Source: Nitrosarchaeum sp.
Lineage (GTDB): Archaea; Thermoproteota; Nitrososphaeria; Nitrososphaerales; Nitrosopumilaceae
DNA length: 64,000 bases
Direction of reading: 5' to 3'
Assembly (NCBI GenBank): GCA_021414365.1
Contig: JAIOOR010000005.1
Span: 124,001-188,000, forward strand
The position numbers and the translations under genes are program-made. Every line of letters begins with the position of its first letter. Within the stretch, counting starts at the first letter, position 1. Shown here piece by piece: positions 1 to 64,000 of the stretch. The notes under the pieces were generated by a model, which saw nothing but the letters and a program-made list of their open reading frames with translations, did no database searches and was not told the DNA's origin.

Positions 1-106
1 TTTCATTTAGCGGGATTGGTTTTTGAGTAAGTGTAAATGCGATTGCCAAGATAATAATTGCAGCAGCAATTCCAACAACAACAGGTAATAGAATCGTCTT
101 TTTCAT
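1..106 (-). CDS. Membrane-anchored or secreted protein, 5' fragment
   Basis: Only the first 35 codons are inside the window; the gene runs off the left edge. The ATG at 106 is followed by two lysines and an unbroken hydrophobic stretch (about residues 5-26) rich in Ala, Ile and Val. This is a signal peptide or N-terminal membrane anchor, so the product is exported or tethered to the outer face of the membrane. It lies 43 bp downstream of another anchored protein on the same strand, which suggests co-transcription. The function cannot be told from this piece. Confidence 0.6.
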   Translation of the reverse strand, partial: MKKTILLPVVVGIAAAIIILAIAFTLTQKPIPLNE

Positions 107-149
107 TTTATTGATTCATTCTATCATTATAAAATAAGGTTTTGCAATT

Positions 150-641
150 CTAAATGGAAATTACAGTTAGCTTGGAATCTTTTGTAATGTTATATTTATC
201 TACAAATCCAGAAGTCACTTCAATGATATACAGTGCTTTAGCGTCAGGAACGATACTTTGACAAGTCATGGTTTCAAGTGCAGTCTTGCAGGGTTGAATG
301 TCTTTTTCGATATGCACTACATAGCCATCTTGATCAAACCAAATCATATCCAGTGGAAATTTCATATTTAGCATCCAAAGAGAATAGAGATCTGACTTTT
401 CAAAAACAAAAATCATTCCTTGATTATATGGAAGTTGGTCTTGAAACATCAATCCACGTACACGTCTAGGTTCAGTATCAGCAATTTGGACTTGTAATGG
501 AACATTATCTATTTTGACAGTGCCAGTTGGAAATTTGACTGACTCTAATTTACTATCACTTGGAATTGACAGTACTCCAGCAATTCCAATAATAACTGCC
601 GCAAGTATAATAGGTATTAGAATTTGCGTTCTAGTTGCCAT
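150..641 (-). CDS. Membrane-anchored DUF192 family protein
   Basis: A 163-residue protein. Residues 7-27 form one hydrophobic helix (anchor or uncleaved signal), and residues 44-160 match the DUF192 (PF02643) fold. Recognisable pieces are the RVRGLMF segment, MIFVFEKSD, the WMLNMKFPLDMIWFD core and the end of the domain around ALYIIEVTSGFVD. DUF192 proteins are small secreted or surface beta-barrel proteins of unknown biochemical role. The ATG at 641 is the natural start because the anchor follows at once. The gene is 43 bp upstream of the next gene on the same strand and downstream of a long non-coding stretch with a foldable element at 733-821. The family call is firm; the role is unknown. 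Confidence 0.85.
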   Translation of the reverse strand: MATRTQILIPIILAAVIIGIAGVLSIPSDSKLESVKFPTGTVKIDNVPLQVQIADTEPRRVRGLMFQDQLPYNQGMIFVFEKSDLYSLWMLNMKFPLDMIWFDQDGYVVHIEKDIQPCKTALETMTCQSIVPDAKALYIIEVTSGFVDKYNITKDSKLTVISI

Positions 642-732
642 GATTGATAGTATTTTTTCCTTTTAAAATAGTAATAGGAAATTAAACAAAACAGTACATA
701 GTTTTGTAGACATATTTAGAAAAATCAATCAA

Positions 733-821
733 CGAGGAAATTTGGATTCCAAAAACAAACTTTGAGTGCTTCCACCCTTTTTTGTTTTCATTCCTTACTG
801 TCCTAAAATGACAGTTCCTCG
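733..821 (-). ncRNA. Candidate structured RNA or leader element
   Basis: Positions 733-739 (CGAGGAA) pair exactly with 815-821 (TTCCTCG). Just inside, 797-802 (ACTGTC) pairs exactly with 810-815 (GACAGT) around a 7-nt loop. Read on the minus strand the element is followed by a T-rich run (about 732-716), and AT-rich TATA-like sequence lies upstream (about 840-855). I assign the minus strand for that reason, with low confidence. It could be a small RNA or the 5' leader of the DUF192 gene. No known RNA family was recognised. Confidence 0.3.
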
Positions 822-1009
822 TCATATAACATATTACTAAATAATATTAAAGTGATTTGACTGAGATACATTACATTTGTACAGAAATTTAACATAATAT
901 CGATTAAATAATAAAAAATAATGATTGATAAAATGTATAATTATTCAAATAATATAACCAAATATTTATGCTAAATTAATAACAATAATATAAATTTCAA
1001 TGTTAAATC

Positions 1010-1016
1010 TTAAATA
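1010..1016 (+). promoter_or_regulatory. Putative archaeal TATA box for the RNA at 1037-1168
   Basis: TTAAATA lies about 22-27 bases before the first stem of the structured RNA candidate that begins near 1037. That is the usual archaeal TATA-to-start distance. The surroundings are very AT-rich, so chance matches are likely. Confidence 0.35.
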
Positions 1017-1036
1017 GTTGAATTAATTATACTGTG

Positions 1037-1168
1037 TGTTGTCGAAACCAACTTCGACTGAATAAATTGCGTGACCCTGTAGAACAAAACAAGGCAATCA
1101 GGCGTTTAACGTCCTGACCACGAGAGGAAATCTCTCTATGTCCTACAATTGAGGGTTACGCCTTTTTT
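1037..1168 (+). ncRNA. Candidate structured non-coding RNA, class unknown
   Basis: Several stems nest without conflict. GTCGAA 1041-1046 pairs with TTCGAC 1054-1059. A 10-bp closing stem, GCGTGACCCT 1069-1078, pairs with AGGGTTACGC 1152-1161 (one G-U), and GTAG just inside it pairs with CTAC. Within it are a CAGG/CCTG hairpin extended by CGT/ACG (about 1099-1115) and a GAGAG/CTCTC hairpin (about 1122-1136) with a purine loop. The closing stem is followed directly by CTTTTTT, a typical archaeal T-run terminator. No reading frame crosses the region. It does not match the helix 8 core of SRP RNA or the conserved P4 segments of RNase P RNA as I know them, nor a tRNA. Confidence 0.55.
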
Positions 1169-1184
1169 GTTAATTAAAGTAAAA

Positions 1185-1343
1185 TTCCGATCAAAGAAAG
1201 GAGGATCCTATTTTTATTGTTGAAACGCGTATTAGTATCGGAAAGCTGACACACTATTCTATTGTCAAATAGTGGCATCAGTTTGCCGGTCTTTGCTTAC
1301 TTGCATGACTGCGCAAAGGATGGTCCGCAAAAAGTCAGCTTCC
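1185..1343 (+). ncRNA. Second candidate structured RNA with alternative pairings
   Basis: GGAAAGCTGAC 1240-1250 pairs with GTCAGCTTCC 1334-1343 (one bulge). It encloses three local hairpins: ACTATT/AATAGT 1253-1273, GGCA/TGCC 1274-1287 and CTTTGC/GCAAAG 1291-1318. An upstream strand, TTCCGAT 1185-1191, pairs perfectly with ATCGGAA 1237-1243, which shares GGAA with the long stem, so the two helices exclude each other. The next gene starts at 1405. The element could be a riboswitch-like leader for that gene or a stand-alone RNA. No family was recognised. Confidence 0.4.
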
Positions 1344-1404
1344 AAATTTTACGATAGATGAGAAATTTTTTAATAGTAATTGCAATCACAGAACAAACCA
1401 AGGT

Positions 1405-2085
1405 GTGATAAAATTTACAGATTCATTTTTAGAGACAGTAAATATTTTGTTAGATTTGCAAGTAGGCGACACATCAAGATTAGAGCACATTAAAAAAATG
1501 ATTTTAGAAGATAAAGCACTTTACACAAGTGATCAACAATATGTTCAAAGTCTTGCAAAATCATACAATATAGAACATCAAAAACCAGTGAATGAACCAC
1601 AATCAAAATTAGTCAATTGTCGTACATGTAGTAGTAGCATCCCAGAATCAGCAAAATATTGTCCCTTATGTGGAACTGGACAAAAAAGCGATGGACATTC
1701 TAGAGTAAAAAAATTCAATCCATTGCATTTAATTCCCAAACCAAGATCATATCAGATTCTAGCTATTATTGGAGCACTGACTGCAATGATACCAGTGTTA
1801 TTCATAGTTGCAAGAATGGATCCATTATTATTTGCAATAGAATACGATACAGGAAGAGATCTCTCAGACATTGCAGGAGTTTTTGTATCTTTAGGAATAA
1901 TATCAAGTGTGTTGAGTGTAATTGCAGTAGCAATTACTTTTGTAGTTAAAAACCCAAAGAAGGTTGGAAGAATATTATTTTTTATTGCGTTTGCAATTTT
2001 GTTAAGTTCGATAACAATAGGAATTATAGGATTTATTTTTATTTTAATTTCAAGTAAAAATGCTTACAAAAAAAGATATTACTAA
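1405..2085 (+). CDS. Zinc-ribbon membrane protein
   Basis: A 226-residue protein of unknown function. The N-terminal 65 residues are soluble and helical. A zinc-ribbon with C72, C75, C86 and C89 follows. After a basic linker come three hydrophobic helices at about 118-140, 157-178 and 189-215, ending in a short Lys/Arg-rich tail. This is the zinc-ribbon plus multi-TM design common among uncharacterised archaeal membrane proteins. The start is GTG at 1405; no ATG lies nearby in frame. It sits about 60 bases after the structured RNA region, so the RNA may be its leader. The architecture is seen directly; no role can be assigned. Confidence 0.7.
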   Translation: MIKFTDSFLETVNILLDLQVGDTSRLEHIKKMILEDKALYTSDQQYVQSLAKSYNIEHQKPVNEPQSKLVNCRTCSSSIPESAKYCPLCGTGQKSDGHSRVKKFNPLHLIPKPRSYQILAIIGALTAMIPVLFIVARMDPLLFAIEYDTGRDLSDIAGVFVSLGIISSVLSVIAVAITFVVKNPKKVGRILFFIAFAILLSSITIGIIGFIFILISSKNAYKKRYY

Positions 2086-2162
2086 ATTGAGAAAAAGAGA
2101 TCCACAGTCAATCATGATAATGGTAGGATGTTTTTTTATAGGCTAAAAAATAATTTCCAGCA

Positions 2163-3009
2163 GTGTATCAAATAGAAGAGATAATGAAAAAACCAGTTAC
2201 ATTAAGCAATAATGCCACAATATCAGACGCAGTAAAAATTATGGCAAACAAGAAAATAGGTAGAATACTAGTAACTGAAAACCAAAAGATCAAGCCATTA
2301 TTACCGAAAAAGATATGGTATTTTTCTTACTCAATGATCAATCAGAAAAAAAGCTAGAAGAGATATCGATACAAAAAATAATCAAGCCAGTATTGTCGAT
2401 TCCAGAATCTACAAGCATCAAAAGCTGTGCAAAAAAGATGATAGAGAATGGAATCGGATCTCTTGCAATTACACGCGGGGAAGAAATTATTGGTATTATA
2501 ACAAAGACGGATCTTGTAGAATTTTTTGCAAAAAATCAAACAAGTAAAAAAACAGTTGGAGAGTACATGTCACCATACTATGCATGGGCATACTCCGATA
2601 CTCCTCTTTACAGTATTGTCTCAAAGATGACAAACAATAAGATCTCACGAATCATTTTAAGAAATCATGATGAAACGCCAGTAGGAATACTCTCATTTAG
2701 TGATCTGTTTAGATTGTCATTGACTATAGGAAATCAAAAAGAAGTTGTTGATGACACAAACCCATCAATACCAATTGTGTTTCCACGGAAAGGTTTTGTT
2801 TCAAAAGAAGGATTGGTGGAACAATCAAGGCAAATCAGATCATGAAAGACGAGATTGCAACCGTGAATTACGATGATGATTTAGCAAAAGCATGCAAAGT
2901 TCTCATGGATAAAAAAATTAATGGTGTTGGAGTATTATCATCTAATGGTGCGCTAATTGGAATCCTAAGTAAGACAGACATCATCAAAGCAATTGCATTT
3001 TTAGATTAG
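2163..3009 (+). pseudogene. Multi-CBS-domain protein, interrupted by two frame breaks
   Basis: Three consecutive frames together spell one CBS-repeat protein of about 280 residues. Frame one (GTG at 2163) gives the first CBS half and ends out of frame at 2357. Frame two carries the EKDMVFF segment through two further CBS motifs and ends at 2845. Frame three (from about 2831 to 3009) gives the last CBS half with the motif NGVGVL...IGILSKTD. Adding one A to the A-run near 2286-2289 and one A near 2834 restores a continuous, sensible protein. CBS pairs usually bind adenosine nucleotides and act as energy sensors. Either the gene is a recent pseudogene or two homopolymer bases are missing from the sequence. 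Confidence 0.75.
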
Positions 3010-3014
3010 ATCAA

Positions 3015-4295
3015 TTAGAGATCAACGTCGCGGGTTTCTCTACTAAGTAATGTCGGAACAATTACAATTATGGCACCAATAATTAAATTAATTCCAAGTG
3101 CAACAGAAGTCATCTCTTTTGAGACACTTGACATCAGATATACTGCAATTAAAGGAGACCAGGAACCAAAAATCAATCCTGCGTTGTATGAAAATCCTGC
3201 AGCACTGTTTCTTATTTGGGTTGGGAATCTTTCTGAAAAATATGTAGGTATTGGCCCAGATGCAGTAGATACAACAAATGCAAAAACAACTACATACATA
3301 ATTAATCCATAAACATTATTCAGTATTGCAGTTGCAAGCGGAATTGAGATTATTACAGAGGCAATTACAAATAGAAGTATGGATTTTCTGCGTCCAATTT
3401 TTTGTGAAAGCCATCCGGTAATAATCATCCCAATCCAAGATGATGCGGTTGCATAAATCATGATTAGTGCTATCTGTTCTTTAGCAAAATTTCCAAACTG
3501 TCCCAAGTATGTCGGCAAAATACTAATGGAGCCATGATACATGTAGACAAGACCAGTCATTATTGCAGCACATAGTAAGAATTCTTTTCTGTGAATTTTT
3601 CCAAAAACAATACTTATCAAAGGAGTTTTTTCAAGAGATGATTCTTGATTCTTTTTTATCCATAACAGAGATTCATCCATACCAAGTCTCACAAAAAGTG
3701 CAACAAACCCAGGAATTATGCCAGTAAAAAAAAGTATTCTCCAACCCCATTCTTCAAACAAATTTCCTGGAAATGTGATGGTTATGATTTGAAACGATAT
3801 GGCAGCCAACAAAAAACCAAATGAAAAACCACTTTGCAAAAATCCAGACAATAATCCTCTTTTCTGTTTTGGGGCGCTTTCGATTGTAAGAACTGCACCA
3901 CTTCCCCATTCACCCCCAGCAAAAATTCCCTGAATTAGACGAACAATAATCAAAAAGAGGGGTGCAAATACTCCAACTACAGCATATGTTGGTAACAGTC
4001 CAACTGCAAATGTTGCAATAGAAAATCCAAGAATTGTAATTATCATGGATTTTTTTCTACCAAACTTATCACCATAAATTCCAAAAATAACAGACCCAAG
4101 TGGTCTCATAATCAATGTTACAGTATATGATGCAAATGTTGCAAGTATACTAAAAACAGGATCCTTGGACGGAAAAAACAATTGACTAATGGATGGAATA
4201 ACTAAAAGCATTAGAACCATGTCGTATCCGTCCAATGACCAGCCAAGAAAAGAACCAATCGTGATTTTTTTTTGAGCTAGGGTTAAACTCAACAA
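3015..4295 (-). CDS. MFS transporter (metabolite:H+ symporter-like)
   Basis: A 426-residue polytopic protein with the 12-helix pattern of the major facilitator superfamily. The signature loop between helices 2 and 3 reads GDKFGRKKS (75-83), and a matching basic loop near the middle of the second half reads SQKIGRRKS. Residues around LIQGIFAGGEWGSGAVL (about 138-154) resemble the metabolite:H+ symporter/sugar-porter branch, whose members carry organic acids, osmolytes or aromatic acids. The substrate cannot be predicted. It converges with the CBS gene (5 bp between stops). The ATG at 4295 directly precedes the first amphipathic segment and helix. Full length with no missing helix. Confidence 0.85.
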   Translation of the reverse strand: MLSLTLAQKKITIGSFLGWSLDGYDMVLMLLVIPSISQLFFPSKDPVFSILATFASYTVTLIMRPLGSVIFGIYGDKFGRKKSMIITILGFSIATFAVGLLPTYAVVGVFAPLFLIIVRLIQGIFAGGEWGSGAVLTIESAPKQKRGLLSGFLQSGFSFGFLLAAISFQIITITFPGNLFEEWGWRILFFTGIIPGFVALFVRLGMDESLLWIKKNQESSLEKTPLISIVFGKIHRKEFLLCAAIMTGLVYMYHGSISILPTYLGQFGNFAKEQIALIMIYATASSWIGMIITGWLSQKIGRRKSILLFVIASVIISIPLATAILNNVYGLIMYVVVFAFVVSTASGPIPTYFSERFPTQIRNSAAGFSYNAGLIFGSWSPLIAVYLMSSVSKEMTSVALGINLIIGAIIVIVPTLLSRETRDVDL

Positions 4296-4396
4296 GACAT
4301 TTCCAACTAAGTTGTATATAGGCTTAGATTTTCAAACAAAAAAATATCAATTCAAAAACAAAAGACTTTTCATAAATTAAACATAATTTAGAAATC

Positions 4397-4672
4397 ATGA
4401 TAACTGATGAAATGCTAAAAGAGATTTGCGATAAAGTTGAAAATTTGCTTGAAAACTATGTTTTAGAACACAGAGGTCAATTATTTGAAAACGGTAAAAT
4501 CATAGAAGGGGGAATGGAGGGGCAGATAAAAAATCTATATGAATCAAGAGTGTCAGGAATTTTTCTTGCAAAAGGAGAGGACACAAAATTACTTTCAGAA
4601 AAACAACAAAACTATATCAAAAATAGAATTAAAAGTACATTGGAAATATCAAAAAAACAGTACGAATCATAA
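4397..4672 (+). CDS. Small hypothetical protein
   Basis: A 91-residue, charged, mostly helical protein without signal peptide, cysteines or membrane segment. It diverges from the MFS gene, with 101 bp of AT-rich promoter region between them, and its stop lies 10 bp from the stop of the convergent gene at 4683. I do not recognise a family. Length, charge and helical periodicity (KNLYESRVSGIFLAKGEDTK) look like a real small cytoplasmic protein and not a shadow frame. Confidence 0.6.
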   Translation: MITDEMLKEICDKVENLLENYVLEHRGQLFENGKIIEGGMEGQIKNLYESRVSGIFLAKGEDTKLLSEKQQNYIKNRIKSTLEISKKQYES

Positions 4673-4682
4673 AAAAATAGAT

Positions 4683-5195
4683 CTATTGTCCTGAAGATAT
4701 TTTCATGCTAGGTTCTAGAATGCTCTTTTTGATCAATATGGGAATGCCATAGTATGCTGCAAGTGCAATTGCATCAGATGCTTTTTGGTTTCTTAGAATT
4801 AGATCTTTTTTTCCAGTAAAATACAGATTAGCCCTTAATGCCTCGCCACTATCATATATCCTGACTTTGACTAGAATCAGTCCAGATTCCTCACATATCT
4901 GTTCAATCATTGCATAAACTGATGGAATATCATTACGGTTTCCCTCTTTAAAATCAGAGATATTTTTTGCAACGTCAACTGAAAATGAGGTTATAGGAAA
5001 TTCCTTTCCATTACTTGTTTTGAGAATTACTGCCCCCATACCCAAATTAGTGATACCAACATTGTCTATAATTACTACTTCAGAGTTTTCATCCAAGTCA
5101 CTAATTTGTATTTTTGAGGATCGGATATCTTTGATTTTACCCAATATGGAATCTAAACGAGTCTTTAGAATTGATTGTATGTTCATAATTTGCAC
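4683..5195 (-). CDS. Bifunctional nuclease-fold (DUF151/BFN) protein
   Basis: A 170-residue protein whose residues 30-150 match the DUF151/bifunctional nuclease family (PF02577). The signatures are a beta-rich core with VVIIDN, an ILKTSNGKEFPI strand pair, the SVYAMIEQICEESGL helix, the VRIYDSGEALRANLYF strand and the closing SDAIALAAYYGIPILI motif. The plant founder of the family has DNase/RNase activity, and bacterial and archaeal members are often fused to UVR domains. Here the domain is alone. The ATG at 5195 is followed by a helical N-terminus. It is a single-gene unit between convergent neighbours. The family is certain; the activity in this organism is inferred only. Confidence 0.82.
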   Translation of the reverse strand: MQIMNIQSILKTRLDSILGKIKDIRSSKIQISDLDENSEVVIIDNVGITNLGMGAVILKTSNGKEFPITSFSVDVAKNISDFKEGNRNDIPSVYAMIEQICEESGLILVKVRIYDSGEALRANLYFTGKKDLILRNQKASDAIALAAYYGIPILIKKSILEPSMKISSGQ

Positions 5196-5317
5196 TAAAT
5201 AGCAAATTCATTCTTTTATACCCTCGGTGTATCTATAGCTTATAATTTTCATCCAAAAGATTCTACTTCAAGACAGTAATGGTAGAAATATGGTCACATC
5301 ATTGAGCAAAACAGAAA

Positions 5318-5707
5318 ATGTCGAAAATAAACATCAAAGAATATGAAAAAAGATGTCAAGACATACTAGAAGATGCAGAAGTAAGATTTGCAGCTCTTTT
5401 AGACGAATGGGGCAAAATACTTGCTGGAGGACTCAAAGAGAACATCAATATCAGATTGACAGAAGAACAAATGGATTCAATATGTAAAGAGTTGGCTGCA
5501 AGGGTTGAAAAAAGAAAAAAATACGACACAGATCTAGGTCGTGTAAAGTACTCCATGTCTCGTAGAGAACATGTTGTGATAATGAGCTTTCCAATTTATG
5601 AAAAGGTAATAATGATAGTAGCAGAACCAAACGTCAACATTGACAGATTGGCATATAGGATAATTGAAAAACTTGGAAGTCAGTGGGGGGAGTTTTTTGG
5701 AAAGTAG
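5318..5707 (+). CDS. Thaumarchaeal conserved protein (DUF6659-like)
   Basis: A 129-residue soluble protein: an N-terminal helix, a segment rich in Glu and Arg, then an alternating beta/alpha C-terminal half (RREHVVIMSFPIYEKVIMIVAEPNVNID). It shares layout and likely fold with the protein at 13484-13864: helix, RR pair, strand ending in a Val/Ile-rich sheet, C-terminal helix. I think both belong to the small profilin/roadblock-like family that AOA genomes carry in many copies. The role is unknown; sensory or scaffold functions have been guessed for such folds. Its 3' end abuts a convergent gene 2 bp away. Confidence 0.6.
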   Translation: MSKINIKEYEKRCQDILEDAEVRFAALLDEWGKILAGGLKENINIRLTEEQMDSICKELAARVEKRKKYDTDLGRVKYSMSRREHVVIMSFPIYEKVIMIVAEPNVNIDRLAYRIIEKLGSQWGEFFGK

Positions 5708-5709
5708 AG

Positions 5710-6057
5710 TTAACGCATCACAGAGCTTTTAAAATCACTCATTGTAGAAATTGCATTTTTTGTCTCTTGGCCAATATCTTTAATGGTTGCACCATTGTAT
5801 TTTTTTGAAATAATTGTTCCAGCTCCCATTAGAGCTAATCCTATAGGAGTGGTAACTGGCTCAGGAGCTAAAAGTAATGCCACACCAATTTTTTGCATTT
5901 TCTTTCCTGGGGATGGTGCCTTTTCTAAACATCTCATGGAACTGGCAGTTCCTTTATCATCAATCTTTGATATGTCATTGTATAACAAGGCTCTTCGCTT
6001 GGCAGAATCAGATGCCTTACGAACTTTTTCCAATTTTGCCTTTAGATGGTCAATCAT
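5710..6057 (-). CDS. Small hypothetical protein with glycine-rich hydrophobic segment
   Basis: A 115-residue protein. Residues 1-45 are basic and helical (KAKLEKVRKASDSAKRR). A hydrophobic Gly/Ala/Pro-rich stretch follows at about 56-84 (ALLLAPEPVTTPIGLALMGAG), and then a polar C-terminus. The middle could be a re-entrant or short membrane hairpin. I do not recognise the family. The antisense frame across the same bases is open but lacks a sensible composition, so the minus strand was chosen. It converges with the gene ending at 5707. Confidence 0.55.
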   Translation of the reverse strand: MIDHLKAKLEKVRKASDSAKRRALLYNDISKIDDKGTASSMRCLEKAPSPGKKMQKIGVALLLAPEPVTTPIGLALMGAGTIISKKYNGATIKDIGQETKNAISTMSDFKSSVMR

Positions 6058-6184
6058 GAATGTTAGACATTTAGAAAAACACAGTTAAGACTCGATGATC
6101 AATATAGAATACCCACAAGTCAATAAAGAATAACCATTAATGGACATTCAATTATACTAGGTCTAAATTAGTAATTAAGACGCA

Positions 6185-6649
6185 TTGAAAGTAAAAAATT
6201 CAAAGAGATTAGAGTCAATTAAAGCGGCTCATCAATCAGAAAAAGCAAGCTATAGCGCTAGAATGGAAGATTATTTGGAGGTGATTTCAGAATTAGTAGA
6301 ATTAAAAGGATATGCAACTACGCTGGATATTTCACGATACATGAATGTAAGTGCACCTAGTGTTACAAAGATGCTACAAAGATTAGAAGAAAACAAGTTA
6401 CTAGAATATGAGAAATATCACGGAATTAATCTTACAGAAAAAGGAACTCGTATAGCCTTTGAAATAAGACAAAATCATGGGATTTTACTTGAATTTTTTG
6501 AAATTTTAGGAGTAAATCATGAAACTGCAAATAAAGATGCTGAAGGAATTGAGCATCATCTAAATCCAAAAACAATAAAGCAATTAAGAAAATTCATTAC
6601 GTTTCTAAAATCAAATCCTAAAATCATAGAAAATTTTAAGAGTCCTTAA
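6185..6649 (+). CDS. DtxR/MntR-family metal-dependent repressor
   Basis: A 154-residue regulator. An N-terminal extension of about 22 residues precedes the DtxR-type winged helix (about 25-90: RMEDYLEVISELVELKGYA, recognition helix VSAPSVTKMLQRLEE). The metal-binding/dimerisation domain (about 90-150) carries the expected acidic and histidine residues (DAEGIEHHL). Such proteins bind Fe2+ or Mn2+ and repress metal uptake genes. There is no C-terminal SH3 domain, so it is the short MntR/IdeR-like form. The start is TTG at 6185; the first in-frame ATG would remove residues needed by helix 1. It overlaps the convergent PIN-ATPase gene by 14 bp at the 3' ends. Confidence 0.85.
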   Translation: MKVKNSKRLESIKAAHQSEKASYSARMEDYLEVISELVELKGYATTLDISRYMNVSAPSVTKMLQRLEENKLLEYEKYHGINLTEKGTRIAFEIRQNHGILLEFFEILGVNHETANKDAEGIEHHLNPKTIKQLRKFITFLKSNPKIIENFKSP

Positions 6650-8474
6650 GAAATATTTGAATGTCATTTTGGGTAGATGCAAGTTTCATAATACTTCGTG
6701 AAGCCTCAGAGCGCTTTGGAATTAGGATCTCACCTTTTTTACCAATTCTTACAGATGTAACAAATGTGTCATGCACATAGATATCAGCATGCATAGACGA
6801 ATATTCCCTGCCAACATTTAGCAGTAATGCAGATTTATTTTCTAAAAAAGTAAATGGTAGATCATAGGATGTATCACCAGACATATCAGTAGAAGAGTTT
6901 TTTTCAACAACGTCGATGTGAATTTTCAATAATTTTTCAATCTCGTTGATGTTAGAACCGCCTTTTCCAATAATTGATGACATGGATTGTTTGTTAACTA
7001 TGACCTGTGCTCGGTTATCAGATAGTATCTCAACTTTGACTGCAGGATCAAATTTCTTAAAATAGTCGCGTATTTTGTCTTCTGCAAGTTTCTCAATTCC
7101 AACTTTTTGTACTTTTTTTGATACTGGAACTATTACATTTTCTTCTCCAAAAGTATAGATTTCATGTTCAAGAATATTATCAACAAAATTCCTAATCTCA
7201 ATTACAGGTCTTGCTAAATCAGATTCGGTCATGCCGGTTGGCACCTTTACAACTAATTCTAAATCATAGATTTTACCAATATGTCCATCTTTTACAAAGA
7301 CTACAGTGTCTATGACATTTGGAATAATTCCAAGTTCTATTTTTCCAATAAAACGCTGTATCGCATCTAATGGGGAGTTTGCATGGACGACTCCAACCAT
7401 TCCAACACCAGTTAATCTCAGGTCAGCAAATGTGCGAAAGTCTTCTCGGCGTCGCACTTCATCAAAAATTGTATAATCAGGTCTAACCAATAATAAAATA
7501 TCAGCGCTATTATCAAAGCTACCATCCAATTTTGTGTACTGTGTGATTCCTGGATTTACCTGTAAATCGCGTGGAGACTCAAATGTTTTTACAATTTTTC
7601 CTTTGTTATAGTAAAAGTCAGCGAGACTTGATGCAAGTGTACTTTTTCCAGAACCTGGCGGACCTGAAATTATTATTCCTTCAGCTCTATCAGAAAATCG
7701 CTTCATCAATTCTTCAGATATTTCATAGTCATCAAGAGTCAATTTCACAATAGGATGAACTATTGTGATTTCAAATGCTTCAGAAAATGGAGGATGTGTA
7801 ATGGCAATACGATAATCATTATATTGAATTACAGTTGCACCGTTCTTTGAGATTTCCACGGTACTCGAATCAGAAATTATAGTAGTCTCCAATATTTGAG
7901 ATGAGATTAATTGAAGATACTCTTTAGTTAGAATTTCATCAGAGAGTTTTGTCAAGACAAAAGAACCAGGTTTGCCTTTTTTTGCCATGGGGGACATGTT
8001 TTCTTTGAGATGTACACTCATTGTCTCCGAATCAAAAAATTGTAAAAATTCCAAAACAAGATTTTTAGAAAGGGGTTTTACAAATACAGATTCTAATCCT
8101 TCTGCTTGTGCAACTAGATGCTGAACATTATCTGAGGTGTAAAGAATTGCCTGAGTTTGTTTTGCCATATCTTTAATTATTGCATCAATTCTGCCTGTGC
8201 CCGCAAGACGAATTTCTTCAGATGTAGGATGTGAGCCTTGGATAAGAATAACTAACCCAAAATCATCAGATATGCCTTTAAGTTTTTTTATTGTTTCTAA
8301 TCCAATAAATCCCTGATCTTTTTTCTGTGATGCTTGGGATTGTAATTCATCTAAAACTACCTGTGGAATTATTATTTCACAATTTTTTATGTTACCAGAT
8401 TCAATCTGAGCGATCAACTGCCCATTAATTATGATACTAGTATCAGCTACAATCTTTGACAAGCTTTCTATCAA
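6636..8474 (-). CDS. PIN-domain, VirB11/PilT-like ATPase with KH domain
   Basis: A 612-residue archaeal protein of the COG1855 type. Residues 1-140 are a PIN nuclease-like domain (VADTSIIING, with acidic residues at DAIIKDMAKQ and TSDN). Residues 240-420 form a secretion-type RecA ATPase with Walker A GPPGSGKSTL near 270-280 and the Walker B/Asp-box region TIFDEVRRREDF. A KH domain with IIGKGGSNINEIE lies near 495-510. Family members are thought to act in RNA metabolism or RNP handling, but no substrate is proven. It is 25 bp downstream of the response regulator on the same strand, so co-transcription is possible. Full length compared with archaeal relatives. Confidence 0.85.
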   Translation of the reverse strand: MIESLSKIVADTSIIINGQLIAQIESGNIKNCEIIIPQVVLDELQSQASQKKDQGFIGLETIKKLKGISDDFGLVILIQGSHPTSEEIRLAGTGRIDAIIKDMAKQTQAILYTSDNVQHLVAQAEGLESVFVKPLSKNLVLEFLQFFDSETMSVHLKENMSPMAKKGKPGSFVLTKLSDEILTKEYLQLISSQILETTIISDSSTVEISKNGATVIQYNDYRIAITHPPFSEAFEITIVHPIVKLTLDDYEISEELMKRFSDRAEGIIISGPPGSGKSTLASSLADFYYNKGKIVKTFESPRDLQVNPGITQYTKLDGSFDNSADILLLVRPDYTIFDEVRRREDFRTFADLRLTGVGMVGVVHANSPLDAIQRFIGKIELGIIPNVIDTVVFVKDGHIGKIYDLELVVKVPTGMTESDLARPVIEIRNFVDNILEHEIYTFGEENVIVPVSKKVQKVGIEKLAEDKIRDYFKKFDPAVKVEILSDNRAQVIVNKQSMSSIIGKGGSNINEIEKLLKIHIDVVEKNSSTDMSGDTSYDLPFTFLENKSALLLNVGREYSSMHADIYVHDTFVTSVRIGKKGEILIPKRSEASRSIMKLASTQNDIQIFLKDS

Positions 8475-8499
8475 TTGTTTAGTAAATTAAGACCCTAAA

Positions 8500-8862
8500 T
8501 TACTTTGCCAAAATTTTGGAAATGGTTTTCAAAACATTGGTAAAGTCAAAGGGTTTTGAGATATAAGAAGTGCCACCACATTCCAAAACACGTTGGATGA
8601 CTTTTTGATCATCACTTGCAGTAATTAGAATAATCTTAGCATTCGGATATTTTGCAATGATTTCTTGAACAACTGTCAATCCATCTTTTTTGGGCATTGC
8701 TAAATCTAAAAGTAACAAATCAGGATTAAACTGAGAAAATAATTCAACTGCTTCTGCACCATCTTTTGCTTCTCCCACTATGTTGTGATCATCAATAGCA
8801 AGAATATCTCGGAGAACTAGTCGGATGGCATCTGAATCATCTGCTATCATAATATTTGCCAT
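8500..8862 (-). CDS. CheY-like response regulator, stand-alone receiver
   Basis: A 120-residue single receiver domain with no output domain. All key residues are present: acidic pair D8/D9, phospho-acceptor D53 in LLLLDLAMPKKDG, T81 in LITASDD and K103 in ISKPFD. I start it at the ATG at 8862; a TTG one codon earlier is possible. Its neighbours are an Hpt protein (8900-9259, same strand) and a membrane histidine kinase on the opposite strand (9322). This suggests a phosphorelay in which the receiver is the shuttle or end point. The target may be a protein partner, since no DNA-binding part exists. Confidence 0.88.
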   Translation of the reverse strand: MANIMIADDSDAIRLVLRDILAIDDHNIVGEAKDGAEAVELFSQFNPDLLLLDLAMPKKDGLTVVQEIIAKYPNAKIILITASDDQKVIQRVLECGGTSYISKPFDFTNVLKTISKILAK

Positions 8863-8899
8863 CAAATCACCAAAGTATTACACATAATTAAAAATATGC

Positions 8900-9259
8900 T
8901 CAAGAAATAGCAGTCGAAATTTGAGAAATCTTTTGTTTTATTTCATCCAAGTTGTAATCAGAATGAGTCATTGAATTTTTCATTTCACCCACTGCAGTAA
9001 CCAGTGAGTCAAATATTTCATCTGTAATAGATGTGTTTGATATCTTTTTGAAAATAGAATCAAGTAAGGCAGATAGACTGCCAAGTTCCTCTTTTCCCAT
9101 CATCGGAGCTAGCCCTTTAATTTTATGAGTAGATTTTTGGATTTGGGACGCATTTTTACATAATTCAACATGTGTAGGACTAGAATTCACAATATTTTGT
9201 ATTTGTGCTATTTCGTCATTAATTTCATCTGTGGCTATTTTAAGAAATTCTTTAGACAT
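8900..9259 (-). CDS. Histidine phosphotransfer (Hpt) domain protein
   Basis: A 119-residue all-helical protein with the Hpt signature STHKIKGLAPMMG. H45 is the likely phosphoryl acceptor, followed by the usual K-x-K-G-L and the helix containing LGSLSALLDSIFKK. It is the size of one four-helix Hpt bundle with nothing attached. The gene lies 37 bp upstream of the receiver gene on the same strand and is divergent from the histidine kinase, so all three probably share a promoter region at 9260-9321. It resembles the P1 domain of CheA. Free Hpt proteins are uncommon in archaea. Confidence 0.78.
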   Translation of the reverse strand: MSKEFLKIATDEINDEIAQIQNIVNSSPTHVELCKNASQIQKSTHKIKGLAPMMGKEELGSLSALLDSIFKKISNTSITDEIFDSLVTAVGEMKNSMTHSDYNLDEIKQKISQISTAIS

Positions 9260-9321
9260 GAGTAATTACTTAATGATATTGCACTCATTATTTTTATACT
9301 GTATGTTGAATTTTATGAAAT

Positions 9322-11205
9322 GTGAAGATCATCAGTAAGACATACGTTTTGGTCTTAATTCTGATTGTTGCAGCAGTCATTAATTTGACATTACTTTATG
9401 AGGCTGAACATGCTGGCAGTACCCAATCATATACGATTATCAAAACAGGTGATCTTAAAGTGCAAACAGAAGCAATATCAGGATTGGCAGTATCAATAGC
9501 AAATGGAAACGTAGGTGATGAAGACAAAATAAATAGTGAAATTAAAAGTGTGGATGCAACTATAATAGGATTAAAAAATGGCGGAATGATCAAAGATCAA
9601 ACAATTCAAAAAATTCCATCATCTGTAACAGATGAATTTAACAAAATGGCAACATCTTGGGAGATGTATAAAGAAAAAGTATCAAATGTCAAAAAAACAT
9701 CAGTCTTTGATAAAGAAGCAACAAGTGCAATAAATTACGTATTGCAAAAAAATGGGGATTTGATCTTGTTGACAAATTCATTATCAAGTGAGTTGTCAGA
9801 TTTAGGAAGAGATTACAACAGACATAAACAAATCGCAAGTGATTTAGAAAGTTCTGCAAAAGAGATAGGTCAGCTAACATTGTTAATTTCTATTGGAGAG
9901 GAGGAAAATGCTCAAGAAAAACTAAAGACTGAAAAATTGAAATTTGAAGTAGGTATGCGAAAATTACTAGGAGTTTCAACAGAAGAACTAGATGTAAAAA
10001 AAATAGGACAGGAGCATGAAAATTTAATTGAAATTCCAAGAGAAAATTCTGACTCTTTAAGAAAACTAGATCCATTGTGGGAATCACTTCAACCAAAAAT
10101 CAGCATTCTTGAAGAAAGGGCACTACTATCACCTAATTTCAATTTAGCAAAAAATGAAATGAGTGTTGAAAAAGAAACATTGTTTACAGATATTGATAGT
10201 TTATTAAATTCATGGAATGCCGAATTATCTAAAGAGGGCAACCAAGAACAAACAATTGTTCAAATATTACTTGTAGTAGATATTGCAATATTCTTTTTAG
10301 TGCTTTTTATAATTAGACAGTCACTTTTACCTCTAGGATTAATCACGAATGCACTTGCAGAAATTAAAGAAGGCGCATATGGAAGAAAAATCGAATACAG
10401 TAAAGCAGATGAGATAGGAAATTTAGTAGAGACATTTAACACAATGTCAAATACAATTCAAGAAAAAGAAGAACTGGCAAAAAGAACAGATATTGCAAAA
10501 GACGAATTTCTGGCGATGATTACTCATGAATTAAAAACACCTCTAGTTCCAATTCAAGGATATTCAGATATTTTACTTAGCGAGCATTTGGGAAAATTAA
10601 CAGACAAACAAAGAGAGAGAATCAACATTATCAAGTCAAGTTCAGAGACATTACTGGCACTAATATCAGATTTGCTTGATGCTCAAAAGCTAGATTTGGG
10701 CCAACTAAGAATGAAAAAAGAAATCAACAACATCAAAGAAACGATTTCAAATGTAGTAGAATCATTTTTGCCACAAGCGCAGAAAAACGGAATAAAAATT
10801 ATTTCAGACATACATGATGCATCAGCTGAATATGATGAAGAGAGAATAAAACAAGTGTTATCAAATTTGATAAAAAATAGCCTTATCGCGATAGCCCCAG
10901 AAAAAGGAGTGATAGAGATATCAGTAAGAAATTTACCGCAGATGATTCAAGTTAGCGTAAAAGACAACGGAATTGGCATTCCAGTGGATAAAATACAGAA
11001 TCTGTTTAAGAAATTTTACCAGGTAGATACAACACTCACCAGAGAGAAGAGTGGTAGTGGGCTAGGATTAGCAATATGCAAAGGCATTATTGAAACCCAC
11101 GGAGGAGAAATTTCAGTTACTAGCATACCAAATCAGCAAACAGTATTTACATTTACACTGCCTAAAACAACAGAGTCTGCAAGATCTCCAATAGGGATTG
11201 CTTAA
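9322..11205 (+). CDS. Membrane sensor histidine kinase
   Basis: A 627-residue kinase. TM1 is at about 5-25, a long extracellular helical sensor fills 30-308, and TM2 is at about 311-331. HAMP covers 332-385. HisKA has the H-box ITHELKTP with H402. HATPase_c has an N-box NLIKNSL, G1 DNGIGIP and G2 GSGLGLA (about 505-615). The sensor domain is a four-helix-bundle type with no known ligand motif. The start is GTG at 9322, placed just before the membrane helix. It is divergent from the Hpt and receiver genes and has no receiver of its own, so it likely feeds that pair. Confidence 0.9.
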   Translation: MKIISKTYVLVLILIVAAVINLTLLYEAEHAGSTQSYTIIKTGDLKVQTEAISGLAVSIANGNVGDEDKINSEIKSVDATIIGLKNGGMIKDQTIQKIPSSVTDEFNKMATSWEMYKEKVSNVKKTSVFDKEATSAINYVLQKNGDLILLTNSLSSELSDLGRDYNRHKQIASDLESSAKEIGQLTLLISIGEEENAQEKLKTEKLKFEVGMRKLLGVSTEELDVKKIGQEHENLIEIPRENSDSLRKLDPLWESLQPKISILEERALLSPNFNLAKNEMSVEKETLFTDIDSLLNSWNAELSKEGNQEQTIVQILLVVDIAIFFLVLFIIRQSLLPLGLITNALAEIKEGAYGRKIEYSKADEIGNLVETFNTMSNTIQEKEELAKRTDIAKDEFLAMITHELKTPLVPIQGYSDILLSEHLGKLTDKQRERINIIKSSSETLLALISDLLDAQKLDLGQLRMKKEINNIKETISNVVESFLPQAQKNGIKIISDIHDASAEYDEERIKQVLSNLIKNSLIAIAPEKGVIEISVRNLPQMIQVSVKDNGIGIPVDKIQNLFKKFYQVDTTLTREKSGSGLGLAICKGIIETHGGEISVTSIPNQQTVFTFTLPKTTESARSPIGIA

Positions 11206-11250
11206 AGAAAACAAACTTTCTTAACTAAAAACACTCACTCTCCTAAAAAA

Positions 11251-11415
11251 ATGGATTTATTGAAACAGTGTTCAATGAGCCACGAAAATGACAAAAATAC
11301 ACAATTTTACGAAAATTGTGCAACATATTTTGAATTCTTGCGTAAAAAAGGAACTAGTGACGACAGTTTTGAAGATGAATACTACTTTACCATGCCTGCA
11401 ATATCAAGCCATTAA
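11251..11415 (+). CDS. Small acidic hypothetical protein (54 aa)
   Basis: A 54-residue frame starting with ATG at 11251. It has two cysteines near the N-terminus, a KNTQFYENCATYFEFL helix and an acidic SDDSFEDEYYF tail. The composition is protein-like, and it lies in a gap otherwise without genes, 45 bp after the kinase gene. No family was recognised. A TATA-like AT-rich stretch precedes it. It could be a small regulatory protein. Confidence 0.45.
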   Translation: MDLLKQCSMSHENDKNTQFYENCATYFEFLRKKGTSDDSFEDEYYFTMPAISSH

Positions 11416-11490
11416 CACATAAAATTTACGAATAAGAATCAACATCGATTTTCTGAATCCAAAGTTTTGAGAATCAGATAGCATCATTTG

Positions 11491-11554
11491 CAATTAGAAG
11501 ATTCTCAAAACGCCATAAAACAAATACAGGCGGGTTTGATTTGCCCTCTAATTG
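11491..11554. other. Foldable intergenic element upstream of the UDG gene
   Basis: CAATTAGA 11491-11498 pairs perfectly with TCTAATTG 11547-11554. Inside are two small hairpins, CGCC/GGCG (11511-11532) and GGG/CCC (about 11532-11546). It may be part of the 5' leader of the DNA-repair operon that begins at 11599, or a small RNA. The strand is not determined. Confidence 0.3.
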
Positions 11555-11598
11555 GAGATACAACCATCAAATAAGAGATGAGATGATAAAAAGCAAAC

Positions 11599-12192
11599 AT
11601 GGATTCTAAAGTTGAAGAAATAAGACAAAAAGTGATAAAATGCACAAAGTGTGATCTATCAAAGACACGAACAAATTCAGTACCAGGTAAAGGAAATTTT
11701 CAATCAGATGTTGTTTTTGTTGGTGAGGCACCTGGAAGAAATGAAGATAAAAAAGGTGAGCCATTTGTCGGAATTGCAGGACAGAGATTATCGGGTGCAT
11801 TGGAGAATGCCGGGATATCACGAGAATCGATATACATAACAAATGTTGTAAAATGCAGACCACCAAATAACAGGGTTCCAACTGTTTCTGAAAGAGATAT
11901 GTGTCATGACTATCTTCAAAAAGAGATTTCAATAATAAAACCAAAAATAATATGCATTTTGGGAAACACTGCATTTAATTCAATTTTAGGAGGATCAGAA
12001 ATTACAAAATACAGAGGTAAAATTGTGAAAAAAGATGAGCGGTATTATTTTTTGACAGTTCATCCAGCAGCTACAATATACAACCAAGAATTAATTACAG
12101 TTCTAAATCAAGACATAATCAAATTATTTGATTTAATCAGAGAGTTAAAAAAAGGCAAACAAATTTCAATAGATATTGACTATTCTGCCTAG
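11599..12192 (+). CDS. udg: Family 4 uracil-DNA glycosylase (Fe-S)
   Basis: A 197-residue DNA repair enzyme that removes uracil from DNA. Motif A is GEAPGRNEDKKGEPFVG (from residue 42) and motif B is VHPAA (H155). Four cysteines for a [4Fe-4S] cluster are at C15, C18, C86 and C102, with the family hallmark NVVKCRPPNN around the third. That pattern fits the archaeal/thermophilic family 4 enzymes. It overlaps the following glycosylase gene by 17 bp, so the two are translated together. The ATG at 11599 gives the standard length. Confidence 0.9.
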   Translation: MDSKVEEIRQKVIKCTKCDLSKTRTNSVPGKGNFQSDVVFVGEAPGRNEDKKGEPFVGIAGQRLSGALENAGISRESIYITNVVKCRPPNNRVPTVSERDMCHDYLQKEISIIKPKIICILGNTAFNSILGGSEITKYRGKIVKKDERYYFLTVHPAATIYNQELITVLNQDIIKLFDLIRELKKGKQISIDIDYSA

Positions 12193-12736
12193 AACATTTT
12201 ATTCGCGAGACACAATCACAGTTGCAAAAAGCATACTAGGAAAAAAACTAGTGCGAAAAATAGGCAATAAAGAAATTTCAGGAATAATAATTGAAACAGA
12301 AGCATATAGACATAAAGATGATCCTGCAAGTCATGCATTTAGAAAAATTACTGAGAGAAACAAAGTAATGTTTGAGGAAGTTGGAAAATCATATGTCTAT
12401 TTTACTTATGGGATGCACTACTGTTTTAATGTGGTTGCAAGAAATTCAAAATTTGATGCAGGAGCAGTTTTAATTCGCGGTATAATGCCTGAAAAAGGAA
12501 TAGAAATCATGGAAAAAAATAGAGGGATAAAAGATATAAAAAAACTTACAGATGGTCCTGCCAAGATAACACAGGCATTTGGAATTTCCAAAGAGCATTA
12601 TGGAGTAGATTTGACCAAAGATCCAAAATTATTTATCACTGATGGAATAAAACATGGAAAAATAATTGCCAGTCCCAGAATAGGAATAAAAGATGCAACA
12701 GATAGATTGTGGAATTTTAAAATTTCAATAAAATAA
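12176..12736 (+). CDS. 3-methyladenine DNA glycosylase (AAG/MPG family)
   Basis: A 186-residue homologue of the mammalian AAG family, which excises alkylated purines and hypoxanthine. The signatures are an N-terminal ARE-type start (YSRDTITVAKSILGKKLVR), the catalytic IIETEAYRHKDDPASHA segment, the YVYFTYGMHYCFNVV core, and RGIMPEKGIEIM with DGPAKITQAFGI. The start is TTG at 12176, inside the end of the UDG gene. Any later start would remove the first conserved block. It forms a two-gene base-excision-repair operon with the UDG. Confidence 0.9.
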   Translation: MTILPRTFYSRDTITVAKSILGKKLVRKIGNKEISGIIIETEAYRHKDDPASHAFRKITERNKVMFEEVGKSYVYFTYGMHYCFNVVARNSKFDAGAVLIRGIMPEKGIEIMEKNRGIKDIKKLTDGPAKITQAFGISKEHYGVDLTKDPKLFITDGIKHGKIIASPRIGIKDATDRLWNFKISIK

Positions 12737-12745
12737 AATCAGAAT

Positions 12746-13378
12746 TTATTCATCATTACTATCATCTAATGTCCACGGTGCAAATCGCCCCAAGATTCTT
12801 TGCCAGTCTAATCGTAAAAGTAAGACAATTGCAGATGTCATCATTGCAACAAAAACGGCTATTCCAATGTATATCGTATTCATATCATGTATGTCTTTAA
12901 GATATGGCTCTATCAGAGAAAGTCCAAGGCTATGAGAAATTAAAACTATGATATAGCTTAGAACAATTTTTCCACTAAGGGTGGCAATAAAAAATCTTTT
13001 TGGATTATATCTAGAGAGACCAAGTGGAACATAGATCAAATCATCAGGTATTGGAGTTGCCGCTGCAACAAACGCAGCGGCTGCACCATATCGTTTTACC
13101 AACCTCTCAAAAGGACGTATCCGTTTTCTAGTTTTTTCATTCATGATACGCCGTCCTTGAAAACTCACATAGAAAATAATTTGTTTTGCGATAGTCGCAG
13201 TCAATGCAGAAACCAGTACCAGAATATGCAGATTAAATTCATCACCTACAGACATTGTGGCAAGTAAAAGAAATCCAGGTAATGGAATAAAAGGAATTAA
13301 AGAACCAAAAAAATTCACTAGCCCCAATCCCAAATACCCCACTTCAGGTGAAAATGGGAATAGTGCAGAAAAATCCAC
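12746..13378 (-). CDS. DedA/VTT-domain membrane protein
   Basis: A 210-residue membrane protein of the SNARE-associated (VTT, PF09335) family. It has hydrophobic helices at about 17-40, 48-70, 130-160 and 170-195, the re-entrant glycine/proline motif PFIPLPGFLLLATMS, and the conserved basic segment RLVKRYGAAAAFVAAATPIPDDLIYVP. DedA proteins help flip lipids (undecaprenyl phosphate, phospholipids) and maintain envelope homeostasis. It converges with the glycosylase operon (10 bp). The role in an archaeon with ether lipids is inferred from the family. Confidence 0.82.
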   Translation of the reverse strand: MDFSALFPFSPEVGYLGLGLVNFFGSLIPFIPLPGFLLLATMSVGDEFNLHILVLVSALTATIAKQIIFYVSFQGRRIMNEKTRKRIRPFERLVKRYGAAAAFVAAATPIPDDLIYVPLGLSRYNPKRFFIATLSGKIVLSYIIVLISHSLGLSLIEPYLKDIHDMNTIYIGIAVFVAMMTSAIVLLLRLDWQRILGRFAPWTLDDSNDE

Positions 13379-13483
13379 AAATCAACGAGTTATCAAGGAT
13401 TATTTAATAAAAGCGAATGAGAGAATTGCCGATAAAAGTCATTTACACAATCATTAAAATATCATCTTTCCAAAACATAACAT

Positions 13484-13864
13484 ATGATTAAAAAAGAATA
13501 CCCAAAAATCTGCGATGAGATATCTGGAATTAGCCCATACATCAGATTTGTAGGCATAATTGGGAAAGGTGGTGAGCTTTTGGCATACAAAAGAAGACCA
13601 GATTTAAAACCTCTTTTGAATGCAAAAAACACACAGCATCAATTTGCACATATTGCCACTAAAACAGATCTTGAGGAATTCTTTGATGAAAGTCTTGGTG
13701 AGGTTGAATTTGTTTGGGAAGAAAGAAAAAAGGTTCAAACAATATCATTTGGGATTAAAAAAGTTCGGGTTTGGGTATCAATTGATAAAAAAGTAATTCG
13801 CTCAGAAATGTTAAGAATAATTGATTCTTGCTTACCAATTGTAAAAAAATATGCCAACGCATAA
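13484..13864 (+). CDS. Thaumarchaeal conserved protein (DUF6659-like)
   Basis: A 126-residue soluble protein: helix, strands SPYIRFVGIIGKGGELLAY, a loop with KRRPDLKPL, an acidic middle, and a C-terminal beta-alpha part ending in a helix. It shares layout with the gene at 5318-5707 and probably belongs to the same expanded AOA family with a roadblock/profilin-like fold. The N-terminal strand pair (IRFVGIIGKGGELLAY) is typical of such folds. Function unknown. It has its own promoter region divergent from the DedA gene. Confidence 0.6.
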   Translation: MIKKEYPKICDEISGISPYIRFVGIIGKGGELLAYKRRPDLKPLLNAKNTQHQFAHIATKTDLEEFFDESLGEVEFVWEERKKVQTISFGIKKVRVWVSIDKKVIRSEMLRIIDSCLPIVKKYANA

Positions 13865-13979
13865 AACAATTAAATTTTAAAATATCAAATATAGAATTAA
13901 TCTAGAACGGATAATCGAGACACATATCATAATTAAAAAAAACCTTAACTTTTTTTAGAACAATTATTCTGAGAAAAAT

Positions 13980-14270
13980 ATGGAAGTCGATGAAATTCAG
14001 GATTTAGTAGATCAAATAAACACTCGAGATTTTAGTTCAAAAGAGTATCAAAAAATGAAAATCGAAGAGATCAGTACAGAACTCAGAGATGTCATGAAAT
14101 TTCAACAAGAATCATTTCAAAAAATAGACGAGTTGGAGAAAAAAGGAGTGCAAGGAGATTTAATAAAATACGTCAAGGTAATATGTAATAATACTATAGA
14201 AAGAGAAATAATAAAAATTCAAGACGCGTATCTTGAGAAAATTGAAAATGAATATCTTAAGAAGAAATAA
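13980..14270 (+). CDS. Small helical hypothetical protein
   Basis: A 96-residue, highly charged, predicted coiled-coil protein (long heptad-like run from ELRDVMKFQQESFQKIDELE to the end). It has no cysteine pairs other than a single Cys and no membrane segment. The ATG at 13980 follows an AT-rich promoter-like stretch. Its stop is 1 bp from that of the convergent ABC ATPase gene. I do not recognise it. Confidence 0.55.
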   Translation: MEVDEIQDLVDQINTRDFSSKEYQKMKIEEISTELRDVMKFQQESFQKIDELEKKGVQGDLIKYVKVICNNTIEREIIKIQDAYLEKIENEYLKKK

Positions 14271-14271
14271 T

Positions 14272-15204
14272 TTATTGTTCATCATATAGCCAACATCTAA
14301 CGTAACCGGTTTTTGTTTTGATTTTAGGCGGAACAGTTTTACATTTTTCAATTGCAAGTGGACATCTATCAATGAAACGACATTGAGTTGGTGGATCTAA
14401 AAGACTTGGGGGGGTACCTTTGATGTATTTAGGAATATTTCCAGATAATTTTGGGATTGATTCTAAAAGTCCCTGAGTGTAAGGGTGTTTTGGATTTTTG
14501 TAAATATCATATGAAGAACCAAATTCTACCATATGTCCACCATACATGATTCCTATTTTATCTGCAATTTCAGATAAAACTGCCAGATCATGTGTAATTA
14601 GCATAAATGACATGCCATTTTTTTTGAGCTTTTTTAACAAGTTAACAATTTGCGCCTGAATTAGAACATCAAGTGCGGTGGTAGGCTCATCGGCAATAAC
14701 AAATTTTGGTTTGAGTAATAATGCCATTGCAATTACCACCCTTTGTTTCATTCCACCACTTAGCTCATGAGGATATTTTTTTAAAACAACATCACCTAAA
14801 CTTACAGAGTGAATTGCATCTGCAATTACATCATTAAAATTTCCAGAAAAATTATGTTGTTTTAAGATTTCAACAAATTGTTCTTTTATTGTAAACACGG
14901 GATCAAGGGAATTCATTGCACCCTGAAAGATCATTGATATTTTTTTCCATCTAAATTTCTCAGTAAAATCAGATTCTGAAATATTTAACACAGAGTCACC
15001 ATCAAAAAGTATCTCTCCACTTGCCTTACCTCCTAAAAGCATTCTAACAATAGAAAGACCCAAAGTGCTTTTGCCACATGCACTTTCTCCTGCAATACCT
15101 ATTGATTCGTCATCACTCAGATCAAAGCTTACATCATCTACGGCATATACAGGTCCATTTGATGTATTATATTGAGCAAAAAGCCCGTTTACAATCAAGA
15201 CCAT
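14272..15204 (-). CDS. Oligopeptide/dipeptide ABC transporter ATPase (DppD/OppD-like)
   Basis: A 310-residue ATPase. Walker A is GESACGKST (39-47), with Ala in place of the usual Gly/Ser but the invariant GK-S/T kept. The signature LSGGMKQR is near 145-153 and Walker B is FVIADEPTTALD. The C-terminal oligo_HPY extension has the cysteine motif CRFIDRCPLAIEKC that marks the peptide/nickel transporter group. It would power import of peptides, nickel or similar solutes. No permease or binding protein lies beside it in this window, which is unusual; partners must be elsewhere. Confidence 0.85.
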   Translation of the reverse strand: MVLIVNGLFAQYNTSNGPVYAVDDVSFDLSDDESIGIAGESACGKSTLGLSIVRMLLGGKASGEILFDGDSVLNISESDFTEKFRWKKISMIFQGAMNSLDPVFTIKEQFVEILKQHNFSGNFNDVIADAIHSVSLGDVVLKKYPHELSGGMKQRVVIAMALLLKPKFVIADEPTTALDVLIQAQIVNLLKKLKKNGMSFMLITHDLAVLSEIADKIGIMYGGHMVEFGSSYDIYKNPKHPYTQGLLESIPKLSGNIPKYIKGTPPSLLDPPTQCRFIDRCPLAIEKCKTVPPKIKTKTGYVRCWLYDEQ

Positions 15205-15384
15205 AAATTTCTTAGAATCACACTAGAATTTCTGTTTTACACTTAAGAGTATTGTTAGAAGGTTTTTTGTGACTAGAAATTATGAATATTGATGATGCAT
15301 CTACAATACAACATAAATTTTGAATAATTTTTAATATTTCTAATACCCATGTCTAAGATGTATAAAAAAATCTGAATCTAATTT

Positions 15385-15756
15385 TTATTTGTAATAATTC
15401 CCGGCTTGCTCAATACAATCAGCATGATACTTTTCTCCAACATAATCACATATTTTTTCTTTGTATTTTTGAAAAAATTTACTTAGGCAGTCATATTGAT
15501 TTTTCTCATCATCGATGAATGCGACACATAATTTTGGGTTTTTTTCCATATATGCAATGTTGCTAACACAGTTTTGATAGTCATTAAAATTTACACACAT
15601 TTGAGGATCGTTAAGATTCAATGCAGAATTTACATTTTTGAAAATAGATTTTTCAGATGTTGGAGAAACGAATGTACCTATAAAAGAAAAAACAACAATT
15701 ATGACTACAAATAGCATCATTAAACCGCCAATAGTAAAACCAAATAATGGATTCAT
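15385..15756 (-). CDS. Membrane-anchored cysteine-rich hypothetical protein
   Basis: A 123-residue protein with one N-terminal hydrophobic helix (about 6-28). An external domain with six or more spaced cysteines follows (CVNFNDYQNCVSN, LCVAF, YDCLSK, KICDYVG, DCIEQ). The even spacing suggests disulfides on the outer face. No family was recognised. It is monocistronic, with AT-rich flanks. Confidence 0.6.
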   Translation of the reverse strand: MNPLFGFTIGGLMMLFVVIIVVFSFIGTFVSPTSEKSIFKNVNSALNLNDPQMCVNFNDYQNCVSNIAYMEKNPKLCVAFIDDEKNQYDCLSKFFQKYKEKICDYVGEKYHADCIEQAGNYYK

Positions 15757-15858
15757 TTTCTGAGAATAAGTAGGATTATTATGTAATAAAATTAAGAATA
15801 TTCAATTTCAAAGAACAGTATTTTATATGTAAAAAATTATGTCAGAGAACTAAAATTA

Positions 15859-16119
15859 TCATGGAAGATTTGAGGCATAGTTATTTGCTGTTGCCAGCAC
15901 TGAAAGTAACTGCATTAGCAATCCAACAATAATAAAACCAAAACCATATGCAAACATTAAACGCTTAAATGATTTTTTTACTTCAGGTTTATTTAATTCG
16001 GCGTCTATTTTTATGAAAAATTTTACTAATTGTGGAATGATTAGCATAATTCCTGTGATTTCTAAAATGATTCCAAAGATATCTAGATACTGAGCATGTG
16101 TAAAAACGCCATCAAACAT
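15859..16119 (-). CDS. Small two-TM membrane protein
   Basis: An 86-residue protein. Hydrophobic helices lie at about 12-32 (IFGIILEITGIMLIIPQLVKF) and 50-73 (MFAYGFGFIIVGLLMQLLSVL), joined by a basic loop (INAELNKPEVKKSFKR). No known family. Small two-helix proteins are common in AOA. It is about 100 bp from the previous gene on the same strand and may share its transcript. Confidence 0.55.
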   Translation of the reverse strand: MFDGVFTHAQYLDIFGIILEITGIMLIIPQLVKFFIKIDAELNKPEVKKSFKRLMFAYGFGFIIVGLLMQLLSVLATANNYASNLP

Positions 16120-16244
16120 GATTATTCAGATGTTCTAGATTTTTTATTGACTTAAGGATTTAGAAAGATCAACTCTATGCTAATATCCATATAGCAATTT
16201 ACTCAATAATCTGATTTTATTTTCCCCCATACTCATTATATCGT

Positions 16245-16413
16245 ATGAGAAATTTCAGTCAAGTTCAAAGATGTAGATTATCTAGACTTTCAAAAGACAG
16301 CAAACAAGTCAGGCTTAAGTCCTGAGGAAAAAATATCGGATATTGTAGAGCATTACCTAATAATTGAAAGAAATTCGCTAGAAACTTTTAGGCTAGCGCT
16401 TGAATTCGGATAA
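16245..16413 (+). pseudogene. Degraded small gene (about 55 codons)
   Basis: An open frame from 16258 to 16413 reads like a genuine soluble protein (DVDYLDFQKTANKSGLSP, EHYLIIERNSLETFRLAL) but has no start codon and is preceded by an in-frame TGA. The ATG at 16245 is one base out of frame, so a single indel between 16247 and 16258 would explain the loss. It may be a gene remnant or a sequence error. Confidence 0.35.
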
Positions 16414-17121
16414 TGGTATCATCAGATGTGATCTTTTTTGCATGGTTTTCAGACACGCATCACATCCTTGCAAAATGGCTTCTTTGAGTTTGAGTCAAAA
16501 TAATAGTACATCAGCTTGATGTATCCTTTGGCATTGCATCCCAAAATATTGTAGATCACAATATCAGCAATTAGGAATTAAGGCTAAAAGAGAAGGTTAT
16601 TGTAAAAACAGTCTAATCGTTCAGATTTGAAAGAACCCTTTCAAGGTCTTGTTTTTCATATCAAAGACTTTTTACAGTATTGCCCTCTTGTAGAGTTAAA
16701 GAGAATTTCTGCAACAGTGATTTATGCTCTTTAGAAATTTCAGATGTCAGAATAATTTCATTTAGCATTTTAGACTGTTGAGATAGAGTTTTTCATCTAT
16801 TTTTTTGTCTGGATTTTTTTCCAAAGAAATTTGAGTGCGTAATTCATGTCCAATTTCATTTAAAATTTCAGTTAGTGGATTAACAGTTATAGACATATAA
16901 CATAGATCGCTTACTAGTTAATTAAGCTAGAATGGATCAAAAACCAATATCAACCAGTTTGAAATATTGTTTTAAGACACATCTGTGGTCATGCCAATAA
17001 TTTTTGTCCTATTTTAGCGATCATTGTATAAGGTTGTTTTCAGATCAAACTAATCCAAGATCAAATGGTCTGATCCTTAAGGGATATAAACAACTTTTAC
17101 AGAATCTAAAAATCGATTCAA
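16414..17121. other. Intergenic stretch with gene remnants
   Basis: Apart from the minus-strand remnant at 16613-16896, I see no reading frame with protein-like composition and no tRNA or other RNA motif here. A short frame from 16413 (about 24 codons) reads through FFAWFSDTHHILAKW but stops at once. Positions 16897-17121 are the promoter region of the NusA-like gene and aspS. Confidence 0.4.
16613..16896 (-). pseudogene. Degraded coiled-coil protein gene
   Basis: From ATG at 16896 the frame gives about 40 residues (PLTEILNEIGHELRTQISLE), then shifts. The next frame continues as a helical protein (SKMLNEIILTSEISKEHKS), reaches an in-frame TGA, and continues past it (YEKQDLERVLSNLND) to a TAG at 16613. 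One extra A in the A-run near 16788 would fuse the first two parts. The TGA would still end it unless it too is an error. It is a short histidine-kinase-like or coiled-coil remnant. Confidence 0.4.
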
Positions 17122-17637
17122 ATGAAATTACCAATTTGTAACTTTGATGCAAAAAATGCTGTACTTTGTCCAAAATGTGAGAGTAGTGTAGAATCAGGTG
17201 CAATCACAAAAGCAGATGCAGATGCATCCATTATACTAGCACGATTAGCAAAATCAAATCAAATAATTGACAAGTTTTCACTTTATTCATGTAAGGAATT
17301 TAATGGAAATTTCGTGTTGACTTTGGCCAAAAATGACATAATGATAATCAGGCAAAGTAGGGTACTGTACAGATTACTTCAGGAGCAGTTTCATGGAAAA
17401 ATTTGGTTAGTAGAAGACGATGAAAATGATAAAAAATTCATAGAGGACCTATTCTTTCCAACAAAAATATTGTCAATTAATTCAGTTTGGGCGCCAGGGG
17501 GAGTACAAAAAACAAAGGCAGTCGTATCAGGCAAATGGACACCTAAATTTCCAATTGACACAAACAAGATAATTCAGATTGTTAAAAATGCCCGAAACCT
17601 TGACATTGAGATAGAATTTGAGGAAAAAAGAAGGTAA
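17122..17637 (+). CDS. NusA-like (KH-type) transcription factor family protein
   Basis: A 171-residue protein with a short N-terminal metal site (C6, C16, C19). A helical linker (ESGAITKADADASIILARL) follows, then an alpha/beta part with a KH-like segment (LSINSVWAPGGVQKTKAVV). I read it as the archaeal NusA-like elongation-factor family that precedes aminoacyl-tRNA synthetase or RNA polymerase genes in several archaea. It lies 5 bp before aspS on the same strand, so the two form one transcript with a promoter near 17070-17100. The family assignment is moderate; an RNA-binding role is inferred. Confidence 0.6.
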   Translation: MKLPICNFDAKNAVLCPKCESSVESGAITKADADASIILARLAKSNQIIDKFSLYSCKEFNGNFVLTLAKNDIMIIRQSRVLYRLLQEQFHGKIWLVEDDENDKKFIEDLFFPTKILSINSVWAPGGVQKTKAVVSGKWTPKFPIDTNKIIQIVKNARNLDIEIEFEEKRR

Positions 17638-17642
17638 GAAAA

Positions 17643-18929
17643 GTGGGATTTGTTAAAACACATGACATTGCAGAACTAAACGCAGGCACAATAGGAAAAG
17701 AAGTTGTACTGGGAGGGTGGATAGAAGATCTTCGAAAATTAGGAAAGATGACATTTATCACATTGCGTGATGTCTCAGGAATTTCTCAAATCATTGTAAA
17801 AGGAGAGTTAAATGATAATCTAGAAGAATTAAACCGTCAAAGTGTAATTAGTGTAAGAGGGATTGTCCAAGAAACAAAGGCACGAGATTTTGATTTTGAG
17901 ATAAAAGCGGAGGAGATAGATGTACTAGCAAAGGCAGTACATCCATTACCTGTTGATCCGATTGGGAGATTAGAAAGCAACATTGACACAAGATTGAATA
18001 ATCGAGCACTAGATATGCGAAATCAAAAAACTGCATCAATTTTCAAATTAAGACATTACGTGTTAGAAATACTACGTAAAACATTGGCAGAAAAAAAATT
18101 CATTGAAATCACAACACCGAAAATAATTGGTAGTGCAAGTGAGGGAGGAGCAAATTTATTTTCATTAGATTATTTTGGAAAAACAGCATATCTTGCTCAA
18201 AGCCCACAACTATACAAAGAACAAATGACAATAGGACTTGAAAGAGTTTACGAAATATCTAATTTTTACAGAGCAGAAAATTCACATACGGGTCGTCATC
18301 TCAGTGAATTTACAAGTGTGGATATTGAAGCTGCATTTATGGATTACAATGATGTGATGAATATTTTAGAATCATTAGTAATGGAAGTTTACAAAGTTAC
18401 ATCAGAGAAATGTAAAAAAGAACAAGAAAACATTGGACATGCAATTGAAATTCCAAAATCTCCTTTTGAAAGAATAACATACACACAAGTAATTGACGAA
18501 TTAAAAAAAGTGGGGGAGAAAATAGAGTTCGGAGATGATTTGCTTGATTCACATTTAAGAATAATTGGAAAGAATCATCCAGGATTTTATTTTCTAACTG
18601 ACTGGCCAATAAAATTAAAACCATTTTACATAAGAGAAAAAGATGAAGACCCAAAATTATCACGCTCTTTTGATCTTCAGTATGGATACCTGGAACTATC
18701 ATCAGGAGGAACTAGGCTTCACAATCCAGAGATACTAAAATCAAGACTCAAAGAACAGGGTTTGGATCCAACCCAATTTGCAGACCATCTTCAGACATTT
18801 GATTGGGGCATGCCACCTCACTCAGGTTGGGGGATGGGTCTTGACAGACTGATGACTACACTTATTGGAATAGATAATGTAAGAGAAGTCGTTCTATATC
18901 CAAGAGATCCGGATAGATTAAGCCCATAA
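17643..18929 (+). CDS. aspS: Aspartyl-tRNA synthetase (archaeal type)
   Basis: A 428-residue class II synthetase that charges tRNA-Asp. The N-terminal OB-fold anticodon domain (about 1-105, GGWIEDLRKLGKMTFITLRD) is followed by the catalytic core with motif 2 FYRAENSHTGRHLSEFTSVD and motif 3 GWGMGLDRLMTTLIG. The compact archaeal/eukaryotic form lacks the bacterial GAD insertion. Archaeal enzymes of this form may be non-discriminating and also charge tRNA-Asn. The start is GTG at 17643, 5 bp after the preceding stop. Confidence 0.93.
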   Translation: MGFVKTHDIAELNAGTIGKEVVLGGWIEDLRKLGKMTFITLRDVSGISQIIVKGELNDNLEELNRQSVISVRGIVQETKARDFDFEIKAEEIDVLAKAVHPLPVDPIGRLESNIDTRLNNRALDMRNQKTASIFKLRHYVLEILRKTLAEKKFIEITTPKIIGSASEGGANLFSLDYFGKTAYLAQSPQLYKEQMTIGLERVYEISNFYRAENSHTGRHLSEFTSVDIEAAFMDYNDVMNILESLVMEVYKVTSEKCKKEQENIGHAIEIPKSPFERITYTQVIDELKKVGEKIEFGDDLLDSHLRIIGKNHPGFYFLTDWPIKLKPFYIREKDEDPKLSRSFDLQYGYLELSSGGTRLHNPEILKSRLKEQGLDPTQFADHLQTFDWGMPPHSGWGMGLDRLMTTLIGIDNVREVVLYPRDPDRLSP

Positions 18930-18967
18930 ATCAATTCAGATTTTTATTGTTAAAGAAATAACAACAT

Positions 18968-19219
18968 ATGATGATTAATCAAGCAGATGCAAAAAAAGTA
19001 GTAGAAGTGATAGGAAATAATCTAATCGGGGTTTCACATGATTCTAAAAGTTTTCAAAAGTTGCCAGATTCTTTTTGGGGTTATTTTGCCAGAGGACATG
19101 ATACAAAAGGAACATTTGGTGTGATAGTCACATATTCTGAAGATGGAGGAGATGTAGATGAACTAATCAAAATGTACGAAGATTGGGCAAATAAAAATAA
19201 AAGCAAAGAATCCAAATAA
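18968..19219 (+). CDS. Small hypothetical protein
   Basis: An 83-residue soluble protein with a KKVVEVIGNNLIGVSHDSKSF helix and an aromatic strand (SFWGYFARGHDTKGTFGVIV). Its C-terminal region is acidic, then basic. No family was recognised. It follows aspS by 38 bp on the same strand. Two adjacent ATG codons make the exact start uncertain by one residue. Confidence 0.55.
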   Translation: MMINQADAKKVVEVIGNNLIGVSHDSKSFQKLPDSFWGYFARGHDTKGTFGVIVTYSEDGGDVDELIKMYEDWANKNKSKESK

Positions 19220-19220
19220 C

Positions 19221-19352
19221 TTATTTAGTTTCTTTGAAGAGTTTTCTATATCCATCGCATTCCTTACAAATGGGTTTTCCTTTGTATTTTGGATTACCAT
19301 CAGTAATTTTTAAGGTGCTGGGATTTATTTTACATATACAACAAACGACCAT
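19221..19352 (-). CDS. Zinc-ribbon mini-protein (43 aa)
   Basis: A 43-residue frame with two paired-cysteine knuckles: CCIC (residues 4-7) near the N-terminus and CKEC (about 30-33). The 22-residue linker is rich in Lys, Pro and Gly. This spacing is that of a treble-clef or ribbon zinc finger. Its ATG at 19352 is followed by a clean frame to TAA at 19221, just after the convergent 83-residue gene. Such very small zinc proteins are abundant in archaea and seldom annotated. Confidence 0.55.
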   Translation of the reverse strand: MVVCCICKINPSTLKITDGNPKYKGKPICKECDGYRKLFKETK

Positions 19353-19496
19353 GAATATACGTAAAATGATACAATTAATAAAAATTGGGAATTTAACTCA
19401 AAAAGTCAAATAGTGAACAAAATTACAACATAAAATCAAATAATTGCAAATGCAAGCAAAAAAATTCAACAAATTCCATTAAAACAAAATTAGAGA

Positions 19497-19802
19497 TTAG
19501 ATGAATTTTTCAGATCTTATAACTTGAACATCAGAAAAATACAAGATGATTGCAAAATCTGAAAATAAATATCGGGCAATCTCTTCGGCGACATCTTTTA
19601 ATTTTTCTTCAGTTGAAACAATTTCAATTTTTATGTTTTTTTCATTTTTAAATCCATGTCCCCTTATTCCCTTGGAGCCATTTCCTTCCACTTCATAAGA
19701 AGTGTATCCAGTTATTCCATGTTTTGATAATATTTCCAAAATGGCTTTTTGTGCAAGAATTTCACATGTAACAGTTAATAGTTTTACATCAAATAATTTC
19801 AT
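19497..19802 (-). CDS. PII-like protein, probable SbtB partner of SbtA
   Basis: A 101-residue protein of PII/GlnB-like size and strand order (beta KLLTVTCEI, helix, strand TGYTSYEVEG, T-loop-like glycine segment GNGSKGIRGHGF, then KIEIVSTEEKLKDVAEEIARY). It overlaps the stop of the bicarbonate transporter gene by 1 bp. In cyanobacteria sbtA is paired with sbtB, a PII-like protein that binds adenylates and blocks the transporter. Gene order and fold make that role likely here; it is inferred, not shown. Ligand-binding residues cannot be judged by eye. Confidence 0.72.
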   Translation of the reverse strand: MKLFDVKLLTVTCEILAQKAILEILSKHGITGYTSYEVEGNGSKGIRGHGFKNEKNIKIEIVSTEEKLKDVAEEIARYLFSDFAIILYFSDVQVIRSEKFI

Positions 19803-20890
19803 TACAGATCAATTCCAAAATAGTTGAATAAGTTTATCGATCCATCAACATTATGAACAATGGAAGAGACTGAAAACATTATTGGCAATAAAATGATGAT
19901 GTTATAGGGAAAAGTAACTCCAAGTGCAGATGTAATGTACAAACTTGGTTTTGCTTGTGGGATTGCATGTCTTAAAACTGCAGGAGCTGCAATAAATGAA
20001 GCACTTGCCATTAATAATCCAAACATCACTGCACCCCCCAAACTTAGCCCTAACGCCGTAGCCACAAAAACGCCGATAATTCCATTAAATGTTGGAATCA
20101 ATATTGAAAAAATAACCAAAAACACACCCACTTTTTTAATATCATCTAGTCTTTGTCCGGCAATTATTCCCATCTCTAGCAAAAATATTGCAATGGCACC
20201 GGTAAAGAGTCCATCAAAGACAATACTAATTGACTCAAATCCCTTATCACCAATAGCATAACCAATAATTATACTTCCAAGTAAAACGATGATTGCTTTT
20301 CCAGTAATGGATTCACGTAATACTCCAGAGAGATTTGTTTTGCTTTGATCTACCATTCCAAGGATTTTTTCATTGTTACCCAGATCACTTGAAAGAGATT
20401 TCTTTTTTGATTTAATTTGTTTTGAAACTGCCAAATTTGTAAGAAATATTGCAAGAATAAAACTAACTGGTTCTAACACAGCCAAGACTGCAGTGAGATA
20501 TCCTTCTGATGCAACATCCTGATTTTTTAAAAAGGATAAACCAACAGAGAAAGTCACAGCTCCGACAGCTCCATAAGTGGATGCCAGGGCATATGAATCA
20601 AAAATATTGAATTTACCAAGGCGTCTTAATATCTGATAATGGTTTAGTGTAAACACAAGGGAGAGCCCAATTGCAGTCAGCATTGGAATTAACATACTAT
20701 CAAATCCAGTATTTCTCATCTCCAGTCCACCATGAAGACCAATTGCTGCAAGAAGGTAAATTGGTAAAAATTCAGAAATTGCGTCAGGCATCTTCAAATC
20801 AGATTTGATTCTAGCTGCAACAAGACCTAAAAGAAAAAACAATACAACTGGAGTTAGTATGTTTGCTTGAATTAATCCCAAAATATCCAT
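19802..20890 (-). CDS. sbtA: SbtA-type sodium/bicarbonate symporter
   Basis: A 362-residue membrane protein with two five-helix halves and an intervening basic cytoplasmic loop (about 155-190, KQIKSKKKSLSSDLG). This matches the SbtA family (PF05982) in length and layout. Helix motifs such as LAAIGLHGG, SASFIAAPAV and the GAVGAVTFSVGLSFL segment fit. SbtA imports HCO3- with Na+, which would feed the 3-hydroxypropionate/4-hydroxybutyrate carbon fixation cycle of AOA. The start is taken at the ATG at 20890; a TTG 30 bases upstream is possible. The PII-like gene follows with a 1-bp overlap. Confidence 0.85.
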   Translation of the reverse strand: MDILGLIQANILTPVVLFFLLGLVAARIKSDLKMPDAISEFLPIYLLAAIGLHGGLEMRNTGFDSMLIPMLTAIGLSLVFTLNHYQILRRLGKFNIFDSYALASTYGAVGAVTFSVGLSFLKNQDVASEGYLTAVLAVLEPVSFILAIFLTNLAVSKQIKSKKKSLSSDLGNNEKILGMVDQSKTNLSGVLRESITGKAIIVLLGSIIIGYAIGDKGFESISIVFDGLFTGAIAIFLLEMGIIAGQRLDDIKKVGVFLVIFSILIPTFNGIIGVFVATALGLSLGGAVMFGLLMASASFIAAPAVLRHAIPQAKPSLYITSALGVTFPYNIIILLPIMFSVSSIVHNVDGSINLFNYFGIDL

Positions 20891-21051
20891 TTGAATTAAT
20901 AAATTGCTTTTAACCTCCAATAAAAATCCAAATACATCAAAACAAAAAATACAAAATAGAAATTATTAGAATTAGCGTGTTGTAAAAACAAAAATCAGTT
21001 AAAAAGAAATTGGTATTGCGGTAAGGATGAAAATGTCTTGAATGAAATATC

Positions 21052-21070
21052 ATTCTCATCAAATGAGAAT
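21052..21070. promoter_or_regulatory. Perfect 8-bp inverted repeat, operator-like
   Basis: ATTCTCAT 21052-21059 and ATGAGAAT 21063-21070 are exact reverse complements with a 3-base spacer. The site is 41 bases upstream of the ATG at 21111, about where an archaeal repressor or activator would bind. It could also form a hairpin in the leader RNA. Confidence 0.4.
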
Positions 21071-21110
21071 AGAAGTCAGGATTATTATATACGGAATTGA
21101 GTGTATAGGC

Positions 21111-21326
21111 ATGAATAAAAAAGTGCTAGTAGGAATTGCAGTTGCGTTAGTCATTGTCGCCATAGGAATAGTAGGCGTCAAAGCAATGCTAGGAGATGCA
21201 AAAACTGAGCTACCGTACGAAGAGCAAACTGAAAAAGTAGTTGGGCTTCAGGAGAAGATAGGAGCTACAGAATCAGGAGAATCCGGCGAATCTGAACAAA
21301 ACGAAGCAAATGAAAAGCAACCATAA
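21111..21326 (+). CDS. Small membrane-anchored acidic protein
   Basis: A 71-residue protein. An N-terminal hydrophobic anchor (residues 5-24, VLVGIAVALVIVAIGIVGVK) is followed by a highly acidic external tail (ESGESGESEQNEANE). The ATG at 21111 is preferred over an upstream in-frame ATG because the anchor follows directly. The tail is low-complexity Glu/Ser/Gly. No family. It may be a surface or cytochrome-like accessory protein. The palindrome at 21052-21070 is upstream. Confidence 0.65.
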   Translation: MNKKVLVGIAVALVIVAIGIVGVKAMLGDAKTELPYEEQTEKVVGLQEKIGATESGESGESEQNEANEKQP

Positions 21327-21388
21327 CTAAGATAAAATATTTTTGAAAATTTTGTTTTTATTATTTGTAAAATTTACAATAAGGTTGA

Positions 21389-21428
21389 ATTCAATTTGAT
21401 TTTAAATTGAATAATCCAGATTTTTTTT
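21389..21428. terminator. Bidirectional terminator
   Basis: A perfect 9-bp inverted repeat (ATTCAATTT 21389-21397, AAATTGAAT 21404-21412, 6-base loop) is followed by a run of eight T at about 21420-21428. It separates the converging genes ending at 21326 and 21444. A second, 7-bp palindrome lies at 21365-21379. Confidence 0.55.
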
Positions 21429-21443
21429 CTAGAAAATTAGATT

Positions 21444-22124
21444 TTAGTTGGTAATAAAAATAGGAATTCCTAATCCGGTCAAAGTATCACAACCACCATA
21501 GCCATCTCCTGGATGTATAGTCCACAAAAGATAATCTCCAGGAGGTGCATTCAAAAATACAGAACCTTCCCAACCAGATTGCCCATCCAATTCTTTTATT
21601 GAAGAGAAGTGTTGGAATGAACCTTGTTTGCCAGAACCTACAACAACATCATCACCACGAATGTCATCATCAAAGTAAGGAGTATTTATAGGAGACACAA
21701 ATGCTAAATCAATTAATTTATTGTCATCATTATTTTTTGATTTAAACCAAGAATTCCATACGTTGATGTCATCAACTAACCAGTTGACAAATGGATTAGA
21801 TAACTTTGAAAAACCAATTTTCATTGCGGCATCATCAAATGTGTCACCTCCAATATTAGATGCGTCTTTTGGACCTAGATCAACACATTCATCTTGAATC
21901 GTATAATCAATTTTCAAAGGCTGGTGAGAATTACCAGTATAATGCGCTTTTACATAATAATCAGTAGAGCCATTATTATCAAAATCAAAACGGCCACTAT
22001 CAGTATTTGATACATATATTGGAGCATGACCTTTGCCTAAGACAATTAGATCATCAGAATAGGCAGGAACAAAGAGCATAGAAACAAAAAAAGTCAAAGA
22101 TAATGAAATGATTAATACTTTCAT
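21444..22124 (-). CDS. Secreted protein of unknown function
   Basis: A 226-residue protein with a classical cleavable signal peptide: basic start, hydrophobic core LIISLSLTFFVSMLFV (about 3-19), and a small-residue AYS cleavage region near 22-24. The mature part is rich in Asp, Gly, Asn and aromatic residues, with DFDNNGSTDYYV resembling a calcium-binding-like loop and several Gly-rich turns. Two or three cysteines could pair (DECVDLG, GGCDTL). The fold looks like a secreted beta-sandwich. No family was recognised. Confidence 0.65.
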   Translation of the reverse strand: MKVLIISLSLTFFVSMLFVPAYSDDLIVLGKGHAPIYVSNTDSGRFDFDNNGSTDYYVKAHYTGNSHQPLKIDYTIQDECVDLGPKDASNIGGDTFDDAAMKIGFSKLSNPFVNWLVDDINVWNSWFKSKNNDDNKLIDLAFVSPINTPYFDDDIRGDDVVVGSGKQGSFQHFSSIKELDGQSGWEGSVFLNAPPGDYLLWTIHPGDGYGGCDTLTGLGIPIFITN

Positions 22125-22150
22125 TTAATTATAAAGTGAAATCATTATTT

Positions 22151-23164
22151 TTAAAGATTATCAGTAATTTTTTTGGTAAAATCTGACGTGGATTTATCAC
22201 CACCGATGTCTTTAGTTTTTACTCCACTTTTTACCAAATCAAAAATAGTTGATTCTAGTTTTTGAGCAACGCTAAAACATTTTGCATCATGATGTTTTGC
22301 TCCAAGCCAGTCAAGCATCATTTTAATTGATAGTAAAAATGATGAGGGATTTGCAATATTTTTTCCTGCAATATCAAATGCTGCTCCATGAACTGGCTCA
22401 AATAATGCAAAATTATCTCCAATGTTAGCAGCGGGGGCCATACCTAATCCACCAACAACTTGAGAGGATTCATCAGATAAAATATCGCCAAACAAATTAG
22501 TAGTCACTATAACATCAAATTGTTCTGGTTGTCGAATTAGATTCATGGCACATGCATCAACATACATTTGCTCAAATAAAATATCAGGGTAGTTTTTTGC
22601 TACTTCACTGCACGATTTTGCAAATAAGCCGTCAGTGAGCCGCATTACATTTGATTTATGAACACAAGTGACTTTTTTCATGTTATTTCGTTGTTTTGCA
22701 GTTTCAAACGCATATTTTGCAATTCTCTTTGATGCACCCTCTGAAATTATTCTTAATGCTACTGCTGTGCTTCCCAAGCTGAATTCTTTTCCAGTGTAAA
22801 GATCTTCGGTATTTTCCCTTACAATTACCATATCAATGTCATCTCTTAATGCAGGCATGTGAGGGGAGGACTTTGCGGGTCGAATATTTGCGTACAAATC
22901 AAGCATTCGACGTAACACTACAATTACATCTGCTGCAGATTCCCCAACTGGTGCCTTCAAGCAAGCATCAGATTGTTTTATGGTGTCAACTGTTTGATCA
23001 GGTAACGCTTTACCGGTTTCTTTAAGGGCTTTATCACCAGCAGATAATTTTGTAACATCAAATTTCAATCCAAGTTTGTCATTTATGGCATAAAGTACAG
23101 AAATTGCAGATTCAGATAATTCAGGACCAATTCCATCACCTGTGATTAATGAAATTTTATACAT
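22151..23164 (-). CDS. leuB: Isopropylmalate/isocitrate dehydrogenase family (LeuB-like)
   Basis: A 337-residue beta-decarboxylating dehydrogenase. The N-terminus has ITGDGIGPE, the substrate-loop region is VIVRENTEDLYTG, and the C-terminal signature is TTNLFGDILSDESSQVVGGLG. It lies directly after leuA (33 bp), so 3-isopropylmalate oxidation in leucine synthesis is the likely role. Family members acting on homoisocitrate or isocitrate cannot be excluded by sequence reading alone. It is the last gene of the branched-chain amino acid operon ilvB-ilvH-leuA-leuB. Full length. Confidence 0.85.
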   Translation of the reverse strand: MYKISLITGDGIGPELSESAISVLYAINDKLGLKFDVTKLSAGDKALKETGKALPDQTVDTIKQSDACLKAPVGESAADVIVVLRRMLDLYANIRPAKSSPHMPALRDDIDMVIVRENTEDLYTGKEFSLGSTAVALRIISEGASKRIAKYAFETAKQRNNMKKVTCVHKSNVMRLTDGLFAKSCSEVAKNYPDILFEQMYVDACAMNLIRQPEQFDVIVTTNLFGDILSDESSQVVGGLGMAPAANIGDNFALFEPVHGAAFDIAGKNIANPSSFLLSIKMMLDWLGAKHHDAKCFSVAQKLESTIFDLVKSGVKTKDIGGDKSTSDFTKKITDNL

Positions 23165-23196
23165 GATAGAACATTATTCCAATACAATTTTAGGAT

Positions 23197-24711
23197 TTAT
23201 CTTACCTGTTTTTCTTGTAGCATTTTTTTGAGCATTATTCTATTAATTGCGTCAATCACTGCTTTAACAGATGTTGTTACAATGTCTTCCCCTACTGATT
23301 TTGCTGAAACCTTGTTTCCTAATGCATCCTCAACTTTTACTGTAACTTCACATAATGCACTAGAACCACCAGAAATTGATGCCAATCCATAATCTTTGAT
23401 TCTAATTTCAGAAATCTTTCCAGTAATTTTTTGTATGGCATTTAATGCTGCATCTACTGGACCAACTCCGTAATCAGTTCCAATATGATCCTGACCATCA
23501 ATGTTTAATTTTACAAATGCATAAGGCATGGTTCCAATTCCAGTTGAAACTGAGAATCCAGTTAACTGTACAATTCTTTTTAGTTCTTTTTCTCCCATAA
23601 CATCACTTGCAAGTGATAATAATTCAACATCTGTGATCTGTTTTCCAGCATCACCTAATGTTTTGACTTTATCTAAGATTTGTTTTGATTGCTCTTCGGA
23701 AGGTTTTACACCATATTCTGCAAGCATTGCATTCATACCATGAACACCGGCATGCTTTCCAACTTGAAGCCATCTTTTTCTTCCAACTAATTCAGGACTA
23801 ATTGGTTCGTATGTGAGAGGATTACTCAATACACCGTGTGTGTGAATGCCGGATTCATGGCCAAATGCATTAGCCCCAACTATTGCCTTGTTTGGTTGAA
23901 CTATAATTCCCACAGTCTTTGAGATAAATCGAGATGTCTCATAAATTAATTCAGATTTTATGTTAGTCTCATATTTTTGCTTAAATGGAAGACATTTCAA
24001 TGCCATTGAAAATTCTTCTAAAGATGCATTACCTGCCCTCTCTCCAATTCCATTAATTGTTACATGTGCACAAGAAGCTCCTGCATGGATCCCAGCTAAT
24101 GAATTTGCAACTGCCAAACCAAAGTCGTTATGACAATGAACACTTACTGGAAGTTTTGTAGCTGCTATTGTATCCCTAGTTAATTCTGCCATGTATTCTG
24201 GAGTTGAGTATCCTACAGTATCAGGAATGTTGACTCTGTCAGCACCTGCTTTTGCAACATCGCTAAATACTTTTTTTAAGAATTCTCTATCAGTTCTTGT
24301 GGCATCTTCAGCAGAAAATTCTACTTGAAGACCCCGTGACTTTCCATATTCTACTGATTCAATTGCTTTTTCAAGTGCTTGCTCACGAGTCATTTTAAGT
24401 TTGTATTCTAAGTGAATGTCAGAAGTTGCAATGAATGTGTGAATGTAATTTAGTCCTGCATCAACTGCAGCATCAATATCTTTTTTGATAGTTCTAGTTA
24501 ATCCTGCAATCTCACATGATAAACCCTCAGAAGTAATCATCTTTACTGCTTTGAGTTCACCTTCAGATATCACTGGGAATCCGGCTTCAATTGCGTCAAC
24601 ACCTAATTCATCGAGTTTTTTTGCAATTGCTAATTTTTGATCAGGCGATAAGGAGACTCCAATGGTTTGCTCTCCATCTCTTAGAGTTGTATCAAAAATT
24701 CTAATTTTCAT
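23197..24711 (-). CDS. leuA: 2-isopropylmalate synthase
   Basis: A 504-residue enzyme with a TIM-barrel catalytic part (RDGEQTIGVSLSPDQK near the N-terminus, SVHCHNDFGLAVANSL metal site, NGIGERAGNASLEE). The C-terminal regulatory domain (about 370-500) binds leucine in family members. It condenses acetyl-CoA with 2-oxoisovalerate. Its ATG overlaps the end of ilvH by 4 bp. Citramalate or homocitrate synthase activities occur in the same family, but the neighbours favour leucine synthesis. Confidence 0.9.
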   Translation of the reverse strand: MKIRIFDTTLRDGEQTIGVSLSPDQKLAIAKKLDELGVDAIEAGFPVISEGELKAVKMITSEGLSCEIAGLTRTIKKDIDAAVDAGLNYIHTFIATSDIHLEYKLKMTREQALEKAIESVEYGKSRGLQVEFSAEDATRTDREFLKKVFSDVAKAGADRVNIPDTVGYSTPEYMAELTRDTIAATKLPVSVHCHNDFGLAVANSLAGIHAGASCAHVTINGIGERAGNASLEEFSMALKCLPFKQKYETNIKSELIYETSRFISKTVGIIVQPNKAIVGANAFGHESGIHTHGVLSNPLTYEPISPELVGRKRWLQVGKHAGVHGMNAMLAEYGVKPSEEQSKQILDKVKTLGDAGKQITDVELLSLASDVMGEKELKRIVQLTGFSVSTGIGTMPYAFVKLNIDGQDHIGTDYGVGPVDAALNAIQKITGKISEIRIKDYGLASISGGSSALCEVTVKVEDALGNKVSAKSVGEDIVTTSVKAVIDAINRIMLKKMLQEKQVR

Positions 24712-25190
24712 ACCCCACTCCTTTGTAAAGCAGCAACACCTGTTCTTGCAACTTCTAAAATTCCAAATGGTTTTGCCAATTCTTCAAAGGCCCTAATTTG
24801 ATCAGGTGTAGCAGTCAACTCTACCATAATGGAGTCTTTTTTAACATCGTGGATTTTACCGCCATATGCATTTGCCAACTTATTTACTTCCATACTATCA
24901 TTAGCATTACTGAGTTTAATCTTAAAAATACTTAGTTCGCGATATACGGTTTTGTGCTCGTCGAGATGTTTGACCTCTATTGTGTCAATCATCTTATCGA
25001 GTTGTTTTACAATTTGTTCAATTTGTTTTTCGTCGCCGTATGTGGTAATGGTCATCCTTGAATACTCTGGATTTTCAGTGACGCCTACTGCAATGCTATC
25101 AATATTGAAATTTCTAGATCTGAAAAGATGTGTGACTTTGAATAATATTCCCGGTTTGTTTTCAACTAAAAGAGTAAGAATAGCCCACAT
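24708..25190 (-). CDS. ilvH: Acetolactate synthase small subunit
   Basis: A 160-residue regulatory subunit with an N-terminal ACT domain (LTLLVENKPGILFKVTHLF, RNFNIDSIAVGVTE). A second alpha/beta domain ends in GILEVARTGVAALQRS. It binds valine and controls the catalytic IlvB subunit. I start it at the ATG at 25190; a GTG at 25199 overlapping the ilvB stop is an alternative. It sits between ilvB and leuA with overlapping ends, so translational coupling is likely. Confidence 0.9.
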   Translation of the reverse strand: MWAILTLLVENKPGILFKVTHLFRSRNFNIDSIAVGVTENPEYSRMTITTYGDEKQIEQIVKQLDKMIDTIEVKHLDEHKTVYRELSIFKIKLSNANDSMEVNKLANAYGGKIHDVKKDSIMVELTATPDQIRAFEELAKPFGILEVARTGVAALQRSGV

Positions 25191-25198
25191 GACAATCA

Positions 25199-26887
25199 CT
25201 AAGAAGGTAAAATCATATCTGCAAGAGAAGTTCCTGGTGCTACAAATGGCAATACATCCTCTTCTGGATCTATTGGAATATCGATTACTGTTGCGACATC
25301 ACTTTTCAATGCTGTTTTAATTGCCTTATCAAGTTCATCCATTGACTGTGCTCTAATTCCTTGAGCTCCGTATGATTCTGCAAGTTTTACATAGTCTGGA
25401 CATTTTCCTTGATCAACTCCAATCATTCGTCTGTCATAGAAAGTTCTTTGCCATTGTGCAACCATTCCGAGTGTAAAATTATTTAATAAAAATACAATTA
25501 CAGGTATATCTTCCAACACTGCAGTTGCAAGAGAATTTTCTGTCATACTAAAACTACCATCTCCGGCAATATCCACTACAGGAACATCAGGTTTTGCTAC
25601 TTTAGCACCAATTGCGGCAGGAAATCCCCATCCCATTGTTCCAAGTCCAGTAGAACTAAAGAAAGTTCCAGGTTGTATAACATCATAAAATAATGATGCC
25701 CACATTTGGTGTTGTCCTACTTCAGTAGTTACAATAGATTCATGCGGTAATACTTCTCTGAGTTTACGCAATATTTTTGCAGCACCCATTTCACCCGGAT
25801 GAAGTTTCAAATTTTCTTTCCAGTATTCTTTGGTTTCTTTTACATGTTTGATCCAAGTATTTTCTTCAGTTCTTTTGACTGCTTTTTGCAAGAGCATCTT
25901 TACCATGATTCTAAGTGATGCACGCACATCACCAACTACTGCAACAGATGTTGTCTGATTTTTACCAATCTCGGCAGGATCTACATCCATATGAATAATT
26001 TTTAAACGCTTTTCAAATGCCTCAAAAGTTCCAACAGATCTATCAGAAAATCTTGTACCTATTGCCAATACACAGTCAGCTTCAGTCATCATTTTGTTTG
26101 CCTCTGCATGACCATGCATTCCAATTGGTCCTAAAGACAAAGGATGGTTCTCTGGAAATGCTCCTTTTCCTTTGAAAGTAGTAACTACTGGAATCATAAG
26201 TAATTCAGCTATTGATTGAAGTTCTGCAAATGCTGATGAGATAATTGTTCCACCACCTGCCAATATGATGGGTCTTTCAGCACTAAGTAAAAGATCAATC
26301 GCTCTTTCAACATGCACAATATCAGGATCAGTCCATGGATGGTATCCACGAATCTTAAACTCGTCAGGAAAAACCATAGATGCTTCTTTTTGTTGGACAT
26401 CTTTTGGAATATCAATAAGAACAGGTCCAGGTCTACCAGTCTCTGCAATGTAAAATCCCTTTCTTACTACAGATGGAATTTCATCTGGGGTTCTTGGTTG
26501 AAATGCGTATTTTACTACAGGATTCGCCATTCCAATAATATCACTTTCCTGAAATGCATCTTTTCCAATCATTGCCACTGGAACTTGACCAGTAACTGCA
26601 ATCATAGGAGAAGAGTCAGCTTGCGCAGTTGCGATTCCAGTTAAAATGTTAGTTGCACCAGGTCCAGATGTTGCAAAACATACTCCTGGTTTCCTGCTTA
26701 CTCGTCCAAATCCATCTGCCATATGTGCTGCAGATTGCTCATGTCTAACCAAAATATGTCTAATATCACATCTAGCAAATTCATCATACATTGGAAGATT
26801 TGCACCTCCTGGTAAGCCAAATACTTCTTTTACACCTTCTTTTTCCATGGCAACCATTAATGCTCTGGCGCCGGTCATAGTTTCCAT
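25199..26887 (-). CDS. ilvB: Acetolactate synthase large subunit
   Basis: A 562-residue ThDP enzyme making acetolactate or acetohydroxybutyrate. The N-terminal PYR domain has VFGLPGGANLPMYDE and SGPGATNILTGIA. The middle domain has ILAGGGTIISSA. The C-terminal PP domain has GDGSFSMTENSLATA and LNNFTLGMVAQWQ, the GDG...N pattern that binds ThDP-Mg. I start at the ATG at 26887; a TTG three codons earlier is possible. It is the first gene of the operon, preceded by a strong hairpin leader (26935-27001). Confidence 0.92.
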   Translation of the reverse strand: METMTGARALMVAMEKEGVKEVFGLPGGANLPMYDEFARCDIRHILVRHEQSAAHMADGFGRVSRKPGVCFATSGPGATNILTGIATAQADSSPMIAVTGQVPVAMIGKDAFQESDIIGMANPVVKYAFQPRTPDEIPSVVRKGFYIAETGRPGPVLIDIPKDVQQKEASMVFPDEFKIRGYHPWTDPDIVHVERAIDLLLSAERPIILAGGGTIISSAFAELQSIAELLMIPVVTTFKGKGAFPENHPLSLGPIGMHGHAEANKMMTEADCVLAIGTRFSDRSVGTFEAFEKRLKIIHMDVDPAEIGKNQTTSVAVVGDVRASLRIMVKMLLQKAVKRTEENTWIKHVKETKEYWKENLKLHPGEMGAAKILRKLREVLPHESIVTTEVGQHQMWASLFYDVIQPGTFFSSTGLGTMGWGFPAAIGAKVAKPDVPVVDIAGDGSFSMTENSLATAVLEDIPVIVFLLNNFTLGMVAQWQRTFYDRRMIGVDQGKCPDYVKLAESYGAQGIRAQSMDELDKAIKTALKSDVATVIDIPIDPEEDVLPFVAPGTSLADMILPS

Positions 26888-26934
26888 TTTATTCAATCAA
26901 ATCAATCTCCATAATTTTAATGTGTTAAAATTCA

Positions 26935-27001
26935 GAGCACGTTTTACAGTACTAGCTCAACTAGTAATAAAACAGGCAATATGTTATTTGTTATTGTGCT
27001 C
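26935..27001 (-). promoter_or_regulatory. Structured leader or operator upstream of ilvB
   Basis: GAGCAC 26935-26940 pairs with GTGCTC 26996-27001. Inside, GTTTTA 26941-26946 pairs with TAAAAC at about 26967-26972, and ACTAG 26951-26955 with CTAGT 26961-26965 around a 5-base loop. The element ends 48 bases before the ilvB start codon. It could be an RNA leader that controls the branched-chain operon, or a protein-binding site of twofold symmetry. Confidence 0.45.
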
Positions 27002-27116
27002 ATTGAAATTCAAAATTAACGTACAATTGATAATTAATAAGGATTGTCAGAAAAGTACCAGTGGTTTTAGCATGATTAATCCAGAAGATTTAAACAAATA
27101 ATTTTTCATATTTTAA

Positions 27117-27530
27117 ATGACGGTTTTGTCAGAAAATGAAGAAATTATCAAAATAATTGAAACGTTGTTTGAATCAGGAAAGACAAAGGATTTTTCATCG
27201 CTTAGAGACATACATCTGAATGACCATAGATTTTCAAGTTTTAGCGATTTACCACCATATGATCTTAAAGATTTTCAAAATACAGTTGAATTAGAAGAAT
27301 TGAAATTCATTAGCATTTCAGATTATGATTATCAAATTAAAAATCCAAAAATAAGCGTGTTTGGAAATGCCGCAGTTGTGGCTCTGGAATTAAATCAAAA
27401 AGGGATGCTAGTAGATACAAAAGCATACACAGGAGAGCATATTTCAATCGATGGGAGAGCAACTTTTGTATTAATCAAACAACCAACATGGAAAATTGTC
27501 CACATTCACTTATCTAAAATAAATAATTAA
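27117..27530 (+). CDS. NTF2/SnoaL-like protein
   Basis: A 137-residue soluble protein with the cone-shaped NTF2-like layout: an N-terminal helical part, an edge strand EELKFISISDYDYQI, the long strand ISVFGNAAVVALELNQKG, and a closing strand RATFVLIKQPTWKIVHIHLS. The last element (WKIVHIHLS) is typical of SnoaL/DUF4440 members. Such domains are small-molecule binding, or sometimes act as enzymes. No catalytic residues could be assigned. It diverges from the ilvB operon, whose leader lies between them. The ATG at 27117 directly follows a TATA-like stretch. Confidence 0.7.
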   Translation: MTVLSENEEIIKIIETLFESGKTKDFSSLRDIHLNDHRFSSFSDLPPYDLKDFQNTVELEELKFISISDYDYQIKNPKISVFGNAAVVALELNQKGMLVDTKAYTGEHISIDGRATFVLIKQPTWKIVHIHLSKINN

Positions 27531-27549
27531 CTTATTTTCTAACTTCTGC

Positions 27550-28013
27550 GGGTTTGTTTTGTGGTTTGTTTTGTGGTTTGTTTTGTGGTTTGTTTTGATT
27601 AGGTTGATTTGTTTTGTGGTTTGTTTTGATTAGGTTGATTTGATTTGTTTTGTGGTTTGTTTTGATTAGGTTGATTTGTTTTGTGGTTTGTTTTGATTAG
27701 GTTGATTTGATTTGTTTTGTGGTTTGTTTTGATTAGGTTGATTTGATTTGTTTTGTGGTTTGTTTTGATTAGGTTGATTTGATTTGTGGTTTGTTTTGAT
27801 TAGGTTGATTTGATTTGTTTTGTGGTTTGTTTTGATTAGGTTGATTTGATTTGTTTTGTGGTTTGTTTTGATTAGGTTGATTTGATTTGTTTTGTGGTTT
27901 GTTTTGATTAGGTATTTGTTTTGTGGTTTGTTTTGATTAGGTTGATTTGATTTGTTTTGTGGTTTGTTTTGATTAGGTTGATTTGATTTGTTTTGTGGTT
28001 TGTTTTGATTAGG
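27550..28013. repeat. Minisatellite, about 36-bp unit with 12-bp sub-units
   Basis: A head-to-tail array. It starts with four copies of a 12-base unit (GGTTTGTTTTGT) near 27551-27590 and continues with about ten copies of a longer unit that adds GATTAGGTTGATTT. The unit length varies (24, 30 or 36 bases) because sub-units are lost or gained. The array covers the last third of the aldolase gene on the minus strand and its 3' flank. There are no spacers, so it is not a CRISPR. Confidence 0.92.
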
Positions 28014-28799
28014 TTTTTGGGTTCTCAGCGATTGATATAATTTGAATGCCTGATCAACGGTTGCATTTCCATGAACTATAGATCTAACAGCCCTTATCAT
28101 CGCAACAGGATTTTCAGATTGCCAGATATTTCTACCCATATCAACACCCACAGCACCGCCTTTGATTGCATTGAATGTTAATTGTAATGCATCTCGTTCT
28201 GGGATCTTTTTTCCACCTGCGACAATTATTGGAACAGGGCAAGATTGAACCACTTTCTCAAAATTATCACAATAGTATGTCTTGACAATATGAGCGCCTT
28301 GTTCAGCTGCAATTCTACATGCTAATGAGAGATATCTAGCGTCTTTTCCTAGTTCTTTACCAACTGCAGTAACTGCAAGTACAGGAATTCCATATTCTTC
28401 TGCCTCACTAACTAATTTTCCAAGATTCACAATAGTTTGATGTTCATATTTTGAGCCAACAAAAATAGACATTGCAAGTGCACTAGCATTTAGTCTAATT
28501 GCATCTTTAATGCTAACAGTAATCTCTTCTTGAGATAGGTCCTCTCCAATAATACTAGAGCCACCAGAAACACGCAAAACCATAGGTACTGTAGTAGAGG
28601 TTGGAACAGATGTTCTTTGCACACCTCTTGTAAGCATCAAAGAGTCACAGTATTTGAGTAGAGGAGCGATTACTTTTTTTGGATTTTCTAATTTTTCAGT
28701 AGGGCCTAAAAAATATCCATGATCAACTGCCAACATCAAAGCACGATTATTTTGTGGTTTGATTATTTGTGATAATCTGTTTTTTAATCCCCAATCCAT
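27666..28799 (-). CDS. Class I aldolase family, ADH synthase/LsrF-like, with repeat tail
   Basis: Residues 1-260 form a DeoC/LsrF-type class I aldolase. D26 is in MLAVDHGYF, Schiff-base lysine K173 in HIVKTYYCD, and phosphate-binding loops lie at VAGGKKIPERDAL and GGAVGVDMGRNI. In archaea this family includes 2-amino-3,7-dideoxy-threo-heptulosonate synthase for aromatic amino acids. Residues 261-377 are a low-complexity Asn/Gln/Lys/Pro tail encoded by the minisatellite. The tail reads NKPQNKSNQPNQ repeats in one frame and IKTNHKTNQINL in another, because unit-length changes shift the frame. The third frame has a stop in every unit, which ends the protein. The tail is a recent expansion. Confidence 0.85.
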   Translation of the reverse strand: MDWGLKNRLSQIIKPQNNRALMLAVDHGYFLGPTEKLENPKKVIAPLLKYCDSLMLTRGVQRTSVPTSTTVPMVLRVSGGSSIIGEDLSQEEITVSIKDAIRLNASALAMSIFVGSKYEHQTIVNLGKLVSEAEEYGIPVLAVTAVGKELGKDARYLSLACRIAAEQGAHIVKTYYCDNFEKVVQSCPVPIIVAGGKKIPERDALQLTFNAIKGGAVGVDMGRNIWQSENPVAMIRAVRSIVHGNATVDQAFKLYQSLRTQKPNQNKPQNKSNQPNQNKPQNKSNQPNQNKPQNKYLIKTNHKTNQINLIKTNHKTNQINLIKTNHKTNQINLIKTNHKSNQPNQNKPQNKSNQPNQNKPQNKSNQPNQNKPQNKST

Positions 28800-28845
28800 G
28801 TATCTACGATTTTGAAAGAATAGAAATACCTTTCTTAAGCCTTTC

Positions 28846-29874
28846 TCACTTAGTGATAATTATTTTCATTGCATTATCACCACTTCTAGCATGATCAAAT
28901 GCTTTCTGAGAATCTTGAATAGGATATGTATGAGTCACCAATTGTTTAACATCTATTTGAGATGATTCAATTAGTCTAAGAGATTCTTTAGTGTCATTAT
29001 CAGATGCGGCATAACTCGTCACCAATGTAATTTCTTTGGAATAGATTTTTCCCATGTTCAAAATGATCTTTGCATCCTTTGAAGGAACGCCAAACATCAT
29101 CACGACTCCACCTTTTCGTACCATGTCAATTGCATCTTCAAGGGCTTTGAGATTACTTGTTGCAACTATTGCCACGTCAACTCCATCTCCATTAGTATGA
29201 TCCAAAATTTTCTTTTTTCTATTCTCATCTAATGAATTAATAGAATCTGTAATGTTGAATTTTTTTGCAAAATCTAATCTAAAATCATTTACATCAAAGC
29301 AGAAAATCTTTGAGAATTTTTTAGATTGTGCAAGCATTACATGCATCATACCAGTAGGGCCTACACCAAAAATAGCCACTGAGTCGCCTTCTTGATAAGA
29401 ATATTTTGTCCAGGCTCGAACACAACATGCTAAAGGTTCAATCATTGCAGCTTCTTCAAAACTCATAGAATCAGGAATTTTGAGAACACCTCCATGATCT
29501 ACATTCCATTTTGGTACAACGTATTCTTCAGATAACCCACATGGTGAAAGATTTGTTTCATAATATTTTGGACACATTGTTTCATTTCCATGTTTACATA
29601 AATGACATGAGTAACATGGAACATGGTGATGTGTAAATACTCTGTCGCCTTTTTTAAATGCAGACACATCTGGGCTGACATCTACAATTATTCCAGCAGG
29701 TTCATGACCTAATCGCATTGAAGGTTGACCGTATTCTCCAAATACTTTTTCCAGATCAGACCCACAAATTCCACATGCGTGCATTTGCACTAAAATATCT
29801 CCAGAATCAAGTTTTGGAATTTCTGTTTCATTAATTGAAATTACGGATGGTTCTTTGACAAAAGCAGTTTTCAT
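28846..29874 (-). CDS. Zinc-dependent medium-chain alcohol/polyol dehydrogenase
   Basis: A 342-residue MDR dehydrogenase. Catalytic zinc site residues are in CGICGSDLEK and LGHEPAG. The structural zinc cluster has four cysteines in CYSCHLCKHGNETMC (about 90-104), and the Rossmann NAD(P) site is VAIFGVGPTGMMH. It resembles sorbitol/threonine-type dehydrogenases; the substrate is unknown. It lies 47 bp upstream of the aldolase gene on the same strand, so it may belong to the same pathway. The ATG at 29874 gives the standard length. Confidence 0.87.
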   Translation of the reverse strand: MKTAFVKEPSVISINETEIPKLDSGDILVQMHACGICGSDLEKVFGEYGQPSMRLGHEPAGIIVDVSPDVSAFKKGDRVFTHHHVPCYSCHLCKHGNETMCPKYYETNLSPCGLSEEYVVPKWNVDHGGVLKIPDSMSFEEAAMIEPLACCVRAWTKYSYQEGDSVAIFGVGPTGMMHVMLAQSKKFSKIFCFDVNDFRLDFAKKFNITDSINSLDENRKKKILDHTNGDGVDVAIVATSNLKALEDAIDMVRKGGVVMMFGVPSKDAKIILNMGKIYSKEITLVTSYAASDNDTKESLRLIESSQIDVKQLVTHTYPIQDSQKAFDHARSGDNAMKIIITK

Positions 29875-29911
29875 ATCAAAACTTCAGAATATTGAATATA
29901 AGTAGATTAAA

Positions 29912-30205
29912 TTATACACCGAGGATCTTTTTGAGCATTAATCTGTAATCAACTTCAGATTTTTCACTGCCAGCTGAAGGCAATGCAAAAACTAGTGTGG
30001 ATTTTTCGGCTCTAAGTTCAGTTAATTCATCGTTAATAGATTCTGTCATATCATCACTTACCAAAACCAATCCAACATCAGAATCATTGGTTAGTTTCTT
30101 GATTTGATCTAATGTATTTTTAGGAGTATCTGAGATAATTCCCGGTACTCCTGCTAATTGGAAACTAGTGACAAAGGATTTGCTTCCTACAGTGAAGATT
30201 TTCAC
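29912..30205 (-). CDS. atpF: A-type ATP synthase subunit F
   Basis: A 97-residue protein with the family's CheY-like fold: start MKIFTVGSKSFVTSFQLAGV, the central DVGLVLVSDDMTESIN strand-helix, and the closing YRLMLKKILGV helix. Subunit F is part of the central stalk of the archaeal A1Ao ATP synthase. No other ATPase subunits are in the window, so the gene is detached from the main operon. It lies 37 bp upstream of the dehydrogenase gene on the same strand, which may be chance. Confidence 0.82.
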   Translation of the reverse strand: MKIFTVGSKSFVTSFQLAGVPGIISDTPKNTLDQIKKLTNDSDVGLVLVSDDMTESINDELTELRAEKSTLVFALPSAGSEKSEVDYRLMLKKILGV

Positions 30206-30295
30206 AAATCAAAATTGGGTTTATTCTAATTTAACCCTTTTTGGTGCACAGTAGATCAAGAAAGATTGATTTAGCATAGAAAACAAACCAAATTC

Positions 30296-30595
30296 ATGGG
30301 AAAAATCGATACTGAAAAAAACATCTATCTATTTACACATGGTAGAATGGATTTACAAGAAAAAGCAACTAGTGCCCTAGTCTCAAAGGGATTCTCAAAA
30401 GAGAAGATAATCATGGCATTACCAAGTAAAATTGGAAATGTTGGAGATTACATGGCGATGCTTTGGATGCCACCAACACCAGATCATATCAAAATTCAAC
30501 ACATTACCAAAGTTGAAGAAGTAAAACCAGAAGGAATGATTGGACTTTGGAAAGGTGTTTCAAAAGAAGATATAGAAACTATTCCATTAGGATAG
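30296..30595 (+). CDS. Conserved small hypothetical protein
   Basis: A 99-residue soluble alpha/beta protein (NIYLFTHGRMDLQEKA strand-helix, KIIMALPSKIGNVGDYMAMLW, then an acidic middle). The N-terminal strand followed by a glycine/arginine turn and a helix resembles a small nucleotide-binding fold, without a P-loop. No family was recognised. It diverges from atpF (90 bp) and converges with the next gene with 3 bp between stops. Confidence 0.55.
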   Translation: MGKIDTEKNIYLFTHGRMDLQEKATSALVSKGFSKEKIIMALPSKIGNVGDYMAMLWMPPTPDHIKIQHITKVEEVKPEGMIGLWKGVSKEDIETIPLG

Positions 30596-30598
30596 AAT

Positions 30599-30850
30599 TT
30601 AGCTGAATCCAGCGCCAAATTCATCCCCTTTTTGAAGAGGATCTCCAGAATCAGAATTCTTTAATTTTAAGTAAAGCAGTGATTCGTAGACAATATCCAT
30701 TGAATCATCATCAGTTAAATTCGAATTTGATTTAACATGTTCTTTATATTTTTGCAGTTTCTCAATATTTTGTTCGTCTATTGACACTCCATCATTTTCA
30801 ATCATAGTTGCAATTTTCTCAACTAATGAATTGTACTTGTTTTCATCCAT
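30599..30850 (-). CDS. Small acidic hypothetical protein
   Basis: An 83-residue, acidic, helical protein (KIATMIENDGVSIDEQNIEKLQ, DDDSMDIVYESLLYLKLKN) with no cysteines or membrane helix. No family was recognised. It follows the SWIM-domain gene by 49 bp on the same strand and probably shares its transcript. Confidence 0.55.
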   Translation of the reverse strand: MDENKYNSLVEKIATMIENDGVSIDEQNIEKLQKYKEHVKSNSNLTDDDSMDIVYESLLYLKLKNSDSGDPLQKGDEFGAGFS

Positions 30851-30899
30851 AATTATTTTGTAACGTTTCTCATTATTAATGAGTTCGAATTACAAAAAC

Positions 30900-31202
30900 T
30901 TACAAATCAGAAATTAATCCTGAAAGAAAATCACGATATTCATCATCAGAAAACTTAATTGTTTCTATTTTGTTTTCTTTTTTAGCTAAAGCTACAGATT
31001 CTAAATGATAACAGGTTGTTTTTTTGATTAATCTACCAAAATAATATCCTAAACAAGAACAATACTCAGCGTCAGGATCTAACCAGTGTTCTTTGCCTCT
31101 ACCAACTACAGTCCAAATTTTTCTTTGACTTGGTTCAAAAAGATGTAATTTGACTCGCTTTTCAGAAACTACAGATTCAATTCGCTCAGAATCTTTTTTC
31201 AC
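30900..31202 (-). CDS. SWIM zinc-finger protein
   Basis: A 100-residue protein with the SWIM pattern C48-x-C50 ... C64-x-H66 in YCSCLGYYFGRLIKKTTCYH, preceded by a two-strand hairpin (KIWTVVGRGKEHWL). SWIM fingers bind DNA or proteins. Archaeal stand-alone SWIM proteins have been linked to recombination-type functions (Shu2/SWS1-like), but that is only a suggestion here. It is divergent from the phosphoesterase gene by 34 bp. Confidence 0.75.
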   Translation of the reverse strand: MKKDSERIESVVSEKRVKLHLFEPSQRKIWTVVGRGKEHWLDPDAEYCSCLGYYFGRLIKKTTCYHLESVALAKKENKIETIKFSDDEYRDFLSGLISDL

Positions 31203-31236
31203 AAGAATTTAATCCAAAGCCTATTGTATATCTTTG

Positions 31237-31986
31237 ATGATTAAAACAAGAATACTACCATCAAAACCAATAATGGTTTTAGAAGGTAAAAAAAAGAATC
31301 TCATAGTAACTGACCTGCATATAGGATTTGAAAGCAGTTTTGCATCAAATGAGATCTTTATTGGAAAAAATACTTCGATTAATGAAACAATAGATGAATT
31401 ATCAAGCGTGATGGATTTTGAAAAACCAGACTCGCTAATTTTACTGGGTGATGTAAAATCAAGCATCAAAAACATTTCAAAAAATGAATGGGATGAAGTC
31501 CCGTTGTTTTTTAACAAAATAAAACAAAAATGCGATATCATAATGATTCCTGGAAATCATGATGCAAACATGCAGAAATTAGTTCCAGAAAATATTACAA
31601 TGATTAGCTCAACTGGAATGGTTGAGGAAAACATTTTGCTTACACATGGACACACAATGCCTTCAGAAAATTTTTCCCATGTTGATAAAATCATCATGGG
31701 TCATGTACATCCGGTATATTTCCAAGATGACTCAGTATTAAATGGACAAAGAGTATGGGTTTCAATGAAAACAGAAAAACAAAATATTTTTCCAAATAAA
31801 TCAGGAGAGATAGAGATAACAATCATTCCATCATTTAACAGGTATTTTTATGCAACACATAAAAAAAAATATAAAAAATCAATTTCACCAATAATAGAAA
31901 AAATAAAACAAGTATCATCCGCCAGAATAATTACATTAGATGGAACAATTATCGGAGACGAGTCGATCATTGATCGAGTGTTATAA
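31237..31986 (+). CDS. Metallophosphoesterase (COG1407-like)
   Basis: A 249-residue calcineurin-like phosphoesterase with all motifs: DLHIGFE, LGDVKSS (GDxxS in place of GDxxD), GNHDANM, LTHGHT and GHVHPV. These place a two-metal site for cleaving phosphodiesters or phosphomonoesters. Archaeal members of this branch occur near DNA repair and tRNA genes, but the substrate is unknown. The start is taken at the ATG at 31237; a TTG lies just upstream. It converges with carB, with 44 bp between stops. Confidence 0.85.
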   Translation: MIKTRILPSKPIMVLEGKKKNLIVTDLHIGFESSFASNEIFIGKNTSINETIDELSSVMDFEKPDSLILLGDVKSSIKNISKNEWDEVPLFFNKIKQKCDIIMIPGNHDANMQKLVPENITMISSTGMVEENILLTHGHTMPSENFSHVDKIIMGHVHPVYFQDDSVLNGQRVWVSMKTEKQNIFPNKSGEIEITIIPSFNRYFYATHKKKYKKSISPIIEKIKQVSSARIITLDGTIIGDESIIDRVL

Positions 31987-32030
31987 GATCATACTTTTTT
32001 AACAAATCACTACAAAAATTTTTAAAATAA

Positions 32031-35000
32031 TCATTCTATTTTATCATAGGGTTCAATAGGGTCTTTTGTTGTTTTGTTATCTTTGAGCCATTCCAAAGTT
32101 TTTACAAAAGAGTCTGCCAACTCGATAGTGGTAAGAACAGGAATTCCTAACTCTAGAGCTTTTCTTCGGATTTGATATTCATCATCAAGCATTCCAACAA
32201 ATTTTTCAAGTGTGGATGTACTTGGGATGTTTATGATGAAATCTATCTTTCGCTCATAAAGTAAATCAGCAATGTTAGGTTTTCTTGTTGGTTCTGAAAT
32301 TTTGTGTACAACTTCAATATCACCTAATTTTTCTTCAAAAAATTCTGCAGTATGTTCGGTTGCAACTATTTTAAATCCCAAACTTTTCAATCTCGCAATT
32401 GGTTGTAGTAATTTTTCTTTATTTTGAGATCCACCTACGGTAACAAGGGCTGTTCCAGTTTTTGGAAGAGTGTATCCTGCAGAAGTAAGTCCCTTTGCCA
32501 AGGCATCATAGAAGCTTGTACCAAAGCATGCAACCTCACCAGTAGACTGCATTTCCACGCCTAATCTGATATCTGCTCCTTCAAGCTGCATAAATGAGAA
32601 TTGAGGTACCTTTATTCCAAAATTATGAATTTTTTGCCATTTGTTTTCAGGTAGACCAGGCAAAGGCTTGCCCAATATTGCTTTTGCTGCAAGTGAGATT
32701 AGATTTGTTTTGACAAGTTTTGATACAAATGGCATCGAACGAGAAGCTCTAATGTTTAGCTCAATCACATACACATGATCATCATGAATTAAAAATTGTA
32801 AATTAAAAGGTCCTTTAACATTAAACGTTTTTGCAATCTTTGTAGAATATTCAGTAATTGTTTCAATAGTTTTGTTGTTGAGTCTCCATGGAGGAATACA
32901 CATCATGGCATCACCTGAATGAACTCCTGCACTTTCAATATGTTCAACAATTGCCCCAATGATAACATCTGTTCCATTACTTACTCCATCAACATCAACC
33001 TCTAGTGAATTTAACATAAATTTTGAAATGACAACGGGATGATCAGGAGATACATCGGTTGCTTCTTTAACATATTTTTTCAATTCGTCTTGAGACCATA
33101 CAACTTTCATTGCAGCGCCAGATAACACATATGAAGGTCTTACAATTACAGGAAAGCCCACATCTTGTGCAAAACTTTTTGCTTCTGAGGTATTTGAAAA
33201 TGCTTGCCATCGAGGTTGTTGAATGTGTAGTTTATCTAATTCTGCGCTAAACTTAGAACGGTTTTCTGCTCTATCAACATCATTTGCAGCAGTACCCATT
33301 ATGTTGATGCCATTTTTTGCAAGATCTAATGTCAAATTATTTGCCGTTTGACCACCAACACATGTAACTATGCCTTTTGGATTTTCAAATTCTGCAATAT
33401 CTAAAATTCTTTCCAAAGTTAGCTCTTCAAAGTATAATCTACTGCAAATATCATAATCAGTAGATACAGTTTCAGGATTACAATTTACTACTGAAACATT
33501 TTTTTCTCCATTTTCTTGTAAACCCCAAACCATATTCACGGTGCCCCAGTCAAATTCCACACTACTACCAATGCGATATGGACCAGCACCAAGAACAATC
33601 ACTCCCTTTTCATCAGGATTGATTTGAATGTCATTGTGATTGCCACCATATGTCAAATAGAGATAGTTAGTTACTGCTGGCCATTCAGCTGCAAGAGTAT
33701 CAATTTGCTTTACAGAGGGTAAAATACCTGCTTTTTTGCGAATTTCACGTATCTCTTGAGGAGAGTTGTCCTTGGCACGAGCAATTTGCTTATCAGAAAA
33801 TCCCATCTTTTTTGATTCCAAAAGTAGGGGGGTGCTAAGCGGTTCTGATTTTAATTTTGATTCAATATCAACAATATTTTTTATTTTTTCTATAAACCAT
33901 GGATCAATTGCAGAAAGTTTGTATATTTTTTCAACAGATAATCCCATCTTTAATGCAGTTGCAACATAATAAAGAATCAAATCATCAGGATGAGAAAGAC
34001 GATCTTCTAGTTGTTCTTCATTGTATGATTCATTATTTGCACGATTAAGAACAAGACCATCATTTCCAATATCAAGCATTCTTATTGCTTTTTGTAATGA
34101 TTCCTCAAAACTTCTTCCAACTGCCATAACTTCACCAACGGATTTCATTGTTGGGCCAAGCTTCCTTTTTACAAGATCAAATTTTGCAAAATCCCATCTA
34201 GGATGTTTACATACAATGTAATCCAAAGAAGGCTCAAAGCAAGCAGTAGTAGTTTTTGTAATTCTGTTTACAAGTTCCGGTAACGTGTACCCTAATCCAA
34301 TTTTTGCAGACATGTATGCAAGAGGATAACCAGTTGCTTTACTTGCAAGTGCGGAAGAGCGTGACAATCTAGGATTGATTTCAATTGCAACGTATCTATC
34401 AGAAACAGAGTCTAATGCATATTGAATATTGCATTCACCTACAATTCCAACATGTTTTGTTGCACGCAAAGCTGCAGAACGAAGCATGTGGTATTCATGA
34501 TTATCAATTGTCTGAGAAGGTGCAACGACAATGTTATCACCAGTATGGACTTTCATTGAAAGTACATTTTCCATATTACAAACAATTACATTGTTTCCAC
34601 TATAATCTTGCATCACCTCATATTCTATTTGCTTCCAATGTCCAATGTATTCTTCAACAAGAACTTGTCCTACAAGACTCGCCCTTAATCCACGTTCAAC
34701 AATTTCATGTAATTCAATTTCATTGTAAGCAACTCCTCCACCCTTTCCTCCTAGAGTATATGCCACTCGGATTATCACAGGATATCCTAATTCTTGTGCA
34801 ATCTCTTTTGCATCGGCAAAATTCCTAACAGTTCTACTTTTTAAAACTGGAACATTGCATTGATTCATAGAATCTTTGAAGAGTTGACGATCCTCAGTTC
34901 TCTGAATTCCGGGAATTTGTGTGCCTAAAACACGAACGCCATACTTTTCAAGTATGCCTGCCTCTGCAAGATTCACACCACAGTTCAAAGCAGTCTGACC

Positions 35001-35295
35001 CCCATATGCAAGCATTATCCCATCTGGTCTTTCTTTTTCGATAATAGATTCTACATACTCTACATTAACCGGTAACAGATACACTTTGTTTGCAAATCTG
35101 GTATCAGTCTGGATAGTTGCAATATTTGGATTGATAAGTACACTTTCTAATCCATCTTCATGTATTGCTTTGAGGCATTGGCTTCCGGAGTAGTCAAATT
35201 GACGGTCGTTTTTAGCGACTCTCGCCGGCTTCTCCGATTTTTATTGCCCCACTACCAAGTACAAGAATTTTTTTTATCGACTCATTCTTCGGCAG
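32031..35295 (-). CDS. carB: Carbamoyl-phosphate synthase large subunit, interrupted by a 22-nt insertion
   Basis: Two tandem ATP-grasp halves plus an MGS-like allosteric C-terminus give about 1080 residues, the usual size. It makes carbamoyl phosphate for pyrimidines and arginine with CarA. The N-terminal frame (KNESIKKILVLGSGAIKIGEAGE) starts at a rare CTG at 35295, with GGAGG nine bases before it, inside the end of carA. It meets a TAA after the GEAGE motif. The rest resumes in another frame at FDYSGSQCL. Between GEAGE and FDYSG lie 22 extra bases (35203-35224). Without them the protein is continuous. A shorter frame from GTG 35084 would lack the first 70 residues, including part of the nucleotide site. 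Confidence 0.85.
35203..35224 (-). other. 22-nt insertion inside carB
   Basis: These 22 bases split the GEAGE-FDYSG motif that is conserved in every CarB I know. On the coding strand the insert contains GTCG ... CGAC around a 7-base loop, and its end, with the next codons, forms GTCAA-T-TTGAC. It shifts the frame by one and adds a stop. It is not a copy of flanking sequence in an obvious way. Confidence 0.7.
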
Positions 35296-36417
35296 ATTTG
35301 CCTTCCTCCATAAGGTGTTTGAGTTCTTCAAAGACGAATTTGCAATCATAAGGTCCTGGTGCAGCTTCTGGATGAAATTGAACTGCAATACAGTTTTGTT
35401 TTTTATGTTTTATTCCTTCGACTGTTTTATCGTCTGCGTTTGTAAACCATAAATTGAATTCAGATGTCTTCAAAGATTCAGGAGTAATTCCATATCCATG
35501 ATTCTGACTTGTAACATAGACTTGATTATTTTCTAAATTAACACATGATTTGTTTTGTCCCCGATGACCGTATTTTAATTTGTAAGTTTGAGTGTTGCCA
35601 GCAAGACCAATAATTTGTGCACCTAAACAAATTCCAAGAGTCGGGATATTTTTATCAATAAGCTTTCTTGCAGTTTCAATTGTCTCAGAACAGTTTTGAG
35701 GATCACCAGGACCGTTACTAATAACTACTCCTTTTGGATGATACGACATAATTTTTTCAAACGATGTATTCCATGGTAACTTTATCACTTTGTAACCAAG
35801 TTCTCGAATGTTTCTCAATATAGCATTTTTTGTCCCAGTATCAATTACAACTACTGATTTTTCTTCAGTTCCATAAGTCATTTCTTTTTTTGTAGATACC
35901 GCATTCATAAATTGTTCAGAATTGTAATGAGGTGCAGATGCAAGTTGTTTTTTGATTTCATCAACATTGATTTCAGTGTCAGATACTGCAAGTGCTGCCA
36001 TCTTCACTCCTCCAGTACGAAGGTTTTTTGTCAATTCTCTTGTATCAATTCCAGAAATTCCAGGGATTTTTTCATTGTATAGCCATTCATCAAGGGTCAT
36101 GGATAAATTCCAATGACTGGCATATAATGAAAGTTCATGGACAACTAAGCCACGTAGTTGAATTTTATCGGATTCAAAGAACTTTGGGATTCCATCCTTA
36201 TCTTTTATCAATGGATCTGGCACGCCATAATTGCCCACAAGAGGATAAGTAATTGTAAGAATTTGGCCACTATAAGACGGATCAGTTAGCGTCTCAGTAT
36301 AACCGACCATGCCCGTATTAAATACAATTTCACCAAAAACAGTTGTAGGATAACCAAAGCCCATCCCATCAAGGACAGTGCCATCATCAAAAATCAGCTT
36401 CCCAAACTTGTTTGCAT
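35282..36417 (-). CDS. carA: Carbamoyl-phosphate synthase small subunit, start region off by one base
   Basis: A glutamine amidotransferase subunit of about 378 residues. The N-terminal CPSase_sm domain has FNTGMVGYTETLTDPSYSGQ. The GATase domain has the nucleophile Cys in LGICLGAQIIG and the catalytic His in QFHPEA. Bases 35282-36364 are one open frame from ATG 36364. The conserved N-terminus (NKFGKLIFDDGTVLDG) lies upstream in the same frame but without a start. The natural ATG at 36417 is one base out of frame, and one more A in the A-run at 36410-36412 would join them. Transcription continues into carB; the genes overlap by 14 bp. Confidence 0.85.
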
Positions 36418-36516
36418 GGATTGATTTCTTTGTAGTAATTGTGACCCTCGACGAGTACTTTTGATTATGGATTTAAGTTTTTTGAAGGTTGATCGCAAAA
36501 ATAAATTGAAAAATTC

Positions 36517-37710
36517 TCAAAGTGCTCTGAATTCTTCACTCCACTTGTGATATGCTCTTATCATTTCAAGTGAAACGCTTGGTTTTCTTCTTACCATGAT
36601 TTCCTTAAAGTCACCAGTGGTGATTGCACGTGGTTGTATTGGTGTTTCACCTTCTATTGGTTCATGGTAATCAGGAGCATTGAATATTTCATGAACTGCC
36701 TTAATTTGTGCTGCTTGGCAGACATCTTTAACATCACTTGCACTGTAACCATCAAATAATTTTGCAAGCTCAGTTATGTTAACTCTAAGATCTTTTCTTA
36801 GTGGAGCAGTGTATTGTTCAAATAATTTTTCTCTTGCCTCTTGAGTTGGAAGTGAGACATAGATTCTTTTTTGGAATCTTCTAAGAAATGGCCAGTCAAG
36901 ACTCCATGGCTTGTTGGTAGCGCCAATAACATAAAGCATCAAATCTTTTCCTTTACCATTAACACCATCCATTTCAGTTAAGAATTGGTTTTTGGTTCTT
37001 ACCTCTCCTCCAACTTCACTATTCCTAGAACCTAAAAGAGAATCAACTTCATCGACAAAAAGAATTACAGGTTTTCCTTCTTTTTCAGCATATTTTCTTG
37101 CCATAGCAAATAATTTTGAAACATTTTTTTCAGCCTCGCCTAACCATTTACTCATCATTGATGATGCATCTACATTGATGAAGTAACCATCCATTTCATT
37201 TGCAGTGGCAGCAGCTAACATGGTTTTTCCAGTTCCCGGTGGTCCATAAAGCAGCATTCCCTTTGGCCATCCTAGAGGAAACAAGTCAGGTCTTTTAGTA
37301 GGGTATACAATTGATTCACGTAATGCATTTTTTGCATCATCTAATCCAATAACTTCATCCCAAGTAACATTGGGTTTTTCTTTCATTACTAGTTCTTCAA
37401 AATCATTTTCGTCTGTTTGTCTTTGTACAGATTCTTTTTGTTCTTTAGGAGAAGCGTTTGGGTCTACTGCAGGTTCCACTCCACGTGATTCTTGAAGTGC
37501 AGATATTCGATTATGATAAGAATTGCATCGGTCTTTGTAAATAGGATTAAGTTTGCTTGCAGGATAAAGTTGTACTAGTTTCATAAGAGAGTCAATCGCA
37601 TGCTGATAATGAGTAATTGCCATGCCTCGTGCTCCTTGAGAATCAAATTTGATTGCCTCGGTAGCATACTTGCTTGCACTGTTTTCTAGTTCTTGTGGGG
37701 CTAAACTCAT
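36517..37710 (-). CDS. cdvC: Vps4-like AAA ATPase of ESCRT cell division (CdvC)
   Basis: A 397-residue AAA ATPase. The MIT domain (1-75) would grip ESCRT-III tails. A linker and AAA core follow, with Walker A GPPGTGKTM near 155-163, Walker B LFVDEVDSLLG near 216-226, sensor 1 IGATNKP and arginine fingers RRFQKR. The C-terminal Vps4 helix ends at EMIRAYHKWSEEFRAL. It disassembles ESCRT-III filaments at division. Two genes of unknown function (37707-38207 and 38195-38755) precede it with overlaps of 4 and 13 bp, so the three form one operon. Confidence 0.93.
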   Translation of the reverse strand: MSLAPQELENSASKYATEAIKFDSQGARGMAITHYQHAIDSLMKLVQLYPASKLNPIYKDRCNSYHNRISALQESRGVEPAVDPNASPKEQKESVQRQTDENDFEELVMKEKPNVTWDEVIGLDDAKNALRESIVYPTKRPDLFPLGWPKGMLLYGPPGTGKTMLAAATANEMDGYFINVDASSMMSKWLGEAEKNVSKLFAMARKYAEKEGKPVILFVDEVDSLLGSRNSEVGGEVRTKNQFLTEMDGVNGKGKDLMLYVIGATNKPWSLDWPFLRRFQKRIYVSLPTQEAREKLFEQYTAPLRKDLRVNITELAKLFDGYSASDVKDVCQAAQIKAVHEIFNAPDYHEPIEGETPIQPRAITTGDFKEIMVRRKPSVSLEMIRAYHKWSEEFRAL

Positions 37711-38207
37711 ATTACTTGCTCAATACTCCCTTGAGGTTTTTGTTGGTATTCTGAGGTGTTAATCGCTGTAGTAAAATTGGTTAAATTTATTGAACCAATT
37801 TCAGATTCACAGTCTTCAAAATCAGTCAGGTATGATTTTTTCAGATCAGATTTTTCTGAAAGTTTTGTATGCATATTCTTGACTTTATTAATAGAATTCT
37901 CAGCAGATAAAATTAATTCAGAGATTTCATCATCAACGCATTCCATTGATTCAACAGATTCGGTAATAATTGAAACGAATTGCTGTAAAATTGAGCGGGT
38001 CTCTTTTTTGCCCTCATATTTGACAAGCATGAAATTTGCCAATCCCACAAGTTTGTTAATATCTTGTAGTTCCTCAGAGGTTAATTTGTCAATTTTAACA
38101 TCTGGTAAATTGGATGCAGATAATTTTTTTTCGATATTTACAGACAGTGATTGTAGGTGATCTATTGCAGAATCACGCTTAGGGGTGAGAAAATTCAAAC
38201 ATTGCAT
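37707..38207 (-). CDS. Helical protein in the cdvC operon
   Basis: A 166-residue, wholly helical, acidic protein (SIITESVESMECVDDEISELIL, SAENSINKVKNMHTKLSEKSDL) without membrane or enzyme motifs. It ends in a short polar tail. It overlaps cdvC by 4 bp (ATGA type) and the gene before it by 13 bp, so it is translationally coupled to CdvC. Length and helicity would fit a partner or a degenerate ESCRT-III-like subunit, but no MIM motif is obvious to me. Unrecognised. Confidence 0.65.
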   Translation of the reverse strand: MQCLNFLTPKRDSAIDHLQSLSVNIEKKLSASNLPDVKIDKLTSEELQDINKLVGLANFMLVKYEGKKETRSILQQFVSIITESVESMECVDDEISELILSAENSINKVKNMHTKLSEKSDLKKSYLTDFEDCESEIGSINLTNFTTAINTSEYQQKPQGSIEQVI

Positions 38208-38755
38208 GCTTTAGAAAAATCGAGATTAGGATACTGCTTATTTATTTTAGAGTCTGTCATCAATTTTACTTTATTTAATACAGATGATGATTCGATGTTA
38301 GATTGGCTAAAATCAAATTGAGCCTCTGTAAGAAAAGCAGAATCCAAAATTATGCTTCCCAGATGAACTGATAATTCAGATAAACTCTGGCTGCAGGTAG
38401 GTAGCAAACTGAAAAGTTGTGCGCTTATGGTTCTAATCATAGGTATAGTCAAAGGTAAAAGTTCCGGAATGCTAGTTATTCCCGATATTGAATTGATTCT
38501 TTTTTGAATTTGATAAAGAATCTCCAGGGAGAATGCAATGGTTCTTTCAAAATCAAGTGCTTTGATATAGGTGTGGTCATCATCGCTTAATTCTAAAAAA
38601 TTACGATTTGATTTTTTGAGTTCAGTTTTTTGCCTTTTTAAAACATCCATGATATTATTTAGTAAATAATTTGAATAATCTAGCCTTGGAACAAGCGTAA
38701 CAGTTTGAGATACATTTAGGCATTCTATTTTGACAGGATTAGGATTGCACATCAT
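38195..38755 (-). CDS. Helical protein, first gene of the cdvC operon
   Basis: A 186-residue protein. Its N-terminal segment is beta-rich (PVKIECLNVSQTVTLVPRLD); long helices follow (NNIMDVLKRQKTELKKSNRN and FERTIAFSLEILYQIQKRIN). It has hydrophobic stretches but no clear membrane helix. It overlaps the next gene by 13 bp and reaches cdvC through it, so a role in the Cdv division system is plausible. The family is not recognised. Two adjacent ATGs leave the start uncertain by one residue. Confidence 0.65.
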   Translation of the reverse strand: MMCNPNPVKIECLNVSQTVTLVPRLDYSNYLLNNIMDVLKRQKTELKKSNRNFLELSDDDHTYIKALDFERTIAFSLEILYQIQKRINSISGITSIPELLPLTIPMIRTISAQLFSLLPTCSQSLSELSVHLGSIILDSAFLTEAQFDFSQSNIESSSVLNKVKLMTDSKINKQYPNLDFSKACNV

Positions 38756-38914
38756 TGCAATTATTCAATAGGAATTTGATATTTCAGGACATTGTCACAA
38801 TTTTATCAGTAACTGCAGTAACACTAGACAACGGTTACAATTTTAAATTTTTTTGAGTATTTGTGTAAAGGAATTTAGCTTTCAAGATTACCTAATCAGG
38901 TGTAAATCATAATC

Positions 38915-40072
38915 ATGGTAAATGAACATGTGCTGACTGTAAGTCTAGAAGAATTTGGCTTGAGCAAATACGAGGCTCAAGCATATGTTGCCCTCATCTC
39001 TAAAGGAACGATATCTGCAGGAGAACTTGCATATTACTCAGACCTTCCAAGAACCAAAGTATATCCCACATTACTAAAGCTTGAAAATAAAAAATTGGTA
39101 ATTATTTCAAAGAGCAAACCAATCATGTGTACAGCGATTGCACCAGAAGATGCATTTGATTCAATCATTCATGAACAGATTAACAAAGTAAATGCAATGA
39201 ACACGTTGATTTCAAATCTGAAAAAAGCAAGTGAAGAAAGCAGAAAATCAAGAGGTTCAGAAGAGAAGAGATATTTTCATGTCAGCGCAAATAATGTTTT
39301 AGAACAATTAAGAACAATGATCGAAGGTTCAAAATTTTCAATAAATATAATGGCAGATCAATGGGGATTAGGATTATTAGAAGAATGTAAAGAACAACTG
39401 TTATCAGTGCTTCGTAGAAATTTGGAAGTAAAATTATTGCTACCGTCAACACAGATTTGCTCAGAGGCATACAGAACAATTCCGAACGAAGTAAAAATCA
39501 GAGTTTCAGATACAATACAGAATTGTTTTGTTTTTGATGAAACTGAAGTATTGATGGTAGATAATGAGAATGGTAAAGGTGCGATATTTTCATCAACTGA
39601 AGTTTTAGGTGTAAATCAAAACAGAGTATTTTCCGATATTTGGAAAAATGCAATCAAAACAGAATCACTTGCAGATATGACAAAAATTGAAGCCCAAGAA
39701 GTTTACAAGATAATTAGAATCATAAATGAGTATGGACTGATGCATGTTCTCTCATCAATAGCATCAAAAAAACCAGATTTTGATATGCTCAAATTACTTG
39801 AAAAAAATGGAATTAATTTGAAGAGTAAATCACTAGATGAGATAATTGAGATTATTGACGCAGCACTTCAAATCGAGTGTTCGGGTCATGTGAATTTTGA
39901 TGCAAATACAAAAAACATAACAATAGAATCAAAATTAAATAGCGGTCATTCATTGCCATGGGCATACATTTTGGAGGGATGCCTACAAAAACAAGGTTAC
40001 AAAACAAGAACCGTGTATCAAGGCAATTCAAACAAAGGCGAAAAAGTACTCATCAAAATAAGTAAAAACTAA
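38915..40072 (+). CDS. TrmB-family transcriptional regulator
   Basis: A 385-residue regulator. Residues 8-80 form a TrmB-type winged helix (GLSKYEAQAYVALISKGTIS, SDLPRTKVYPTLLKLENKKL). The sensor/PLD-like half (about 110-260) resembles the TrmB C-terminal fold. A long helical C-terminal extension (265-385) is unlike TrmB itself. TrmB proteins usually sense sugars, though AOA hold many copies with unknown ligands. It diverges from the cdvC operon (160 bp of shared promoter region), so it may regulate that operon; this is inference. Confidence 0.8.
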   Translation: MVNEHVLTVSLEEFGLSKYEAQAYVALISKGTISAGELAYYSDLPRTKVYPTLLKLENKKLVIISKSKPIMCTAIAPEDAFDSIIHEQINKVNAMNTLISNLKKASEESRKSRGSEEKRYFHVSANNVLEQLRTMIEGSKFSINIMADQWGLGLLEECKEQLLSVLRRNLEVKLLLPSTQICSEAYRTIPNEVKIRVSDTIQNCFVFDETEVLMVDNENGKGAIFSSTEVLGVNQNRVFSDIWKNAIKTESLADMTKIEAQEVYKIIRIINEYGLMHVLSSIASKKPDFDMLKLLEKNGINLKSKSLDEIIEIIDAALQIECSGHVNFDANTKNITIESKLNSGHSLPWAYILEGCLQKQGYKTRTVYQGNSNKGEKVLIKISKN

Positions 40073-40210
40073 TCAGTCAATTTTGTATGATTAGTTCTTA
40101 GAATCAGATACAAAAAGAGTCATAAATTTCTAAATTTATTTTTTACGTTATTTTTTTATTTCCTGAAATAGGATCTGGTTTAAATCATTCTATTCCAATG
40201 AATTCTTAGT

Positions 40211-41374
40211 TTGGGAAGAGACGAAAGAAAAAGAATAATCCAGGAAATTGAAAATCATAGAGGGTCAAAAGTTCTTGTTTACTTTGTTGGAGATAGACCT
40301 CTTCTAAAAGCCCAAATTGCTAGTGATTCAATTAGATGGATTTATGATCATCTAAAAGAATTTAATAAAAACGAACCTGTTGAAAAAATAGATTTCTATC
40401 TTTATTCTAGAGGAGGAAGTTTGGAAACCCCATGGCCAATTGTCAGTATAATGAGGGAGTATTGTAAGAATTTTAATGTCTTAATAACATCGAAGGCATT
40501 TAGTGCCACCACTTTGATTTCATTAGGCGCAGATAAAATCTTTATGAGTCCACAAGGAGAACTTGGACCAGTCGATCCCCAGATGACAGAACAAGGTAAA
40601 GGTCCACCTGGAACATCACCCATTCAACGTATATTCAGTACAGAAGACATATCTTCTTACGTTTCATTCATCAAAGACAAAGTAGGAATTACTGATCAAG
40701 ATGCACTTGCAGATCTTACAAAATCATTAGCTGATACTCTAACACCTACTACGTTAGGACAAGTAAATCGAGTCCATTCTCACATTAGAACGGTCGCAAG
40801 AAAAATGTTGTCTTTGATTAAACCAGCAATATCACCTACAAGAATTCAAGAGATCATAGAAGCTTTAACAGAACGAACTTACATACATGGTCATTCAATT
40901 CGTAGAGATGAAGCCAGATCTATGGGATTACAGATAAATAATATGGACACAAAATTGGAAAAATTATGTTGGGATTTATTTCTTGATTATGAAAATGAAA
41001 TGAATCTTAATTCTCCTGCAAATCCCCTTGCATACTTTAGCAATCCTGATCAAGAAGAATATGTTGAAGATAATGCAGTCATAGCTAGTATCGAGTCTGA
41101 AGCAATGTGTCATCAATTTGTAGGGCCGTTAGTATTAAAAAAAGTTAGACAAATGCCACCGCAGTTAAATTTGAATTTAAACATCCCAATTCAATTACCA
41201 CCAGGAATCCTCTCTGCACAACTAACTCCTCAACTGCAACAATTACTTCAACAGTTACAACAACAGTTTGCTGCACAAATTAGTACTATGACTACAAATC
41301 AGATAAATAGAATGAGTCCGGTTATAGGAGTCGATGTACATATCGAGAAAACAGTATGGAAATTAATTTCTTAA
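40211..41374 (+). CDS. SDH-type (ClpP/crotonase-fold) serine protease-like protein
   Basis: A 387-residue protein of the serine dehydrogenase proteinase family (PF01972, SppA/ClpP-like). The nucleophile region is LITSKAFSATTLISLGAD (S94/S98), the preceding glycine motif is YSRGGSLETPWPI, and a SPQGELGPVDPQM loop follows. The last 100 residues are Gln/Leu/Pro-rich. No signal peptide is seen. The start is TTG at 40211. Its last codons lie in the first copy of a 13-bp tandem repeat at the edge of the defence island. In archaea such proteins are soluble and thought to degrade misfolded or membrane-associated substrates. Confidence 0.78.
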   Translation: MGRDERKRIIQEIENHRGSKVLVYFVGDRPLLKAQIASDSIRWIYDHLKEFNKNEPVEKIDFYLYSRGGSLETPWPIVSIMREYCKNFNVLITSKAFSATTLISLGADKIFMSPQGELGPVDPQMTEQGKGPPGTSPIQRIFSTEDISSYVSFIKDKVGITDQDALADLTKSLADTLTPTTLGQVNRVHSHIRTVARKMLSLIKPAISPTRIQEIIEALTERTYIHGHSIRRDEARSMGLQINNMDTKLEKLCWDLFLDYENEMNLNSPANPLAYFSNPDQEEYVEDNAVIASIESEAMCHQFVGPLVLKKVRQMPPQLNLNLNIPIQLPPGILSAQLTPQLQQLLQQLQQQFAAQISTMTTNQINRMSPVIGVDVHIEKTVWKLIS

Positions 41375-41396
41375 ATTAATTTCTTAAATTAATTCT
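41360..41396. repeat. Three-copy 13-bp tandem repeat at island boundary
   Basis: AAATTAATTTCTT at 41360-41372 and 41373-41385 is followed by a third, partial copy to about 41396. The first copy contains the last codons and stop of the gene at 40211-41374. The repeat lies exactly where core-type genes give way to the defence island, so it may mark an insertion point. Confidence 0.7.
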
Positions 41397-41607
41397 CATT
41401 TAATATGATTAATTCACTATCAGAACATGTTGTAACTGGAAACACGAAATTTGATTCTGATGACACTTCATCAAATATTGGATTATGTATTTCTTCTAAA
41501 TAGGTAAAATCCTCAAAATTCAATATATTCATTCTAATATTCAACTTTAAATTTATTGCTTGCATCTCAGTCACAATATTATTACCATGATCTTCTTTAT
41601 TATACAT
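41389..41607 (-). CDS. Short hypothetical protein at island edge
   Basis: A 72-residue frame. Its ATG at 41607 overlaps the end of the HsdS remnant by 8 bases. The N-terminal half is polar, and the centre (LNFEDFTYLEEIHNPIFDEV) and an end rich in Ser/Glu look protein-like. It is not a known family and could be a relic of the region. It lies directly after the tandem repeat on the opposite strand. Confidence 0.35.
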   Translation of the reverse strand: MYNKEDHGNNIVTEMQAINLKLNIRMNILNFEDFTYLEEIHNPIFDEVSSESNFVFPVTTCSDSELIILNEN

Positions 41608-41986
41608 TCCCTACTAGAATTTCTCCTGAGATTAGTTTTGGAAGGAGAGAGTCTCGGATTTTTGACATCATTTCTATTTTTAGATTATTTTTTACAATAA
41701 TATCCAGAATGGAGCTGGTGATTTGATTAAAATTTTTTATTGTTGCGTCGTCAGGAATAATGAGAGAAAATGGTTCCAAGATACTCATTGTCAGATATTT
41801 TGTTGCGGTTCCAAAAGAAACTGATTGAAGATGCTCAAGAGATAATTCAATAGATCGTAATACATATGCATGTCCTAATTTACTTGATTTCTTAATTGTT
41901 ATGACATAAGTTCTTTGATAGACGTCAAACTTCCGCATCCAAAATATTTCAACATCGTTTAAACTAAAAGAGAAATAGGCAAACAC
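41600..41986 (-). pseudogene. Type I restriction specificity subunit (HsdS), C-terminal remnant
   Basis: The 128-residue product matches the end of HsdS: part of the second target-recognition domain (GTATKYLTMSILEPFSLIIP) and the closing helix with SKIRDSLLPKLISGEIL, which is a family hallmark. The first recognition domain and conserved spacer are missing, and there are no hsdM or hsdR genes beside it. The upstream part is replaced by vsr on the other strand (13 bp away). It is a relic of a type I system displaced or truncated when the present island formed. Confidence 0.75.
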
Positions 41987-41998
41987 ACTTGTAATGTC

Positions 41999-42403
41999 GT
42001 GGCAGACATCTTCACTCCTGAAAAAAGATCCTGGGTCATGTCAAGAATCAGGGGAACAAACACCAAGATTGATCTGATGATGAAGGACATGCTGATCAAG
42101 ACAGGCTACAAGTTCGAGATGTATCCAAAGATGTATGGTAATCCTGATTTTGTTCTGAGAAGAAGAAAAATAATCATCTACTGCGATGGTGACTTCTGGC
42201 ACGGATTCAAGTATGATGAAAAGAAAAAACCTTCAAAGAAATTCTGGAGAGACAAAATTCAGGGTAATATGAAGAGGGACAGGAGAATTACAAGACACTT
42301 GAGACGAAACGGATGGTCTGTTCTGAGGTTCTGGGAACATGACATTGAAAAAAACCCTGAAAAATGTAGCGCAAGAATTCTGAGAAAAATCAGAGAAAAA
42401 TGA
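41999..42403 (+). CDS. vsr: Very short patch repair endonuclease (Vsr)
   Basis: A 134-residue homologue of E. coli Vsr. Catalytic D50 is in GNPDFVLRRRK and H68 in CDGDFWHGF. The N-terminal ADIFTPEKRSWVMSRIRG signature and the C-terminal WSVLRFWEHDIEKNPE segment are both present. It nicks next to T:G mismatches that arise when 5-methylcytosine deaminates, so it accompanies cytosine methyltransferases. The 5-methyltransferase gene starts about 600 bp downstream on the same strand. The start is GTG at 41999. Codons ending in T and AGG/AGA are frequent compared with the core genes. Confidence 0.9.
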   Translation: MADIFTPEKRSWVMSRIRGTNTKIDLMMKDMLIKTGYKFEMYPKMYGNPDFVLRRRKIIIYCDGDFWHGFKYDEKKKPSKKFWRDKIQGNMKRDRRITRHLRRNGWSVLRFWEHDIEKNPEKCSARILRKIREK

Positions 42404-42407
42404 ATTG

Positions 42408-42775
42408 CTATTCTTCATGATATAGGGCAGTTTTGAACTTTTTTTCAAAAAATTCCATATGCTCTCTTGAAATTCCGCCATCAATTCCCCATCTGTGAAG
42501 ATTCATGTCGTAGACCTTCCGCAACACCTTGGCTGAGTCAAGAAGATAACCGTGTCTCTTGTATTGTGTTACTCCTGATCAAGTTCCCAAGATATGTTGG
42601 CATCTCGCTGATTTGGTCGCTTAAATTGCAACATGAACACTTTATTCAAATCTTTTAATTCATATCTCAAATCATACGATTCCTGCTTTTCTTTAATCCT
42701 GCTAATTGGGATTGCCTCCACATTGAATCCAAGTTTAGTAAAATAAGATATAATCTGCAGTGACGTAGATGACAT
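42408..42775 (-). pseudogene. Broken nuclease-like gene between vsr and the methyltransferase
   Basis: From ATG 42775 a 68-residue frame contains the segment FMLQFKRPNQRDANISWELD and then stops with TAA. A second frame (to TAG at 42408) continues with RHGYLLDSAKVLRKVYD and IDGGISREHMEFFEKKF. A nonsense change (TAA where a sense codon is expected) plus a one-base shift separates the halves. The QFKRP block looks like the QxK half of a PD-(D/E)XK nuclease core. It may be a dead partner restriction enzyme of the methyltransferase. Confidence 0.5.
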
Positions 42776-42999
42776 ATTCGTCTTCTATGGGATTCTCGCT
42801 CATCATTTTCAGTCCGAATGTTCATAGAAAAATCTGTCGTTCAAACATGATCATTCATGACCTTCTTGTTTTTGATATGCGCTGTATCAAATAATCCCCA
42901 CGTTGTCATGAAATAGATCGTTTCTACAAATTTTGATCAGATTGACAAACATGTCTATAAAGCATTCTTAAAATATGAACTATCCTAGAATTTCATAGT

Positions 43000-44073
43000 A
43001 TGGAAAGGTTACGTGCATTGGATCTATTTTCTGGTTGTGGCGGATTGAGTTTGGGTATGGAAAGAGCAGGATTTCAGGTTGTATATGCAAATGAGCTTAA
43101 TCAAGACGCAGCACTGACATACCAAAAGAATTTTCCTGACGTCCTAATGGATGTATGCGACATTAGAAAAATTGAACCTGACGATGTGAAAAGAAAAATC
43201 AAAAGCATGAAAATAGACTTGATAGGTGCAGGTCCGCCTTGTCAGGGATTTTCCACACTGGTGAAAAGAAATGTACGGGATCCTAGAAATGGTCTTTTTA
43301 GACACTTGGTGAGATTTGTGGAGTATTTTGCACCAAAGGCATTTGTGATGGAAAATGTCACAGGACTTCTTTCAATGAACAAAGGAAAAACAATTGAGAA
43401 CATCTGTGATGAATTTGAGAGCATAGGTTATCATGTGGCAGTTGACAAATTGCTTGCATCCGATTTTGGTGTGCCTCAGGACAGGACACGTGTCTTTATC
43501 ATAGGCACTACAAAAAAAATACCGCGAGTTGAATTATTCCCAAAGAAAAACGGGCATGCGAGAGTATCGGTGAAAAAGGCAATATCTGATCTTTCCTTTC
43601 TTGGAATTGGAGAATATGCAACAACGTATCAGAGGAGAACTTTCTCTGAATATCAAGTCATGATGAGAAACAACTGTGCAGTACTTGCAAACCATGAATC
43701 CGCAAATCACTCTGAACGTATACAGAAACGATTCATGATGATACCTCCAGGAATGGTTGCAAAAAAAATCAGCGGATATGATTCTGGAAAAAGGGACTGT
43801 TACAAATTTGATCCTTCTGAGCCAAGCAAAACTGTCACTACACTTCCTGAAGATTTCATACACTATCAACAAAACAGAATACCTACTGTAAGAGAACTTG
43901 CAAGATTACAATCATTCCCAGATGATTTTGTGTTTCTTGGTCCGAGAACTACTGGTGGAGCCCAACGAAAGCATTCATGTCCTCAATATACACAAGTTGG
44001 GAATGCTGTGCCACCACTTCTTTCACAAGAAGTATTTGCAAACATGAAAAAAATTCTCAAGAAATACTACTAA
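43000..44073 (+). CDS. DNA 5-cytosine methyltransferase (DISARM DrmMII-like)
   Basis: A 357-residue C5-methyltransferase. Motif I is LDLFSGCGG (8-16), motif IV PPCQGFS with catalytic C81, motif VI ENV (118-120), motif VIII QDRTRVFIIG, a short variable region, and motif X VGNAVPPLL near the C-terminus. It methylates cytosine using S-adenosylmethionine. It is followed by the DrmA-like gene 116 bp downstream on the same strand and preceded by vsr, the usual partner. As the only intact methyltransferase it would mark self DNA for the system. In described DISARM loci the class 2 methylase (DrmMII) usually lies after drmC, so the order differs here. Confidence 0.9.
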   Translation: MERLRALDLFSGCGGLSLGMERAGFQVVYANELNQDAALTYQKNFPDVLMDVCDIRKIEPDDVKRKIKSMKIDLIGAGPPCQGFSTLVKRNVRDPRNGLFRHLVRFVEYFAPKAFVMENVTGLLSMNKGKTIENICDEFESIGYHVAVDKLLASDFGVPQDRTRVFIIGTTKKIPRVELFPKKNGHARVSVKKAISDLSFLGIGEYATTYQRRTFSEYQVMMRNNCAVLANHESANHSERIQKRFMMIPPGMVAKKISGYDSGKRDCYKFDPSEPSKTVTTLPEDFIHYQQNRIPTVRELARLQSFPDDFVFLGPRTTGGAQRKHSCPQYTQVGNAVPPLLSQEVFANMKKILKKYY

Positions 44074-44189
44074 TTTTTTATATCTTGGTTTTGACCTAAC
44101 TGTTATGTTTATCCCCATGTTCTGTAGTTTTTTGTAAATAACTGTGAGATTACACAAAAAAGTTAAATGCAAAAAATCATTGTGAAGTT

Positions 44190-47100
44190 ATGAACTCATC
44201 TGATGTCCGTTCAGAGATGATTGTTGAATTTAAGAAATACATGATGGGCCCGCATTGGGGAAATGAAGAGATTATTGATTCTCCTCCAAAGTTTACATAC
44301 ATGGCAGGAATTCTTTTTCCACAAGACTCTGAAATTGAACAAGAAAACGTTGTTACTGAAGTAGGTGATGATTCTGAACCCGAGGTTTCTGATAAATCTG
44401 TGTTAAATTCTCTCAATCCCTCCTCGTTTGGATTAACATGTATGTTGGATAAAGGAACCGAAAATATCCAAGTAAAAATCGAATATGGAATTTATCTCAG
44501 TCAAAAAAACACGGAAACAAAACAAATTCTTTATGAACGACATCATTTTAATGACACATTCTCAATACCAACAACTAGAATTTTTACAAAAAATTTAGAA
44601 ATCTCGTTTGGAGAAATTAAAGCGTATTTTAGAAAGACCAAAACAGGAATTCTCTGCAGTGTTTATCTCATTAATACCCACAAAACATTTGATTCTGCCA
44701 AATCCAAAAATATAATATTTCAACCACGAATTGAGATTATTTCTGAGAAAAAACAGATTATTCATAGCGATGGAAATAATCTCTCAAACCTTCGAGGCTT
44801 GGATGATGATCTCTTTGATTTGATATTTGAAAGAAAGCGAAATTTTGGTTTTGGACATGGATGTGCTGTTTCTTGGGATGATACAGAAGTGGATGGAAAA
44901 AATATTGGACGCATTTGGACTGATTTTATTCCTGAATATGAACAAAAAAATATCAAACATGTTGATGCAGACGGAAATCTTGACTCTTGTGTTGACATGA
45001 AAAATTTGTCTGAAGTTAATGATTTTTCAAAATATTCTGATGTCTTGTTTGCTCTTCCTAATGCATATTCAAAGTGGATTAAAGAACAATTAGAAGATCG
45101 AATTGCTCTGATTGACAACAAAAGAACAGCAGAATCTCAAATTAAAAAATGCCGTGAGGCATATGAACGAATTAAAGAGGGAATTCAAATTATTTCTACA
45201 GATCCTGTTGCAGGAAAAGCATTCCAATTTATGAATAAAGTCATGCTAATACAGAGAATATGCTCTGAAACTGTTATGTTGAATCAGGCAAACAACAAAT
45301 TTGATCCTCCTATAATCGAAAATGCATCAGGAAAATGGAGGCTTTTTCAAATTGGTTTCATCTTAATGAATGTCAAAAGTTTTCTTTCTGAAAAAAATAC
45401 CGCAAAAAATATTGAGGGGAAAAATATCGATGAAAACAATATTCGCGAATCTAGGGAAATTGCGGATTTGTTGTGGTTTCCGACTGGTGGTGGTAAAACT
45501 GAAGCTTATCTTGGAATCATAGCATTTGCAATGGCAACCAGAAGACTCTCTGCCCCTAAGAACCAAGGAGTTCCAGACATCAGTGCATATGGTGTTTCTG
45601 TTCTTATGAGGTATACTCTGAGATTACTGACTATCCAACAATTTCAAAGAGCCGCAACACTAATGTGTGCATGTGAATATGTCCGAAGACAATCTCCTGA
45701 TGTCTGGGGCACTGGACAATTTCTAGTGGGATTGTGGGTAGGATTATCTGCAACTCCAAATACTCTTAGAGGTTTGGATGATCGTTTTTCTGCAGAACAT
45801 GTTATTCTTAGATCACGAAAAACTGGAAAAATTCCTGAAGAAAATAATCCCATGCAATTACTGAATTGTCCTTGGTGCGGACATGATTTGGATGCATTTT
45901 GTTATGAATTTAATGAAGATCGTGATTTTAATCTCCCTGAACGCCTAAGGCTGTATTGTAAAAATAAAAAATGTTTCTTTCATAGGAATAACCGAATCAA
46001 CTCTGGTGCTGAGGTCGGCATTCCTATCTTGACTGTAGATGAGGATATTTACAAGTGGTGTCCTTCATTATTGATTTCAACTGTGGATAAATTTGCACAG
46101 ATTACATGGAATGAAAAAATTGCATCATTATTTGGTAAAGTGAATAAATTCTGTAATAAGGACGGATTTCTGGACAATCTAAAAACTGGTGATCATAAAA
46201 AAGGTACCAGTGATGAAAAAACCCACTCTTATTTTTCAATTGAAAAACTTAATCCTCCTGATCTGATAGTCCAAGATGAGCTTCATCTAATTTCAGGACC
46301 TATGGGAACTTTAACTGCTCTATACGAAACCGCGATTGATTACTTTTGTAAAAATAAAAAAAGAGACATGCGGCCAAAAATTATTGCTTCAACTGCTACT
46401 ACCAAATCTGCCAGTTCACAAATTGACATACTATTCAACAGGAAAGAGACAAAAGTTTTTCCACCTCAAGGGTTTGAGTTTGGAAAGACTTTCTTTTCTG
46501 ATGTTGATTTAACCTCACCTGGAAAAATATTTCTTGGTATTTCTCCCACTGCAAGAAGTCAGCTTACCATCCTTGCGATGTCTGCTGCATCTTTTATGAG
46601 AAAAATCCGGCATCTAAAAGATTCAGGAATTTCTCCTGATTTGCTAGATCCTTACTATACTCTGATTGCTTATTTTAACAGCAAACGCGAATTGGGAGGA
46701 GCATACGGTACATTTTCAGACACTGTTCCTGATTACTTCAACCAAATTTTCAATAATGTAGAACAAAGAAAATCTTATGCTCCTACTGAACTTTCAAGTC
46801 TTACAAAAGAAGAAGAATCAAAAACAGAAGAAGAAATATTGGCAGAAAATCCTGAAATAAAATATCTTGACAATAAATTAATGGATTTTGAAGAGTTAAC
46901 CAGCAGACAAAATTCTGGCGAAATCCCTGACATATTAAAAAAATTGTCAAATCCTTTACCTAAAGCGCTTGATTATCTACTCTGCACAAATATGCTATCC
47001 GTAGGTGTAGATATTCAAAGATTGGGGCTAATGATTGTTAATGGACAACCAAAAAATCATTCTGAATATATTCAAGCTACAGGAAGAATTGGCAGAAAAC

Positions 47101-47696
47101 ATCCTGGATTGATACTGACAATTTACAATTCGTTAAAACCACGAGATTTATCTCATTTTGAAAATTTCAAACTATATCATTCAGCATTCTTCAAATACGT
47201 TGAACCTATCAGCATAACTCCTTTTGCGTCAAGAGCACGAGATAAAGGATTATTTGCAATATGTGTGGGGATGCTTAGGAACATGGTTCCTTTAATTGCA
47301 AAAGAACCTGGCAATTTTGAAATGGGTCTTCTTGACATCCGTAATGCTGTTTCTGAAATTAAAGCAGAATTCAGAAAGAGGGTTGATGAAACTGATAGAG
47401 ATCAGTTGGAAGACACTCTCCAAGAAATAGATGATTACTTAGAAGCATGGGCAAAACATGCAAGCAAAACCAGTCCAATGTCATTGAAATACAGATCAAC
47501 ATCATATACAACAAAAAAAGAAAGAGAAACCACAAGATTCCTTTTAACAACAGTGGAGGGAGGAGGCCATTCATTAGATGGAATTCCAAAGAGTCCGATG
47601 TCTTTAAGAGATGCAGAGCAGATGCATGACGTTTATTTTTATGAATCTCTTGATTCCAATGCCAAAGATTTGGAGGAGGATGAACTTGAAAACTAA
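44190..47696 (+). CDS. drmA: DISARM helicase DrmA-like
   Basis: A 1168-residue SF2 helicase. An N-terminal region of about 420 residues precedes Walker A PTGGGKTEAY (431-440). The DEAH-equivalent box is QDELH (695-699), and the C-terminal RecA domain carries SVGVDIQRLGLMIVNGQP and the motif VI QATGRIGR. A cysteine cluster around CPWCGHD...CKNKKCF sits between the RecA domains. The PTGGGKTEAY and QDELHLISGPMGT segments are what I associate with DrmA of DISARM. The protein overlaps the DUF1998 protein by 17 bp. It opens the operon, with promoter-like sequence at 44076-44189. Confidence 0.85.
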   Translation: MNSSDVRSEMIVEFKKYMMGPHWGNEEIIDSPPKFTYMAGILFPQDSEIEQENVVTEVGDDSEPEVSDKSVLNSLNPSSFGLTCMLDKGTENIQVKIEYGIYLSQKNTETKQILYERHHFNDTFSIPTTRIFTKNLEISFGEIKAYFRKTKTGILCSVYLINTHKTFDSAKSKNIIFQPRIEIISEKKQIIHSDGNNLSNLRGLDDDLFDLIFERKRNFGFGHGCAVSWDDTEVDGKNIGRIWTDFIPEYEQKNIKHVDADGNLDSCVDMKNLSEVNDFSKYSDVLFALPNAYSKWIKEQLEDRIALIDNKRTAESQIKKCREAYERIKEGIQIISTDPVAGKAFQFMNKVMLIQRICSETVMLNQANNKFDPPIIENASGKWRLFQIGFILMNVKSFLSEKNTAKNIEGKNIDENNIRESREIADLLWFPTGGGKTEAYLGIIAFAMATRRLSAPKNQGVPDISAYGVSVLMRYTLRLLTIQQFQRAATLMCACEYVRRQSPDVWGTGQFLVGLWVGLSATPNTLRGLDDRFSAEHVILRSRKTGKIPEENNPMQLLNCPWCGHDLDAFCYEFNEDRDFNLPERLRLYCKNKKCFFHRNNRINSGAEVGIPILTVDEDIYKWCPSLLISTVDKFAQITWNEKIASLFGKVNKFCNKDGFLDNLKTGDHKKGTSDEKTHSYFSIEKLNPPDLIVQDELHLISGPMGTLTALYETAIDYFCKNKKRDMRPKIIASTATTKSASSQIDILFNRKETKVFPPQGFEFGKTFFSDVDLTSPGKIFLGISPTARSQLTILAMSAASFMRKIRHLKDSGISPDLLDPYYTLIAYFNSKRELGGAYGTFSDTVPDYFNQIFNNVEQRKSYAPTELSSLTKEEESKTEEEILAENPEIKYLDNKLMDFEELTSRQNSGEIPDILKKLSNPLPKALDYLLCTNMLSVGVDIQRLGLMIVNGQPKNHSEYIQATGRIGRKHPGLILTIYNSLKPRDLSHFENFKLYHSAFFKYVEPISITPFASRARDKGLFAICVGMLRNMVPLIAKEPGNFEMGLLDIRNAVSEIKAEFRKRVDETDRDQLEDTLQEIDDYLEAWAKHASKTSPMSLKYRSTSYTTKKERETTRFLLTTVEGGGHSLDGIPKSPMSLRDAEQMHDVYFYESLDSNAKDLEEDELEN

Positions 47697-49530
47697 AAAT
47701 GCAGGACAAATTCGCAGCAGTGAGATTATTACAACTTATGGACCTGGCGCCATTTTTAATGGAAAAGAAGGTGTCAGTGTAATGATATTGGGGTTAGACG
47801 CATGGCCAGAAGCATTTGAGAGTGAAGATGAATTATCAAAATTCAAATCAATTCATAACAAGTTTCTTGAAGATGTTTGCAAAAAAGATCATTTTAGAAT
47901 GCCTTTAAATGATGGTGGGTTTGGTGGCGGTGTTCCATGTACTGTTTTTCCTTCTTGGGGTTATTGTGAATTTTGTAAAACAATGGCAGAGGTTACAGGA
48001 AAGCCTGATGATGAAAAAGGATACTATGTTTGCAAATTCTGTCAAAAGGACTATGGATACAAAAATAAAATTCTTCCAGCAAGACTGATTTTGTTATGTG
48101 ATTATGGCCATGTGCAGGATTTTCCATGGGTAGAATGGGCTCACAGTAAAACAAAATGGCAAGAGGCTGGATTCTGTGATGCCCCTGTTGTAAGATGGAC
48201 ATTTGGAAAAGGTGGAACAACATTGTCTAATTATAAAGTAAAATGCAAAACATGTGGAAAATCCCGTACAATGTTTGGTGCAACTGAACCCATTTTAGAT
48301 CCATTGCCTAGTAAAGATGGAAAAATCTTGGAATTGACATGTAGCGGTAATGCTCCCTGGCTGGGTAAAAAAATTATGTGTCCTCCAAAAAATTCTGAAT
48401 CCAGAGAAAAAAAATTTATGAAAGGTAACCATGTACGTGCATCTAACATGTATTTTCCAATGATAATATCTGCACTGCAAATACCAAGATTTCAAAATCC
48501 AATACAAAAAAATATAGATGATCCTAATAACAAATCCGTAATTAATTATTTGATAAAAAAGGGAACTTCTTTTAAAGACATTGCTGCAGATGAATCACTG
48601 GGTTTTTCTAAAATCGAATCTAGCTTACCTAAAATTGTAGATGAACTTGAATACCGATTTAATGATCATGTGAATGATGAAGATGGAATAAAAAACAGGG
48701 AATACAATGATTTAATTCGTAATGCCGATATTGATTACAAAGAAAACAAAACAATATCGATTAATGATGTTCCAATTCACACTGAGCTCCAACCGTATAT
48801 TTCTAAAATAAAAAGAATTGACCGCCTTACAATGATTAAATCTGTAAGGTTTTTTACTAGAGGTAAAGCCCCTGATCCGTATGATTATACTAGCACAATT
48901 GACAAGAATACTGCTTGTAAAATTTCAAAGAGTAGTAAAATCAACTGGCTTCCTTGTGTGGAAACTCAAGGTGAAGGAATATTTTTTACATTAAATGAAG
49001 AAAGAATCAAAGAATGGGAAAAATCTGCAAATGGCAGATGTAAAAAAATAATTGATTCTTATGCTGAGTTTAATTCCAAAAGAGGATGGACTGGAAATGT
49101 TTCATCCAAGTATATTTTGTTACATACTTTAGCACATGCACTGATCAGAGAATTAGCATATAACTCTGGATATGGTGAATCTTCAATCAGTGAAAGAATT
49201 TATTCTGATGAAAAATCAAACGCAATTTTACTTTATACGTCATCTAATTCCAGTGAAGGCAGTCTTGGTGGAATAGTCAGAAATTCTACTCCTGATGAGT
49301 TCCTGATGACTGTAAAAGGGGCTATAAACAAATCAAGGTTTTGTTCGAGGGATCCACTTTGTATCGAGTCTGATTTGGATGAAGGTCCAGTACATACAAG
49401 ACTTAATGGGTCTGCATGTTATGCTTGTACTCTGTTGCCTGAGACAAGTTGTGAGAATTTTAATCGATTGCTAGATAGAAAAATTCTTGGAGATGAAAAA
49501 CTAGGTTTTTTTGGTGCCTTGAATGAATAA
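47680..49530 (+). CDS. drmB: DISARM DUF1998 protein, DrmB-like
   Basis: A 616-residue protein with N-terminal SSEIITTYGPGAIF. Several CxxC zinc knuckles (CEFCKT, CKFCQK, CKTCGK) lie in the first half. The C-terminal DUF1998 domain has the motif LHTLAHALIRELAYNSGYG (about 480-500), CSRDPLC and a closing CYACTLLPETSCENFN. DrmB forms a complex with DrmA in described systems and helps in DNA engagement. The start is the ATG at 47680, with a strong GGAGGA site just before it inside drmA. The next gene overlaps its end by 8 bp. Confidence 0.85.
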   Translation: MNLKTKNAGQIRSSEIITTYGPGAIFNGKEGVSVMILGLDAWPEAFESEDELSKFKSIHNKFLEDVCKKDHFRMPLNDGGFGGGVPCTVFPSWGYCEFCKTMAEVTGKPDDEKGYYVCKFCQKDYGYKNKILPARLILLCDYGHVQDFPWVEWAHSKTKWQEAGFCDAPVVRWTFGKGGTTLSNYKVKCKTCGKSRTMFGATEPILDPLPSKDGKILELTCSGNAPWLGKKIMCPPKNSESREKKFMKGNHVRASNMYFPMIISALQIPRFQNPIQKNIDDPNNKSVINYLIKKGTSFKDIAADESLGFSKIESSLPKIVDELEYRFNDHVNDEDGIKNREYNDLIRNADIDYKENKTISINDVPIHTELQPYISKIKRIDRLTMIKSVRFFTRGKAPDPYDYTSTIDKNTACKISKSSKINWLPCVETQGEGIFFTLNEERIKEWEKSANGRCKKIIDSYAEFNSKRGWTGNVSSKYILLHTLAHALIRELAYNSGYGESSISERIYSDEKSNAILLYTSSNSSEGSLGGIVRNSTPDEFLMTVKGAINKSRFCSRDPLCIESDLDEGPVHTRLNGSACYACTLLPETSCENFNRLLDRKILGDEKLGFFGALNE

Positions 49531-50275
49531 AAAACAAAGAGACACAATAAACTCCATCTGTAAAAAATTAGGAACTTCAAAAACAAAATTTTTAGTTGAT
49601 AACATACGAAATCATATCAAAGATGAAATCTCAGTTATTGAAATACAAGAATGGACTAGGTTGAGTCCTCAATACTCAAAAGAGGTTGTAGATTTGATTA
49701 GGTCTTTTGAATGTCATGAATCCATTTGCATTGCATTAGAGATGCAAGATGAAATGTATTCTGATAAATTGAAGGACAGTACTAGTACACGACTTGTAAT
49801 GACTAGTCCTATAACTGGAAACAGAATTGGACACACTCTTGGAAATTTTAGGAAAATTATTGAAACTGCTAATAAAGAAATCATTTTGGTTGGTTATGTT
49901 TTTAATAATATTGAAGGTCAGATGGATCCAATAATTGAATCCCTAATGTCTGCAACATCTAGAGGGATCAATGTAAAGATATTTTTTGAAAAAGGTGCAT
50001 CTGCCAAAACACTTAACAATATTTGGAAAAAAAACAAAGAGTCTGTACCTCCAGAATTATTTGTTTACAAACGAAAAGACAAGAACAGCGTATTACATGC
50101 AAAAGTTTTGATAAAAGACGATGATGTCATTCTTGTCACCTCTGCAAATATGACTGGAAGTGCGATGGAAACCAACATCGAATTTGGAATTTTACATGAG
50201 GGCAAACTTGCAATGGATGCAAAAAAAATGCTGTATGATTTAATTGAGAAAGGATACATGGTGAAGGACAATTGA
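49523..50275 (+). CDS. drmC: DISARM PLD-domain protein, DrmC-like
   Basis: A 250-residue protein: an N-terminal helical part (residues 1-90), then a phospholipase-D/nuclease domain with one HKD-type motif, HAKVLIKDDDVILVTSANMTG (from about residue 192), and the strand METNIEFGIL. A single HKD motif means it probably works as a dimer. DrmC carries this domain in DISARM and is not always needed for defence. It overlaps drmB by 8 bp and meets the next gene at TGATG. The active-site pair H...K and the asparagine are present. Confidence 0.85.
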   Translation: MNKKQRDTINSICKKLGTSKTKFLVDNIRNHIKDEISVIEIQEWTRLSPQYSKEVVDLIRSFECHESICIALEMQDEMYSDKLKDSTSTRLVMTSPITGNRIGHTLGNFRKIIETANKEIILVGYVFNNIEGQMDPIIESLMSATSRGINVKIFFEKGASAKTLNNIWKKNKESVPPELFVYKRKDKNSVLHAKVLIKDDDVILVTSANMTGSAMETNIEFGILHEGKLAMDAKKMLYDLIEKGYMVKDN

Positions 50276-53200
50276 TGCCAATTCCAGATGACTATTCGAT
50301 GGAATCCACTAATCGAGAGATGTGTATTAAATTCTTTAAGAAATTATTTACCCGAGATGAATTAAAAGAAGAAATTCAGAAGTTTTCCCCTGAGAAGTTA
50401 ACAAAAAAATCAAACGTCAAGTATCAGAAAAATAGAAAGTCCTTTTTTGAGATATTGAAAATACAAGAAATTAACGATGAAACAAAACTTGCTGCTATAT
50501 TATATGATTTGTTAGGACCCCATTTTTTGTATGAAGTACAGGGCGTAGGATCCATGGATAAACATTCTCAAATGATTCGATATGATATTTTCAAAAAGGC
50601 AATTGAACTAAAATGGTTTAGTCTTGATACCGTTAGTAAAGTATCTGAATCATTATCAAAAATTGGTAAAATTACAAAACTCGAGGAAATAAATTCATTA
50701 CGAATACCAGGGCCATGGCAACACAAATTATTAGAATTGTTGTCAAATGATCTACCTTCTGAAACTGTCGAAGCTCCATCCAAACCTGAAGAATCAAAGC
50801 AAAACATGGAAGTAATTACTGCTATAAGAGAACTTTTACCTCTTCATGATTATCAAATTTTTGCCGGAAAGAAAATTAGAGATTTGCTAGTAGAGTCAAA
50901 AAATATCAGAAAGAGACTTTTGATTTCAATTCCAACCGGTGCAGGCAAAACAAGACTCGTAGCTGAATCTTTGATTGACTGGTTAAATGATGGAAAACCT
51001 TCGGATGATCCGAAAATTCATAATTCAAAATACATGGTATGGATTGCACAGAGCAGAGAATTATGTGAGCAGGCAATATCTCAATTTAATGAAATTTATT
51101 CTCAAAAAGGAAAATCGGCATTAACTGTTTTCCGATTGTTTGGGACTCACAATATAACTTTGGAAACAGTGTTGGCACAAAGAGTTGAACATGGTCTAAT
51201 CGTTTGTACTATTGATAAAATCTATGAACAAATTAATGATAAAACTACTCTTTCAGAATTTAATGCAGACTATTTCCAAAATAATATAGAATACGACGAT
51301 AGAGTTCTCAATAGTAATCTTCCGCAAAAATACTATGATGATTGGGCATTTGGAAAATTACGCAGTGTAACTTCCTGTGTGATTGTAGATGAAGCCCATA
51401 AGGCCATCATGCCTATGTATACCTGTGTTCTCAGAGGGTTGGGGTTCAATTTTAAATTTACAGCAGATGAGAATAAGTGCAATGAGGCTGGAATCACACT
51501 GGTCGGACTCACTGCAACGGCATTTAGGGGAACAGGGTTAGAACGCTCCAGAAAAGTAACAATTGGTAAACATTCTGAAAATAAGGTTCACTTGATTTCA
51601 AATGACACTGGGAGTGAAAAGCATACCGAAGTTGAGTTTCCAATCAACTGCGCCGAATGTAACAAACCTCTTCTAGAAGGTGAAGAAGTTCTACAAGCAA
51701 CATCTAACAATAAAATATTATGGCACAAATATGAACAAAAACTCTCTGCTGAAACAGAAAGAATTTACACCCGATTCAATATCCCCTTAATCCCAAAAAT
51801 ATACGGATTTCAAGAAAACAAAAAACCTCGAGCAATCATAACTTGTAATGAAAAATTTGTAGCAAACAATCCTATACGAATAAGCGGTGAAAAATCATAC
51901 GATTTACTTGGAAGTATTGTCAAGTATTCTTGGAGTATTGAAAGGAAATCAAACTTGATAGAAGTTTTTGGGATGGGTGAAATAAAAGAAATAAAAGTAC
52001 ATCCTAAATCTTTGCCAACAATTGTGGAGGAATTGAAAGAGCCTGGCACTTATTTGATCAGCCTCACAGTTGAAAACTATGATGGACTTACAGATACTGC
52101 AATCAAAGTTGTTGAAGTAATCCCAGATCAACAAATCGAGTCAAGTAATGAAATGAAAGATCTTATAATGAATTTAATTAAACGTGAAATTTTATGTGAA
52201 GTGTTTCATACATCGATCAAAAGTGGGAAAATAGGAATAGCAGAAAAAAAAAGTATTGACATATTAAATCAAATACGAAAACAAGCTGCAGAAAACGACG
52301 AAAGAAACGAGAAACTAGTAAAAATAATTCATTATCTAACTACAAAACCACAAGAAAAAAGGAAAAAAATTTTGGTCTTTGCTTGTGATATTTTGCATGC
52401 AAGATTTCTTGTAATGTGGTTAAAAACAAAATATGATATTTCTGCAGATTATGTGGATTCACAACTCCATGAAAGTAGAAACATATCTCGAATTAGAAAA
52501 TTCAGGGAAAAATCAAACGAACAATGCAAGATCCTAATTAACACTAACATGTTGACTACCGGATTTGATGTTCCTGATGTTGATTGTGTGATAATGGGGA
52601 GACCCGTGATCAGCACAGTGGAATATACCCAAATGATAGGTAGGGGAATGAGAGGCCCACGAATGGGAGGAACCCGGGAAGTCTGGATAATTGATTTTGA
52701 TGATCAAGTACAACTCAGCGAACATATGGAAAATCAGACAATTCCACTAGGTTGGAAATCCATGGCTTATGATAATGAAAACAAACTATTGTGGAAACCA
52801 CTGACTGATAAAAAAGACAACCATGGGAATCCCTTAAATCTTGACATCGACATAACGAATGAAAAAGATGTTTTGGGAGGAAATAAAACAGACGATGAAA
52901 ATAAAGACTTTTCAATAAAATGTAGATCATGTACAAAATCATCTATTGGATTTTTAGAAATATCTAGAGATTATGACTTGACTAAGGATGAAAAAGAAGA
53001 TTTGACATTATTCATAGAGAAACGTATTGCTCCAAAGTTTCCTGTATTGAAGATTTGTAAACAATGTAAAGATGAGATCAACATATGGCCAGAATCAAAT
53101 AACCCTTGGAAGAATTTAATTGTTAAAGAAAAATCCAACCCTGTATTATTACAACTAATAAAATTTATTGCTAAAAATTATGATGGAAATTTGAAGATAG

Positions 53201-54492
53201 ATACCACAAAAATATTTGATGTTGAATATACTGTTAAAAGTATTTTAGAATATGTCTATCCTGATTTAGGCTTTAATCAACTTAGAAAAGAACTAGAGGC
53301 ATTTCAAGAAGATGATTACAAAATTTTAAAAGATATGATTCAAAACGCAAAAGAAAAAATAGAGAAAGAGAGATTGGTGACATTTTTTACAAATTATTTG
53401 ATATTACAAAAAAACATTTCAATGACTCAAAAATTGATAGCATTATGTAATCACTATCTTGATCTTGATGTGCTAAAAAATGCAATTTTAGAAAAAAAAC
53501 ATAGCATAGAAGAAACACATCCTCTTGATGAAAGACTACGCAGTAAAACAAAAACCGTCATCTTTGATAAATTGGGTTACATTCCAGAAGAACAAACATT
53601 CAAAGAAAATGTGGGTAATGTTCTCTATGATTTTATGTTAAAAAAATACCTAACTTACAATAGGTTTCAAGTGGCTATACATATCAATGAATATGTGATT
53701 AAACTACGTGAAAGGAGCTCATGTCTGAATGAGGTAATTTCCATTTACAATAACAGACAACAGCCACTAGTAATTGAATATCTAATGCAAAATATTCCTA
53801 ATTTTAAATTAAAAATTAACGCAAATTTTGATACTGTTGAAAATTTTATGCAGATAACTGAACAAATTACCAGATCTATAAAAGATGCAAATAGACCTGT
53901 TGATTTTACACAACTCAAAAATGACTATGAGTTAGTTAAATCACAAACACCATGGACACCTTCCACAGAAGAGATTTTTCGTCATAGTAAGCTGGGAATT
54001 GGTTATTACATAAGATATGCTGGAAGTATTGCAAACTTTCAAAATGTCTATGAATTAAATGATGATATAAAACGCACGAATTTGGAAAAATTAAAAAATA
54101 AATTTTTTGAGATCAAGGGTGTTCTCAAAAAAATTCCAGACGAAGAAACAATGAAAAAACATTCAATATATTCGGAAGTCATGCAATCATTATGGTTTAC
54201 CACCTATGAGGATTTTTTGAAATTTTTGGGTCAGAATCCTACCGAAATGAAACCGTCTAACGTAGAATATGCAAAAGAATCTAAAAATGAATTGATTATA
54301 TCTGCAAAGGCAATGGCTGACAAGAATGGAATGCAGGAATTATTTGAAAAAATTGTTCGTGAACCTGAATTGAAATTTCTTGTACACTTTGGAAGCATGG
54401 AAAAATTCATAGAAGCAGTATTTCCAAATAACAAACAAATCGCATTAATGAGGTGGAAAGATATTAAAAATAAATCTAAAAAATTGCTCTGA
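50275..54492 (+). CDS. Large SF2 helicase with zinc-like and PKD-like inserts
   Basis: A 1405-residue protein, fourth gene of the defence operon. Residues 1-190 are helical. The RecA1 domain has Walker A IPTGAGKTR (about 217-225) and DEAH box VDEAHK (near 372). A cysteine pair CAECNKP (about 458) starts a LIM-like patch. Residues about 515-618 (RAIITCNEKFVANN..., WSIE..., TYLISLTVENYDG) read as a PKD-like beta domain between the two RecA domains. RecA2 has NMLTTGFDVPDVD and motif VI QMIGRGMRGPR (about 755-800). Two CxxC pairs (882, 928) and 475 helical residues follow. It is unlike the SNF2-type DrmD or the DrmE of known DISARM classes. The ATG at 50275 overlaps the drmC stop. Confidence 0.8.
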   Translation: MPIPDDYSMESTNREMCIKFFKKLFTRDELKEEIQKFSPEKLTKKSNVKYQKNRKSFFEILKIQEINDETKLAAILYDLLGPHFLYEVQGVGSMDKHSQMIRYDIFKKAIELKWFSLDTVSKVSESLSKIGKITKLEEINSLRIPGPWQHKLLELLSNDLPSETVEAPSKPEESKQNMEVITAIRELLPLHDYQIFAGKKIRDLLVESKNIRKRLLISIPTGAGKTRLVAESLIDWLNDGKPSDDPKIHNSKYMVWIAQSRELCEQAISQFNEIYSQKGKSALTVFRLFGTHNITLETVLAQRVEHGLIVCTIDKIYEQINDKTTLSEFNADYFQNNIEYDDRVLNSNLPQKYYDDWAFGKLRSVTSCVIVDEAHKAIMPMYTCVLRGLGFNFKFTADENKCNEAGITLVGLTATAFRGTGLERSRKVTIGKHSENKVHLISNDTGSEKHTEVEFPINCAECNKPLLEGEEVLQATSNNKILWHKYEQKLSAETERIYTRFNIPLIPKIYGFQENKKPRAIITCNEKFVANNPIRISGEKSYDLLGSIVKYSWSIERKSNLIEVFGMGEIKEIKVHPKSLPTIVEELKEPGTYLISLTVENYDGLTDTAIKVVEVIPDQQIESSNEMKDLIMNLIKREILCEVFHTSIKSGKIGIAEKKSIDILNQIRKQAAENDERNEKLVKIIHYLTTKPQEKRKKILVFACDILHARFLVMWLKTKYDISADYVDSQLHESRNISRIRKFREKSNEQCKILINTNMLTTGFDVPDVDCVIMGRPVISTVEYTQMIGRGMRGPRMGGTREVWIIDFDDQVQLSEHMENQTIPLGWKSMAYDNENKLLWKPLTDKKDNHGNPLNLDIDITNEKDVLGGNKTDDENKDFSIKCRSCTKSSIGFLEISRDYDLTKDEKEDLTLFIEKRIAPKFPVLKICKQCKDEINIWPESNNPWKNLIVKEKSNPVLLQLIKFIAKNYDGNLKIDTTKIFDVEYTVKSILEYVYPDLGFNQLRKELEAFQEDDYKILKDMIQNAKEKIEKERLVTFFTNYLILQKNISMTQKLIALCNHYLDLDVLKNAILEKKHSIEETHPLDERLRSKTKTVIFDKLGYIPEEQTFKENVGNVLYDFMLKKYLTYNRFQVAIHINEYVIKLRERSSCLNEVISIYNNRQQPLVIEYLMQNIPNFKLKINANFDTVENFMQITEQITRSIKDANRPVDFTQLKNDYELVKSQTPWTPSTEEIFRHSKLGIGYYIRYAGSIANFQNVYELNDDIKRTNLEKLKNKFFEIKGVLKKIPDEETMKKHSIYSEVMQSLWFTTYEDFLKFLGQNPTEMKPSNVEYAKESKNELIISAKAMADKNGMQELFEKIVREPELKFLVHFGSMEKFIEAVFPNNKQIALMRWKDIKNKSKKLL

Positions 54493-54494
54493 TT

Positions 54495-55370
54495 TTAAAA
54501 ACCCTTTATCTTTTCAAGCATCTTCTGCATTTCATCTGTAAACCATTTTTTAAATCGTAACGGTTCATCAGAAAATTGATGGTACATATCAAGAAATAAT
54601 CTTGCATCATCCCCTATGGGTATTCTTAAATCAGAAGAAGGATCGGTGACACATTTGAGTATTATTTTTGCAACATCTTCTGGGGTGTTGTTTGTTACAT
54701 CAAAGAGTTTTTTTGCTATTGTATTCCATTCATTTACTATGTTCATGTACGGTGAATTATCTTTAATGATGGTTTTTGTATTCTTGAAAAAATTAGTTTT
54801 AACAACACCTGGTTCTATTATGTTGATCTTGATTCCTTTGTCTGATACTTCATCAAACACACATTCAGAAAGTCCTTCTAATGCAAATTTAGATGCGATG
54901 TATGCTGACGCATAAGCAAATGGTATTTTTCCTGCTATGGAACTTACATTAACAATATTGCCTCTAATCCCGTTTTCATTCACCTCTTGTTCTCTCATGA
55001 TGGGTATTGCTTTTTTCATCATTATTATGGGTCCTAAAAAGTCAGTTCTCCATTGCAAGTTAAAATCTTCAATATCTACATCCTCCAAAGAACCCATGAT
55101 CATAAATCCTGCATTATTGATCAATACATCAAGTCGCTTTTTTTCAGAAATAATTTTTTCAAATGTTTTGTTTATTGTGTCTAACTTTAACACATCGAGT
55201 TCTATTACCTCAAGTGATAGGTTTTCTTTATTGGCTAATTCCTCCAGATCACGTCCTTTTGATACGTTTCTCATGGACGCAAAAGTATGAAATCCGGCCC
55301 GTGCAAATTCTAAAGAAGTAGCCCTACCAATCCCGCTAGAACATCCTGTTACTAGAGCTATTTTTTGCAA
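54495..55370 (-). CDS. Short-chain dehydrogenase/reductase (SDR)
   Basis: A 291-residue classical SDR. The N-terminal nucleotide motif is TGCSSGIGRAT, the NNAG motif INNAGF, catalytic serine in VNVSSIAGK and the YxxxK pair in YIASKFALEG. Substrate unknown; such proteins reduce or oxidise small alcohols and ketones with NAD(P). It converges with the defence operon, 2 bp from its end. It may belong to the island or to the host side; codon use is not decisive. Confidence 0.88.
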   Translation of the reverse strand: MQKIALVTGCSSGIGRATSLEFARAGFHTFASMRNVSKGRDLEELANKENLSLEVIELDVLKLDTINKTFEKIISEKKRLDVLINNAGFMIMGSLEDVDIEDFNLQWRTDFLGPIIMMKKAIPIMREQEVNENGIRGNIVNVSSIAGKIPFAYASAYIASKFALEGLSECVFDEVSDKGIKINIIEPGVVKTNFFKNTKTIIKDNSPYMNIVNEWNTIAKKLFDVTNNTPEDVAKIILKCVTDPSSDLRIPIGDDARLFLDMYHQFSDEPLRFKKWFTDEMQKMLEKIKGF

Positions 55371-55480
55371 CAGTTGAATTTTGTATTTTTGTGTTTAAGG
55401 GTTTTGTTAAAATGAATTTACCTTGGTTTTTACAAAATAATTACAACCATAATTTTTACAGATTAATTTACACATTTTCC

Positions 55481-56884
55481 TCAAATCTGGTATTTTTTAG
55501 CTTCTTCTATGAGGGTTAGGTTTTCTGTGATCTTTTTGTATGCATCTGGGTGTTTTGTATGTACAGGAAATAGCATCTTTGCGTCTATCTCAGATACAGC
55601 ATTAATCAAGTCCTGACCTCTGGCATGTCCTGAGCAATGACTCTGAAACTTATGCATGCCAAAATGATTGATCCATGCATCCATTCTTTCTTGAGATATC
55701 TCTTGTTCTTCATTGTATGGCTCTGATGCTGAATGGATGTATCTTGCACCCGGCTTTACTTTCATGTCAATCAATGCAGTAAAACTGTAAAACCCGATTG
55801 CACACAGTGCCTTGTTTGGTCTTGCAGAAATCTGTTCTGCGGTCCAGCAGTTATGAAGGTCAACAAATTCCTTGTCATTTCCCTTGTAATCCTTGTCAGA
55901 ATAAGTTCCTGTTCCCCTTTTTGGAAGATAAATGATGATGTCCTCGTCGTCAATGTTTGGAACCGAGAGATGTTTGTCCTGTGACAAATATTTCAGAAAA
56001 TACGCATCATTGATCTTTACTACAAACTTTCTACCAGTTTCTTTTGCAATGTTGTAAAATGTCATAAGCCTATCCACATCCTTGAAATTAAAATCTGCAA
56101 AAACCAAGTTATCTGACTCGCTTACCGTCTTCTTTGATTGGTCATAGACTAGTTTTTCAGATTCCTCTTTTTCCTTGTCTGCAATTCTAGTTCCTTCTGT
56201 GATTAGTGCGATTGGTTTTACTTCTTTTGCTCGTTTGATAAAATCTGTTGTCATCTCTGAATGAGTTCCATGCAATCTAATATCACCAGTATATGCTATT
56301 GGACCTTCTGATGTCCAAATTATAAAACCATATGCTCCTGGAACTGAATGATCAACATGAATTGGTTCAACTTCAAGTGATCCTATTTTGAATTTGTCTC
56401 CAGTTCTAAACTCGTTGACTTTTCTTTTGATTGGTGCATCCTTGATATTATATGGTCTTGGTTTGTAATCTAGAATTTCTCGTTCAATGCTCCGTTGTCC
56501 TCGTTCTGCTATTGCTTTAAGAATAAGATGACAAGCTGCGCCCATATGAATTGGAATATCCTCGTGTAAAAACGAAATATAGTCTGCATGATCCGCGTGT
56601 GCATGAGTTAGTAACACTGCATCAATTTCAGGCGTTTCAGGTTTTCTTCCTGCCATGACCATGAGATCATCACGATAAACTCCTTGTATGTCTGGGACTA
56701 GTCCCATAGTTAGAAAATCAACTATGCCATTTGATGTTCTGGGATTGAGATATTCCTCAAAATATGTAGCCCTGCGTGAGAATGATTTGCCAAAATCTAG
56801 GAATATTTTGGTGTCTTTATCTTGTAATAGAATTTTGTTGCCACCAATTTCATTTACACCGCCGTAGAAAGTAAGACTAGTCAA
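55481..56884 (-). CDS. Beta-CASP metallo-beta-lactamase, RNase J-like
   Basis: A 467-residue metallo-beta-lactamase/beta-CASP nuclease. The metal motif is LTHAHADHADY (HxHxDH, residues 94-101), VDHSVPGAYGF carries a further histidine, and GDIRLHG holds an aspartate. The beta-CASP domain ends in FQSHCSGHARGQDL and FPVHTKHPDAY, motif C. It is close to archaeal RNase J, a 5'-3' exonuclease in RNA decay. There is no KH domain, unlike the aCPSF1-type. It follows the Mrr-type gene on the same strand by 9 bp, so they are probably co-transcribed. Confidence 0.85.
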   Translation of the reverse strand: MTSLTFYGGVNEIGGNKILLQDKDTKIFLDFGKSFSRRATYFEEYLNPRTSNGIVDFLTMGLVPDIQGVYRDDLMVMAGRKPETPEIDAVLLTHAHADHADYISFLHEDIPIHMGAACHLILKAIAERGQRSIEREILDYKPRPYNIKDAPIKRKVNEFRTGDKFKIGSLEVEPIHVDHSVPGAYGFIIWTSEGPIAYTGDIRLHGTHSEMTTDFIKRAKEVKPIALITEGTRIADKEKEESEKLVYDQSKKTVSESDNLVFADFNFKDVDRLMTFYNIAKETGRKFVVKINDAYFLKYLSQDKHLSVPNIDDEDIIIYLPKRGTGTYSDKDYKGNDKEFVDLHNCWTAEQISARPNKALCAIGFYSFTALIDMKVKPGARYIHSASEPYNEEQEISQERMDAWINHFGMHKFQSHCSGHARGQDLINAVSEIDAKMLFPVHTKHPDAYKKITENLTLIEEAKKYQI

Positions 56885-56893
56885 TGTGTATTT

Positions 56894-57892
56894 CTAATCC
56901 TCTTCCACTATAGTCCAAATTCGTTTTAATGGTAATTCTGCCTTTAATTCATCAGAAAATTTTTCATAATGCTTTAAGATTTCTTCTACAACTTTTCCTG
57001 AATCCCATAACCTTGTGGAGAAAAATGATCTGCCAATTTCTTGATCTGCAATCTTTGTTAATCCTCCCCATGCAACCATAATTCCATACTCGGCTCTAAA
57101 GCTTTTAGCGACTCCTTCCAATTCACGCAATACTTTGACATCTACAGGAGATTTGGATGATTTTACTTGAATACAAATTTTTGGATTATCAAATCCTAGA
57201 GGACCAGAACCCGCCAGTATGTCGACTCCTCCGTCTGGACCAGGTGGAGAAATTTTTGTAACATAACCTTGAACTTTCAGTAACTCATCTATTAAACTAG
57301 CAAGTGAGTGACCAGAAAATTTTGCTTCCAGATATTTCATTAGTTTATCTTTTGCCATTTGTTCTAAATCAAAAGTTAATTCATCAACTTCTTTTTCTAT
57401 TGTGGATATGGAGACTGATTTTTCGCCTTTGAGCATTTTTCTGACTCGCTCTTCTGCATCATCCCGTCGAACTCTTCCTACTGTAAGAAATGCACCCAAT
57501 GAAAATAAAATATCTTGATCAAATTCTGATCTTGGTATTGTCTTTAACCATTTTACACCTCTAATGTGTTTTATGTTGCCAGCGATTTCTTTGTACTCGT
57601 AATCTCCACTAATTTCCCCAATGGCTATTGCCGATTGGGTCTTTAGTGGCAAAGCAACTAAATCGCCTTTTTTGATTTTTGTTAGAAAACTCCAAATTTG
57701 ACCCACTCGATTTACCTTCTGCATTTTCTTTTCGTTGGGATATGTTTTTGAATAAAGTTCTTCAAGATCTTCTTTTTCTTTAATGCCAGATAATGATGGA
57801 AGTTCGTCCCAACCAATAGCAACTAGATTATGATTTAGAGCACCTTGTTCTTGTTCTCCGTATCTTCCTGCTCTAACTAACCATAATGTCAT
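56894..57892 (-). CDS. Mrr-type restriction endonuclease-like protein
   Basis: A 332-residue protein. The N-terminal half (1-190) carries a regulatory/DNA-binding region (VRAGRYGEQEQGAL, KGDLVALPLKTQSAIAIGEI). The C-terminal Mrr_cat PD-(D/E)XK domain is at about 195-300, with GPDGGVDILAG for the Asp and CIQVKSS for the QxK residues. Such enzymes cleave methylated or foreign DNA. Followed by the RNase J-like gene (9 bp). It may act with the nearby cytosine methyltransferase as part of the island's defence, though the same type also occurs alone in archaeal chromosomes. Confidence 0.83.
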   Translation of the reverse strand: MTLWLVRAGRYGEQEQGALNHNLVAIGWDELPSLSGIKEKEDLEELYSKTYPNEKKMQKVNRVGQIWSFLTKIKKGDLVALPLKTQSAIAIGEISGDYEYKEIAGNIKHIRGVKWLKTIPRSEFDQDILFSLGAFLTVGRVRRDDAEERVRKMLKGEKSVSISTIEKEVDELTFDLEQMAKDKLMKYLEAKFSGHSLASLIDELLKVQGYVTKISPPGPDGGVDILAGSGPLGFDNPKICIQVKSSKSPVDVKVLRELEGVAKSFRAEYGIMVAWGGLTKIADQEIGRSFFSTRLWDSGKVVEEILKHYEKFSDELKAELPLKRIWTIVEED

Positions 57893-58078
57893 AATACATT
57901 ACCGAGAGTAGTGTAGATAAGATTACTTATTTTAGTGGAGTTGAAAGTCAGTAATTGTCTAAATTTTTTATGAATTTAATATCGTATGTGTTTTTTAGGA
58001 AACAGACAAAATCCAGGCACACGTTTTAGAATACTGTTTAACAAAACACAAAAAATTGATTTTTTCACTAGAAAAAAA

Positions 58079-58978
58079 TCACCAACAAGATTTTTGATCA
58101 ACTGATTGCGGTTCAAAACTTCTAGGTTCGTAATTGTAACCCATAACTAGAACTTGTTCAAAATCCTGGACCATAACTAAACGCTGATCATCGTATGCAA
58201 TTCCAATTGATACTGAATGGTGACCACTATCCAAAATATTGTTTCTATGACCCCAGTTTGAATCAGCATCATCAAACATCATTCTTTTATTTGCATCTAG
58301 TATTGAATCCTGAGGACTCATCCAAATTGTTCCAGAACCTCCTGCTATATTTTCAGAAACCAGAAACATTGTATCTCGATTGTTCTGATACCTGAGCATT
58401 GGACCTTCACCTTTATTGGAAATATGGTGAATACATCCTTCTGCAAGCAGTTCTGAGGAATAGAGTTGTGATGCCTTTGCGTTCCCTAAGAGAATTGAAT
58501 GTATTCCTTTTTCTTTTCTATATTTGTTGATGTCGTCTAATGCAATTTGTTTTAGTTCTGCTAAGATGTATTCCTTAGGTTTTTCATACTCTGGTAATTC
58601 TACTTGAGGAACAGTAATTTTAGGGATTTTGGTTTCCGGAATGGTTTCAGAAGTTTTTTGTAATGTATCTATTTGATCCGTTAAAGTTTTTTGTATTGTA
58701 TCGGATGTATCTGTTGCAACATTTTTTACAGTTTTTGTCGTTTCTTGAATATTTTTAGGAATATTCTGAATTGATTTATCAAGATTGTTTGTATTTATTT
58801 CAAACACCCCATTTACAAACAAAAACCCAGTAAATCCAATTACCAAAACTATCATAATTCCAGCAGATATTTTTTTGGCTTGATTCCTTTTGTATTGCTT
58901 GCCATAGGTTCTTTTTCTGCATTTAATGCAAAAGAAAGAACCCTGTGAATAGACATAGTTATGTCTACAAAATCCCAT
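58079..58978 (-). CDS. Membrane-anchored CAP/SCP-domain protein
   Basis: A 299-residue protein. Residues 1-30 form a small cysteine/histidine patch (C4, H6, C17, C20). TM is about 38-57, a Thr/Ile/Lys-rich linker spans 60-130, and the CAP domain covers about 140-285 (DDINKYRKEKGIHSILLGN, HISNKG, NIAGGSG, SNWGHRNNILDSGH, the core His/Glu segments). CAP proteins act outside cells, with unclear, sometimes lytic or binding, functions. The inside-facing zinc patch and outside CAP make a signalling or stress sensor plausible. Monocistronic. Confidence 0.82.
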   Translation of the reverse strand: MGFCRHNYVYSQGSFFCIKCRKRTYGKQYKRNQAKKISAGIMIVLVIGFTGFLFVNGVFEINTNNLDKSIQNIPKNIQETTKTVKNVATDTSDTIQKTLTDQIDTLQKTSETIPETKIPKITVPQVELPEYEKPKEYILAELKQIALDDINKYRKEKGIHSILLGNAKASQLYSSELLAEGCIHHISNKGEGPMLRYQNNRDTMFLVSENIAGGSGTIWMSPQDSILDANKRMMFDDADSNWGHRNNILDSGHHSVSIGIAYDDQRLVMVQDFEQVLVMGYNYEPRSFEPQSVDQKSCW

Positions 58979-59196
58979 GATTGTCTAATTTTTTTATGGA
59001 CTTAAGATTCTGTGTGTTTTTTTGGAAAACAAATAGTTTAGGCTCAAATCTTGGAGCGTGTTCTTTAGGACGACAAAAAGAAATACATCTTAACTAGCGA
59101 GTCAATTCAAGATAAATTCTAAGTTTGTTATGGTTAGCAGATCTTCTTCATCTGAATTTCAGTATCAATTGTATTCTTCTCTTAATTTTTACAAAA

Positions 59197-59913
59197 TTAA
59201 AATTTAATCAAGATAAATGTTGTATCATCATTCTCAATTTTATTATGTATTCTAATCGTTTCAACAAAATCATTTAATTTTGAATTATTTCTAATGATTT
59301 TTTTCCATGGTTTTTGTCCTTTATTAGAAGAATCTAAAAACCATTTTGAAAATGCGTCTGTTGCCATAAGGATTACATCATCATTTTTTATGATCCATTC
59401 AGCATAGAGAAATTCTGTTTTTTGATTTTCTATAAATGAAGATATTGCAGGAGTTCTAAAGCTGAATCCTTCTACTTTTTTAATTGGAAAAAGATTAATA
59501 ATTTTTTTATCACGAATTTGGAAAATATTTGTGTCCCCTATTGCCCAAATAGATATTTTTTTGTTTTTCTTACTCTTATTGATCTTACAACCTAAAAATG
59601 TTGCAGCAGAACCATTTTCTTTTGCCACATCTAATATCATCGGGTTTACATTTAGTTTAGAAATCTCTTCCTCGAATTTCAATTTTGCCGATTTGAGCCA
59701 TCTTTCTAAAAACACCTCATCGGGTTTTGGAGAGTTAAATGGATTTTGAATAAACTCATCTACAATCTTCTTCGACCAAATATCTGAAAACGATGATCGT
59801 GAAACCCCATCAGATAATGCAAACACATCTTTTTGGATACTACAATGATAGTAATCTTGATTAGATTTTTTATCTTCTCCAATTTTTTGAATGGTAAAAG
59901 GAATGACTTCCAT
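59197..59913 (-). CDS. PP2C-type serine/threonine phosphatase (TerY-P triad)
   Basis: A 238-residue phosphatase with the PP2C metal residues spread over three motifs: ALSDGVSR (D35), AIGDTNIF (near 126), VILMATDAFSKW (about 175-186) and NDDTTFI at the end. It is a compact form, slightly shorter than the usual 250-300 residues. Together with the VWA gene (35 bp upstream) and the kinase gene next in line it makes the TerY-P triad. In the tellurite/stress-response literature such triads are inferred to control by Ser/Thr phosphorylation. Same strand, one operon. Confidence 0.85.
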   Translation of the reverse strand: MEVIPFTIQKIGEDKKSNQDYYHCSIQKDVFALSDGVSRSSFSDIWSKKIVDEFIQNPFNSPKPDEVFLERWLKSAKLKFEEEISKLNVNPMILDVAKENGSAATFLGCKINKSKKNKKISIWAIGDTNIFQIRDKKIINLFPIKKVEGFSFRTPAISSFIENQKTEFLYAEWIIKNDDVILMATDAFSKWFLDSSNKGQKPWKKIIRNNSKLNDFVETIRIHNKIENDDTTFILIKF

Positions 59914-59947
59914 CGAGTTATCATGTGGTTATGTTTTCATGAAATCA

Positions 59948-60838
59948 TTACGTCGGATTCCCTAACCTTTTGTTAATGGTTCCTGTCGTTCCGAAACTGA
60001 CAAAATTTAAAAGTGAATTCACATCAGCATTATAAATAAAAAATTTTGAACCGCTTACAATTGGTAATCCTATTTCATTTCCTAATGGAATTAATTCATT
60101 TGGGATTGTACTGGATAATTCAAACATGAGCTCGGCAAATGGATCATCGATATTTTTTGTGCTTAGTGGATATAATATTTGAGCTAATCTGGCACTGCTA
60201 ATATGTGCATTACAAAATAATACGTTCCCGTTATTAGTTCCAAGTTTTTGTATCTGTTTTGATAATGAAAAAACATCTAATGTTGTTATGTCTCCTAACG
60301 AACCAGTTTCATATCTTGAAAGTAAGGCAATATCATCAGTAGGCATGCCATCAGTGATATTAATGACAATAGGTGGAAATGAATTGTGATGGCTAGAAGT
60401 CCATTTTTCAATAATTTTTTTGGTTTTAGTTAATGCTTCCAACATAGGTGTATTTCCCTTAGAAACTTCTTCTACCCATTCATATCTAGGGGATTCAAAT
60501 TCATTATCTGATGGTGTTGAATCATTTTTTTTAATCCAAGTTTCAGACAATTTAGTCACACTGAAAGGTAATTCATCTAATCCAATTTTCGGCATTGCTG
60601 ATCTAATGGATGTACCATAACCAATAATTGCAAGATCAATATAGGGTCTAACCTCATTTCCAGCGTTACATGTTCTAAATGCCTCATACAGACATTTATC
60701 ACAGATATACTTTGCAATTTTTGCCATTGAAAAACCACTACCACTACTGGTAAACATAAGATCAGACATTGAGCTAGATTGATCGATTAAGAAAATGATT
60801 AATGCAGGATTTTGTCTAGTTATTTTTTGGTCGTACAT
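59948..60838 (-). CDS. VWA-domain protein (TerY-like)
   Basis: A 296-residue von Willebrand A-domain protein. The metal-ion adhesion site is IDQSSSMS (D19, S21, S23), with a threonine position in the middle and DGMPTDD near 165-171. No signal peptide, so it is cytoplasmic. TerY proteins are cytoplasmic VWA proteins of the tellurite resistance/stress module. It is 22 bp downstream of the kinase gene and 34 bp upstream of the PP2C gene, on the same strand. Its partner proteins are not clear; it probably acts as a scaffold or substrate. Confidence 0.85.
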   Translation of the reverse strand: MYDQKITRQNPALIIFLIDQSSSMSDLMFTSSGSGFSMAKIAKYICDKCLYEAFRTCNAGNEVRPYIDLAIIGYGTSIRSAMPKIGLDELPFSVTKLSETWIKKNDSTPSDNEFESPRYEWVEEVSKGNTPMLEALTKTKKIIEKWTSSHHNSFPPIVINITDGMPTDDIALLSRYETGSLGDITTLDVFSLSKQIQKLGTNNGNVLFCNAHISSARLAQILYPLSTKNIDDPFAELMFELSSTIPNELIPLGNEIGLPIVSGSKFFIYNADVNSLLNFVSFGTTGTINKRLGNPT

Positions 60839-60860
60839 ACCTCAAGAAATTATAAATTGA

Positions 60861-62144
60861 TTATAACCTTTGTCCTTTTTTCAAAATTGAAGACAGTGTT
60901 TCAGGTTTTGGAATTTCTTCTACACAGTAAGAAATTAAAATTTCTAAAATATACTTAACATCACTAGAAAACATTTTTAATTTTTTAAAAGTATCTGAAC
61001 CGTAAGGATTTTCATAATCTTCACGGCTGAAAATGAAGTCACGATCTATAATATTAAAAAAAGTTGGATCTTCTTCTAATACCATTAAAGCTAGATAAAT
61101 GACCAAAGCAGAAAATCTATCTATATTGTCATCATATTTGAACGCAGCTCGGTTTGGATGCTGACAATCAGGATCTCCAAATTCAGGCATGGACTCACCC
61201 ATAAAATCTCGAATATACATACAGTCATAATCAACCAATTTTATTTCATTAGTTTTATTAATTATGATATTTTTTGGATGGAGATCACCATGAGCTATGC
61301 CATATAATTCCATCTCATCATTTACTTTTTTAAATTTGTCTTTAATAATTTTAATTTCATTTTTATCTTTGCATGTTTTCATAAAATTTTCCAAAGTGTC
61401 TCCATCAACCCAATCCATTTTTATTAAAGGAAATCGGGTTTGTTTTTTTTTAATATTGATGTTTATTGCATTTGTTAAATATTCAAAATTAATTAGAAAT
61501 CCTGGTTTATTATTTTCTTGAAAATTTTCCTCAAAATAATCATGTAAAATTTTATATCGAAGCATTGCTCCTTCTCTCTTTTTAGTAAAAAATCTAAGTG
61601 CAAAAAATTCTTTGTTATTTTGAACCTTGTATACTCGAGCAAATTGTCCTGGATATGCTAGTGGTAGATCCATAGAATTTTTAACAATATGAAATCCACT
61701 TATTTTATCATGAGAGGCGTTTCCCTGTAAATTTTCAAATGTCCTGTCAACCAGATCACTTGGAGGCCAATCTATTCCGTCTAGCGTGGCTGAATCTTCA
61801 TTTAAATTAAGTTGCTTTTGAGATTTAGAAAATTTCATTCCAAATAGATTAATTGATGAGGGGTTTTGAGTGGTTTCTGTAGTATCTGAGTAATAATTTT
61901 GTTTGAGGTTTTGTGTATATGCAAGATTTTTGCCAATATCCTTTCTCTCATAGCAATCGATATGATAGTAACTATTGTTAACTCTCCAAGCAAATTGTTT
62001 GTAAGGCAATAATTTGAAACATCTGTCACACTTGCCAATCTTACCTTGCCAAACAATTTTGAATCCAACCTTTAACTTGGATAAACAATTTGGACAGGTA
62101 TAATCCTGTTCACTCCATTCACGACAAAAATCACAAAATACCAA
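60861..62144 (-). CDS. Zinc-finger serine/threonine-like protein kinase
   Basis: A 427-residue kinase. The N-terminal part carries two zinc fingers (C4/C7/C17/C20, then C39/C42/H61/C64, LIM-like). The kinase domain (about 155-420) has an HGDLHPKN catalytic loop (near 285) and VDYD as the DFG equivalent. The glycine loop near ARVYKVQNNKEF is weak, as is usual in this branch. The zinc-finger/kinase combination is what is described for TerY-P kinases. It starts the operon kinase-VWA-PP2C; the ATG at 62144 directly precedes the first finger. The phosphorylation target is unknown. Confidence 0.85.
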   Translation of the reverse strand: MVFCDFCREWSEQDYTCPNCLSKLKVGFKIVWQGKIGKCDRCFKLLPYKQFAWRVNNSYYHIDCYERKDIGKNLAYTQNLKQNYYSDTTETTQNPSSINLFGMKFSKSQKQLNLNEDSATLDGIDWPPSDLVDRTFENLQGNASHDKISGFHIVKNSMDLPLAYPGQFARVYKVQNNKEFFALRFFTKKREGAMLRYKILHDYFEENFQENNKPGFLINFEYLTNAININIKKKQTRFPLIKMDWVDGDTLENFMKTCKDKNEIKIIKDKFKKVNDEMELYGIAHGDLHPKNIIINKTNEIKLVDYDCMYIRDFMGESMPEFGDPDCQHPNRAAFKYDDNIDRFSALVIYLALMVLEEDPTFFNIIDRDFIFSREDYENPYGSDTFKKLKMFSSDVKYILEILISYCVEEIPKPETLSSILKKGQRL

Positions 62145-62247
62145 TATTCATATTTCCTCCATTTAACAATACATCCACTTTATCATCAAAGGATCCTTTA
62201 TCTGCATCTCAATTTTTTTATCATTCATATCTAATTTGGTATTTTAT

Positions 62248-62694
62248 TTATTCTTCACTGTCACCGCCATTTTTTAGTGTTACACGTCTGTTTAGATACT
62301 CTGTAAACTCACTCGTCATTGAAGCAAATATTTCTTCACGATGTTCAAACCCATTTTTCTTTAATATTTTATCGGCATGTTTTGTAAATTCATTTGTCAT
62401 TGTTACCTGTAATGGATATGCCTTTCCATCAACTATTGATTCCTGTATGCTTTTCAGCATTATCTCTTTGATGTTTTGAACGTCTTCTTCTGTAAGATCG
62501 TCCAAGGTTTTTGGCTTTATGAAATTTGACTTTTTGAACAACCCCAATCTCCAACTTATGAATACACTAACTCCCGCGGTAACTCCTAACAACTCCATTA
62601 CTCCTACCAGATCATTAAGATTTACTAACATCACAGTAATCCAAATAGCAATTCCGCCGATGATAAAGCTACGAATGTTCATCTTTCTTCCCAT
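62248..62694 (-). CDS. Small membrane protein
   Basis: A 148-residue protein with two hydrophobic helices at about 9-24 and 33-52. A polar cytoplasmic half rich in Lys and Glu follows (KIMLKSIQESIVDGK, TMTNEFTKHADKILKKNG). It lies 103 bp upstream of the kinase gene on the same strand, and may belong to the TerY-P unit. No family was recognised. The ATG at 62694 is the first in frame. Confidence 0.6.
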   Translation of the reverse strand: MGRKMNIRSFIIGGIAIWITVMLVNLNDLVGVMELLGVTAGVSVFISWRLGLFKKSNFIKPKTLDDLTEEDVQNIKEIMLKSIQESIVDGKAYPLQVTMTNEFTKHADKILKKNGFEHREEIFASMTSEFTEYLNRRVTLKNGGDSEE

Positions 62695-62986
62695 CTCCCT
62701 CTTTTTCTTTTTTCTTGTTGATCTTATTCATTATTTAATATGATGCCTGTTTCAAAGTCAATACTAAAAACAGTTGTTGGTGGGGCATACGTATTTTGAA
62801 TTGTTACTAGAGAATATGTAAAAATTATTGCAAACATCGAAAGATAGATAAAAAATTTTCAAGTAGAATAATTTGAAGAATGTATATAGTTAAGCATGAT
62901 CTTTTGTAATATTATTTTGTGACATTTGGAAAAAGAATAGAATCTATTTTGATAAAAAAGAAAGAAATAATATTAAATGTAGTATT

Positions 62987-64000
62987 TTGACTATATCAAT
63001 CAAATTGGGAGAATTTGAAGAATTTGCAGTTGCCTTGTTTGAACAGTTATCGGCGGAAATTAATGCTGAAAAAGAAATTGTCAAACTAGCAGATAAGGCA
63101 AAGGAGAGTATTCCCTTTAAAGTCAAATTTGAAGAATTAGAAAAAATATCTCAAAAATTATTCCCAGAATTAAAGAAAAAAGCAGAGGGATTTTTAGGAA
63201 TTAAAATTTCAGATGGTTTGAAGATTGAATTCCCTGACTTGATAGAATTAAAAAAAATAAAGGGTGAAAAAATATTTTCAGATGAAAAATCCACTGAGTA
63301 CGTAAGAGAGTTGTTTGACGCAGTAGCAAACGAGGATAATCAAACTATTGTCAAATTAATGCAAAGAGACATGGCGAAATACCTTGTTTTTTCAACTTAT
63401 GCGATTCAATATATCTCAAAAATTTCTACTACTTATGGAGATTATTTAGATTCGGTAATTTATCTAAACAAGTTTATTCTTTCAAGATACCCGCTGATTA
63501 TTTTGTACAGACAAGGTGAGCCATTTGAGGAAGGATTTGAAAATGTAAATTCTAGTTATTTAGGAGCGGTGAAATATACTATTATAAGCAGGTTGATTCA
63601 TTCAGCACAAAAAAAATTGGAGCAATTATATAAAAATTCAGCAATGCAAGTAAATCTAATTAACGAAGAACTAGCTAGAATCATTCTAGATTTAGATAAT
63701 CAATCAGCAAATATTCTTTCAGATTATTTACAAATTCAGGATGTTCCTGACGAATTTCCTTTTACAAAAAAGGCAAATCTGTTTTTCTTTTTGAACCCAG
63801 ACCATTTCTTACTTGAACAAATTGGGACAGATGTAATGACACTAACTAATGTGGAAATAGATCCAAAAATCTCAGAAATAATTCCTCAAATCTCAGATAT
63901 TTACAAAAGGTGGCTACAACCGATCCAACAAAGTTACGAATCTTTTACCATATTGGAGGGAATGGCGGAATTTGTTACAGAGAATATCCTAAAAGATGAT
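62987..64000 (+). CDS. Unrecognised large helical protein, 5' part
   Basis: At least 338 codons remain open to the right edge of the window, without a stop. The likely start is TTG at 62987; no ATG precedes it in frame before the TGA at 62897. The protein is highly charged and helical (EEFAVALFEQLSAEINAEK, KFEELEKISQKLFPELKKK), with no cysteines in pairs and no clear enzyme motif. It is divergent from the small membrane protein gene (292 bp). It may be a further component of the TerY-P unit or of another system. No family could be named. Confidence 0.6.
   Translation, partial: MTISIKLGEFEEFAVALFEQLSAEINAEKEIVKLADKAKESIPFKVKFEELEKISQKLFPELKKKAEGFLGIKISDGLKIEFPDLIELKKIKGEKIFSDEKSTEYVRELFDAVANEDNQTIVKLMQRDMAKYLVFSTYAIQYISKISTTYGDYLDSVIYLNKFILSRYPLIILYRQGEPFEEGFENVNSSYLGAVKYTIISRLIHSAQKKLEQLYKNSAMQVNLINEELARIILDLDNQSANILSDYLQIQDVPDEFPFTKKANLFFFLNPDHFLLEQIGTDVMTLTNVEIDPKISEIIPQISDIYKRWLQPIQQSYESFTILEGMAEFVTENILKDD

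What the first reader, a model, noticed from the sequence alone, without database searches (positions are those of the whole stretch)
43000..54492. A DISARM-type defence operon with a non-standard fourth gene in a thaumarchaeon
Seen: a C5 methyltransferase, then four genes with overlaps of 17, 8 and 1 bp: a PTGGGKTEAY/QDELH helicase (DrmA-like), a DUF1998 protein (DrmB-like), a single-HKD PLD protein (DrmC-like) and a 1405-residue SF2 helicase. Known: DISARM class 1 has a SNF2-type DrmD and an adenine methylase; class 2 has DrmE and a C5 methylase. Inference: this is DISARM-like with a fourth component that fits neither class, with the methylase moved upstream next to Vsr.
Basis: partly seen in the sequence, partly recalled or inferred. 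Interest (0 to 1): 0.85.

Follow-up and report, generated by a model that had tools for sequence, protein, structure and literature searches.

The report
Third-type DISARM defence operon in thaumarchaea
A marine ammonia-oxidising archaeon carries a virus-defence operon whose first three genes are the core of the known DISARM system, but whose fourth gene is a different DNA motor, related to helicases found in sulphur-based DNA-marking defences; the same combination recurs in four other archaea, so it looks like an undescribed third version of DISARM.

Summary
Genes at 44190-50275 are true drmA, drmB and drmC. The 1405-residue protein is neither DrmD nor DrmE: it hits no model of either, while genuine DrmD and DrmE proteins scored 1371 and 524 bits in the same library. 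It is a RadD/ResIII-type SF2 helicase with a PKD-like insert, a four-cysteine module and a helical C-terminal extension. The linkage is conserved. The drmA-drmB-(drmC)-helicase block occurs in four further thaumarchaeal genomes at only 28-47% protein identity. Their DrmAs form a 100/100 clade, and the DrmA and helicase trees share their closest pairings. The nearest relatives outside thaumarchaea are helicases of Dnd (phosphorothioate) loci, which sit beside a PLD nuclease and a GHKL ATPase. Cousins also sit with drmAB(C) plus GHKL ATPases in Cenarchaeum and two bacteria. I read drmC plus helicase as a translocase-nuclease arm shared between Dnd and DISARM defences, here coupled to DrmAB. Best filed as a new variant (candidate third class) of DISARM. 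Activity is untested.

The parts
43000..44073 (+). C5 cytosine DNA methyltransferase, 357 aa (possible self-marking enzyme; membership in the system uncertain)
   Evidence: PF00145 239 bits; best PADLOC model is generic MTase_II (357 bits), DrmMII 202 bits; ends 116 bp before drmA
44190..47696 (+). drmA: YprA-family SF2 helicase, 1168 aa, short-form DrmA
   Evidence: NF038325 966 bits (cut-off 950); PADLOC DrmA 772 bits; groups with the DrmAs of the other helicase-linked loci at 100/100
47680..49530 (+). drmB: DUF1998/MZB zinc-module protein, 616 aa
   Evidence: NF038324 415 bits (cut-off 240); PF09369 above cut-off
49523..50275 (+). drmC: single-HKD phospholipase-D-type nuclease, 250 aa
   Evidence: PADLOC DrmC 105.6 bits; NF038319 110 bits (cut-off 133); PLDc_2; HAKVLIKDD motif
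50275..54492 (+). fourth gene: 1405-aa SF2 (RadD/ResIII-type) helicase with inserted PKD-like domain, four-Cys module and helical C-terminal extension
   Evidence: ResIII, Helicase_C, PKD, RadD model; no DrmD/DrmE hit; family and tree; fold search best hits RadD
50317..50827 (+). helicase residues ~15-185: N-terminal all-helical domain conserved in the family
50830..51540 (+). helicase RecA1 (residues 186-422): Walker A GAGKT at 222, DEAH at 372
51787..52122 (+). PKD-like beta-sandwich insert between the two RecA domains (residues ~505-616)
   Evidence: (PKD/PKD_4 hits near or below cut-off that recur across family members), alignment, beta strands in the model
52225..52770 (+). helicase RecA2 (residues 651-832), motif VI YTQMIGRGMRG
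52921..53067 (+). invariant CxxC...CxxC module (residues 883-931) after the helicase core
   Evidence: alignment
53068..54489 (+). C-terminal helical extension (residues ~932-1405) with homing-endonuclease-associated-repeat-like units; no nuclease motif found
   Evidence: PF18780 in the G196 and G247 homologues; all-alpha low-confidence model, no fold match

Best explanation
This is a DISARM-family antiviral operon of a third kind. DrmA and DrmB form the core that recognises and travels along foreign DNA, most likely at exposed single-stranded ends, with host DNA spared by modification where a methylase is present. In place of DrmD (class 1) or DrmE (class 2) the operon carries a RadD/PbeA-like SF2 helicase, encoded directly after the PLD nuclease DrmC. 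I infer that DrmC and this helicase act together as a translocase-nuclease arm, a split counterpart of PbeA, in which a PLD nuclease is fused to an SF2 helicase. DrmAB marks or opens the invader; the helicase, docked through its PKD-like insert, zinc module and helical C-terminus, pulls the DNA past the PLD nuclease or strips its replication machinery. Shown here: gene identities, intact catalytic motifs, conserved linkage, matching tree pairings, and kinship of the helicase to Dnd-linked helicases. Inferred: DNA-end sensing, complex formation, the nuclease partnership, and the role of the methylase.
For: DrmA, DrmB and DrmC models match. DrmD and DrmE are excluded with positive controls. The same helicase family sits directly after drmABC in G196 and in G391 (split over two contigs), after drmAB in G247 (no drmC detectable), and convergent to drmCBA in AG-426-M08. 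Protein identities are only 28-47% for DrmA, DrmB and helicase, so the linkage is old. Type A DrmAs form a 100/100 clade, and the pairings window+G196 and G247+G391 recur in the helicase trees. Helicase motifs I, II and VI and the drmC HKD motif are intact. The best outside kin are helicases of Dnd loci encoded beside a GHKL ATPase and a PLD protein, and a similar trio lies in thaumarchaeon G080 next to dnd-type genes. PbeA is described as an HKD nuclease fused to an SF2 helicase (PMC10853773, PMC6459918). DrmAB loading on unmodified 5'-overhang DNA is shown for a Serratia class 1 system (PMC9142583).
Against: No activity data exist. In G247 the operon lacks a recognisable drmC, and in AG-426-M08 the helicase is on the opposite strand, so the drmC-helicase pairing is not absolute. 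Truncated solo copies of the helicase exist without drm genes (L025-L031). The window's own helicase does not hit the PbeA models at E 0.1; only its relatives do. [quoted passage not shown] The structure models are weak (mean pLDDT 61 and 50).
Confidence: 0.62

Rival explanations
1. The helicase only hitchhikes: drmABC is a minimal DISARM core and the large helicase is an independent defence or repair gene parked beside it in a defence island.
For: Solo truncated copies exist without drm genes; in AG-426-M08 the helicase is in a separate, convergent unit; the islands mix many defence genes.
Against: One-base overlap with drmC in the window; the same neighbourhood in five genomes at 28-47% identity; matching pairings in the DrmA and helicase trees; more distant helicases of the same wider clade also sit with drmAB in Cenarchaeum, Asticcacaulis and Nocardia.
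Confidence: 0.15
2. The helicase replaces DrmD functionally as a remodeller or translocase that clears proteins from DNA for DrmAB, and has nothing to do with DrmC nuclease action.
For: It is an SF2 motor, as DrmD is; drmC is missing in the G247 operon and is reported dispensable in other DISARM systems (PMC9142583).
Against: It is adjacent to drmC in three of five loci and its Dnd-linked relatives lie beside PLD genes; DrmD itself comes from a different SF2 family.
Confidence: 0.25
3. On the methylase only (compatible with the best explanation): the C5 methylase with Vsr is a separate Dcm/Vsr or decayed restriction-modification unit, and this DISARM variant tells self from foreign by DNA ends only.
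For: The methylase differs in class or is absent across type A loci; a gene relic lies between Vsr and the methylase; Vsr occurs in 18 of 101 family genomes, mostly without drmA.
Against: The methylase is on the same strand, 116 bp before drmA; C5 methylase and/or Vsr lie near drmA in many other loci; DISARM operons typically contain a methylase.
Confidence: 0.45

Closest known systems
DISARM class 1 (drmD, drmMI, drmA, drmB, drmC)
   Same: drmA, drmB and drmC present and adjacent; DrmA matches the short-form DISARM model above its cut-off
   Different: No SNF2-type DrmD and no DrmMI; the fourth gene is a RadD/ResIII-type helicase
DISARM class 2 (drmE, drmA, drmB, drmC, drmMII)
   Same: Core genes, and a C5 methylase nearby
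   Different: No DrmE; the methylase matches generic Type II models better than DrmMII; gene order differs
PbeABCD / Dnd-linked SF2 helicase modules
   Same: The helicase is of the same wider clade (98/94 apart from RadD); linked to a PLD nuclease, which is fused in PbeA and separate in the plasmid Dnd loci
   Different: No Dnd genes, ABC ATPase or GHKL ATPase identified in the window operon; coupled to DrmAB; has a PKD-like insert and a long C-terminus
ARMADA / BRIGADE / TALON / Druantia (YprA-family systems, PMC12458937)
   Same: Built round a YprA-family helicase
   Different: Here helicase and DUF1998 canopy are separate genes as in DISARM; no BrxHII-like or PglX-like partner
RadD repair helicase
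   Same: Among the best solved-structure matches, and an NCBIfam hit to the RecA2 part
   Different: Trees separate it (98/94); linker of ~150-230 aa carrying the PKD-like insert instead of ~35 aa in most RadD-like outgroups; linked to drm genes

Membership tests
DISARM (core) | DrmA helicase | tested here: met
   NF038325 966 bits, cut-off 950
DISARM (core) | DrmB (DUF1998) in a separate adjacent gene | tested here: met
   NF038324 415 bits, cut-off 240
DISARM (core) | DrmC PLD nuclease | tested here: met
   PADLOC DrmC 105.6 bits; NCBIfam 110 bits, below its cut-off of 133; HKD motif intact
DISARM (core) | System-linked DNA methylase | tested here: inconclusive
   C5 methylase adjacent in the window; different class or none seen in relatives
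DISARM (core) | Anti-phage or antiviral activity | not testable with these tools
   needs experiment
DISARM class 1 | DrmD (SNF2-type helicase) | tested here: not met
   No DrmD hit for the 1405-aa protein; canonical DrmD control scores 1371 bits
DISARM class 1 | DrmMI adenine methylase | tested here: not met
   No such ORF (1359 aa in the control) among those of 36-62 kb read from sequence, and no DrmMI hit among the eight scanned; control DrmMI recognised with 1666 bits
DISARM class 2 | DrmE | tested here: not met
   No DrmE hit; control DrmE scores 524 bits, cut-off 80
DISARM class 2 | DrmMII C5 methylase | tested here: inconclusive
   DrmMII 202 bits but generic MTase_II 357 bits
PbeABCD | PLD nuclease fused to SF2 helicase (PbeA) | tested here: not met
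   PLD and helicase are separate genes; the window helicase has no PbeA hit, relatives hit at 31-62 bits
PbeABCD | PbeC ABC ATPase and PbeD (DndE) in the locus | tested here: not met
   Not seen among the ORFs of 36-62 kb as read from their sequences, nor among the eight scanned
ARMADA | YprA helicase with fused DUF1998 canopy plus BrxHII-like and PglX-like genes | tested here: not met
   DrmA and DrmB are separate; no such partners found

The most novel reading that the evidence does not exclude
A third DISARM class, found in marine and sponge-associated thaumarchaea, in which the DrmAB core has taken over the helicase-PLD(-GHKL) effector module otherwise used by phosphorothioate (Dnd) defences. 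This would make DISARM a sensor core onto which different effector motors (DrmD, DrmE, PbeA-like) are plugged.
Probability: 0.6. Interest if true: 0.7.

Novelty: new variant of a known kind. Interest (0 to 1): 0.6.

Why it matters
The roles of DrmD and DrmE in DISARM are unresolved (PMC9142583 lists them as open). A lineage in which that slot is filled by a motor of another family, whose kin work with PLD nucleases in other defences, suggests a testable role: the fourth gene is the effector motor for the nuclease step. It also links DISARM with Dnd systems by module exchange, gives a handle on antiviral defence in ammonia-oxidising archaea, and shows that class models requiring DrmD+DrmMI or DrmE+DrmMII (PMC9252829) would miss such loci. 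The only broad survey I found (PMC12458937) says many DISARM-like classes remain uncharacterised and does not mention thaumarchaea or RadD in its main text; its supplements were not searched.

Tried and rejected
DrmD or DrmE identity for the fourth gene: rejected with positive controls. Plain RadD: rejected by tree and architecture. A nuclease domain in the C-terminus: no motif seen; model of pLDDT 50, no fold match. A hidden PLD fold in the N-terminal domain: the model is all-helical. One clade of all drm-linked helicases: with the solo copies they form one clade when Dnd helicases are left out (98/94); not recovered once those are added, but not rejected (p-AU 0.26). A viral or plasmid carrier of the long helicase family: none; only partial SF2 hits in IMG/VR, phages and plasmids. 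Rfam families in 36-64 kb: none. Vsr as a specific DISARM marker: not specific. Literature searches for DISARM with Nitrosopumilus/Thaumarchaeota or a third class found no description. Using L033 or L043 as a survey centre failed for tool reasons; L033's genome was then reached by its handle, but L043's was not held, so Actinomycetota were not surveyed for drmA.

Full report
WHAT IS THERE. DrmA, DrmB and DrmC are recognised by NCBIfam and PADLOC models. DrmC falls short of the NCBIfam equivalog cut-off (110 against 133 bits) but matches many PADLOC DrmC models and keeps its HKD motif. The overlaps of 17, 8 and 1 bp suggest translational coupling of drmA-drmB-drmC-helicase. The methylase ends 116 bp before drmA, so it may or may not be co-transcribed.

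THE FOURTH GENE. The 1405-aa protein gets no DrmD or DrmE match at E 0.1. Real DrmD (L160, 1371 bits) and DrmE (L156, 524 bits) proteins are recognised by NCBIfam, and DrmD by PADLOC too, so the absence is meaningful. Pfam sees ResIII, DEAD and Helicase_C; NCBIfam's best is RadD over the RecA2 part only. Comparison with homologues gives the architecture: an N-terminal helical domain; RecA1 (GAGKT, DEAH); an insert of about 230 aa with a PKD-like sandwich; RecA2 (YTQMIGRGMRG); an invariant CxxC...CxxC module; and a helical C-terminus with repeats resembling the homing-endonuclease-associated repeat. PKD hits are near or below Pfam cut-offs in each protein but recur across the family members scanned. 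An AlphaFold2 model of residues 1-860 (mean pLDDT 61) matches RadD and a related DNA-repair protein best in the PDB. The C-terminal model (pLDDT 50) is all-alpha and uninformative.

CONSERVED LINKAGE. A 250-genome search of the order and a motif scan of 84,980 species found the long helicase only in thaumarchaea. In G196 the order drmA-drmB-drmC-helicase is identical. In G247 it is drmA-drmB-helicase with no detectable drmC. In G391 it is split over two contigs (drmA start on one; drmA end, drmB, drmC and helicase on the other), and joining them is my inference. In single cell AG-426-M08 a shorter (1012 aa) member lies convergent to drmC-drmB-drmA. Identities of DrmA, DrmB and helicase between these loci are 28-47%. 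Of nine class genomes with DrmA in a 400-genome sample, four have this helicase beside it. In the DrmA tree the five form a clade at 100/100; window+G196 and G247+G391 pair in both the DrmA and helicase trees. Further thaumarchaeal copies (L025-L031) are truncated and have no drm gene in the stretches held.

WIDER FAMILY. Shorter helicases of the same wider clade lie with drm genes and a dual-HATPase (GHKL) protein in G189, whose size matches Cenarchaeum symbiosum (from memory), and with drmA in a second G247 locus. In Asticcacaulis and Nocardia the GHKL and helicase parts are fused in one ~1575-aa protein near drmA and drmB. Against plasmids most of the best relatives examined are helicases of Dnd-type loci, next to a GHKL ATPase and a PLD protein. 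A similar trio sits in thaumarchaeon G080 beside genes that read as dnd-type. Trees place Dnd-linked and drm-linked helicases together, apart from RadD (98/94). Whether all drm-linked ones are a single clade is open (p-AU 0.26). PbeA, from archaeal phosphorothioate defence, is a PLD nuclease fused to an SF2 helicase; the drmC-helicase pair looks like a split version. MORC/GHKL plus SF2 helicase plus nuclease modules in restriction systems were recognised in 2008 (PMC2292703), so modular use of such parts is known; I found no description of their pairing with DrmAB.

MECHANISM. For a class 1 system, DrmAB prefers unmodified 5'-overhang DNA, is less active on methylated DNA, and DrmC is dispensable and does not co-purify (PMC9142583). 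I extend the first part to this operon and propose that the PbeA-like helicase supplies a translocase partner for DrmC. Only the sequence anatomy is shown; the rest is inference. The methylase question stays open: window C5; AG-426-M08 N4/N6 type; G196 an N4/N6-type methylase with an MvaI/BcnI-family endonuclease; G391 none seen next to drmA.

COMPARISON AND NOVELTY. Core membership in DISARM is met; class 1 and class 2 are not met. Bell et al. (PMC12458937) note many uncharacterised DISARM-like classes without describing this one in the main text. The finding is therefore a new variant of a known kind, with a good case for a third class.

LIMITS. Surveys were sampled; Actinomycetota could not be surveyed for drmA; structure models are weak; no expression or infection data exist.

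Noticed in passing
window 55481-56884 (-): RNase J-like beta-CASP gene: close homologues (about 60% identity or more) are sporadic (9 of 61 family genomes) and in most loci examined sit beside defence genes (type I R-M, Dnd-type, GmrSD-like, DISARM-like). It may mark or belong to a defence hotspot.
   Followed up: partly
window 54495-55370 (-): Short-chain dehydrogenase gene convergent with the helicase; a diverged SDR (33-39% identity) lies in the same place in the G196, G247 and G391 loci.
   Followed up: partly
L120:4102-14069 and L119:2749-12391: A second DISARM-like architecture in Cenarchaeum-type genomes: dual-HATPase (GHKL) protein, drmA and a 614-aa ResIII helicase (drmB and drmC identified in L120); near Vsr, with a C5 methylase in L120.
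   Followed up: partly
L033:1-11395 and L043:6599-18554: Bacterial drmA-drmB loci (Asticcacaulis, Nocardia) with a UvrD/GajB-like helicase and a ~1575-aa fusion of a sacsin-like GHKL domain to the ResIII helicase.
   Followed up: partly
L025, L026, L027, L028, L029, L030, L031: Solo, C-terminally shortened copies of the helicase without drm genes in Cenarchaeum-like thaumarchaea; L028-L031 share neighbours, suggesting domestication.
   Followed up: partly
L126:8218-14802: A 2194-aa ORF that joins DrmA-like and DrmB-like parts in one protein, next to a small PLD gene and the RNase J-like gene.
   Followed up: no
G247 (L119, L022, L159): One 3.2-Mb Cenarchaeum-type genome carries three different DISARM-like loci.
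   Followed up: no
L127, L210, L215: Some of these islands also hold integrase-like ORFs by eye, hinting at mobility.
   Followed up: no
window 42450-42960 (-): Relic of a gene between Vsr and the methylase; a 56-aa piece is 74% identical to an intact 198-aa ORF of unknown family in G194 (L219:1432-2028).
   Followed up: partly
window 41600-41986 (-): Fragment of a type I R-M specificity subunit (C-terminal end) next to Vsr.
   Followed up: no
window 56894-57892 (-): Mrr-type endonuclease matching candidate defence family PDC-S02 at 433 bits.
   Followed up: no
window 59197-62144 (-): PP2C phosphatase, a von Willebrand-like protein (by eye, no Pfam hit) and a protein kinase in a row, resembling a TerY-P signalling triad.
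   Followed up: no
window 27577-28015: A 36-bp tandem repeat, 12.8 copies, forming the 3' end of an aldolase ORF (27666-28799, -) as Asn/Gln/Lys/Pro-rich repeats.
   Followed up: no
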